Shown here piece after piece: positions 1 to 30,313 of a stretch of 30,313 nt of DNA. The DNA lies in the IMG/VR virus record IMGVR_UViG_3300030101_001617, positions 1 through 30,313 of that record; one strand, written 5' to 3'. The DNA is from a virus. The position numbers and the translations under genes are program-made. The notes beneath the pieces were generated by a model. That model ran no database searches. It saw only the letters and a list, made by a program, of their open reading frames with translations, and was not told the origin of the DNA. Each line of letters opens with the position of its first letter. Within the stretch, counting starts at the first letter, position 1.

Positions 1-396
1 GGTAATCATTTTGAAACTAATTCAACAAATAATTTTATTGCCTACTGTTGGCATTCAGTTACAGGATATAGTAAAATTGGTACTTATGAGGGTGATGGTA
101 CAGATGATTTTAGTAAACAAATAACAGGGTTGGGATTTAACCCTTCTTTTGTGCTAACAAAAAATATTGATAGCGCTTCAAGTAATTGGCAAATTGTAGA
201 TTCAAGAAGGGGTGATGCACATAACTTATATCCTAACGAAAACTTTGCTGAAAATGGAAACAGTCCAACTTCATTTGGAACTGCAAATCTTATCACAGAT
301 GGTTTTGCGGTAAGAAGGGGAACTACAACAAATTCTGCAAATCAAGTACATATAAATAAATCGGGAGACACGTACATATATATGGCATTTAAATAA
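1..396 (+). CDS. Tail fibre / receptor-binding protein, C-terminal part (DUF7483-like)
   Basis: The frame is open from the first base of the window and ends at TAA 394-396, so the 5' part of the gene lies outside. The visible 131 residues start with an FIAYCWHSVTGYSKIG motif followed by GTYEGDGTDDF and a GFNPSFVLTKN strand. This pattern is typical of the beta-rich domain (DUF7483 type) at the C-terminus of marine phage fibre proteins. The domain ends in IYMAFK. It probably sits at the tip of the tail and contacts the host surface, although that role is inferred from the family. The lysis genes begin two bases downstream. The N-terminal part of a protein of the same architecture starts at 30169, so both fragments may belong to one gene. 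I am confident of the coding frame and fairly confident of the family. Confidence 0.8.
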   Translation, partial: GNHFETNSTNNFIAYCWHSVTGYSKIGTYEGDGTDDFSKQITGLGFNPSFVLTKNIDSASSNWQIVDSRRGDAHNLYPNENFAENGNSPTSFGTANLITDGFAVRRGTTTNSANQVHINKSGDTYIYMAFK

Positions 397-397
397 A

Positions 398-550
398 ATG
401 GAAGATTTGAAGATATTTGGACTATACGCAGCAAACCTATTCGCTTTGGCATTTAGTGTAAGTGAGATTAATGGTTATTTACAAATGCTTGTAATGGGTG
501 CAACTTTGACATTTACGATTATACAAATAATAAAAGCTTTGAAAAAATGA
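398..550 (+). CDS. Small membrane protein, possible holin
   Basis: This 50-residue protein starts at ATG 398, two bases after the fibre stop, and its TGA overlaps the next start as ATGA. A hydrophobic stretch covers about residues 6-20 ([13 protein letters not shown]) and another about residues 28-46 ([18 protein letters not shown]), followed by KALKK. Two membrane segments in a tiny protein placed between a tail fibre and an M15 endolysin suggest a holin or other lysis accessory protein. No family is recognised, so the role rests on position and hydrophobicity. The tight spacing and the coupled overlap with the next gene support it being real despite its size. Confidence 0.6.
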
Positions 551-957
551 AGATGCCAAGCAACGGAGTAGCTAAAGATATAAGACATTATGTGGGAAGC
601 TTAATTGTTTTCTTTCTTGTTATTATTATCCTATACTATCTTACTAAATATACTATACCTGAACAGAATAGTCAAATAGTAAATACTTTGATAGGTATGA
701 TAGCTGCTTCAATCGCTATGGTAATAGCTTCCATAACTGGTCGTAATCCTGACGATTTAGAATCTGCTAAGAAAAAAATAAGCAATCTAGAGATGAAGAT
801 TGAGATGCTTGTTCAAGCAAAAGACATGCTTGAAGGTATGCTTATAAAATTACAAGATGATACAATAGACAGGCTACTACTTAACAAGACGCTTCAATAT
901 GATGACTGTAAATCTGGTAAGTGTGGATGTAAAAACGAATGTAGCGATGAATCTTAA
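547..957 (+). CDS. Membrane protein with coiled coil and Cys-rich tail (lysis cassette)
   Basis: The 136-residue product has a short charged N-terminus, a membrane segment at about 16-34 ([16 protein letters not shown]), a second at about 45-63, and then a charged heptad-like stretch at about 70-115 ([18 protein letters not shown]) that looks like a coiled coil. The last residues hold four cysteines, C121, C126, C128 and C132, as [12 protein letters not shown]. Lying between another small membrane protein and the endolysin, it may be a holin or a spanin-like partner, but it has no lipobox or classical spanin layout. The Cys cluster could bind metal or form disulfides. The function is inferred from context only. 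Its 3' end overlaps the endolysin start by 11 bases. Confidence 0.65.
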
Positions 958-1306
958 ATATTTTAAACATGAAGAATTTGCATCTCCAGATGTTTCTGAT
1001 TCTGGTGAGTTTATGGATACTAAGTTCCTTGCAATGCTCGACAACGCTCGTGAAATTGCAGGGATTCCCTTTGAAATCAACTCTGGGTGGCGGTCAATCG
1101 AACATAATTACGAAGTTGGAGGAAAACCGAACTCATCACATATCGTTGGCAAAGCGGCAGACCTTGCTGTCAAAGGTTCAAGACAAAGATGGATTATCAC
1201 TGAAGCCCTCATCAAAGCAGGATTCAATAGGATTGGTATTGCCAAGACATTTATCCATGTGGACTCTGATGAAACAAAAGACGCTAACGTCATCTGGACA
1301 TATTAG
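947..1306 (+). CDS. M15A-family peptidase endolysin
   Basis: This is a peptidoglycan peptidase of the D-Ala-D-Ala carboxypeptidase / L-Ala-D-Glu endopeptidase type (peptidase M15A), used to cut host wall cross-links at lysis. The M15 signature is clear: SGWRS at about residue 46, the zinc motif [11 protein letters not shown] with H65 and D72, and FIHVD with H104 and D106 near the C-terminus. At 119 residues it is a single catalytic domain without a separate wall-binding domain, which is usual for phages of Gram-negative hosts. I chose ATG 947 because family members start close to the YFKHEEF motif; an ATG at 899 would add 16 residues encoded within the preceding gene. No signal peptide is visible, so release would need a holin. 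Confidence 0.9.
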
Positions 1307-1390
1307 CGGAACAGTAGGACAGACTCTTTGTATAGGTGATTAAATAAATCATTAGAATTTTATTGTTATATTAGCCACCAAATTATTGTT

Positions 1391-1879
1391 TTGGCAAAAA
1401 AGAAGTTTGGACAGACTACTGTAGGTAAAATACTAAAGGCTAGTGTAGGGCTTATAAATCCAACACTTGGCAATCTCATACAGGGCAACATGAATATAGA
1501 GCAGGTCATTGAATCCATAAAGACCTCAAATGCTCCTACAGAAGATAAAATCAAAGCACAAGAGTTAATACTTGAAGCCTATGAAGCTGAGGTTGCTGAT
1601 AGAGCTAGTGCCAGACAAAGAGAGATGGCTGCTGTCGCTTCAGGGTCTAACGATATACTATTTAAGACTGTAGGTTGGGGTATCACCTTAAGTTTTGTAG
1701 CAGTTATAGCAGGAGCTATTGGTCTTTGGGAAATACCTAAAGAATCACAAAGATTATTTGACATGGGGTTTGGTGCTGTAGTAGCTGCTTTTACACAAGT
1801 TATAGGATACTATTTTGGCAGTTCTATGGGCAGTAAGCAGAAAACAAATCTAATGAATGGTGATCCTACATCTGAATAA
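1391..1879 (+). CDS. Holin-like membrane protein (3TM-type)
   Basis: The frame starts at TTG 1391 (MAKKKFGQ); no better in-frame start is seen nearby. The 162-residue product has a basic N-terminus, a helix-rich middle with the EAYEAEVADRASARQREM motif at about 62-79, two strong membrane segments at about 93-113 and 123-143, and a YYFGSSMGSKQKT ending. This DRxSARxRE-then-two-TM layout with a C-terminal YYFGSSxGS motif is characteristic of the holin group annotated as '3TM holin' in gene transfer agents and tailed phages. Together with the upstream peptidase it completes a lysis cassette. It is the last gene before a promoter and the early region. The holin role is inferred from the family and has not been tested in these phages. 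Confidence 0.7.
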   Translation: MAKKKFGQTTVGKILKASVGLINPTLGNLIQGNMNIEQVIESIKTSNAPTEDKIKAQELILEAYEAEVADRASARQREMAAVASGSNDILFKTVGWGITLSFVAVIAGAIGLWEIPKESQRLFDMGFGAVVAAFTQVIGYYFGSSMGSKQKTNLMNGDPTSE

Positions 1880-1880
1880 T

Positions 1881-1890
1881 TCCATGTAAC
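1881..1890 (+). promoter_or_regulatory. Operator-like site TCCATGTAAC upstream of the early promoter
   Basis: TCCATGTAAC lies two bases before the -33 TTTG of the promoter at 1893-1923. Close variants of the same word sit next to four other predicted promoters (10151-10160, 10646-10655, 12232-12241 and 13788-13797). This copy carries one change (A for G) from TCCATGTGAC. A regulator-binding site is inferred from the repetition. Confidence 0.45.
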
Positions 1891-1892
1891 TT

Positions 1893-1923
1893 TTTGGCAG
1901 TTAGAGATATTTCTATATCTTTG
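1893..1923 (+). promoter_or_regulatory. Bacteroidota-type promoter of the early/replication block
   Basis: TTTG at 1893-1896 is followed after exactly 19 bases by TATCTTTG at 1916-1923. This is a perfect match to the Bacteroidota primary sigma consensus TTTG-N19-TAnnTTTG. The expected start of transcription is near 1930, giving a leader of about 10 bases before ATG 1939. It would drive the replication genes with the host RNA polymerase. Confidence 0.75.
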
Positions 1924-1938
1924 TAGAAACTTAAATTT

Positions 1939-2325
1939 ATGGAAAGAGAAAAACTAGCTAAACTTTACAAAAAATATCAGCTTACTGCTGATGATATTTT
2001 CAAGCACAAACATTACATGATAATAACTAGAGCTGGTATTGATAAGATACAAGCTATAGAGAATATTCAAATCGAGTATACCGCTATAATGTCGCAACCT
2101 AATTTTGCAGTAGTTCAGGCTTATGCCAGTAAAGGTGGTGCTAATATTCAATCCTTTGGTTCAGCCTTAAAAGGTAAGACTCACATGGATGGGAATTGTA
2201 CGACATGGTATGTCATGGAGATGGCAGAGAAAAGGGCTATGTCCAGAGTGGTTTTAAAGATGACAGGTTTTTACGAGCTTGGTGTCTTTGGAGAAGATGA
2301 ATCGGAAGATTTTAAGAAAGTATAA
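1939..2325 (+). CDS. Conserved early protein, possible ssDNA annealing (Rad52-like) protein
   Basis: This is the first gene after the early promoter and encodes 128 residues. The pattern is an N-terminal helical part, ITRAGIDKIQAIENIQIEY at about 30-48, a strand-rich middle, then TTWYVMEMAEKRAMSRVVLKMTG followed by FYELGVFGEDESEDF. The 'AEKRAxxRVVLKxTG' helix near the C-terminus resembles the conserved helix of Rad52/Erf-type annealing proteins (AExRAxxRAL), and the next gene has an SSB-like tail. A RecE-like nuclease lies in the same block at 6570, and annealing proteins are normal partners of such nucleases. This function is a guess from short motifs. The gene itself is secure from its promoter, size and uninterrupted frame. 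Confidence 0.75.
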   Translation: MEREKLAKLYKKYQLTADDIFKHKHYMIITRAGIDKIQAIENIQIEYTAIMSQPNFAVVQAYASKGGANIQSFGSALKGKTHMDGNCTTWYVMEMAEKRAMSRVVLKMTGFYELGVFGEDESEDFKKV

Positions 2326-2341
2326 TTATAAATTTAATATT

Positions 2342-2611
2342 ATGAGTGATTACAAAGAAAAAGTGTATTTAGGTTACGGAAAAGAAGTAGGTAACTATGG
2401 AATGATTAATTTCAGTTTAGAAGAAAATGTTATTAAAGAAAACCTTGTAGATTATAAAGGTAAGAAATATCTTAGAGCTACAATATCTAAACTTAAAAGT
2501 CCTACCCAGTATGGACAAACCCATACAATAACTTTAGATCAATATACACCAGTAAAAAAAGATGATCAATCTACAGATAGCGTATCTGGTGGAGATGGAC
2601 TACCTTGGTAA
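2342..2611 (+). CDS. Putative single-stranded DNA-binding protein, small
   Basis: The gene begins at ATG 2342; the open frame extends upstream to 2279 but overlaps the preceding gene in a less plausible way. The 89-residue protein begins MSDYKEKVYLGYGKEVG, has a short beta-rich core ending in YLRATISKLKSPTQYGQTHT and LDQYTPVK, then a flexible Asp/Ser-rich linker and the C-terminal GGDGLPW. An acidic linker ending in two hydrophobic residues is the hallmark of the SSB C-terminal tail (usually DDLPF) that recruits replication partners. Similar small proteins with DLPF-type ends occur beside replication genes in Bacteroidota phages. The SSB role is inferred from the tail and from its neighbours, the possible annealing protein and the primase-helicase. 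Confidence 0.7.
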   Translation: MSDYKEKVYLGYGKEVGNYGMINFSLEENVIKENLVDYKGKKYLRATISKLKSPTQYGQTHTITLDQYTPVKKDDQSTDSVSGGDGLPW

Positions 2612-2613
2612 AT

Positions 2614-2913
2614 ATGGCTAAGTCAAGATACTTAAATATAAATTTAGCACTAATGAATAGTACACTGACTATCTCAGAAGCTGCTTTATTCTCTATGATA
2701 GTGTCACTAAGTAAAAAGAAAGGTTATTGCTATGCATCTAACAATTCTTTTTGTGAGACTTTGAATATAAAAGTTAGAACTTTATATAGGATGTTAAATA
2801 AGTTAGAAGATGCAGGTTACATAAAAAGAGTAACTATATCTAATGGTCATTATGGAAAAGAAAGAAAACTTTACGTTTCTCCACATGCCAAGATGGCAGA
2901 ACATTATATATAA
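2614..2913 (+). CDS. Winged-helix DNA-binding protein, replication-initiator-like
   Basis: The 99-residue product carries one helix-turn-helix domain. The segment LTISEAALFSMIVSLSKKKG reads as the first helices, the YCYASNNSFCETLNIKVRTL stretch as turn and recognition helix, and LYRMLNKLEDAGYIKRVTIS as the wing region. This is the helix_turn_helix/DnaD-N layout seen in phage replisome organisers and RepA-type initiators. It lies just upstream of the primase-helicase, where such a loader or initiator would be expected. I chose ATG 2614; a TTG at 2605 in the same frame overlaps the previous stop. No C-terminal loader domain is present, so it could instead be a transcription factor, including a candidate reader of the TCCATGTGAC sites. 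Confidence 0.75.
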   Translation: MAKSRYLNINLALMNSTLTISEAALFSMIVSLSKKKGYCYASNNSFCETLNIKVRTLYRMLNKLEDAGYIKRVTISNGHYGKERKLYVSPHAKMAEHYI

Positions 2914-2951
2914 CTATATATACTTAAAAATAAATATACCTAGCTTAATAT

Positions 2952-4673
2952 ATGATAGTCAATGGTACTTTCTCAAGTTTAGGTATTGATTTAAAGAGCA
3001 ATAGAGAACAACAAAAAGTAAAATGTCCAAACTGCTTTCGGTTGGGCAAACAGAATTATAACGACCCCTGTTTATCAGTAAATGCTAATCTAGGGGTTTT
3101 TAATTGCCATAAATGTGGTTGGAGCGGAAAACTAAGTAAGAAGGTAGAATCTAAATTTAACATGTATAAGAAGCCACAAAAAAATAAATTAAAACCTTTA
3201 AGCGACAAAGGAAGAGACTTTTTAAATTCAAGAGGTATAACAGATCAAGTAATAGATAATAATCAAATTCAATCTATAAATGAAAATACTATTGTTTTTC
3301 CTTACATCGTAAAAAAAGAAATAGTAAACTATAAAGCTAGGGGAATACAAAGAAAAACATTTACACAAAGCAAAGATGCAGAGCCTGTCATTTACAATTA
3401 TGATAACTGTGCCAATAGTGAATCTATAGTAATATGTGAAGGTGAGATAGATTCCTTATCATGGGAAGTGGCAGGTGTTAGTTTCCATACATCTGTTAAT
3501 ATGGGTGCTCCTAATCCAAGCGACAAATCTATAGACAAGAAACTTGAATGTATCACTAACTGCTATCATGTCTTTGAACAAGCTAAATATATCTACATAG
3601 CTACAGATGAAGATGATAATGGTAGAAACTTAGAAAGAGAGCTAGTAAGAAGGTTTGGTGCTGAAAAATGCTTATTAGTCGATTTAAAGCCCTATAAAGA
3701 TGCCAATGAGGTGTTAGTCCATGAAGGTATAGAAAGTCTCAGAGAACGTCTTAAAATGGCTATATCGCCTAAAATAGAGGGTATCTTTTCTTTAGATGAC
3801 GTTGAAGAGAGTATGTTAGATGGATATTTCAATGGTCAAGAAAGGGGTACAACTACTTATGTAAAGCAGATAGATCACGCATGGACATGGAGAAATGGTG
3901 AGGTAAATATATGGACAGGATACCAAAATGAAGGAAAAAGCATGTTTTTAAATCAATTATCGTGCCTAAAAGCCTATCATGACTCATGGAAGTTTGGAGT
4001 TTTTTCACCAGAGAATATGCCAATGAATGATTATTTCAATGATATAATAGAAATGTATGTAGGGATGTCTGCTGATCCATATTATAAGAATAATCACATG
4101 AGTATTAAGGTTTATAAAAAAGCAATGGCTTTTGTTAGGAAGCATTTTTTTCTTATATATCCAAAAAAAGATTTTACCTTAGATAATATATTTAGTCGTG
4201 CTAAGTTTTTAGTTAAGACAAAAGGTATTAGAAGTCTGATTATAGACCCATATAATACAGTTCAGCACAAGATGACTAAAGGAGAAAGAGAGGATTTATA
4301 TATATCTAGGTTTATGAGTGAGCTTAAAAGATTTGCATTGGACTATAATATTTCAATACACTTAGTGGCTCATCAAGTAACACCTTTAAAGGATGATAAT
4401 GGTAGATATATAAAGCCAGATGTAAATAGAATTAAAGGTGGTGGTACTTTTAGCGATAAGGCAGACAATGTTATGTTTATATGGAGACCTAATAGAGCAT
4501 TAGACTTCTCAGATACTTCGGTAATATTTGGTAGTCAAAAGATAAAAAAACAAAAGCTTGTAGGTATGCCACAAGAAATACATGGTATACACTTTGATGT
4601 TAGAACTCAGAGGTATATGTTTAATAATCACACACCATTTACTCAGATAGATGAGCAAAGAAGTAAAAGTTAG
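2952..4673 (+). CDS. DNA primase-helicase (T7 gp4 / DnaB-like)
   Basis: This 573-residue protein combines the two replisome activities of T7 gp4. A zinc-binding primase domain uses C25, C28, C52 and C55 (CPNC and CHKC). A TOPRIM fold follows with ICEGEIDSLS at about 161-170 and the DEDD run at 219-222. The C-terminal half is a DnaB-type RecA motor with Walker A GYQNEGKS at 323-330, Walker B LIIDP near 429-433, and the motif IHLVAHQ at about 469-475. The length matches the family. It would unwind the phage duplex and lay down primers for the host polymerase. It is the largest gene of the early block, and its end overlaps the resolvase gene by 23 bases. Confidence 0.93.
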   Translation: MIVNGTFSSLGIDLKSNREQQKVKCPNCFRLGKQNYNDPCLSVNANLGVFNCHKCGWSGKLSKKVESKFNMYKKPQKNKLKPLSDKGRDFLNSRGITDQVIDNNQIQSINENTIVFPYIVKKEIVNYKARGIQRKTFTQSKDAEPVIYNYDNCANSESIVICEGEIDSLSWEVAGVSFHTSVNMGAPNPSDKSIDKKLECITNCYHVFEQAKYIYIATDEDDNGRNLERELVRRFGAEKCLLVDLKPYKDANEVLVHEGIESLRERLKMAISPKIEGIFSLDDVEESMLDGYFNGQERGTTTYVKQIDHAWTWRNGEVNIWTGYQNEGKSMFLNQLSCLKAYHDSWKFGVFSPENMPMNDYFNDIIEMYVGMSADPYYKNNHMSIKVYKKAMAFVRKHFFLIYPKKDFTLDNIFSRAKFLVKTKGIRSLIIDPYNTVQHKMTKGEREDLYISRFMSELKRFALDYNISIHLVAHQVTPLKDDNGRYIKPDVNRIKGGGTFSDKADNVMFIWRPNRALDFSDTSVIFGSQKIKKQKLVGMPQEIHGIHFDVRTQRYMFNNHTPFTQIDEQRSKS

Positions 4674-5034
4674 TTTGCCAACATTTTCATTTAGTGGCAA
4701 AAAAAAAATACAATTGAATCTAAACCAGTATAGAAACTGGCATCACTATGTAAACAGCAACGTTAAAAGAAATTATTCTTTGGCAATACAACATATGCTT
4801 CATTTTAAATTTGATGGAGAGGTGTCGATACATTATGATTACTATGCACCAGATAAAAGAGTTAGAGATTTAATGAATGTAGTGAGTGTTGTAGATAAGT
4901 TTTTTCAGGATGCCATGGTTGTAAGAGGTTGTATACTTGCCGATGATACTAGCATAGTTAAGAATTTATCAGCAAGGTATATGGGAGTAGAGAAAGGTAA
5001 TTCTAGAATAGAAGCAACAATAAAATCAGTTTAA
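4651..5034 (+). CDS. RusA-like Holliday junction resolvase
   Basis: This 127-residue protein fits the RusA family in length and layout. It has a beta strand with LNLNQYRNWHHYVNSNVK (the segment corresponding to the 'N-xYR-xH' start of RusA-like proteins), a strand with HYDYYAPDKRVRD, then the conserved acidic helix RDLMNVVSVVDKFFQDAM and GCILADDTSIV. The acidic residues D73, D82 and D98/D99 correspond to the metal-binding aspartates of RusA. It would cut branched DNA during recombination and before packaging. The start ATG 4651 lies inside the primase-helicase gene, as in other translationally coupled pairs here. I am fairly sure of the family. Confidence 0.8.
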   Translation: MSKEVKVSLPTFSFSGKKKIQLNLNQYRNWHHYVNSNVKRNYSLAIQHMLHFKFDGEVSIHYDYYAPDKRVRDLMNVVSVVDKFFQDAMVVRGCILADDTSIVKNLSARYMGVEKGNSRIEATIKSV

Positions 5035-5035
5035 T

Positions 5036-5197
5036 ATGTATTTTCAGTTATTTCCAATTTATGGTTGTATGGTGGGTGTTAATTATTGGAATAATATCCT
5101 TGATGGAGAAGAGAATCCAGATGAGGTAGAACATATATTTCAAATAATGTTTTTTATAATTGGATTTTCATTTCACTATTGGCAAGAGAAAAATTAA
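5036..5197 (+). CDS. Small hydrophobic protein
   Basis: A 53-residue frame begins at ATG 5036, one base after the resolvase stop, and overlaps the next gene by 19 bases. It contains MYFQLFPIYGCMVG, a short acidic loop with DGEENPDEVEH, and a hydrophobic segment at about 34-46 (IFQIMFFIIGFSF) followed by HYWQEKN. The spacing and the start are typical of the genes around it. It probably inserts in the membrane by its C-terminal half. No family is recognised and no function can be given. Confidence 0.55.
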   Translation: MYFQLFPIYGCMVGVNYWNNILDGEENPDEVEHIFQIMFFIIGFSFHYWQEKN

Positions 5198-5730
5198 TAG
5201 ATCGTTTGGCTAAAGAACACAATGTTTGGATTAAAATGGCAAAGTCTTTAGGATGTGGTTCTGATGAACAGGCAAATGAGCTTGTACAACAGATGTATTT
5301 AAAACTTTGTATCTTAGGAAAAAATAAATACGATGCAGTTATAGTAAATGATCAAGTTAATAAGATGTATGTATATAATACTATAAAAAATTTATTTCTA
5401 GATGGTTTTCATTTGCCATCACCTAAGAATCATGTAGAGATCATGGGAACTGAGTTAGTAAGTTATGATGAAGATTTAGAAGAAATATTTGAACAAAAAG
5501 AAAGTAATTTTGATAATCTAATAAATGAAATTGAATCTATTGTTACTAATTGGTATTGGTACGATAAGAAGATGTGGGAGATATACTTTCATAAAAATAT
5601 GAGTATGAGAGAGATATCAGATCAAACCAAAATAAGTTTAAAATCAATATTTGACACTTTAAGTTATGCCAAAAAAGAAGTTAAAAAAAGGACGGAAAAC
5701 CTCTACAAAAAGTACAAAGACTCCAAGTAA
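5179..5730 (+). CDS. RNA polymerase sigma-70-like factor
   Basis: The frame starts at TTG 5179 (MAREKLIDRLAKEHNVW), inside the preceding small gene. The N-terminal part, with KSLGCGSDEQANELVQQMYLK and the NDQVNKMYVYNTIKNLFLD helix, looks like sigma region 2. An acidic linker follows (SYDEDLEEIFEQKESN), and then a C-terminal helix-turn-helix with MWEIYFHKNMSMREISDQTK and SLKSIFDTLSYAKKEVKKR, which matches sigma region 4. At 183 residues it has the size of a small ECF-type sigma. It may redirect host RNA polymerase to late genes, because no Bacteroidota-type promoter was found before the structural block. The role is inferred; it could also act as a DNA-binding regulator. Confidence 0.75.
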   Translation: MAREKLIDRLAKEHNVWIKMAKSLGCGSDEQANELVQQMYLKLCILGKNKYDAVIVNDQVNKMYVYNTIKNLFLDGFHLPSPKNHVEIMGTELVSYDEDLEEIFEQKESNFDNLINEIESIVTNWYWYDKKMWEIYFHKNMSMREISDQTKISLKSIFDTLSYAKKEVKKRTENLYKKYKDSK

Positions 5731-6100
5731 AGGTCTTGGAGATACTTTAGAGAAAGTATTTGAAGCAACTGGAATAAAGAAAGCAGTTCACTGGCTTCTT
5801 GGTGAGGACTGCGGTTGCGATAAAAGAAAAGAATATCTCAATGAGATGTTTCCTTATAGCAGAGTAGAATGTCTCAACGAAGATGAATTTATTTACTTAG
5901 ATAACTTTTTTAAGCAAAAGATCAACACTGTGACATATAACACTAGAAAACATATCACCGATATATTTAACAGAGTATTTAATGCCAGAAGTGAAGTATA
6001 TAGTTGTGGTAGTTGTTTTCAAAATGAGATACTAAATAAACTTAGAAAAGTATATGACAAATATGAAGAAGATTCCAAACAAGATTTGGTTTCAGAATAA
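5666..6100 (+). CDS. Conserved phage protein with paired-cysteine motifs
   Basis: The 144-residue product begins with a Lys-rich tail (MPKKKLKKGRKTSTK), then GLGDTLEKVFEATGIKKAV and LLGEDCGCDKRKEYLN, a helical middle, and SCGSCFQNEILNKLRKVYDKY near the end. The pairs CGC and CGSC could form a zinc site linking two distant segments. A GLGDT...EATGIK...GEDCGC pattern occurs in small proteins of flavobacterial phages, often beside a sigma-like gene, but I know of no assigned function. The start ATG 5666 lies 65 bases inside the sigma-like gene in another frame, so that stretch is read twice. Confidence 0.7.
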   Translation: MPKKKLKKGRKTSTKSTKTPSKGLGDTLEKVFEATGIKKAVHWLLGEDCGCDKRKEYLNEMFPYSRVECLNEDEFIYLDNFFKQKINTVTYNTRKHITDIFNRVFNARSEVYSCGSCFQNEILNKLRKVYDKYEEDSKQDLVSE

Positions 6101-6135
6101 TTCAGTAGATAATAATTATAAAATAAATTACAACT

Positions 6136-6291
6136 ATGCCATTAGTAAAACCAAAGCAGTACGAAACAAAAGTAGATTTCAACAAGAGATGCATGAACAA
6201 TGCGAAGATGATTTCTGAATACCCAGACAGAAACCAAAGGTTTGCAGTTTGCCAGACTATATTTAAAGATAGATTCAGACAAAAGAAATGA
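6136..6291 (+). CDS. Small conserved phage protein with EYPDxxQRFAVC motif
   Basis: This 51-residue protein contains CMNNAKMISEYPDRNQRFAV followed by CQTIF. The '(S)xYPDxxQRxAxC' motif is widespread in phages, usually as part of larger head or protease proteins; here it is a free-standing small protein. The end overlaps the next gene as ATGA. A 35-base AT-rich gap precedes it, in which I see no promoter. The conserved Cys pair (C20 and C39) may bind metal. The function is unknown. Confidence 0.6.
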   Translation: MPLVKPKQYETKVDFNKRCMNNAKMISEYPDRNQRFAVCQTIFKDRFRQKK

Positions 6292-6470
6292 GATTATTAA
6301 GATCATTTTTAAACATACCTATAATTTTGTCAGTGGTAATTATTACTATAATTCATTACATATTTCAGTTTATTGAATTATTTTTTACTATTATACTTAT
6401 CAAACCAATAAAATTTTTAGTCTCCAGATCAAAATATTTAGTTGTTAAACTCTTAAATTTTATAACATAA
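6288..6470 (+). CDS. Small membrane protein
   Basis: The 60-residue product is almost entirely hydrophobic. After MRLLRSFLN come two membrane-length segments at about 10-28 (IPIILSVVIITIIHYIFQF) and 30-46 (ELFFTIILIKPIKFLV), then a basic end. It is coupled to both neighbours by ATGA and TAATG overlaps. It might alter the host envelope during infection or be a lysis or superinfection-exclusion factor, but nothing in the sequence decides this. Confidence 0.55.
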   Translation: MRLLRSFLNIPIILSVVIITIIHYIFQFIELFFTIILIKPIKFLVSRSKYLVVKLLNFIT

Positions 6471-6616
6471 TGGGAAAGACAAAAGAACTCATGGAACAAG
6501 AGTGGTTTACTGAATCACAAAGAGCAGAATTACATTGGATGGAACAAGAATACGAATATCAAAAAAAGAATGAAAGAAGAAAAAATAAGACTACTAGACA
6601 GAAGCCTTTGGGATAA
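6470..6616 (+). CDS. Small hydrophilic phage protein
   Basis: A 48-residue frame begins at ATG 6470, sharing a base with the previous stop. It starts MGKTKELMEQEWFTESQRAE and has EQEYEYQKKNERRKNK in its second half. Short 'MGKTKELxxxxE' proteins of this kind are found in many phages beside replication genes and have no known role. It is rich in Glu, Gln and Lys and is probably helical throughout. Its last 47 bases overlap the nuclease gene that follows. Confidence 0.55.
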   Translation: MGKTKELMEQEWFTESQRAELHWMEQEYEYQKKNERRKNKTTRQKPLG

Positions 6617-7367
6617 ACAAGAGCTACTAGAAAAAATGCAAGATGATTCGTTCTATTATGGTCATCTTGGTAAATACTGTTTGTCAAGCAGTTCAATAAA
6701 AAAACTTCTTATATCACCTATGAGTTACTATGACTCAGTTACTGGTAAAGAAAACAGTAATCAGGTGAACTTAGATATTGGTTGGTTATTCCATTTGGCA
6801 ATATTAGAGCCACACCTTTATGAAAGTCAAGTAGTGGTAGATGTTCAAGATAGAAAGACTAAAAAATATAAAGAAGCAGTAGAAAAATATAAAGACCAGA
6901 ATGTCAGGGTTTTCACAAAAAAAGAGGTTGGTATTGTACAGAAAATGGGCATGTCCTTCCATAACAATTCAAGAGCAAAAAGTTTATTAGATAAAACCGA
7001 GAAAGAAGTTCCAACCATTGGCAATCTATTTGGAGTACCATTTAGAGCTAAAGCAGATGCATTGGGATCGGATTATATAATAGATTTAAAAAGCACAAGT
7101 GATATTGATAGATTTTACTGGGAAGCAAAAAGATTTAGATACGACATCCAATGTTATATCTACTGCGAGTTATTTGGAATACCTAAAGATAATTTTACTT
7201 TTATTGCCATTGATAAGAGAGATGGTAGACTTGGATTGTATAAGGTATCTGATAAATCGTATGAAAACGCTATGGAAGATTGCAGGATGGCGATTCAAAG
7301 ATTTAATAAATACTTTATTGAAAAACAGGCAGAGGTTTATGACTTTTGCTTGGAGGGCATGATATGA
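6570..7367 (+). CDS. RecE/lambda-exonuclease-like PD-(D/E)XK nuclease
   Basis: The 265-residue protein shows the pattern of the RecE-type exonuclease domain (PDDEXK-like). SSSSIKKLLISPMSYYD at about 39-55 matches the 'SxSxLKxxxxSPxHY' entry motif, WLFHLAILEP with H75 follows, and the catalytic core is RAKADAL (D163) then YIIDLKST (D172, K174). The helix RYDIQCYIYCELFG corresponds to the conserved QxxxY motif. It would resect double-stranded ends 5' to 3' for single-strand annealing recombination. A possible annealing partner lies at 1939-2325. The start ATG 6570 gives a normal family length. The next gene overlaps by ATGA. Confidence 0.85.
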   Translation: MKEEKIRLLDRSLWDKQELLEKMQDDSFYYGHLGKYCLSSSSIKKLLISPMSYYDSVTGKENSNQVNLDIGWLFHLAILEPHLYESQVVVDVQDRKTKKYKEAVEKYKDQNVRVFTKKEVGIVQKMGMSFHNNSRAKSLLDKTEKEVPTIGNLFGVPFRAKADALGSDYIIDLKSTSDIDRFYWEAKRFRYDIQCYIYCELFGIPKDNFTFIAIDKRDGRLGLYKVSDKSYENAMEDCRMAIQRFNKYFIEKQAEVYDFCLEGMI

Positions 7368-7555
7368 TATATATTTCAAAAGAAGAGTGTTATAGAGATG
7401 CATTGGGGTTTATCCGTTCAGGATTAATCTCAGAGAATGAAATATCTCATCTTTTGGATTTTTACGAAGAAAACGAACACTACGAATGTTGTCAAGGCAT
7501 TTTAGAAGCGTATGAAGAAACAAAAAAGGACGAACTTCATCTCAACTATTCCTAG
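7364..7555 (+). CDS. Small conserved phage protein
   Basis: This 63-residue acidic protein starts MIYISKEECYRDALGF and continues with LISENEISHLLDFYEENEHY and ECCQGILEAYEE. It is probably all helical, and the second half has two adjacent cysteines. ATG 7364 is preferred to a TTG at 7346 because it gives the ATGA overlap usual here. It lies between a RecE-like nuclease and a DnaA-domain-like protein, so a replication-related role is possible but unsupported. Confidence 0.55.
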   Translation: MIYISKEECYRDALGFIRSGLISENEISHLLDFYEENEHYECCQGILEAYEETKKDELHLNYS

Positions 7556-7916
7556 AATAAAGGAACTTGTAGAAAAATATATAGAATCAGATTTATCCAC
7601 AAGATCGAGGGAAAGACATATTGTATACTGTAGAATGGTGTATTTTAAATTGTGTAGAGATTATACACAAAAGCCACTACGAGAGATAGCTGAATCTGTC
7701 GACAGAGATCATGCTACTGCACTTTATGGTATAAGGCAGTTTGCTAATTTAGTTGAGTGGGGTGAAGATAAATACATATACCTTTATAGGAGGGTAAAAA
7801 GAGACTTAGGAGCTAAAAATAAAAGTAGAGAAGAATATTTAGATTTTATACTTCATGATAGGATAAATCTAAGATCAGAAAACAAAGAACTAAAAAACAA
7901 AATTCAACAGTTATGA
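7512..7916 (+). CDS. DnaA domain IV-like DNA-binding protein
   Basis: The protein is 134 residues long. Residues 32-77 read SRERHIVYCRMVYFKLCRDY followed by PLREIAESVDRDHATALYGIRQF. This closely follows the C-terminal DNA-binding domain of bacterial DnaA, which ends in the DnaA signature 'GxRDHTTVLxAxxKI'. The ATPase domain of DnaA is absent, and the C-terminal part (105-134) is charged and coiled-coil-like. It may therefore bind DnaA boxes to steer host initiation or phage replication. A perfect DnaA box, TTATCCACA, lies within its own gene at 7593-7601. The start overlaps the previous gene by 44 bases. The family is well supported; the biological role is inferred. Confidence 0.8.
   Translation: MKKQKRTNFISTIPRIKELVEKYIESDLSTRSRERHIVYCRMVYFKLCRDYTQKPLREIAESVDRDHATALYGIRQFANLVEWGEDKYIYLYRRVKRDLGAKNKSREEYLDFILHDRINLRSENKELKNKIQQL
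7593..7601 (+). promoter_or_regulatory. Perfect DnaA box TTATCCACA inside the DnaA-like gene
   Basis: TTATCCACA is the consensus high-affinity DnaA box. It is the only exact copy I noticed, and it falls in the codons of residues 28-30 (LST) of the DnaA-domain-like protein. It could be a binding site for that protein or for host DnaA, or it could be chance. Confidence 0.35.
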
Positions 7917-7981
7917 TGTTAAAAACATTAGTTATCTGCGGTGTTATATTTTATGCATACATCGCATTTTTTATAGAATAG
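7913..7981 (+). CDS. Tiny membrane peptide
   Basis: A 22-residue frame, MMLKTLVICGVIFYAYIAFF plus IE, starts at ATG 7913 and shares ATGA with the end of the DnaA-like gene. It ends one base before the small terminase start. It is a single membrane span. Its coupling to both neighbours suggests translation, but at this length chance cannot be excluded. Confidence 0.35.
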   Translation: MMLKTLVICGVIFYAYIAFFIE

Positions 7982-7982
7982 T

Positions 7983-8348
7983 ATGAGTGAGCAGGGAAAA
8001 AGACCAATGAATAAGAAAGTTGATGGCAGACGTAACAACGGAGCTGTCAAAGGGGTCTCTAGAGGTCAAGGGAGACCTCGTAAGACCGCCAATATGGATA
8101 TTAATGGTATGACCCTTAACGCTATGAAAAAAGCGTTTGGAAGCGAGGAAAAGGCTTGGATAGAAGTAGCAAAACTTGCCAAGGGAGGATCAGTTCAACA
8201 CTGGAAGTGGTTGTTAGAATATAGATATGGTAGACCGAAAGAGCAACAGGAACTTAAAATAGACACTAAAATAAATATTCCAGTGATAGACTTTTCTCAA
8301 CCTAAAACTATAGATATAACCCCTGAGCCAGAGAAACTAGAAGAATGA
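7983..8348 (+). CDS. Putative terminase small subunit
   Basis: This 121-residue basic protein lies 5' of the large terminase, with one nuclease gene between. The N-terminus is Lys/Arg/Gly-rich (GRRNNGAVKGVSRGQGRPRK). The core has AMKKAFGSEEKAWIEVAKLA and SVQHWKWLLEYRYGRPKEQQ, a motif common to small terminase-like proteins of Bacteroidota and marine phages. It should recognise the phage DNA for packaging and load the large subunit. No classical N-terminal helix-turn-helix is obvious, so DNA binding may rely on the basic tail. The call rests on position and on the W-x-LLEYRYGRPxE motif. Confidence 0.65.
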   Translation: MSEQGKRPMNKKVDGRRNNGAVKGVSRGQGRPRKTANMDINGMTLNAMKKAFGSEEKAWIEVAKLAKGGSVQHWKWLLEYRYGRPKEQQELKIDTKINIPVIDFSQPKTIDITPEPEKLEE

Positions 8349-8779
8349 TTGATACATTTTGGTCTGACTTAAAAAGAGGAAAGCAAGTGGAGCGAATGGC
8401 TTTAGATTTAATCCACACAAAATATCCTAGTGCTTATATCATTGATGGATACAATAAGTTTTGGGATATTTACGTTCCAGAGTTAGAAGTTGGCATTGAA
8501 GTTAAGTTTGATGAAAAATCTAAGTATACTGGTAATATTGTAGTAGAAATAGCATTTAATGGAACAAAGTCTGCTCTATGTGTGACTAAGGCGAAGTATT
8601 GGATGTTTTATGATGGTTATGGTTTTGTAGTAATAAAACCTGATAGAATATGGGATTGTATAAATGACAATAAATTAGTGCCTGTAAATTTTATAGGAAA
8701 GGGAGATACAAAACAAAAAACTGCTTATCTGATAAAGAAAAGCATTTTGTATCAATACAAAGAATATGGAGAAAGTTGA
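8345..8779 (+). CDS. PD-(D/E)XK endonuclease (resolvase-like) in the terminase operon
   Basis: The 144-residue protein has a compact PD-(D/E)XK core: E16 in the first helix (VERMALDLIHTKYP), D41 in FWDIYVPELEVG, and the E52-x-K54 pair in GIEVKFDEKS. A strand rich in aromatics and basic residues follows (SALCVTKAKYWMFYDGYGFV). Phages often carry such a nuclease for resolving branched DNA or for host DNA breakdown. Here it sits between the small and large terminase genes and overlaps both, by 4 and 14 bases, so it is made together with the packaging motor. It could trim branched concatemers before packaging. The family is well supported; the substrate is unknown. Confidence 0.75.
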   Translation: MIDTFWSDLKRGKQVERMALDLIHTKYPSAYIIDGYNKFWDIYVPELEVGIEVKFDEKSKYTGNIVVEIAFNGTKSALCVTKAKYWMFYDGYGFVVIKPDRIWDCINDNKLVPVNFIGKGDTKQKTAYLIKKSILYQYKEYGES

Positions 8780-9977
8780 GCTTAATGAGAAATACCAATC
8801 TCTTTTCAAAAGTGACACTAGGTATAATGTTATAACTGGAGGTAGGGGTTCTGGAAAATCTTTTGCAGTAGCAGTGTTTCTTGTACTGCTTACTTATGAG
8901 AAAAACAATAAAGTTCTATTTACTAGATTTACTATGACCTCTGCGGGTATGAGTATCATTCCTGAGTTTATAGAGAAGCTAGAACTTATGGGGGTTGCCA
9001 ATCAATTCAGTATCACAAAGACTGAAATCATAAACAATCTAACAGGGAGTTCAATATACTTCTCTGGTATCAGAACTGCAAGTGGAGACCAGACTGCAAA
9101 GCTTAAATCTATCAGTGGTATAAATACCTTTGTGCTGGATGAAGCAGAGGAGCTTACTGATGAAGAGAGCTTTGACAAGATTGATTATTCTATTCGTGCC
9201 AAGGGTGTAAAGAACAGATGCTTGTTAATTCTAAACCCTACTACAAGAGAACATTGGATTTACCAGAGGTTTTATCAGAACAGAGATATTCCAGATGGAT
9301 TTAATGGTCATAAGGAAAATGTGAATTATATACATACCACTTACATGGACAATTTATCACACCTAAGTGACTCTTTTGTCAAGCAGGTTGAGACGATGAA
9401 AGTTCGTAGACCTGATAAATTTAAGCATCAGATAATGGGAGGTTGGTTACAAAGAGCAGAGGGTGTTGTCTTTACCGATTGGCAAGTTGGACAATTTAAT
9501 GAGGATATAGATTTAAAGGCATGGGGATTGGACTGGGGATTCTCACGAGACAGTTCGGCTCTTGTAAGAGTAGCAATCGATAAAGATAGAAAAATAATAT
9601 GGGCAAAAGAATATCTGTATAAAAAAGGATTGGTTACTTCTAATCTATATGATGAATGCATCAGACACGCAGGAAAGGAGCTAATAATCTGCGATAACTC
9701 TGAGCCACGCTTAATTGCCGAATTGTCAGCCAGAGGTCTTAATTTAAGTCCCACGATAAAAAAGAAAGGTAGTATCTTATCTGGTATTGCACTTATGCAA
9801 GACTATACGATAAATGTAGATGGAGAGAACTTAGTCAAAGAGTTCAATAACTATTCTTGGGCTATCAATGGTATAAAACCGATTGATTCCTACAACCATT
9901 TGATTGACAGCCTTCGATACGCAGTTCAATATATGCTTACTCGTTCAGTGCCTAAAGGAATGTATATTGTAAAATAA
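8766..9977 (+). CDS. terL: Terminase large subunit (PBSX/Terminase_3 type)
   Basis: This 403-residue protein is the DNA-packaging motor and nuclease. The ATPase domain has Walker A GGRGSGKS at 25-32 and Walker B FVLDEAEE at 122-129 with E126. The RNase H-like nuclease domain has three aspartates in the usual spacing: D256 in WGLDWGFS, D310 in IICDNSEP and D381 in HLIDSLRYA. The order and length match terminases of the PBSX group. It docks on the portal, encoded far away at 26753. It is the last gene of the early/replication block; a promoter starts within two bases of its stop and a terminator follows at 10083. The ATG 8766 overlaps the nuclease gene. Confidence 0.95.
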   Translation: MEKVELNEKYQSLFKSDTRYNVITGGRGSGKSFAVAVFLVLLTYEKNNKVLFTRFTMTSAGMSIIPEFIEKLELMGVANQFSITKTEIINNLTGSSIYFSGIRTASGDQTAKLKSISGINTFVLDEAEELTDEESFDKIDYSIRAKGVKNRCLLILNPTTREHWIYQRFYQNRDIPDGFNGHKENVNYIHTTYMDNLSHLSDSFVKQVETMKVRRPDKFKHQIMGGWLQRAEGVVFTDWQVGQFNEDIDLKAWGLDWGFSRDSSALVRVAIDKDRKIIWAKEYLYKKGLVTSNLYDECIRHAGKELIICDNSEPRLIAELSARGLNLSPTIKKKGSILSGIALMQDYTINVDGENLVKEFNNYSWAINGIKPIDSYNHLIDSLRYAVQYMLTRSVPKGMYIVK

Positions 9978-9978
9978 T

Positions 9979-10009
9979 TTTGGTATTGTAAAAATATTTT
10001 ATATCTTAG
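9979..10009 (+). promoter_or_regulatory. Bacteroidota-type promoter after the terminase gene
   Basis: TTTG at 9979-9982, 19 bases, then TATCTTAG at 10002-10009. The -7 box has one change from TAnnTTTG. It reads toward a terminator only about 75-100 bases away, with no gene longer than 6 codons in between. It lacks the TCCATGTGAC word found at the other promoters. Confidence 0.5.
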
Positions 10010-10015
10010 ACATGA

Positions 10016-10112
10016 AATTTCTTTACTTTTAATAAATATATTAGTTTTTTCATTGAAATTGTTTTAGTTAGTAATTAGTTTGAGCCACTCTTCGGAGTGG
10101 TTCTTTTTTTTT
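10016..10112 (+). ncRNA. Candidate small RNA between a promoter and a terminator
   Basis: The promoter at 9979-10009 predicts a start near 10016 and the strong terminator ends at 10112, leaving a transcript of about 95-100 bases. The stretch holds only a 6-codon frame (ATG 10012, which may precede the start) and is AT-rich before the final hairpin. It could be a small regulatory RNA, or only a short leader before termination. This is inferred from the signals alone. Confidence 0.3.
10083..10112 (+). terminator. Intrinsic terminator after the terminase operon
   Basis: AGCCACTC and GAGTGGTT form an 8-pair stem (one G-U) closed by a TTCG tetraloop, then C and a run of nine Ts. It ends the replication/packaging transcription unit. 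Confidence 0.85.
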
Positions 10113-10125
10113 ACACATAATCAAA

Positions 10126-10144
10126 ATGTTAAAGTTTTGTTAAA
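10126..10144 (+). repeat. 19-base upstream repeat, copy 1 of 3
   Basis: ATGTTAAAGTTTTGTTAAA occurs exactly at 10126, 10612 and 12196, in each case just upstream of a predicted promoter. Within the unit the word TGTTAAA occurs twice, 11 bases apart. Copy 1 ends 3 bases before the -33 TTTG. A regulator site or an UP-like element is likely. Confidence 0.8.
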
Positions 10145-10147
10145 ATA

Positions 10148-10178
10148 TTTGTCACATGGAAAAATCATTGTATGTTTG
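10148..10178 (+). promoter_or_regulatory. Promoter with overlapping GTCACATGGA operator-like site
   Basis: TTTG at 10148-10151, 19 bases, TATGTTTG at 10171-10178: a full consensus match. GTCACATGGA (10151-10160), the reverse complement of TCCATGTGAC, begins at the last base of the -33 box, where a bound protein would block polymerase. Expected start near 10185. Confidence 0.7.
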
Positions 10179-10298
10179 TGTCAGCAATTTTGCTACATAA
10201 TTTAATACCTAGAAAAATTCGAAAGATTCAATTTAATTAAAAGTAATGGGGATATTATCTTAGATATAGAAGCCAATACCCTTGAAGAAAAACAAAAA

Positions 10299-10535
10299 TT
10301 GGTTGGTGGTTTAATTGGTAAAAGAGCATCTAAAAGTACAGATGATGTATTGGCTGTATACCATGAAAATGCGATTGGAGCAAAGTCACCAAAAAACAAA
10401 GTAGCTAGTAGCTTTTTTGGTTTTACAATTTTTGGGGATGTTTTAATTGAAATTAGAAACGAAAAATTTGTTAAGCCATTTGAAGAACACATTTGTAAGT
10501 GGTCTGCAGTGCATCAAATGATTGAAAGTAATTAA
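10299..10535 (+). CDS. Small protein of unknown function with unclear start
   Basis: The frame is open from 10206 (after TAA 10203-10205) to TAA 10533-10535 but contains no ATG or GTG before the TTG at 10299. I give the TTG-started 78-residue form (MVGGLIGKRASKSTDDVL), although the upstream codons also look coding (NGDIILDIEANTLEEKQKL). The body has AVYHENAIGAKSPKNKVASS, then FFGFTIFGDVLIEIRNEKF and a C-terminal CKWSAVHQMIESN. A full-consensus promoter lies upstream, with the start of transcription expected near 10185, so an N-terminal extension would be transcribed. Either a rare start codon (ATT or ATC are available) is used, or a small indel has separated the ATG. The family is not recognised. 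Confidence 0.5.
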   Translation: MVGGLIGKRASKSTDDVLAVYHENAIGAKSPKNKVASSFFGFTIFGDVLIEIRNEKFVKPFEEHICKWSAVHQMIESN

Positions 10536-10571
10536 GCTGACAAAGTTCTTGGGTACACTATCAGCTTTCTA

Positions 10572-10599
10572 AAGGGTGACAGAGATGTTGCCCTTTTTT
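10572..10599 (+). terminator. Intrinsic terminator
   Basis: AAGGGTGAC and GTTGCCCTT form a 9-pair stem with two G-U pairs around AGAGAT, followed by Ts to 10599. An additional inverted repeat, AAGCTGA (10534-10540) with TCAGCTT (10561-10567), overlaps the preceding stop codon. It isolates the gene at 10299 from the next unit. Confidence 0.75.
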
Positions 10600-10611
10600 C
10601 ATTATATTGAA

Positions 10612-10630
10612 ATGTTAAAGTTTTGTTAAA
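10612..10630 (+). repeat. 19-base upstream repeat, copy 2 of 3
   Basis: Exact copy of ATGTTAAAGTTTTGTTAAA. It is followed by further degenerate words (TGTTAG, TGTCAC) at roughly helical spacing before the -33 box at 10643, so this promoter may carry an extended binding array. Confidence 0.8.
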
Positions 10631-10642
10631 GTTTGTGTTAGT

Positions 10643-10673
10643 TTTGTCACATGGAGATTTATTGCTACTTTAG
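10643..10673 (+). promoter_or_regulatory. Promoter of the 10697-12083 operon with GTCACATGGA site
   Basis: TTTG at 10643-10646, 19 bases, TACTTTAG at 10666-10673 (one change from consensus). GTCACATGGA occupies 10646-10655, in the same place and orientation as in the promoter at 10148. Expected start near 10680, 17 bases before ATG 10697. Confidence 0.65.
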
Positions 10674-10696
10674 TGACTCATTAAAACAATACAATT

Positions 10697-10972
10697 ATGA
10701 CTATTACATTAGAACAAATTCTGAACAAGGTATCAAACGGAAAGGTATTCTCTGCTGAGTTTATCAAGAAGGATGGTACTGTAAGAACTATGAAAGCTAG
10801 GACTGGAGTAGTTAAGCATCTTAAAGGTGGATCACTTGCTTTTGATCCTGTAAAGAAAAAACTTATCCCTGTGTTTGATATGGATAAACAGTCTTACAAG
10901 TTTATCAACTTCAATACACTTCAATGGATTAAGATAGCTGGAAAAAAATATACTAACTTTAATAATAAATAA
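10697..10972 (+). CDS. WYL_2-like small SH3-fold phage protein
   Basis: The 91-residue product contains FSAEFIKKDGTVRTMKARTG, VKHLKGGSLAFDPVKKKLIP, VFDMDKQSYKFINFNTLQ and WIKIAGKKY. This series of short strands, with 'KKDGTxRxMxxRxGV' and 'VxDxxxxxYRxInLxTL', is the pattern of the Sm-like/SH3 barrel family listed as WYL_2 (PF10902), common in tailed phages and of unknown role. It is the first gene of a six-gene operon with its own promoter at 10643. Proteins of this type are small and basic and may bind nucleic acid or a host regulator; that is inference. Confidence 0.75.
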   Translation: MTITLEQILNKVSNGKVFSAEFIKKDGTVRTMKARTGVVKHLKGGSLAFDPVKKKLIPVFDMDKQSYKFINFNTLQWIKIAGKKYTNFNNK

Positions 10973-10974
10973 TT

Positions 10975-11154
10975 ATGACTTTATTAGACGCAATGCAACT
11001 TGGTGAATGTGGAGATGAAATTATCTATTTACTTAATGAAATAAAAGATTCAGTAACAAGCGATGATTTTGAAGATGAAAACCATAAACTTGAATATATT
11101 GATGATTCAATAACTATGATAAAAAATGAACTAACAAAACTACAATTAAAGTAA
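10975..11154 (+). CDS. Small acidic protein of unknown function
   Basis: This 59-residue frame starts at ATG 10975, two bases after the previous stop, and ends two bases before the next ATG. The product, MTLLDAMQLGECGDEIIYLL followed by NEIKDSVTSDDFEDENHKL, is strongly acidic and probably two helices. Acidic small early phage proteins sometimes act as DNA mimics or host-enzyme inhibitors, but nothing specific supports that here. The tight operon spacing on both sides is the main evidence for a real gene. Confidence 0.6.
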   Translation: MTLLDAMQLGECGDEIIYLLNEIKDSVTSDDFEDENHKLEYIDDSITMIKNELTKLQLK

Positions 11155-11156
11155 TC

Positions 11157-11423
11157 ATGACGAAAGTAATAACAAGCACTCAGTTAATGGAAACTGAAAT
11201 CATGTTGGATAATGAATCTTATATGGTTTGGGAGTACACGAACACCAAAAACGAAAGGATTATATCAATTATGGATAACAGAGGTTTCGATGTTAGTTAC
11301 AAATACTCTGTGATAGATCATGGAGAAATACTTAATCAGTCATTGCTTTATTGTAGTGATCCAGAAGAGTATGTAGAAGAACAGTTTAACGATTTTAAAA
11401 TAAAATACAATGGCAACAAATAA
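11157..11423 (+). CDS. Small protein of unknown function
   Basis: The 88-residue protein begins MTKVITSTQLMETEIMLDNE, with SYMVWEYTNTKNERIISIMD and the segment SYKYSVIDHGEILNQSLLY, and ends with an acidic helix EEYVEEQFNDFKIKYNGNK. Several short strands are followed by a helix, so it is probably a compact alpha/beta fold. No family is recognised. It overlaps the next gene by 14 bases, which argues for translational coupling in the operon. Confidence 0.65.
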   Translation: MTKVITSTQLMETEIMLDNESYMVWEYTNTKNERIISIMDNRGFDVSYKYSVIDHGEILNQSLLYCSDPEEYVEEQFNDFKIKYNGNK

Positions 11424-11622
11424 AGAAGTAGTATTCGCAAGATTAGAGGTAACTAGGTTTTATAAAGACCTAACACCAGATCAACAGAACGAAATGAAAC
11501 GAACTTTGAGATATATTTTATCAGGAGGGGAAAGAATGACTGAGTTCATGGAAGCTAGTCATATGGTTGATAGGATTGATCCTGTTCAGCAGATAAGAAA
11601 TATTTGGAGTTTAAAATCATAA
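11410..11622 (+). CDS. Small helical protein of unknown function
   Basis: A 70-residue protein, MATNKEVVFARLEVTRFYKD, LTPDQQNEMKRTLRYILSGG then ERMTEFMEASHMVDRIDPVQ. It reads as three or four helices with balanced charge. No family is recognised. The start lies inside the previous gene, and the following gene begins three bases after the stop. Confidence 0.6.
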   Translation: MATNKEVVFARLEVTRFYKDLTPDQQNEMKRTLRYILSGGERMTEFMEASHMVDRIDPVQQIRNIWSLKS

Positions 11623-11625
11623 GAC

Positions 11626-11865
11626 ATGGATAAAGTAAAAGAAAAAAAATATAAAAAAGAATATCGTAATCTAGAGAAGTTTCTCGATGAGAATGTGCCA
11701 TCCTATACAGTACAACATATAGTTAAACTGTCTATAGATTTGCCAAAAAATGGGAGAAAGCAGATAATATCTATACTGGTGGCTTCAATGCTTGATGGAA
11801 AAAATCAAAAGGATGCTGAGGATCATTACAATAAAATTTGTGATACACTTTACGATATAAAATGA
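11626..11865 (+). CDS. Small basic helical protein of unknown function
   Basis: The 79-residue product starts with a Lys-rich stretch (MDKVKEKKYKKEYRNLEKFL), continues with SYTVQHIVKLSIDLPKNGRK and QIISILVASMLDGKNQKDAE, and ends in a helix with NKICDTLYDIK. It is basic at the front and amphipathic later, so nucleic-acid binding is possible. No family is recognised. Its stop overlaps the next ATG as ATGA. Confidence 0.6.
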   Translation: MDKVKEKKYKKEYRNLEKFLDENVPSYTVQHIVKLSIDLPKNGRKQIISILVASMLDGKNQKDAEDHYNKICDTLYDIK

Positions 11866-12083
11866 ATAATTCAACCACAGAAGAAATCTTTTGGGAAGAG
11901 GAAGTACCAAAGATTATAGAGATGACTCAAGGAAATATCATAAATGAGTTTAGAGAACTGGTTGTTCAAAACATGCAACCCCCAAGTGATATGGAAGCAT
12001 TTGAGGATATATTTTTAGACAACAGAGAATTTATTATCGACAGGATTTGTGAATCTATTAGGTTAGAATTTAGTGACCCATAA
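11862..12083 (+). CDS. Small strongly acidic protein, possible DNA mimic
   Basis: This 73-residue protein is rich in Glu and Asp: MNNSTTEEIFWEEEVPKIIE, then NEFRELVVQNMQPPSDMEAF, EDIFLDNREFIIDRICESIR and LEFSDP. Acidic residues clearly outnumber basic ones. Small acidic helical proteins in phage early operons can mimic DNA and block host nucleases, polymerases or nucleoid proteins. Here that is only a hypothesis from composition. It is the last gene of the operon started at 10643; a repeat array and a terminator follow at once. Confidence 0.6.
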   Translation: MNNSTTEEIFWEEEVPKIIEMTQGNIINEFRELVVQNMQPPSDMEAFEDIFLDNREFIIDRICESIRLEFSDP

Positions 12084-12142
12084 ATTCAATAGGTGTAAAT
12101 TTAATACCCTGACAATTCAATACCCATAAATTCAATACCCCC
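12083..12142 (+). repeat. Four-unit 15-base tandem repeat ending in a terminator
   Basis: Units begin at 12083, 12098, 12114 and 12129 with the core AATTCAATACCC (first unit ...AATAGG, second AATTTAATACCC). Spacings are 15, 16 and 15 bases. The first and fourth units share CCCATAAATTCAATA exactly (12077-12091 and 12123-12137). The last CCC forms part of the terminator stem. Iteron-like binding sites or simple slippage could explain it. Confidence 0.7.
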
Positions 12143-12160
12143 AATTTCGGGGGTTTTTTT
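12137..12160 (+). terminator. Intrinsic terminator of the 10697-12083 operon
   Basis: ACCCCC and GGGGGT pair around AATTTC, followed by seven Ts. The 5' arm is built from the last tandem-repeat unit. Confidence 0.85.
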
Positions 12161-12195
12161 CTGGTCAAAGCTTTCTATTTGACATAATAATTAAT

Positions 12196-12214
12196 ATGTT
12201 AAAGTTTTGTTAAA
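12196..12214 (+). repeat. 19-base upstream repeat, copy 3 of 3
   Basis: Exact copy of ATGTTAAAGTTTTGTTAAA in the gap between the terminator at 12160 and the next gene at 12312. It is followed by TCCATGTGTC (12232-12241). The spacing to the -33 box is 30 bases, longer than at copies 1 and 2. Confidence 0.75.
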
Positions 12215-12244
12215 ATTTACCTTTTCTTATTTCCATGTGTCGTA

Positions 12245-12275
12245 TTTGTCATTTAAATTTTTACTTTTACGGGTG
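12245..12275 (+). promoter_or_regulatory. Weak candidate promoter of the 12312-13489 operon
   Basis: TTTG at 12245-12248 and, exactly 19 bases later, TACGGGTG at 12268-12275, with two changes from TAnnTTTG. TCCATGTGTC lies three bases upstream of the -33. The arrangement copies the good promoters, but the -7 match is poor, so an activator may be needed or the true start may lie elsewhere. Confidence 0.35.
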
Positions 12276-12293
12276 TAAACATTAATTAAGTAT

Positions 12294-12314
12294 TAACTAA
12301 AATTTAAAACAATG
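12294..12314 (+). repeat. Duplicated translation leader, copy 1
   Basis: Twenty bases, TAACTAAAATTTAAAACAAT, plus the G of the start codon are repeated exactly at 12461-12481, in front of the next gene. Both copies end with the ATG. The leader is A-rich without a Shine-Dalgarno sequence, as is usual in Bacteroidota. Duplication of a gene with its leader, or a shared control signal, would explain it. Confidence 0.7.
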
Positions 12315-12467
12315 CGAAAAAATTATTATGTATTTTACAACAGTGAAACTCAAAAATTTGAGGTAATAGATTGTACCCACCATGAAAAGCAACCAGTGGT
12401 AAAATCTTTTAAGTACGAAACAAGTGCTTATAAATTTATGAGTAAATTAAAATCAACTACTAACTAA
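12312..12467 (+). CDS. Small protein of unknown function
   Basis: A 51-residue frame starts at the ATG that ends the first duplicated leader. The product, MRKNYYVFYNSETQKFEVID followed by CTHHEKQPVVKSFKYETSAY, is basic, aromatic-rich and looks like a small beta sheet followed by a helix (KFMSKLKSTTN). The pattern 'xYYVFYNxxxQxFEVI' suggests a compact strand pair. Similar aromatic, Lys-rich short proteins follow in this operon (12996, 13168), perhaps distant paralogues. No family is recognised. Confidence 0.55.
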   Translation: MRKNYYVFYNSETQKFEVIDCTHHEKQPVVKSFKYETSAYKFMSKLKSTTN

Positions 12468-12481
12468 AATTTAAAACAATG
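12461..12481 (+). repeat. Duplicated translation leader, copy 2
   Basis: Exact second copy of the 21 bases at 12294-12314. It overlaps the last codons of the preceding gene (TAA at 12465-12467) and ends at the ATG of the next. Confidence 0.7.
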
Positions 12482-12604
12482 AACACAAAACAACAAAACA
12501 AAGTAGTAAACACTATCGACAAATTAAGTACCCTATTTTTATATAGGGTTTTTATCCCATGTTTTTTCACATGGTTATTTTATCAAATTATTACTAACCT
12601 TTAA
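12479..12604 (+). CDS. Short frame with hydrophobic end; leader peptide or small membrane protein
   Basis: The 41-residue frame begins MNTKQQNKVVNTIDKLSTLF and continues with YRVFIPCFFTWLFYQ. Its first half is hydrophilic and its second half hydrophobic enough for one membrane span. The start follows the duplicated leader exactly, which favours translation. However, the codons from 12530 onwards also form a hairpin followed by Ts, and a second inverted repeat. The frame may thus be a leader peptide whose translation controls read-through into the gene at 12617. I cannot tell which role is real. Confidence 0.4.
   Translation: MNTKQQNKVVNTIDKLSTLFLYRVFIPCFFTWLFYQIITNL
12530..12553 (+). terminator. 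Possible attenuator hairpin inside a short frame
   Basis: ACCCTAT (12530-12536) and ATAGGGT (12543-12549) form a perfect 7-pair stem with loop TTTTAT, then Ts to 12553. The T tract is short, so it may be a weak or conditional terminator. Confidence 0.45.
12557..12574. repeat. Inverted repeat CCATGT-N6-ACATGG
   Basis: CCATGT at 12557-12562 and ACATGG at 12569-12574 are separated by six bases. Both arms contain the core of the TCCATGTGAC word, so this may be a two-sided version of that site or an RNA hairpin just after the attenuator-like stem. Confidence 0.5.
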
Positions 12605-12616
12605 AACCTGTAAACA

Positions 12617-12994
12617 ATGAACAGTACAAAACACATTTACAAAATAGCTCAAAAAATAAGCTCAGGAAATTATAGAGATTTTGACTATACATTAAAAGAA
12701 TTGAACAGGATAAAAAACGCACTTTTAAATGGTCGATTTTATGCGGGTGTGGTTTCTGTTTCTCGCTCTGGAATGAGTCGAAAAATAAAACTTGCCTATG
12801 TTTATAAAAATGAGCTTAGAACAATTAGAGACCCTAAACTCTTAAAATTGGCTGGGGTTAGTCCAAATGGTAGTATTCCGGGCTGTGGAATGGATATGCT
12901 GTTCCATGCTCAATACACGCTATTTCATAACCTACATAGAAATTATAAAAGAGCTAATTATCAAAACAGGTTAAAACCTTATAAAAACTATTAA
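12617..12994 (+). CDS. Conserved phage protein with VSRSGMSR and GCGMD motifs
   Basis: The 125-residue product contains FYAGVVSVSRSGMSRKIKLA and PGCGMDMLFHAQYTLFHNLH. A 'VSxSGMSRxI...GCGMDMxFxxxYxL' pattern occurs in small proteins of many tailed phages and some prophages; no function is established that I know of. The remainder is basic (KNALLNGRF, RNYKRANYQNRLKPYKNY). The conserved Ser/Arg and Cys/Asp motifs suggest a ligand or nucleic-acid site. It is the best-conserved member of the accessory operon and has a clear start at ATG 12617. Confidence 0.7.
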   Translation: MNSTKHIYKIAQKISSGNYRDFDYTLKELNRIKNALLNGRFYAGVVSVSRSGMSRKIKLAYVYKNELRTIRDPKLLKLAGVSPNGSIPGCGMDMLFHAQYTLFHNLHRNYKRANYQNRLKPYKNY

Positions 12995-12995
12995 T

Positions 12996-13163
12996 ATGGA
13001 ATTCACTAAAAAAATATTTTACACAATGGAAAACGGAAAAAAGATAACTAAAATTAAAAGGTTTAGAAGTCTTTATCATTTTGATAACTATTTTAATAAG
13101 CTGGTAAAAGCTGGTTGCAATATTCTAACAATGGAAAATCTAAATACTAACTTAAATAATTAA
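12996..13163 (+). CDS. Small basic protein of unknown function
   Basis: This 55-residue frame begins at ATG 12996, one base after the previous stop. The product reads MEFTKKIFYTMENGKKITKI, then KRFRSLYHFDNYFNKLVKAG and an Asn-rich end. It is basic and aromatic, with strands followed by a helix, similar in style to the product at 12312 (strand pair, then a helix after 'KxFK/RSL'). The two could be distant copies. No family is recognised. Confidence 0.5.
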   Translation: MEFTKKIFYTMENGKKITKIKRFRSLYHFDNYFNKLVKAGCNILTMENLNTNLNN

Positions 13164-13167
13164 AACT

Positions 13168-13359
13168 ATGGACTGTTTTTATGAACCTTTAAAAACTACT
13201 TATTATAACGATATTTGCGTAAATTATTACCCATCTTTAAAATATCTATCAACGATATATAAAGGTAATTTTTACTCACATCAATACATTGATTACACAA
13301 CTAAAGACGCTTTAAAACTATTTAGAAAATATATAAAAGATCAACACAATGGCAAATAA
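13168..13359 (+). CDS. Small Tyr-rich protein of unknown function
   Basis: A 63-residue frame from ATG 13168, MDCFYEPLKTTYYNDICVNY then YPSLKYLSTIYKGNFYSHQY and a helix TTKDALKLFRKYIKDQHNGK. The high Tyr content and the strand-strand-helix style again resemble the other small members of this operon. It overlaps the next gene by 11 bases. The function is unknown. Confidence 0.5.
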   Translation: MDCFYEPLKTTYYNDICVNYYPSLKYLSTIYKGNFYSHQYIDYTTKDALKLFRKYIKDQHNGK

Positions 13360-13489
13360 AGAACAATTTGAATACAACAGAAAAAGTAAAAAGGAATTAA
13401 AACAAATTTGTAATTTTTATTGGCAACTATACTATGACGATCTAAAACGCTGGGAACAACTATCTAATAGATTTGATCAGGAAAATTAA
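13349..13489 (+). CDS. Small helical protein of unknown function
   Basis: The 46-residue product, MANKEQFEYNRKSKKELKQI followed by CNFYWQLYYDDLKRWEQLSN, looks like one or two long helices. It begins inside the preceding gene and is the last frame before the terminator at 13516. Operon position is the main support. Confidence 0.5.
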   Translation: MANKEQFEYNRKSKKELKQICNFYWQLYYDDLKRWEQLSNRFDQEN

Positions 13490-13515
13490 ATTTAAATACT
13501 AATTAATTAAATATA

Positions 13516-13540
13516 ACCGCTCTAAATGGGCGGTTTTTTT
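13516..13540 (+). terminator. Intrinsic terminator of the 12312-13489 operon
   Basis: ACCGCTC and GGGCGGT form a 7-pair stem (one G-U) around TAAAT, followed by seven Ts. Confidence 0.85.
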
Positions 13541-13787
13541 ATATCCTATATTTTGATAAGTAATTGATTGTCAGTAAATCGAATGGTAAAAAAGATTAAA
13601 TAGCTGGCTTCGTTTGCATTTTAAGGTATCATAGATGGACAATCTAATATATTTAATGGTATATGTCCAGTCAAAAAAATAAAGCCCTTAGAAAGCCTTA
13701 TATTAAGTTTTATTTATTTAGGTATTGGGTCTGTGTGTTTTTGACGGCTAGGGATACATTAACCTACTCTCTCCACAGACAACATTC
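13541..13787. other. Gene-free stretch with two large inverted repeats
   Basis: No convincing gene is seen on either strand between the terminator at 13540 and the gene at 13835; a 61-codon frame from 13663 has atypical composition. The stretch holds TGGACA (13636-13641) with TGTCCA (13664-13669), and GTCTGTG (13729-13735) with CACAGAC (13774-13780) enclosing a smaller TAGG/CCTA pair. The second could fold as a two-level RNA or DNA structure. Candidate roles are an attachment or origin site, or an untranslated RNA. No tRNA fold is recognisable. Confidence 0.45.
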
Positions 13788-13797
13788 TCCATGTGAC
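13788..13797 (+). promoter_or_regulatory. Operator-like site TCCATGTGAC
   Basis: Exact copy of the consensus word in the orientation that places it upstream of the -33 box, one base before TTTG 13799, as at 1881. The opposite orientation, overlapping the -33 box, is seen at 10151 and 10646. Confidence 0.5.
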
Positions 13798-13798
13798 A

Positions 13799-13829
13799 TT
13801 TGTTTTGTAAAGATTTATAATTACATTCG
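13799..13829 (+). promoter_or_regulatory. Bacteroidota-type promoter giving a possibly leaderless transcript
   Basis: TTTG at 13799-13802, 19 bases, TACATTCG at 13822-13829 (one change from TAnnTTTG). The usual start of transcription, 5-8 bases beyond the -7 box, would fall on or next to ATG 13835. Confidence 0.5.
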
Positions 13830-13834
13830 CATAC

Positions 13835-14077
13835 ATGAATCCAGATAAGTGCATGAGTTGGTGTTTAGAGAATGGTATTAGGATATACCATGTACCAAAG
13901 AAGAAAGGTGAAAAAGATTATCTAATAGAAATAGAAGTTAAGAACTTTACATCGGACTTTAAGAAAAAGAACTGGAAGGTAATCAGCGATGTCAGGTATA
14001 GTCCTAAGGAATCTAGTGCCAAAATAAGGGAACTTTACTGCTCGATATACAGAAAAAATAATCCAAGTGTCAAATAG
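13835..14077 (+). CDS. Small basic protein of unknown function
   Basis: The 80-residue protein begins MNPDKCMSWCLENGIRIYHV and has PKKKGEKDYLIEIEVKNFTS, then a strand-helix with NWKVISDVRYSPKESSAKIR and YCSIYRKN. It is basic, with a CMSWC cysteine pair at 6-10, and looks like an alpha/beta fold of about one domain. No family is recognised. It stands alone with its own promoter and operator-like site, just before the AT-rich gap that precedes the tail genes. It could be a regulator of the late genes, but that is only suggested by position. Confidence 0.6.
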   Translation: MNPDKCMSWCLENGIRIYHVPKKKGEKDYLIEIEVKNFTSDFKKKNWKVISDVRYSPKESSAKIRELYCSIYRKNNPSVK

Positions 14078-14276
14078 GCATAATATTAATATATCTATTC
14101 TTGTATATAAAGTTTATATATAAATATAAGTTAACTAATATTTATATAGGTGAATATAAATATATGTGAATCTTATATTAATATAAATATATATAGTTTA
14201 ATATTTATGTGCCAATGATGCAGTTATAATATTTTAAGTCATTTAGTACAAAAAAGTAATTTTAAGTTTATTTAAT
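14078..14276. other. Very AT-rich gap before the late genes; candidate origin or late promoter
   Basis: The 199 bases contain no gene and no TTTG-N19-TAnnTTTG promoter. Tracts of TATA/AATAT alternate with few G or C. AATATAAATATAT occurs at 14153-14165 and 14180-14192 (27 bases apart), with inverted forms such as AATATTTATATA nearby. A DNA-unwinding element or a promoter read by the phage sigma-like factor are both possible; the sequence does not decide. Confidence 0.45.
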
Positions 14277-14978
14277 ATGAGAAAAACATTGAGAGAAATA
14301 CAAGTGCCATCTTCTCTGTATGACATCAGCTTAGGTGACTATCAGAAGTACATGAAGGTTGTAGAGAAGCAAGGTAATGAAAATGCAAATGAGTTCATAA
14401 ATCAAAAATTAATTGAGATATTTTGCAAAATACCCTTAAATGAAGTTCAGACTATACCACTGAAGGAATATGATAAAATACTTACTGTTCTTAGAGATGC
14501 TTTTGAAGAAAAGCCAGAACACAAACTTTTATTTGAATTTTATGATATAAAGATGGGGTTTATACCTAAGTTAGATGAAATATCTCTAGGGGAATATATA
14601 GACATTGAGAATAATATTTCTGATTGGCAAAAATTACATATCGCCATGTCTGTATTGTATAGACCTGTAAACTACCAAAAAAATGAAAGTTATACTATAG
14701 CTCCTTATACAGCTAAAGAAGAAATGCAACACATGATGAAGGAAATGCCACTTGGCATTGCTATGGGAGCTATGGTTTTTTTTTACGATTTAGGGATGGA
14801 ATTGTCGAAGGCTACCCTGAATTATATGGAAAAGACCTTGAAGGACAAGAGCAAGATTTCTCAGCCCAATCAAACTTCTCCTCTAGATGGGGATGGTTTA
14901 GCTCAATTTACAAACTTAGCGGAGGAGATATACTCAAATTTGACAGTATTACCTCACAACCCCTTTTCAAATGTCTAA
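14277..14978 (+). CDS. Tail assembly chaperone-like protein (zero-frame product)
   Basis: The 233-residue product opens the structural block. It begins MRKTLREIQVPSSLYDISLG and DYQKYMKVVEKQGNENANEF, continues with IPLNEVQTIPLKEYDKILTV and SLGEYIDIENNISDWQKLHI, and has LYRPV and MPLGIAMGAMVFFYDLG later. This repeated 'SLGxYxxhexxhsD' layout is found in Bacteroidota phage tail genes that act like lambda G/GT chaperones upstream of the tape measure. A T9 run at 14776-14784 lets ribosomes slip to the -1 frame, which stays open to 15052 and ends in an ATGA overlap with the next gene. The zero-frame end (after the slip) is 64 residues. The chaperone role is inferred from family style and the frameshift. 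Confidence 0.7.
   Translation: MRKTLREIQVPSSLYDISLGDYQKYMKVVEKQGNENANEFINQKLIEIFCKIPLNEVQTIPLKEYDKILTVLRDAFEEKPEHKLLFEFYDIKMGFIPKLDEISLGEYIDIENNISDWQKLHIAMSVLYRPVNYQKNESYTIAPYTAKEEMQHMMKEMPLGIAMGAMVFFYDLGMELSKATLNYMEKTLKDKSKISQPNQTSPLDGDGLAQFTNLAEEIYSNLTVLPHNPFSNV
14777..14783 (+). promoter_or_regulatory. Candidate -1 frameshift site T_TTT_TTT
   Basis: In the zero frame the codons are GTT TTT TTT TAC, giving the slippery heptamer T TTT TTT within a run of nine Ts. After slipping, reading continues in the -1 frame for 89 codons to TGA 15050-15052. The true shift could lie a little downstream, or the T run could carry a sequencing error. Confidence 0.55.
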
Positions 14979-15052
14979 ATTTATTGGTGTTTGAGAAAGA
15001 AAAAACAGAATTAGAACAAGCCATGATAAAAAAATCATATAAAGGAAAATGA
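14783..15052 (+). CDS. Frameshift extension of the tail chaperone (-1 frame, GT-like)
   Basis: This frame has no start codon before ATG 15023 and so must be reached by frameshifting from 14277; the fusion would be about 258 residues. Its translation looks more protein-like than the zero frame: SSRWGWFSSIYKLSGGDILK, then FDSITSQPLFKCLNLLVFEK and EKTELEQAMIKKSYKGK. The W-x-W...LAGGD-like motif and the 'FDxITxxPLxxCLxxLxxEKxK' helix are typical of conserved tail/chaperone C-terminal domains. Its TGA forms ATGA with the next gene, the coupling used throughout this genome, which supports real translation to that point. A T-run indel joining one continuous gene is the main alternative. Confidence 0.65.
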   Translation, partial: LRFRDGIVEGYPELYGKDLEGQEQDFSAQSNFSSRWGWFSSIYKLSGGDILKFDSITSQPLFKCLNLLVFEKEKTELEQAMIKKSYKGK

Positions 15053-15537
15053 AAAGTTACTATAAGCTTATTGATTCTATATTTGGTTATCTCAATGGTA
15101 ACGAAAGTATAAATACAGTTACAACTGGAGACATATTTGAAGTAGACTTGTCAAAACATACTATATTTCCTTTGGCACACATCATAGTAAATGAGGTAGC
15201 TTTTGAACAGCATTTCATGAACTTCTCTCTAACAATACTTGCAATGGATGTTGTTGATGAAACTAAATCTGATAAGCAATCCACATCTAGTCCTCACCTT
15301 GGTATGGACAATAAACAAGACATACTAAACACCATGCTAAGTGTTATCAATGGATTGCAAAGCTCTCTAAGAAGAGGTGGTTTAGAAAGTGATGGATTTG
15401 AGCTTAACGAATCTGCTTCTGCTACATTATTCGAGGATAGAATGGAATCTCTGTTTACAGGATGGTCTCTATCTTTGAGTGTTCAGGTGGCAAATAATGA
15501 TATACAAATAATAAATTCAACTGGCACATCATGTTAG
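15049..15537 (+). CDS. Tail terminator / tail completion-like protein
   Basis: The 162-residue protein begins MKSYYKLIDSIFGYLNGNES, then DLSKHTIFPLAHIIVNEVAF, FSLTILAMDVVDETK and DILNTMLSVINGLQSSLRRG, ending with FTGWSLSLSVQVAN. The 'FPLxHIIVNxVxF...hxhhhMDxVDE...hLNxxLxVxNxLxxxLRRG' pattern matches a conserved Bacteroidota phage tail protein that by size and position resembles tail terminators (alpha/beta ring proteins). It is coupled to the frameshift product by ATGA. The family is recognisable; the exact tail role is inferred. Confidence 0.65.
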   Translation: MKSYYKLIDSIFGYLNGNESINTVTTGDIFEVDLSKHTIFPLAHIIVNEVAFEQHFMNFSLTILAMDVVDETKSDKQSTSSPHLGMDNKQDILNTMLSVINGLQSSLRRGGLESDGFELNESASATLFEDRMESLFTGWSLSLSVQVANNDIQIINSTGTSC

Positions 15538-16127
15538 TAAGTAAGTTCAAGAATACACAGAAATACATGGCTTCTTTTACAGAGAGGTTAAAAAAGCTGA
15601 TTCAAATAGAAATAGGTCGTAAAAGAACAAGAACTTATAGCGGAGCTTATGGGACAAGAAATATTACTTCAGCCATAGATTTTTCAGGCAAAGGAAGAAA
15701 AACCCTCAAAACCTCATCTAAGTTTCCAAAAATGAACACTAAGGGATTTACACTTGGTCATAGGTTTTTAATAAGTGGATTGAGTTATCTGGAAAAAGTT
15801 GATAAAGGAGGGAAGGTAAAAGCTGATATAGATCATCTTACAGATTGGGTAAGGAGAAAAGCTAGACTCAGGGATTTAGAAACTGGCAAACTAATAGAAC
15901 AGACTCCTGCATCATTAAAGTATGTAGCAGGTAAAATAAAGAAAAAGTTATCATCTCAAGGCATGAAGCCTACTAACTTTATTGATGATGCTATCAATAA
16001 GGCTATGGAGAAGATTAACGCTATTGAACAACCTATAGTTGAAGATGTTCATATAAATCACGAAGAGATACTTACCAGATTAGGATTTATTAAACAAGGA
16101 GAAGATTTTATACTTAAACAAGAATAG
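15531..16127 (+). CDS. Basic virion/tail protein of unknown role
   Basis: This 198-residue basic protein starts MLVSKFKNTQKYMASFTERL and contains IEIGRKRTRTYSGAYGTRNI, FSGKGRKTLKTSSKFPKMNT and LTDWVRRKARLRDLETGKLI. The middle 'IxxWVxRKxLR' segment followed by a helix SLKYVAGKIKKKLSSQGMKP and FIDDAINKAMEKI resembles the HK97-gp10-like neck/tail completion style, where a 'hxxWhxxKG...(A/S)xxIxxxIxxxGhxPTxFhxxAhxxh' pattern is common. I therefore think it is a neck or tail completion protein. It sits between a tail terminator-like gene and tail fibre-like genes and overlaps the former by 7 bases. Confidence 0.6.
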   Translation: MLVSKFKNTQKYMASFTERLKKLIQIEIGRKRTRTYSGAYGTRNITSAIDFSGKGRKTLKTSSKFPKMNTKGFTLGHRFLISGLSYLEKVDKGGKVKADIDHLTDWVRRKARLRDLETGKLIEQTPASLKYVAGKIKKKLSSQGMKPTNFIDDAINKAMEKINAIEQPIVEDVHINHEEILTRLGFIKQGEDFILKQE

Positions 16128-16129
16128 TT

Positions 16130-17305
16130 ATGGCAACATCAACAGGAGAAGTCGAAAAAATCAATGTTAGAAGTCCGTATTATTTAACATTTGATTCTAC
16201 AGGCGCACCAACCAGCTCAAGTGATTCCACACCAGTAGAACCTCTTCCAAGTGAATATAACCCACCAGCAACATTAACGCAACCATTAGCATGTGGAGGG
16301 CAGATTAACGTTGGTGAAGATGTTGGCACTAGAATATATCAGGTGGACATGACTAATAGAAGTGGTACTTTCACAATAAACTACACTATATACAAACCAG
16401 TAAAAATAACTACTCAAGTCTCAGGAGAATCTGCTGTAAATAGGGGTTTTTTAGGTGGAGATGAACATGAGCAAGACTTAATTGACCAAGGTATTTCTTC
16501 GTCAGAATTAACAGGATTAACTTCTGGAGCTTTTGCTCAGGGTACTATTGATATAGTTAAGTCTACAGATGCCGCAGCTACCCTAAGTATTACAGTTGAA
16601 GCGCCATTACAAACAGACCAATATCAGTTATCAATGACTTGTCCTGCTGAAACCGCAGCATCAGAAGCATCATTCTCCTTACCTTCTACTACTCCAACCA
16701 ACACAAATTTACTGACTGGTTCACAAACCTTAGGTATTTCATTTGGCAACACTTACAGCTCTTTTCCTGCATCACCATCTTTAAAAGTTTATGTTGGCGG
16801 ATCACTTATACAGACTATAAGTCCTGCTGCTCTTAACATAGGTAGCAGTGTAACTCCAACCATTATATTTAGTAATATCTCTGGATTAGAATGGGCTTCA
16901 AACGTTCAGTCTTTTGGTCAGTCTCCTATTATTGTAGATAACTCATCCTTCGTCTCTGGCAATAACACAATAGAATTACAGCTAGACTGGGATTTGAATG
17001 ATTGGAATGCTGATATCTATATATCACAATTATTTTTTTATAGCACAGGAATATTCAGAAACACAACCGCCAACGAATATCAGTTTGCATATCCTTTTTA
17101 TCAAGGTACATTTAGCTTTTATGGGGCTACAAGTAGATTCACTACCGAAGTATTACAAATAGGAGGGGTAGGTCATTACTTTACCACAGGAATAAGGTAT
17201 AGTTTTATTTATAATACAACAACCAGAACTGTTTCTAATTCAACAGACACCAATAGATTTAATATAAACATACAAAGTTATGCGTATGGAGGGGTGAAAC
17301 TTTAG
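16130..17305 (+). CDS. Tail surface/baseplate protein with SPYY domain and lectin-like part
   Basis: The 391-residue product has a short N-terminal motif KINVRSPYYLTFDSTG, which recurs at the start of Bacteroidota phage tail proteins, then a Pro/Ser/Thr-rich linker (TPVEPLPSEYNPP). A beta-rich domain follows with CGGQINVGEDVGTRIYQVDM and a strand array to about residue 175. The C-terminal half is rich in Ser, Thr, Asn and aromatics (GNTYSSFPASPSLKVYVGGS, LQLDWDLNDWNADIYISQLF) and reads as a jelly-roll or carbohydrate-binding sandwich. It is probably exposed on the virion tail. No enzyme motif is seen. The stop lies 11 bases before the next gene. Confidence 0.65.
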   Translation: MATSTGEVEKINVRSPYYLTFDSTGAPTSSSDSTPVEPLPSEYNPPATLTQPLACGGQINVGEDVGTRIYQVDMTNRSGTFTINYTIYKPVKITTQVSGESAVNRGFLGGDEHEQDLIDQGISSSELTGLTSGAFAQGTIDIVKSTDAAATLSITVEAPLQTDQYQLSMTCPAETAASEASFSLPSTTPTNTNLLTGSQTLGISFGNTYSSFPASPSLKVYVGGSLIQTISPAALNIGSSVTPTIIFSNISGLEWASNVQSFGQSPIIVDNSSFVSGNNTIELQLDWDLNDWNADIYISQLFFYSTGIFRNTTANEYQFAYPFYQGTFSFYGATSRFTTEVLQIGGVGHYFTTGIRYSFIYNTTTRTVSNSTDTNRFNINIQSYAYGGVKL

Positions 17306-17316
17306 ACAAAAAAATT

Positions 17317-18417
17317 ATGGCAACAATATCACAAGCTACTTTAGAAATTTACATATACACAGGGGTTGCTGGTCAACTACCTTCAACACCACAATACACC
17401 CTTACTAAATCTAAATTAAACTCTCAAGATATAATTATATTTGAGGTGTCTGAGCTTATAAAAGATTACATAGATATAAATTTTACTGGTGATTATGAAA
17501 ACATAATTCAAAATGTATGGGTAGACTTTAAAACGACAAGGACTTTTACCTTTTCTGATAATTCTACAGCTACAGATGCAAATCCGCTTGAGAAGCGTGT
17601 TTTGGCATTTTCAGCATATGGAGACTTTAAAGATGGAATCAACCCATCGCTAAGTAATACTTTTTTAGCATCAAACACTAATTTTTATGTAAAGAAAGGA
17701 GAAAAAGCTTATGTTCCAGTATACGTTTCTACTGATGGTGTTTACAAAGTTGAATATTTTCAAGGAAGCACATCTCTTGTTGCTTATACAATAGGTGGTT
17801 CAATAAAAGAAATTAGGACTGATACTACAGAAATTAGATCAGACACAAATGTTTATCGTGCTGATATAGTCTCTTTAAGAACTCCAGATTCTACAAAGTT
17901 TCAAAGACAGACAGAAGTACCGATCAACTCTGATAAAGTAACAATTACCTCACCAGATGGAAGTACAGAAACTAGATTTATCAAAAGTATTGAAGAGTGT
18001 AAACATACACCATTTAAAATATCTTTTCTTAATAAATTTGGCGTAATCCAAGACTTATGGTTTTTCAAACGTAGAGATGATACATTTGAATCAGAAAGAG
18101 AAACATACAAAAGATCAATTATAGATATTGGAACAACAGGTGTAAGTTTTTCTGCACAAGGTCATTCTAGACAGACTATAGATGTCAGGGCAACTCAAAA
18201 AATAAGACTAAATACTGGATTTGTTACAGAGGATCATAACGAAGTAATTAAGCAGTTAATGGTTACTGAACATTGTTATATACATGAAGATTCTAAAGTT
18301 ATCCCTATTGTTCCGATTACTAATTCATTCAATGAAAAAAAAGAAGTAAACGAAAAGCTTATAAACTTTACAGTAGAGTTTGAATTGGCAAACAATTATA
18401 TACAAGATATAAGATGA
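17317..18417 (+). CDS. Tail/baseplate protein
   Basis: This 366-residue protein has a beta-rich N-terminus (QATLEIYIYTGVAGQLPSTP, IIFEVSELIKDYIDINFTGD) and NVWVDFKTT, then a second half with TPFKISFLNKFGVIQDLWFF and KRRDDTFESERETYKRSIID. The segment 'hxFxNxxGxxQdhWFFKRxxDxhxxxxxxYKR' is a conserved feature of tail proteins in Bacteroidota phages, and the N-terminal 'IxFEISxLIxDYI' also recurs. It likely forms part of the tail tip with the large protein encoded next, which it overlaps by ATGA. The virion role is well supported by context, the precise one is not. Confidence 0.7.
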   Translation: MATISQATLEIYIYTGVAGQLPSTPQYTLTKSKLNSQDIIIFEVSELIKDYIDINFTGDYENIIQNVWVDFKTTRTFTFSDNSTATDANPLEKRVLAFSAYGDFKDGINPSLSNTFLASNTNFYVKKGEKAYVPVYVSTDGVYKVEYFQGSTSLVAYTIGGSIKEIRTDTTEIRSDTNVYRADIVSLRTPDSTKFQRQTEVPINSDKVTITSPDGSTETRFIKSIEECKHTPFKISFLNKFGVIQDLWFFKRRDDTFESERETYKRSIIDIGTTGVSFSAQGHSRQTIDVRATQKIRLNTGFVTEDHNEVIKQLMVTEHCYIHEDSKVIPIVPITNSFNEKKEVNEKLINFTVEFELANNYIQDIR

Positions 18418-20645
18418 TAAAAATTCAGTTATATGTTGAGCAAACCTCTGGTAGTAAGGATTACGTTAAATTAGATTTATTTGACGATGAATCTATTACG
18501 CTTGTTTCTTCAATTCAAGATGCCAAAGACATTGCTAAAATATTCTCTGACTTCTCTAGAACATTCAAAATACCTGCTAATAGCGTAAATAACAAATATT
18601 TCAAACACTTCTACAATCCAGATATTGATGGATATGATGCTAACCTAAAAAGAGAAGCTAAAATATATTTAAATTATCAGCCATACAGAGAAGGATTTTT
18701 ATATCTCGATTCTATAGACATGAAAAATAACAAGGTATCTTCATATACAGTTATATTTTATGGTGGCTTAATAATTCTCAAAGATAAGATTAGAGATCAC
18801 AAACTTTCATCTTTAGACATTTCAGCATATAATCATGATTACACTGCCAATCAAGTTAAGAATGGATTAGTCAACTCTTCTGCAATATTATCTGCAAATG
18901 TAATATATCCACTTATCACCACCACAAAAAGATTGTACTACGATTCAGGATCAGGTACAACTAATTATGATGGTAATCTTTATCATGCAAGTAGTCCAGA
19001 TACTAACAGAGGCTTAAAATATACTGACTTAAAACCAGCTATAAAGGTGCAGAGAATATTGGATGCTATAGAAACAAGATTTAATATATCTTTTACTGGA
19101 TTCTTTGACACTACTCCAATCACCAATCTGTATATGTGGCTCTCAAGAGAAAAAAATGACATTATAGAATATGAGGGAATAGAAGAAGAGACAGAAAAAG
19201 TAATAAGACTAGACGATACATTTGTTACTACAGATTCCTTTACTGACACTCAGCTACAAATATCACCAAGTGGTAAATGGAATTTTTCAGTTTTTGGCTT
19301 GCAGAATCATGATTACAAATCAGTCTTAACTCTTACTAATATTACTCTTACAAACGGAAATAGTGCTGCTTCTGTGATTATTACACTAAGAATAGTAGAC
19401 ACTAATACAGGTCAAGTTTTTGCTTCTAAACAAGTTTCTGGTGCTACAAGTCAAACGCTTGACACTGGATTTATATATGCATATAACTACTCAAGAAGAT
19501 ATAATATGGTTTGGGAAGTTATATCTGACACTGCAATTAAATTTAACGTTACAGTAAAAGTTTCTAGACACGCAAGGCTAGGAGCAGAAGAGCAATCTGC
19601 TACATACACTGTAAATGGAGGTAGCCTAATTCAAACAGCAGAAACCTTTGATATAGGAAAACATTTTCCAGATATGAAAGTAATAGATTTTTTATCTGGT
19701 CTTTTTAGGATGTTTAATCTTACTGCATTTGTTCAGCAACCAGTTGCTTCAATTCCTGTAATAGAAGTTAGAACTCTAGACGACTTTTATGCTGATGCAG
19801 TAAATAATATGAGTAAGGGGACTATTGATATTACAGATTTTGTAGATGTAGATTCTCATACAATATCACCTGCAAGACCATTTACTAAGGTTTCTTTTGA
19901 ATATCAAGAAACAGATACAGTTTTAATGGCACAGCATCTAGCTAAATTTGATAAGGTGTTTGGCAATAGTTTTTACGAAGAGCTGGACTATTCGGATATT
20001 GGTCAAAATTATGAGATTAAATTACCATTTTCTCATTTAAAATATGAGAGATTATATGATAAAGGTGACAATTCAGTAACCGACATACAATGGGGGTATG
20101 CAGCAGGAGGTAGTTTCAAACATGAGGAGCTTACACCTCCAAAGGGAAATTATAATTCTGTAAATATAAAACCACTTTTATTTTATGGTATACATCAAAC
20201 TATAACAGGTGGTGAAGGTATAAACTGGATAGGAGATGGTACTGGGAGTGCTGATGAATTATCTGCTTATTGGAGACCATCTAATTCTAATGAAGAAGGA
20301 AGTGTATCCACTGCTCCTGCCCATAACCTAAATTTTGATAGTGAGTTTGACGAATGGAACAGGATTGATTATGCAGACTTTGCTACTGATGGAACAGTTA
20401 GTGATAATTCTTTGTTTCTGACATATTATAGAAACTATATATTGAGTCTTTTTAGTGACAAAAAAAGATTATATAAATTTAAATGTTTTTTACCAGCTAA
20501 AACACTCACTCAATATAAGCTAAACGATCAGTTTAAAATAGGTGATAAATTATATAGAATAAACTCTATTAAAACTAACCTTAATACTGGAGCATCAGAA
20601 CTTGAATTGTTGAATCTTATACCTGACATAGACACAATAATATGA
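18414..20645 (+). CDS. Large baseplate/tail-tip protein
   Basis: At 743 residues this is the largest protein in the window. The N-terminal domain carries SIQDAKDIAKIFSDFSRTFK, IPANSVNNKYFKHFYNPDID and YDANLKREAKIYLNYQPYRE, a strongly conserved signature of tail-tip proteins in phages of Bacteroidota. A middle part rich in Ser, Thr and strands (about 250-400) looks like an inserted beta domain, and the C-terminal part has HFPDMKVIDFLSGLFRMFNL, then a LYRINSIKTNLNTGASELEL ending that resembles hub-like proteins. It may act as the tail hub that closes the tube. No peptidase or lysozyme motif is visible. It overlaps both neighbours by ATGA. Confidence 0.75.
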   Translation: MIKIQLYVEQTSGSKDYVKLDLFDDESITLVSSIQDAKDIAKIFSDFSRTFKIPANSVNNKYFKHFYNPDIDGYDANLKREAKIYLNYQPYREGFLYLDSIDMKNNKVSSYTVIFYGGLIILKDKIRDHKLSSLDISAYNHDYTANQVKNGLVNSSAILSANVIYPLITTTKRLYYDSGSGTTNYDGNLYHASSPDTNRGLKYTDLKPAIKVQRILDAIETRFNISFTGFFDTTPITNLYMWLSREKNDIIEYEGIEEETEKVIRLDDTFVTTDSFTDTQLQISPSGKWNFSVFGLQNHDYKSVLTLTNITLTNGNSAASVIITLRIVDTNTGQVFASKQVSGATSQTLDTGFIYAYNYSRRYNMVWEVISDTAIKFNVTVKVSRHARLGAEEQSATYTVNGGSLIQTAETFDIGKHFPDMKVIDFLSGLFRMFNLTAFVQQPVASIPVIEVRTLDDFYADAVNNMSKGTIDITDFVDVDSHTISPARPFTKVSFEYQETDTVLMAQHLAKFDKVFGNSFYEELDYSDIGQNYEIKLPFSHLKYERLYDKGDNSVTDIQWGYAAGGSFKHEELTPPKGNYNSVNIKPLLFYGIHQTITGGEGINWIGDGTGSADELSAYWRPSNSNEEGSVSTAPAHNLNFDSEFDEWNRIDYADFATDGTVSDNSLFLTYYRNYILSLFSDKKRLYKFKCFLPAKTLTQYKLNDQFKIGDKLYRINSIKTNLNTGASELELLNLIPDIDTII

Positions 20646-20788
20646 TAAAAGGAATATTAGACTTATTGAATATTGATGATTTTTATGGTGTATCTGAAAA
20701 TATAGATATAGCAAAAGGAAAATATAGAGCTGTAAGAAACATGAAAGATGTTATTAACCACACAAAAAGAAGAATTTATAGATCATGA
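20642..20788 (+). CDS. Small protein between tail tip and tape measure
   Basis: A 48-residue frame linked to both neighbours by ATGA overlaps. It reads MIKGILDLLNIDDFYGVSEN, then IDIAKGKYRAVRNMKDVINH and a basic end TKRRIYRS. It is probably two short helices. The double coupling makes translation likely. It may be a tail assembly factor, but no family is known to me. Confidence 0.6.
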   Translation: MIKGILDLLNIDDFYGVSENIDIAKGKYRAVRNMKDVINHTKRRIYRS

Positions 20789-22563
20789 AAAAGATATTAG
20801 TAGAATTTAAAGTATTAGATACATCTGGCTCTATAAATAAAACAGCCGAGCAGATGGGTAATCTTGGTAGAGAAACCCAAAAAACTACGAAAAAATTTAA
20901 TAAAAATACAGCTAACGCTGGGCTTAATAATGCAATACTCATGGAAACCAGTAGACTTGCATCTGATGCTAGTTTTGGTTTTATGGCAATAGGGAACAAC
21001 TTGTCTCAGCTTATCAACTTGTTTCAGATGTCAGCAAATGCTGCGGGAGGAGTACGAGCTGCTTTTTCTAAGTTACTTACTTTAAATTCTGCAATAATTA
21101 TAGGTATACAACTTCTTATTTCATTTTTACCTAAAATGATAAAGAAATTTCAAGAATCAAGAAAAGAAGCCGATTCTTTATCAAGAGCTTTAGGTCTTGC
21201 AGAAGCAAGTACAAGAGATTTTCAATCTCAAGTAAGTGTTTTGATGAGTGCTATAGATAGTGGTACTTTATCTTTTGTAGAGAGTGAAGAAGCCCTCAAG
21301 AAGCTAAAAAAAATAACAGGTTTAAATAATATTGAATTAGATGCTAGTAATAAACTTACTAAAGAATCAATAGAACTTCTTGGAAAACAAATTAAAATAA
21401 GGATACTAGAAACAAAAATACAGGCTGTACTTGAAAGAATAAAAGCACGAGAGAAAAAGTTCTTTGAGGAAATAGCAGAAATTAGACAAAAAGAAAATAG
21501 TAAAATATTTAAGTTTTTTACTCTTTTACAGTCAGCTTTTCAACCTGTAATAGATTTCTTCAATAGATTTATTGAGAGGTATAATAATGTTATTAGAGCT
21601 ATTGCCGATAATCCTATACTTAGAAACTTAGGATTGGGTGCTTTAGGTGGTCTTATAATTGAAGTAAACGAAAAACTTGACAGTCAAGAACAGAAATTAC
21701 TTCAAAGAAAAAAGATACAAGACCAACTTTCAGAAGTAGAGAAGGAACGCAACAAAGATATGGCTGAAAGTGAATCTATATTGAATGATTTAACTAATCA
21801 AATGCTGCAGCTTGGTACTGCCGAGGATAATCTTATAGGTAAAAGACATGAATTTCTCGAAATAACAGAAAAACAGATATCTGCCATACAAAGAGAAAGG
21901 GAAGCATTTTTAGAGTTAAATAGATTAAAGCTCAGATTTGAAGAGGATTTAATTAAGTTTCAAGGTCGGTCTGCAACCTTTGCTATAGAAAGGGTTATGG
22001 CGGAGGATGAATTAATGACAAAAAGAATAGAAAGAGAAAATATTGGAGCTGTCAATAGTATAAAAGCTCAAGAAGCTACAGCCGCTAAAGATTTACTTAT
22101 TGCAAAAAAAACGAATGAAGCAAAAAAAGAAATGCTTTTTGATTTAGGAGATGCTATTGTTCAAGCAGCAGGTGAAGGAAGCGCAGTAGGTAAAGCTGCT
22201 GCTGTAGCTATGGCTATAATGAATGTTCATGAAGGTATAACCAGCGCATTAACGCTTAAACCTCCGTTTAACTTTATAGCAGCAGCTACAGTAGCTCTTA
22301 AAGGTTTTGCCTCAGTTAGATCAATAATGTCAACTAAGATTCCACAAGGTGGTAGTGGTGCAGGTAGTTCAGGATCAATGAGAGGTGCAGGGCAACAAAG
22401 CGTAACCGCGCCAGATTTCAATATAGTAGGAGCTTCAGAGACTTCACAACTTGGTAGAGTATTAGCACAAAATCAAGAAGCAATAAAAGTAAACTTAGTA
22501 TATGATGATTTAGTAAATTTTGGCAATAAAGCAGATAGAACAACAAATGTAGCAGCAATATGA
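20785..22563 (+). CDS. Tape measure protein
   Basis: The 592-residue protein has the expected tape-measure layout. A short beta start (MKKILVEFKVLDTSGSINKT) leads into long charged coiled-coil stretches, for example around 165-245 and 310-450. There are hydrophobic segments at about 99-117 (LNSAIIIGIQLLISFLP) and 480-525 (VAMAIMNVHEGITSALTLKP), and a Gly/Ser-rich tail (GGSGAGSSGSMRGAGQQ). The segment RLASDASFGFMAIGNNLSQL is a conserved feature in Bacteroidota phage tape measures. By the usual rule of about 0.15 nm per residue, a tail near 90 nm is expected, suggesting a siphovirus-type particle; that is an estimate. It is preceded by tail-tip genes rather than followed by them. Confidence 0.85.
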   Translation: MKKILVEFKVLDTSGSINKTAEQMGNLGRETQKTTKKFNKNTANAGLNNAILMETSRLASDASFGFMAIGNNLSQLINLFQMSANAAGGVRAAFSKLLTLNSAIIIGIQLLISFLPKMIKKFQESRKEADSLSRALGLAEASTRDFQSQVSVLMSAIDSGTLSFVESEEALKKLKKITGLNNIELDASNKLTKESIELLGKQIKIRILETKIQAVLERIKAREKKFFEEIAEIRQKENSKIFKFFTLLQSAFQPVIDFFNRFIERYNNVIRAIADNPILRNLGLGALGGLIIEVNEKLDSQEQKLLQRKKIQDQLSEVEKERNKDMAESESILNDLTNQMLQLGTAEDNLIGKRHEFLEITEKQISAIQREREAFLELNRLKLRFEEDLIKFQGRSATFAIERVMAEDELMTKRIERENIGAVNSIKAQEATAAKDLLIAKKTNEAKKEMLFDLGDAIVQAAGEGSAVGKAAAVAMAIMNVHEGITSALTLKPPFNFIAAATVALKGFASVRSIMSTKIPQGGSGAGSSGSMRGAGQQSVTAPDFNIVGASETSQLGRVLAQNQEAIKVNLVYDDLVNFGNKADRTTNVAAI

Positions 22564-24068
22564 AAATAATAGAATTACTTATAGACGAAGAAGCAATGCT
22601 TTCAGGCATTGAAGCTATTTCGATAGTGGACAAACCAGCTATAGAGGAAAACTTTATAGCTCTTAACAAACAACCTAAGCTAAAACTTGCAGAGGTAGAT
22701 AAAGAGAAGCGTATTCTTATGGGGGCTGCTTTAGTTCCTGACAGAAACATCTACAGAAAAGAAGGTGAAGATGAGTTTTATATTTATTTCTCTAGTGACA
22801 CTGTAAGAAAAGCTAGTGAGTTATTTTTAATGAGGGGTAATCAAAACAAGTCTACCTTAGAACATCAAGCTGATCTACATGGTTTATCAGTTGTAGAGAG
22901 TTGGATTGTAGAGGATGAAACCCATGACAAAACTAGAAAGTATGATCTAGATATGCCAGTAGGAACATGGATGGTCTCTATGAAAGTTAATAATGAAGAG
23001 GTATGGGAAAAGTATGTTAAAACTGGACTTGTAAAAGGATTTTCTATAGAAGGTTATTTCACTGATAAGATAAATATGTCTGAGATTAGAAATGATATTC
23101 AAGAGACTTATGCCAAAGAAATATTATTAGAGATACAAGATTTTATAGTATCCAAAAAATATAAACTAGCAACTTATAACGATTATCCAAAAGCAGTTGT
23201 AAATAATGCAAAAAGAGTATTAGAATTTGTAGATGAAAATGGCTGGGGTTCTTGCGGAACACCTGTAGGAAAACGCAGAGCATCGATGTTGGCAACAAAA
23301 TCTAATCTATCGGTATCAACCATAAAAAGGATGAGAAGCTTTCTTCTTAGACATGCAAAAGACTTAGAGGTGTCTACATCATATACAGATGGTTGTGGAA
23401 AACTTATGTATGATGCATGGGGAGGAAAAGCAGGGCTTAGATGGGCAGAATCAAAACTAAAAGAGCTTGGGGAGATAGATTTAATTACACAAGTAATAGA
23501 TGAAAAAATAGCCATCATTGATGATAGAGCAGCTTATTCTACCAAAGAAATGGCTATTGAAAAAGCCAAGGATATGGGATGCGATGGATTTCATGTTCAT
23601 GTATTAGATGATAAAGAGTGGTTTATGCCATGTGAGAAGCACAAACTTGCTAAAGTTGGCAAAAGAGGTGGCATTGTAAAAAGTCCAAAAGCACCAAAAT
23701 CTGGCACACCTAATCCTAATCCCAAAGGCAAAGGTACAGCTAGAGGAACAGCAAAAGGTAAAACTGGTGCTAAAGTATCTGCAAGAGACAGAGCAACATT
23801 AAAAAAGAAATCTGATGAATTTAATAAGAAATATAAAAGTAAATTGGGGTATGGTGTCACTACTGGTGTCCTTGCTTCTGTTTATCAGCGTGGGCTTGGA
23901 GCTTACAATACATCTCGTAGCCCAAAAGTGCGTTCAGCTAGTCAGTGGGCTTTTGCAAGGGTTAATGCCTTTCTCTACTTAGTAAAGAATGGTAGACCAC
24001 AAAACGCAAAATATACTACCGATAACGATCTACTTCCAAAGAAACATCCTAAATCTAGAAGAGCATGA
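22560..24068 (+). CDS. XkdF-like prohead protease fused to internal domains and a DUF5824-like C-terminus
   Basis: The 502-residue protein joins several parts. Residues 1-166 follow the XkdF protease pattern: RILMGAALVPDRNIYR, FYIYFSSDTVRKASELFL, H102 in STLEHQ and S162 in VKGFSIEGYF, a likely His/Ser pair of this protease class. About 205-305 is a separate helical domain (YPKAVVNNAKRVLEF ... LMYDAWGGKAGLRWAESKL) common in phage head proteins. About 330-360 carries DMGCDGFHVHVLDDKEWFMP, a small motif often found as an independent unit. A basic Gly/Lys linker leads to about 405-502, with YNTSRSPKVRSASQWAFARV and NAKYTTDNDLLPKKHPKSRR, matching DUF5824. It probably matures the prohead; the linked domains may be released by cleavage. 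Confidence 0.8.
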   Translation: MKIIELLIDEEAMLSGIEAISIVDKPAIEENFIALNKQPKLKLAEVDKEKRILMGAALVPDRNIYRKEGEDEFYIYFSSDTVRKASELFLMRGNQNKSTLEHQADLHGLSVVESWIVEDETHDKTRKYDLDMPVGTWMVSMKVNNEEVWEKYVKTGLVKGFSIEGYFTDKINMSEIRNDIQETYAKEILLEIQDFIVSKKYKLATYNDYPKAVVNNAKRVLEFVDENGWGSCGTPVGKRRASMLATKSNLSVSTIKRMRSFLLRHAKDLEVSTSYTDGCGKLMYDAWGGKAGLRWAESKLKELGEIDLITQVIDEKIAIIDDRAAYSTKEMAIEKAKDMGCDGFHVHVLDDKEWFMPCEKHKLAKVGKRGGIVKSPKAPKSGTPNPNPKGKGTARGTAKGKTGAKVSARDRATLKKKSDEFNKKYKSKLGYGVTTGVLASVYQRGLGAYNTSRSPKVRSASQWAFARVNAFLYLVKNGRPQNAKYTTDNDLLPKKHPKSRRA

Positions 24069-24229
24069 ATTACTTTAGAAGAAGAATAAACAAATTCAGA
24101 AACAAATTTACCCATAGCAGGACATCTCCAGACAATGATAGAAGGGGATGTCTTTGCCCAGATGGAAGGTCTTACCATAGAGATTGTTGCGATGGAAGCC
24201 TTCAAGCTCAGGGTATTGGAAAAGTATAA
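24065..24229 (+). CDS. Small Cys-rich virion-region protein
   Basis: This 54-residue protein begins with a basic stretch (MNYFRRRINKFRNKFTHSRT) and ends with the Cys-rich motif RRGCLCPDGRSYHRDCCDGS followed by LQAQGIGKV. The four cysteines C29, C31, C41 and C42 could bind zinc. A 'GCLCxDGxYxxxCCxGxxxxQGIG' motif is repeated in small or terminal parts of head and tail proteins of marine phages. It is coupled to the protease fusion by ATGA and lies before the scaffold gene. The function is unknown; a small capsid or neck component is plausible. Confidence 0.65.
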   Translation: MNYFRRRINKFRNKFTHSRTSPDNDRRGCLCPDGRSYHRDCCDGSLQAQGIGKV

Positions 24230-24278
24230 AAGGCAACAAAAATTTAATAGTAGGTTTATTAGTTATAAAATTTTAAGC

Positions 24279-24767
24279 ATGGAAAATAATTCAACAACAA
24301 TTCTAAATGAGATACTTGAAAAACTAAGTGTTCTCACTAAAGAAGATGAAATGGCACAAGGTATTGAAAACGAAGATGTCGTTTCTGAAAAAGTAGAAGC
24401 ATCTTCACAAGAGCTTTCTACTGATCTTAAAGACGAAGATGAAGCTCCTGCTCCTACTCCAGAACCAGTTGAAGCTGAAGAAGCTCCTGACGTAAAGACT
24501 TATGTTACAATGGATGCTTTTAATGAAGTTACAACAGGTTTAAAAGCAGAGATAGAAGCAATCAAGCAAAAAATGATGGCTGAAGTAGATAAATACAAAA
24601 GCCAGAAAGAAGAATTATCTAAAGAAGTAGAAAAGCTTTCAGCAGAACCAGCAGCAGAGCCTATTAAGCACAGCCCTGAGTCTGACTCTAAAAAGCTAGA
24701 CCTTAATCTAGGTAATAACAGACCGCAAACTACTCTTGATAGGGTTATGCAAAGAATTTCTAAATAA
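24279..24767 (+). CDS. Capsid scaffolding protein
   Basis: The 162-residue product starts at ATG 24279 (MENNSTTILNEILEKLSVLT). The open frame extends upstream to 24135, but that part would overlap the Cys-rich gene and lacks the charge pattern. The body is acidic and Glu/Ala/Pro-rich (DEDEAPAPTPEPVEAEEAPD), followed by a coiled coil (LKAEIEAIKQKMMAEVDKYK) and a C-terminal helix TTLDRVMQRISK. An acidic coiled-coil protein just before the major capsid gene and after the protease is a standard scaffold arrangement. The short C-terminal basic helix would contact the capsid protein. Removal by the upstream protease is expected. Confidence 0.75.
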   Translation: MENNSTTILNEILEKLSVLTKEDEMAQGIENEDVVSEKVEASSQELSTDLKDEDEAPAPTPEPVEAEEAPDVKTYVTMDAFNEVTTGLKAEIEAIKQKMMAEVDKYKSQKEELSKEVEKLSAEPAAEPIKHSPESDSKKLDLNLGNNRPQTTLDRVMQRISK

Positions 24768-24780
24768 TAAATTATAAAAA

Positions 24781-25704
24781 ATGGCAACAACAACATCAAT
24801 CACATCAACTTACGCTGGAGAGTTTGCTGGTAAATACATATCGGCTGCACTTTTAAGCGGAGACACTTTGGCTAATGATCTAATCACCATTAAGCCTAAT
24901 GTAAAATTTAAAGAAGTGTTAAAGAAAGTAGCAACTGATGACATCGTAAAAGATGCAACTTGTGACTACACAGACACTAGCACAATCACTTTAACTGAAA
25001 GAATCTTACAGCCAGAAGAATTTCAAGTAAATTTAACTGTATGTAAAAAAGACTTTATCTCAGATTGGGAAGCAGTATCTATGGGCTTTTCAGCATACTC
25101 AAATTTGCCTGAAAACTTCACTGATTTTCTTTTAGCTCATGTAGCTGATAAAGTAGCACAAAGAATGGAAACAAACATTTGGAATGGTGCTAACGGAACT
25201 ACTGGACAGTTTGACGGATTCAAGCAAACTTTAGCATCAGATTCAGATGTAGTAGACGTTACTGCTACCGATGTAACTGCTGCAAACGCTATTGCTCAGA
25301 TCGGAGCTGTAGCAGATGCAATTCCTTCTACAGTATATGGAAAAGAAGATTTATTCATCTATGTAGCTTCTAACGTATACAGAGCTTATGTAAGAGCTTT
25401 AGGAGGATTTTCTAGTAACGTAGGAGCTGCTGGTACTGACAACAAAGGTACTCAATGGTTCAATGGAGGTAACCTTACTTTCGATGGAATCAATGTAGTT
25501 TTAGCGAAAGGTTTACCAGCTAATATTATGGTAGCAGCTCAAAAGAGCAACCTATTCTTTGGAACTGGACTATTATCTGATCATAACGAAGTTAAAGTTA
25601 TCGATATGGCAGATGTAGATGGATCACAAAACGTAAGAGTGGTAATGCGTTTTACTGCTGGTATCCAGCATGGTATTGGAAGCGAAATTGTACTTTATAC
25701 ATAA
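24781..25704 (+). CDS. Major capsid protein (HK97-fold type)
   Basis: The 307-residue protein has the composition and order of a phage capsid subunit. It has a Thr/Ser-rich N-terminus MATTTSITSTYAGEFAGKYI, a long E-loop-like stretch with FQVNLTVCKKDFISDWEAVS, and the helix FTDFLLAHVADKVAQRMETN which opens into IWNGANGTTGQFDGF. A domain with KEDLFIYVASNVYRAYVRAL and a C-terminal part with VMRFTAGIQHGIGSEIVLYT follow. The codons are more regular than elsewhere and richer in GC (for example gtagcaGCTCaa patterns), as expected for a highly expressed gene. A strong terminator follows. The HK97 fold is inferred from layout; the capsid role from position after scaffold and protease. Confidence 0.85.
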   Translation: MATTTSITSTYAGEFAGKYISAALLSGDTLANDLITIKPNVKFKEVLKKVATDDIVKDATCDYTDTSTITLTERILQPEEFQVNLTVCKKDFISDWEAVSMGFSAYSNLPENFTDFLLAHVADKVAQRMETNIWNGANGTTGQFDGFKQTLASDSDVVDVTATDVTAANAIAQIGAVADAIPSTVYGKEDLFIYVASNVYRAYVRALGGFSSNVGAAGTDNKGTQWFNGGNLTFDGINVVLAKGLPANIMVAAQKSNLFFGTGLLSDHNEVKVIDMADVDGSQNVRVVMRFTAGIQHGIGSEIVLYT

Positions 25705-25724
25705 AATAGCTTTCTAAATTATAT

Positions 25725-25760
25725 AAGGGTAGGTAAACGTCTGTCTGCCTACCCTTTTTT
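25725..25760 (+). terminator. Intrinsic terminator after the major capsid gene
   Basis: AAGGGTAGG and CCTACCCTT form a perfect 9-pair stem around 14 bases, followed by six Ts. Confidence 0.9.
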
Positions 25761-25784
25761 GTTAAACTTAAAATATTTAAAATT

Positions 25785-26333
25785 ATGTCATGTACTTTAA
25801 CAGGGGGTAGACAAAAGCCATGTAAAGATGCTGTAGGAGGTATAAAAAAAATATATTTTGTAGATTTTGGGGGACTAAATGATATTACTACAAGTAACGA
25901 TGAAGTGACTGATCTCAATGGTACGTTCAATTACCATAGATATGATGTCAAAGGCAACTCATCATTAGAAACAAATATCAATACGTCTTTAGAGAATGGC
26001 ACAACATTCTTTGAGCAGAATCTATCAGTCTCTTTACATAAACTTACCAAAGAAGATAACAAAGAGCTAAAGCTTATTGCTTTCGGTAGACCACATATAG
26101 TTGTACAAACTTTTGACGATAAATTCCTATTAGTTGGGATGCAGCATGGTGCTGAAGTCACAGGCGGAACTATGGTAACTGGAACAGCGATGGGAGATAT
26201 GCAAGGCTATACACTTGAGTTCACAGCAAATGAAACAACAATGCCTAACTTTATAAATGGAGGTCAAGACAACAATCCATTTGCAGGTTTAGGTTCAGCT
26301 AATGAAACTCAGTCTACTTTAAGAACTCCATAA
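25785..26333 (+). CDS. Tail tube (major tail) protein-like
   Basis: The 182-residue protein begins MSCTLTGGRQKPCKDAVGGI and KKIYFVDFGG, a start shared by tail tube-like proteins of Bacteroidota phages. It continues with a beta-rich body (FNYHRYDVKGNSSLETNINT, LENGTTFFEQNLSVSLHKLT) and a C-terminal part AEVTGGTMVTGTAMGDMQGY with TLEFTANETTMP. The repeating 'GTxF..xQxhxhxhxKLxxxdxxxhxxhxxGRxhhhV' layout fits the beta-barrel tube fold. A terminator on each side (25725 and 26357) isolates it as a probable high-level transcript. The tube role is inferred from layout and family style. Confidence 0.75.
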   Translation: MSCTLTGGRQKPCKDAVGGIKKIYFVDFGGLNDITTSNDEVTDLNGTFNYHRYDVKGNSSLETNINTSLENGTTFFEQNLSVSLHKLTKEDNKELKLIAFGRPHIVVQTFDDKFLLVGMQHGAEVTGGTMVTGTAMGDMQGYTLEFTANETTMPNFINGGQDNNPFAGLGSANETQSTLRTP

Positions 26334-26356
26334 GGGGGAGATAGTTCGATCAAATC

Positions 26357-26380
26357 AGGGGAGGTATACTCCCCTTTTTT
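26357..26380 (+). terminator. Intrinsic terminator after the tail tube gene
   Basis: AGGGGAG and CTCCCCT form a perfect 7-pair stem around GTATA, followed by six Ts. Confidence 0.9.
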
Positions 26381-26417
26381 GTTTAAAAACAATTTCTTAC
26401 TTTTAGGTTTATTATAT

Positions 26418-26753
26418 ATGGAGATATTATCTACTTCTACAGATAGCCAATCTATTAAGATTATACCAAGGGCTGATGCAACAAGTCCTACCTTTACTCT
26501 ATTTGATAAATCTCAAAGAAAAACTTCGACAGTTAGTGTGTCAAAGAGTGATTCTGGTGATTATATGGTTTTATCTGGAAGCTTTGCTTTGAAAGAAGGA
26601 AACACTTACGGATTCACTGTAAAAGATAGTTCAACGACTATATATAAGGGTTTAATATTTTGCACTGATCAGACAAACCTTGATAGGTATACTGTAAATG
26701 ATCAAGAATATACTCACGAAGAAAGTTTTGACAACGAATACGTTATTATATAA
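26418..26753 (+). CDS. Conserved Bacteroidota phage structural protein
   Basis: The gene is taken from ATG 26418 (MEILSTSTDSQSIKIIPRAD), because an upstream start at 26379 would lie in the terminator. The 111-residue product is all strands: TLFDKSQRKTSTVSVSKS, GDYMVLSGSFALKEGNTYGF, TVKDSSTTIYKGLIFCTDQ, and ends with YTVNDQEYTHEESFDNEYVI. The 'EGxxYxhxVxxxxxhIYkxxIFCTnQ...hdkYtvNdxxYxxeeTxDNdYII' pattern is a recurrent feature of small proteins beside the portal gene in Bacteroidota phages. A virion role, perhaps at the neck or as a decoration, is likely but not established. It shares one base with the portal start. Confidence 0.65.
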   Translation: MEILSTSTDSQSIKIIPRADATSPTFTLFDKSQRKTSTVSVSKSDSGDYMVLSGSFALKEGNTYGFTVKDSSTTIYKGLIFCTDQTNLDRYTVNDQEYTHEESFDNEYVII

Positions 26754-27997
26754 TGGCAAATAAAAGTATAAATAGAGCAAGAAAAACTAATACACAAAGT
26801 ATACCGATTAGTAAACAAGCGGTTCATATTCTTAATTTAAGTAGCTATACTAAGCCAGAGGTTTTTGAATCTAAAAAGAATGACTGGGTTGAATACGGAG
26901 ATCAGAATGATTATTTTCAGTATTTAATAGATAGGTATAATGGATCGCCTACTAATAATGCAGCTATAAATGGAATAGCAGAAATGATTTATGGCAGAGG
27001 TTTAGACGCTGTAAACACTGACGAAAACTCTGAATCTTATCAGATGATGAAAGAGTTATTTAAAAAGGACTGCATGAAAAAAACTTGCTATGACTTTAAG
27101 ATGATGGGTCAAGCTGCTTTGCAAGTAATATATTCTAAAGATGGAAGCAGGATTGTCCAAGTTGAACACATACCTGTAGAAACTCTTAGAGCCGAAAAAG
27201 CATCAGATGGAGGTGAAGTTGAAGCTTATTACTACTCTCCTGACTGGCAAGAGGTGTCTTTAAAAAATAAGCCTAAGAGAATACCAGCTTTTGGCACAAA
27301 CAATTCAGGTATTGAGATATTATATATAAGACCCTACAGAGCTGGGTATTATTACTATTCACCTGTAGATTATCAGGGAGGGTTACAATATTGCCAAATA
27401 GAAGAAGAAGTAGCAAACTTTCACATTAATAATATACAGAATGGTCTTTCTCCTTCGATGCTTATTAACTTCAACAATGGACAGCCTGACAAGGAGCAGA
27501 GAGATGAAATCGAAAGAGCTATCTACAATAAATTCAGTGGCAGTTCAAACGCAGGTAAATTTATATTAGCATTTAATGACAGTAAAGATTTAGCAGCAAC
27601 TATTGAACCTGTAGAATTATCTGATGCTCATCAGCAGTATCAATTCTTATCAGATGAATCTATGAAAAAAGTCATGGTATCCCATAGAATTATATCTCCC
27701 ATGCTTGTTGGTATAAAAGATCAAACAGGTCTTGGAAATAACGCAGAGGAATTACAGACAGCATCCATACTTATGGACAATACTGTTATAAGACCTATGC
27801 AGGTTACCATTATTGATGAATTACAAAGAATATTAGAATATAATGATATTGATTTAGATTTGTATTTTAGAACACTTCAGCCACTTGAATTTACTGATCT
27901 TACAAATGCAATTACAGATGCTGAGGTAGAAAAAGAGACTGGTATTAAGCCAGAAGATATGGATGAAGCTGTACAACGTAATAATATAGAAGAATAA
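26753..27997 (+). CDS. Portal protein
   Basis: The 414-residue protein has the features of a phage portal. Residues about 43-85 carry DWVEYGDQNDYFQYLIDRYN and GSPTNNAAINGIAEMIYGRG, a hallmark of Bacteroidota phage portals. The core with FKMMGQAALQVIYSKDG and VEHIPVETLRAEK follows, then the stem-like helix with YCQIEEEVANFHINNIQNGL, the segment SPMLVGIKDQTGLGNNAEEL and the C-terminal IRPMQVTIIDELQRILEYND. It forms the ring at the capsid vertex through which DNA is pumped by the terminase encoded at 8766. Portal genes normally lie next to the terminase; here about 17 kb separate them. The length is typical. Confidence 0.88.
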   Translation: MANKSINRARKTNTQSIPISKQAVHILNLSSYTKPEVFESKKNDWVEYGDQNDYFQYLIDRYNGSPTNNAAINGIAEMIYGRGLDAVNTDENSESYQMMKELFKKDCMKKTCYDFKMMGQAALQVIYSKDGSRIVQVEHIPVETLRAEKASDGGEVEAYYYSPDWQEVSLKNKPKRIPAFGTNNSGIEILYIRPYRAGYYYYSPVDYQGGLQYCQIEEEVANFHINNIQNGLSPSMLINFNNGQPDKEQRDEIERAIYNKFSGSSNAGKFILAFNDSKDLAATIEPVELSDAHQQYQFLSDESMKKVMVSHRIISPMLVGIKDQTGLGNNAEELQTASILMDNTVIRPMQVTIIDELQRILEYNDIDLDLYFRTLQPLEFTDLTNAITDAEVEKETGIKPEDMDEAVQRNNIEE

Positions 27998-28500
27998 TGC
28001 CAACTGCAATATTTATAAAGAGAGAAGATTTAGTAAAAAATACAGCTCTAAGCGGTTCTGTAGATACAGATAAGTTTATTCATTTTGTAAAGTTAGCTCA
28101 AGAGATTCATGTAAGAAATTATGTGGGAACTGACTTATATGATAAAATTAGTTCAGATATTCTTTCATCAAGTTTAACAGGTAATTACTTGACTTTGGTG
28201 AACGATTATATACAGCCTATGCTTATACACTTTGCTATGGCTGAATATTTAGGATTTGCTGCATATACTATCAGCAATGGAGGTGTATTTAAACATTCAA
28301 GTGAAAATAGCGAGATAGCTGACAAAACAGAAGTAGATTCTTTAGTGGCTAAGGAGAAGGACTATGCAGAGTATTATACAAATAGATTTGTAGAATACAT
28401 GAGTTTTCATGCTCCAAATGATTTTCCTGAATATTATACAAATCAAAACGAGGATGTATATCCTGACAAAGAAGTTTTATTTAATGGATGGGTTTTTTAA
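27997..28500 (+). CDS. Head-tail connector protein (DUF6712-like)
   Basis: This 167-residue helical protein begins MPTAIFIKREDLVKNTALSG and contains FIHFVKLAQEIHVRNYVGTD, LYDKISSDIL and IQPMLIHFAMAEYLGFAAYT. The pattern 'QxxhIxxxLGTxLYxxhxxxh...YIxPxLhxxAxxexhxxh...h..kGvh' is that of the DUF6712 / head-tail connector group common next to portal genes in Bacteroidota phages. The C-terminal part has EKDYAEYYTNRFVEYMSFHA and NDFPEYYTN. It shares a base with the portal stop. It would form the connector ring under the portal. Confidence 0.8.
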   Translation: MPTAIFIKREDLVKNTALSGSVDTDKFIHFVKLAQEIHVRNYVGTDLYDKISSDILSSSLTGNYLTLVNDYIQPMLIHFAMAEYLGFAAYTISNGGVFKHSSENSEIADKTEVDSLVAKEKDYAEYYTNRFVEYMSFHAPNDFPEYYTNQNEDVYPDKEVLFNGWVF

Positions 28501-28502
28501 TT

Positions 28503-28580
28503 ATGTACCAAAAGAAGAAGAAAAAGAAGAAGGACAAAAAGAAAAAAAGAGGTATAAGCATAAAAAGAAGAATGAAGTAA
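28503..28580 (+). CDS. Tiny Lys-rich peptide
   Basis: A 25-residue frame directly after the connector stop starts MYQKKKKKKKDKKKK and ends RRMK. More than half of its residues are basic. Other phage genomes have such short basic frames near head genes, and a nucleic-acid or DNA-packaging role is imaginable. The low-complexity A/G-rich DNA could also be non-coding. Confidence 0.35.
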   Translation: MYQKKKKKKKDKKKKRGISIKRRMK

Positions 28581-28646
28581 AACTAAAAGGCTTTCTTAAA
28601 AAAAAGTAGTTATTTCATTTATTGTTTTTATAATAAATTATAAATT

Positions 28647-29609
28647 ATGGCACAACAAACTATAGGTGTAGGTAGTGTAGCTAATGATGGCACTGGTGAT
28701 TTTATTAGAGATGCTTTTGTAAAAGTAAATTCAAACTTTACAGAAATATATGCTGACAATTTTGTTACTAATGCTAGAATGGCTGATGCTTCAGTAAAAG
28801 CTGTAGAACTAGCTACAACAAACACAGCAACATCAAGCGAAGATAACTTTGTGTTGTCTTACGATCATGCATCTGGGGGATTCACTTGGATTTCACAAAC
28901 GACACCCGATGGAGGATTAATAGTAGCTAATGAATCTAATAATAGAGTAATTACTTCATCTAGTGCGGGTAATGGTAATGCAGAAGCAAATCTTACATTT
29001 GATGGTACATCTTTAATTGCTGGAGGTGATGGAAGTTCTGGCGGAGTTACTGTAACCGATGGTCAGATTGATATTAGAACAGGCACAGGTAATGTTGCCA
29101 AAATGAAGTTCTATTGTGAATCAAGTAATGCTCATGCACAAACTCTACAAGCACAACCACATTCAGCAGGAAGTAGTGCAGTTTTGACATTACCATCAGC
29201 GACAGGTACATTAATTGCTACAGGCGATAGTGACACTGTAACTCATTCGATGTTAGAGAACAGATACACCGCTAAAATAGATCATAGTGGTACAGGAAAC
29301 TTATCTATTGAGTGTGATGATGCAAGTGTTTTCTTGATAACAGGTAATGTCGCTACAGCTACTTATACATTTAATGACATGAAACAAAATCAAGTGGTTG
29401 ATTTAATTCTCTCTGGCACATTGTCAAGTGCGGCAATAACTTTTGCAGGTGGTACAGGATTAGGAACTACAACATTTAATAAAATAGGAAGCACAGACTT
29501 TGATACAAGCAAGACTAATCACATTACTCTAGTGTGCGTAAAAGAAAGTAATGGTGCTTCTATCGTAAATTATACAGTAAATTCTTTTGCTGCAGATACA
29601 ACACCATAA
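28647..29609 (+). CDS. Tail appendage/fibre protein
   Basis: The 320-residue product has an N-terminal motif IGVGSVANDGTGDFIRDAFV and KVNSNFTEIYAD. This 'IxxGxxxNDGTGDxIRDAFxKVNxNFxEIY' signature marks the virion-attachment end of many marine phage fibre and appendage proteins. Residues about 60-215 are Ser/Thr/Gly-rich with repeats such as LTFDGTSLIAGGDGSSGG and VLTLPSATGTLIATGDSD, typical of a fibrous shaft. The C-terminal part has TYTFNDMKQNQVVDLILSGT and ITLVCVKESNGASIVNYTVN, a small beta domain. It is probably an adaptor or a side fibre. The gap before it (28581-28646) contains no promoter I recognise. Confidence 0.75.
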   Translation: MAQQTIGVGSVANDGTGDFIRDAFVKVNSNFTEIYADNFVTNARMADASVKAVELATTNTATSSEDNFVLSYDHASGGFTWISQTTPDGGLIVANESNNRVITSSSAGNGNAEANLTFDGTSLIAGGDGSSGGVTVTDGQIDIRTGTGNVAKMKFYCESSNAHAQTLQAQPHSAGSSAVLTLPSATGTLIATGDSDTVTHSMLENRYTAKIDHSGTGNLSIECDDASVFLITGNVATATYTFNDMKQNQVVDLILSGTLSSAAITFAGGTGLGTTTFNKIGSTDFDTSKTNHITLVCVKESNGASIVNYTVNSFAADTTP

Positions 29610-29611
29610 TT

Positions 29612-30166
29612 ATGAAAGCACAAGTTACCAATACAGGAATTTATCCATATAAAATATTACCAAGCTCTTGGAATGGAAAGTCAGGACATATCGTGAACTT
29701 CAGAAATGCATCTGCCGAAGTTCTAGAAGCAGAGGGTTTTTATGATATTGTAAGACCATCCTTTAATCCACTAACTCAAACCAAAGGAGGTTTATACTTT
29801 GATAAAAAGAAAAAGATAGTAACTTATGATGTTACTGATATTGACTTTAACAAGGAGGTAGATGTTATTGGAGAAGATGGTGAGCCAACTGGTGAAAAAG
29901 AAAAGAGGTATAAGTTAGCAGACATCAAAGCAAGTAAGATATCAGAGATTAAGTCAAAAGCAGGTCAGTTATTACAACCTACCGATTGGCAAGTTATAAG
30001 AAAATCAGAGAGAGATATTGCTATTAGTTCAGATGTAGCAACAGAAAGAGCAAGTATACTTACAGAAGCCGACAGGTTAGAAGCTGAAGTAAATGCCAAG
30101 AAGTCTTATAAGACTGCATTGCTTTATAATGTACAGTTTTTTCCTCCTGCTGAAAAACCAGAGTAA
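29612..30166 (+). CDS. Virion / fibre assembly protein
   Basis: This 184-residue protein begins MKAQVTNTGIYPYKILPSSW and has NFRNASAEVLEAEGFYDIVR, PSFNPLTQTKGGLYFDKKKK and VTYDVTDID. The C-terminal half is a long helix with KASKISEIKSKAGQLLQPTD, WQVIRKSERDIAISSDVATE and RASILTEADRLEAEVNAKKS. The 'KxxxIxExKxxxxxxLxpTDWqVIRxxE...VxxeRaxIhxeadrLEaevnalks' helix is characteristic of fibre assembly chaperones (DUF4376 style) in marine phages. It lies between an appendage gene and the fibre gene, matching a chaperone. Its stop is two bases before the fibre ATG. Confidence 0.7.
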   Translation: MKAQVTNTGIYPYKILPSSWNGKSGHIVNFRNASAEVLEAEGFYDIVRPSFNPLTQTKGGLYFDKKKKIVTYDVTDIDFNKEVDVIGEDGEPTGEKEKRYKLADIKASKISEIKSKAGQLLQPTDWQVIRKSERDIAISSDVATERASILTEADRLEAEVNAKKSYKTALLYNVQFFPPAEKPE

Positions 30167-30168
30167 AC

Positions 30169-30313
30169 ATGAGTTTAGGTAGAAGAATAATTAATACAGG
30201 TGCAGGTGATGCAGCTTGTAATACTGAAACTACTGATATTTTTGGCGATTCAAGTGGTGTAGCTTTATATTCTTTAGACTATGATGCAAGTGAAGCAAGT
30301 GGTTCTTACGATG
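30169..30313 (+). CDS. Tail fibre N-terminus (5' fragment, runs off the window)
   Basis: The frame begins at ATG 30169 and stays open to the end of the window, giving 48 residues: MSLGRRIINTGAGDAACNTE, TTDIFGDSSGVALYSLDYDA then SEASGSYD. This 'MSLGRRIINTG..xC.TxxxxhFGxxSxxALYxLDxDAsdasGxYDG' start is characteristic of marine phage fibres with a lectin (LamG/ConA-like) domain, which commonly end in a DUF7483-type C-terminus like the one at positions 1-396. The two fragments may belong to the same gene. Joining the ends directly puts a stop in frame, so the middle of the gene is missing. Confidence 0.75.
   Translation, partial: MSLGRRIINTGAGDAACNTETTDIFGDSSGVALYSLDYDASEASGSYD

Follow-up and report, generated by a model that had tools for sequence, protein, structure and literature searches.

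The tail-assembly chaperone gene of phage lambda is located just before the gene encoding the tape measure protein. A −1 shift generates the long minority form of this chaperone, gpGT, in addition to gpG (PMC5009743). The lambda shift occurs near the end of g, and there is little double coding. In phage P2 the E/E+E′ products are similarly related by a −1 shift, and both forms are annotated as tail proteins; the zero frame runs for 7 codons beyond the annotated site, and the gene immediately precedes the tape measure gene T. The SPP1 proteins gp17.5 and gp17.5* are a short and a long product from one start with a T-rich slip site, the putative −1 shift taking place at UUUUUUC (PMC6316719). The stated lengths of the SPP1 proteins, 173 aa compared with 112 shared, place the end of the zero frame ∼61 codons past the site (PMC6316719), and the gene directly precedes the tape measure gene 18. 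Transcriptional slippage sites such as that of Thermus thermophilus dnaX contain nine A or T in the coding region (PMC5009743, PMC1088944), and at dnaX-type sites two products are made with no requirement for a ribosomal stimulator.

The virus gene described here displays, by sequence conservation, the G/GT-type combination of a short zero-frame product and a longer −1 product with a shared N terminus. Its slip site contains at least nine T, in contrast to the T6C of SPP1. The initial annotation of the gene pointed out that, unlike in lambda, the zero frame continues well beyond the site. This difference holds, although 17.5/17.5* of SPP1 provides a precedent, and a long zero-frame tail alone is therefore not new. 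Compared with dnaX, a cellular gene whose shifted product is shorter and for which slippage was measured, the slip in the virus gene is read from sequence.

The sole isolate records that matched the family are the Nonlabens (Persicivirga) phages P12024S and P12024L. Genes 38/39 of P12024S and 40/41 of P12024L belong to the same family, with T9 at the same place and the same −1 layout, but differ in that the zero frame ends ∼25 codons after the run. They contain the motifs FFYHLG and WGWY/WSWY, with the −1 pattern L.FR...YPELY...W.WY. In both records (P12024L genes 40/41, P12024S genes 38/39; L002 8007-8701, L003 8016-8710) the two reading frames are annotated as separate hypothetical proteins; their sequences suggest that each pair is one recoded gene.

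Layout and conservation of the two-frame gene

The window analysed is the complete stretch of DNA in virus record IMGVR_UViG_3300030101_001617, which comprises 30,313 bases. The components of the gene are as follows:

14277..14978, + strand: zero-frame product, the short form, 233 aa (ATG at 14277, stop at 14976-14978)
14277..14783, + strand: N-terminal domain common to both predicted products, 169 residues (AlphaFold2 pLDDT 92.7 and homologues)
14776..14784, + strand: T9 run, the putative slip site (in-phase T_TTT_TTT at 14777-14783)
14783..15052, + strand: −1 frame extension, the WGW domain, 89 aa (frame relation in 359/359 loci, no ATG start, helical model)
14784..14975, + strand: doubly coded stretch, 64 codons (open zero frame, synonymous suppression, tail likeness)

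The zero-frame codons at 14775-14786 are GTT TTT TTT TAC. From 14783 the −1 frame reads LRFRDGIVEGYPELYGK...WGWFSSIYKLSGGD...KGK and ends with the TGA at 15050-15052, which forms ATGA with the ATG of the next gene at 15049. The +1 frame encounters a stop within a few codons of the slip site. The initial annotation had a zero frame ending at 14978, a −1 frame open to 15052, an in-phase T_TTT_TTT in the above codons, 64 zero-frame codons past the site and an ATGA that couples the −1 stop to the next ATG, all of which were reproduced (heptamer at 14777-14783, ATGA at 15049-15052). The observation in the window is real and no artefact. In the proposed mechanism one gene with one start would give rise to two proteins that share the 169-residue N-terminal domain. 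Without a slip the 233 aa product would be made, while a slip at T9 into the −1 frame would generate a product of 258 aa in total that ends in the helical WGW domain. The 64 codons that follow the run would encode the tails of both products.

The window contains a single other T9 run, at 10085-10112, which follows the hairpin CCACTC TTCG GAGTGG. Located 3′ of the terminase large subunit gene (terL), the hairpin and T9 read as an intrinsic terminator. The ∼200 bases just 5′ of the slip gene (14078-14276) are very AT-rich and non-coding, with repeated ATATAAATAT-like words, and are a possible late promoter region.

A search of viral contigs with the window protein alone returned no close relative, and a nucleotide search with the window matched no phage record, so profiles were needed. 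A DNA pattern scan requiring T9 yielded, together with the isolates, 112 loci with both features. As this sample is biased by the T9 requirement it was left out of the run-length counts, and the searches were redone with profiles independent of the T run, comprising N-domain profiles that end at or before the site and a small joined-protein profile. A narrower genome scan returned only five metagenome-assembled contigs. The two domains were paired by a six-frame HMM search over all loci. In nine loci with the N domain the C domain was not detected; eight of these end at most 80 bases from the domain, and the −1 frame of the ninth, the divergent L117, was read directly. It should be noted that most homologues are metagenome contigs that are related to each other, and the counts and clusters below are thus not independent events. 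The hosts are probably marine Bacteroidetes, judging by the two isolates and by metagenome bins named Bacteroidetes. A survey of the literature, restricted to open papers, found no report of recoding in this WGW-domain family.

The WGW domain is in the −1 frame of the N-terminal domain in all 359 loci that contain both domains, and none of the 359 has a single ORF joining the two. The −1 frame, the end of which had initially been noted as protein-like, is kept in every relative. In the 207 non-duplicate homologues that were found independently of the run, the T run is 9 (164 sequences), 10 (42) or 12 (1) bases long and is never shorter than 9; these runs occur in all three codon phases. By comparison the coding sequence 5′ of the site in the homologues, 148,686 nt in all, contains only two A/T runs of at least 8, indicating that the presence of at least nine T at the site in every homologue that covers it reflects more than chance. 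Across the virus loci the number of T runs falls to 62 at length eight and rises to 229 at nine; most T9 runs in these loci are therefore likely to be the slip site. The alignment of homologues proposed in the initial annotation hence revealed conservation of both frames and of the run, and a miscounted run is not consistent with members containing 10 T, in which the two domains are still in different frames. These sequence data strongly support a programmed −1 frame change at the T run.

Level of the slip

Whether the slip is made by RNA polymerase or by the ribosome is less clear-cut. Polymerase slippage, either alone or with a ribosomal contribution, has slightly better than even odds, and in this mechanism RNA polymerase would add one U at the run. 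A purely ribosomal slip, in which two Phe tRNAs make a tandem −1 move on T_TTT_TTT, is credible at somewhat under even odds; the flanking T residues would then be explained by the encoded amino acids alone, and the view that the gene makes two products would be unaffected. To our knowledge the characterised tail chaperones all slip on the ribosome, which argues against the polymerase. This is the case for lambda G/GT (PMC5009743), with UUUUUUC as the putative site in SPP1 17.5 (PMC6316719). All 207 homologues contain an in-phase T_TTT_TTT, as a ribosomal slip would require. However, any run of nine T includes such a heptamer, which is consequently uninformative on the level of the slip.

The length of the run is more discriminating. 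An in-phase run of 7 or 8 would be sufficient for the ribosome, yet occurs in 0/207 homologues. In its usual state the run has one extra T on each side of the heptamer, which is explicable by the amino acids at the flanks: Val, Leu, Ile or Phe before it and, after it, Tyr or Trp in the zero frame and Leu in the −1 frame. Amino acids account less readily for what happens when the flanking T is lost on one side, as the run is then longer on the other. Where C or G follows the heptamer, the codon ahead of it is TTT and brings the run back to nine in 11/11 sequences compared with 12/192 otherwise, although these represent four cases at the level of clusters (cluster-level Fisher P 8e-4). Conversely, where the codon ahead of the heptamer does not supply the flanking T, the additional T residues are on the downstream side (3/3; cluster-level P 0.03). 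A length of at least nine that is kept over three codon phases, with compensation, is the pattern expected of transcriptional slippage, and the conservation of the run rather than just of the heptamer indicates that the slip may be transcriptional, instead of or besides ribosomal. Features that stimulate ribosomal shifting were sought and gave no signal; downstream RNA structure had a mean z of −0.01 in 52 sequences, and Shine-Dalgarno-like 4-mers were present upstream in 7 of 52.

Bacterial RNA polymerase slips efficiently at 9 A or T (reviewed in PMC5009743), and in a sizeable proportion of bacterial genomes A/T runs in coding sequence begin to be visibly selected against at a length of nine (PMC1088944). 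Measurable slippage by the E. coli polymerase from 7 T (PMC6260861) shows that the threshold of nine is not absolute and weakens the case for the polymerase; the threshold may also differ in the hosts considered here. Of the initial proposal of a programmed −1 slip the frame change stands, while its assignment to the ribosome alone goes beyond the evidence.

These observations may mean, with a probability approaching one half, that in a large family of viruses probably infecting marine Bacteroidetes the tail-chaperone ratio is set by polymerase slippage at a run of at least nine T rather than on the ribosome, and that in most members ∼50-90 codons are doubly coded for two selected C-terminal tails. 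If the slip is transcriptional this would be, as far as the open literature shows, the first tail chaperone pair made in this way, and phages would have reached the short/long pair by two routes, like cells with dnaX. The Nonlabens phages are culturable, making the polymerase reading testable.

Gene neighbourhood and role of the products

The genes that define the surroundings of the slip gene in the window are listed below:

8766..9977, + strand: terminase large subunit (upstream of the slip gene in 262/262 loci where it was found)
15049..15537, + strand: next gene, 162 aa, phrog_30964 (ATGA-coupled to the −1 stop)
15531..16127, + strand: 198-aa gene (where P12024L has a weakly tail-completion-like gene)
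20785..22563, + strand: tape-measure-like protein (weak tape measure matches to phrog_3779, 2.4e-4, and phrog_3336, 2.2e-3)

The order terL, slip gene, phrog_30964 gene, further late genes and tape measure is conserved, and continues with a protease, the major capsid protein, a probable tail-tube protein and the portal. In P12024L terL is directly before the slip gene, while the phrog_30964 gene is directly downstream of it in 303/303 loci where this gene was found. P12024L gene 43, two after the slip pair, has weak matches to tail completion proteins (phrog_5, 4.2e-4; HK97-gp10_like, 0.032); the 198-aa gene of the window (15531..16127) has no tail-completion match of its own. The slip gene is thus in the late module with tail genes, apart from the tape measure. 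The tape-measure-like gene is ∼6 kb downstream in the window and ∼5 kb in relatives, and the probable tail-tube gene is ∼10 kb downstream family-wide. Unlike in G/GT-type systems, the slip gene is neither between the tail-tube gene and the tape measure gene nor adjoining the latter. The initial remark that the gene is in an unusual place, well before the tape measure, therefore applies to the whole family (∼5 kb).

The N domain is predicted with confidence (AlphaFold2 pLDDT 92.7) and resembles uncharacterised phage proteins, with no match to a solved structure in the PDB; the WGW extension is modelled as helical with a pLDDT of 80.7. The zero-frame protein of the window matches phrog_32199 (7.3e-22), as do 28/28 members. 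Matches to annotated tail proteins are weak and comprise phrog_166 ‘tail protein’ (2/28 members, best 2.2e-4), Phage_TAC_7 (1/28, E 0.0074) and one BFVD ‘tail assembly chaperone’ (E 0.059), while P2 gpE gave no profile match to the family.

A G/GT-like role appears the likeliest for the two products and is well favoured. By analogy with lambda G/GT, P2 E/E+E′ and SPP1 17.5/17.5*, the short form would be abundant and the long form scarce, and together they would bind the tape measure and bring in the tail-tube protein, the product ratio being drawn from the same comparison. An alternative, which is unlikely, is that the recoded gene acts at another stage of virion assembly, such as the head-tail joint, or in connection with the terminase. 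Such a role would suit a gene that has terL on one side and tail-completion-like genes on the other, is ∼5 kb ahead of the tape measure family-wide and has weak homology to known chaperones. Against this, short/long pairs made by a −1 shift are characteristic of the tail chaperones of dsDNA tailed phages, and the weak matches that exist are to tail proteins and Phage_TAC_7. Furthermore, in the window a 743-aa gene immediately precedes the tape measure, so no other candidate is evident there. The naming of the gene as a tail chaperone in the initial annotation is upheld with respect to its short/long −1 layout, while the role itself should be viewed as provisional in the light of the weak family matches and the distance of ∼5 kb to the tape measure. 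As a whole, the explanation that this is a two-product, slip-made gene for a G/GT-like tail-assembly chaperone is given a probability of roughly 0.77.

What is new is the existence of this family, its conserved threshold of nine, the evidence that both tails are selected, and the location of the gene. The data also suggest a function for phrog_32199 and phrog_38404, which have none, in a large group of aquatic viruses, and annotators should join the two ORFs.

Two features of the late region are of separate note. From 15049 to 27997 and in related loci the conserved late order is unusual, with the tape measure ahead of the protease, capsid, tail tube and portal. The gene at 22560-24068 encodes a prohead protease of the XkdF type (Peptidase_S78_2) fused to DUF3721 and DUF5824 domains.

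Selection on the two tails

Past the site the zero frame is open for a mean of 57 codons in 51 representatives, compared with an expected 13 codons in a codon-usage simulation that keeps the −1 peptide and 26 after codon shuffling; as the sequences are related, the combined P for this openness has descriptive value only. Among 140 pairs the difference at four-fold sites of the −1 frame is 0.147 in the overlap and 0.288 after it, compared with 0.384 at those of the single-coded upstream part, such that the count of synonymous change suggested at the outset reveals suppression in the overlap. In distant pairs, whose upstream four-fold sites are saturated (0.645), the identity of the zero-frame tails is 0.341 compared with 0.247 in simulations. 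The long open frame, the low four-fold change and the likeness of the tails therefore argue that both C-terminal tails are under selection. A constraint on the RNA may to some degree act on the overlap, although a folding signal was sought and none was found. For the study of double coding, these sequences provide an extensive natural alignment.

In the same 51 representatives the +1 frame closes ∼2 codons after the site. An early +1 stop, present in 49/51 compared with 31.8 expected, appeared to be selected; when both amino-acid sequences were fixed 49.0 were expected, which fully explains the stop, and this candidate was rejected.

If the WGW domain were a separate gene, translated from its own start or by re-initiation after the zero-frame stop, the T run would be incidental. 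P12024L offers some encouragement for this view, as the −1 frame has an ATG that overlaps the stop of the zero frame, where the record places an ORF of its own. However, as initially noted for the window, the −1 frame lacks an early start; upstream of the site there is no ATG in 308/311 loci, and none within 25 codons downstream in 306/311. In addition an alignment of 28 −1 sequences shows no variation at Leu1, Phe3 and Arg4, which immediately follow the site. The missing ATG and the invariant residues make an independent start of the −1 domain very unlikely and, as the T run is also kept (207/207), this explanation was rejected as extremely improbable. A sequencing error or pseudogene, with a miscounted T run interrupting what is really one frame of ∼258 aa, has a negligible probability and was likewise rejected on the homologue evidence: although homopolymers are error-prone, the two-frame layout recurs in 359 loci drawn from many samples as well as in the genomes of two isolates, selection also acts on the zero-frame tail beyond the run, and runs of 10 T leave the frames unjoined.

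Two outlying sequences deserve mention. L117 (− strand, near 829) is a very divergent member that retains T9 and the motif FFYQLG; its −1 extension, at 107 aa, is longer. Flavobacterium phage 6H contains a marginal relative (L378 10352-10927, − strand; HMM E 0.002), in which the zero frame ends five codons after an in-phase T_TTT_TTC and the −1 frame stops at once; a later stretch of the same frame looks protein-like.
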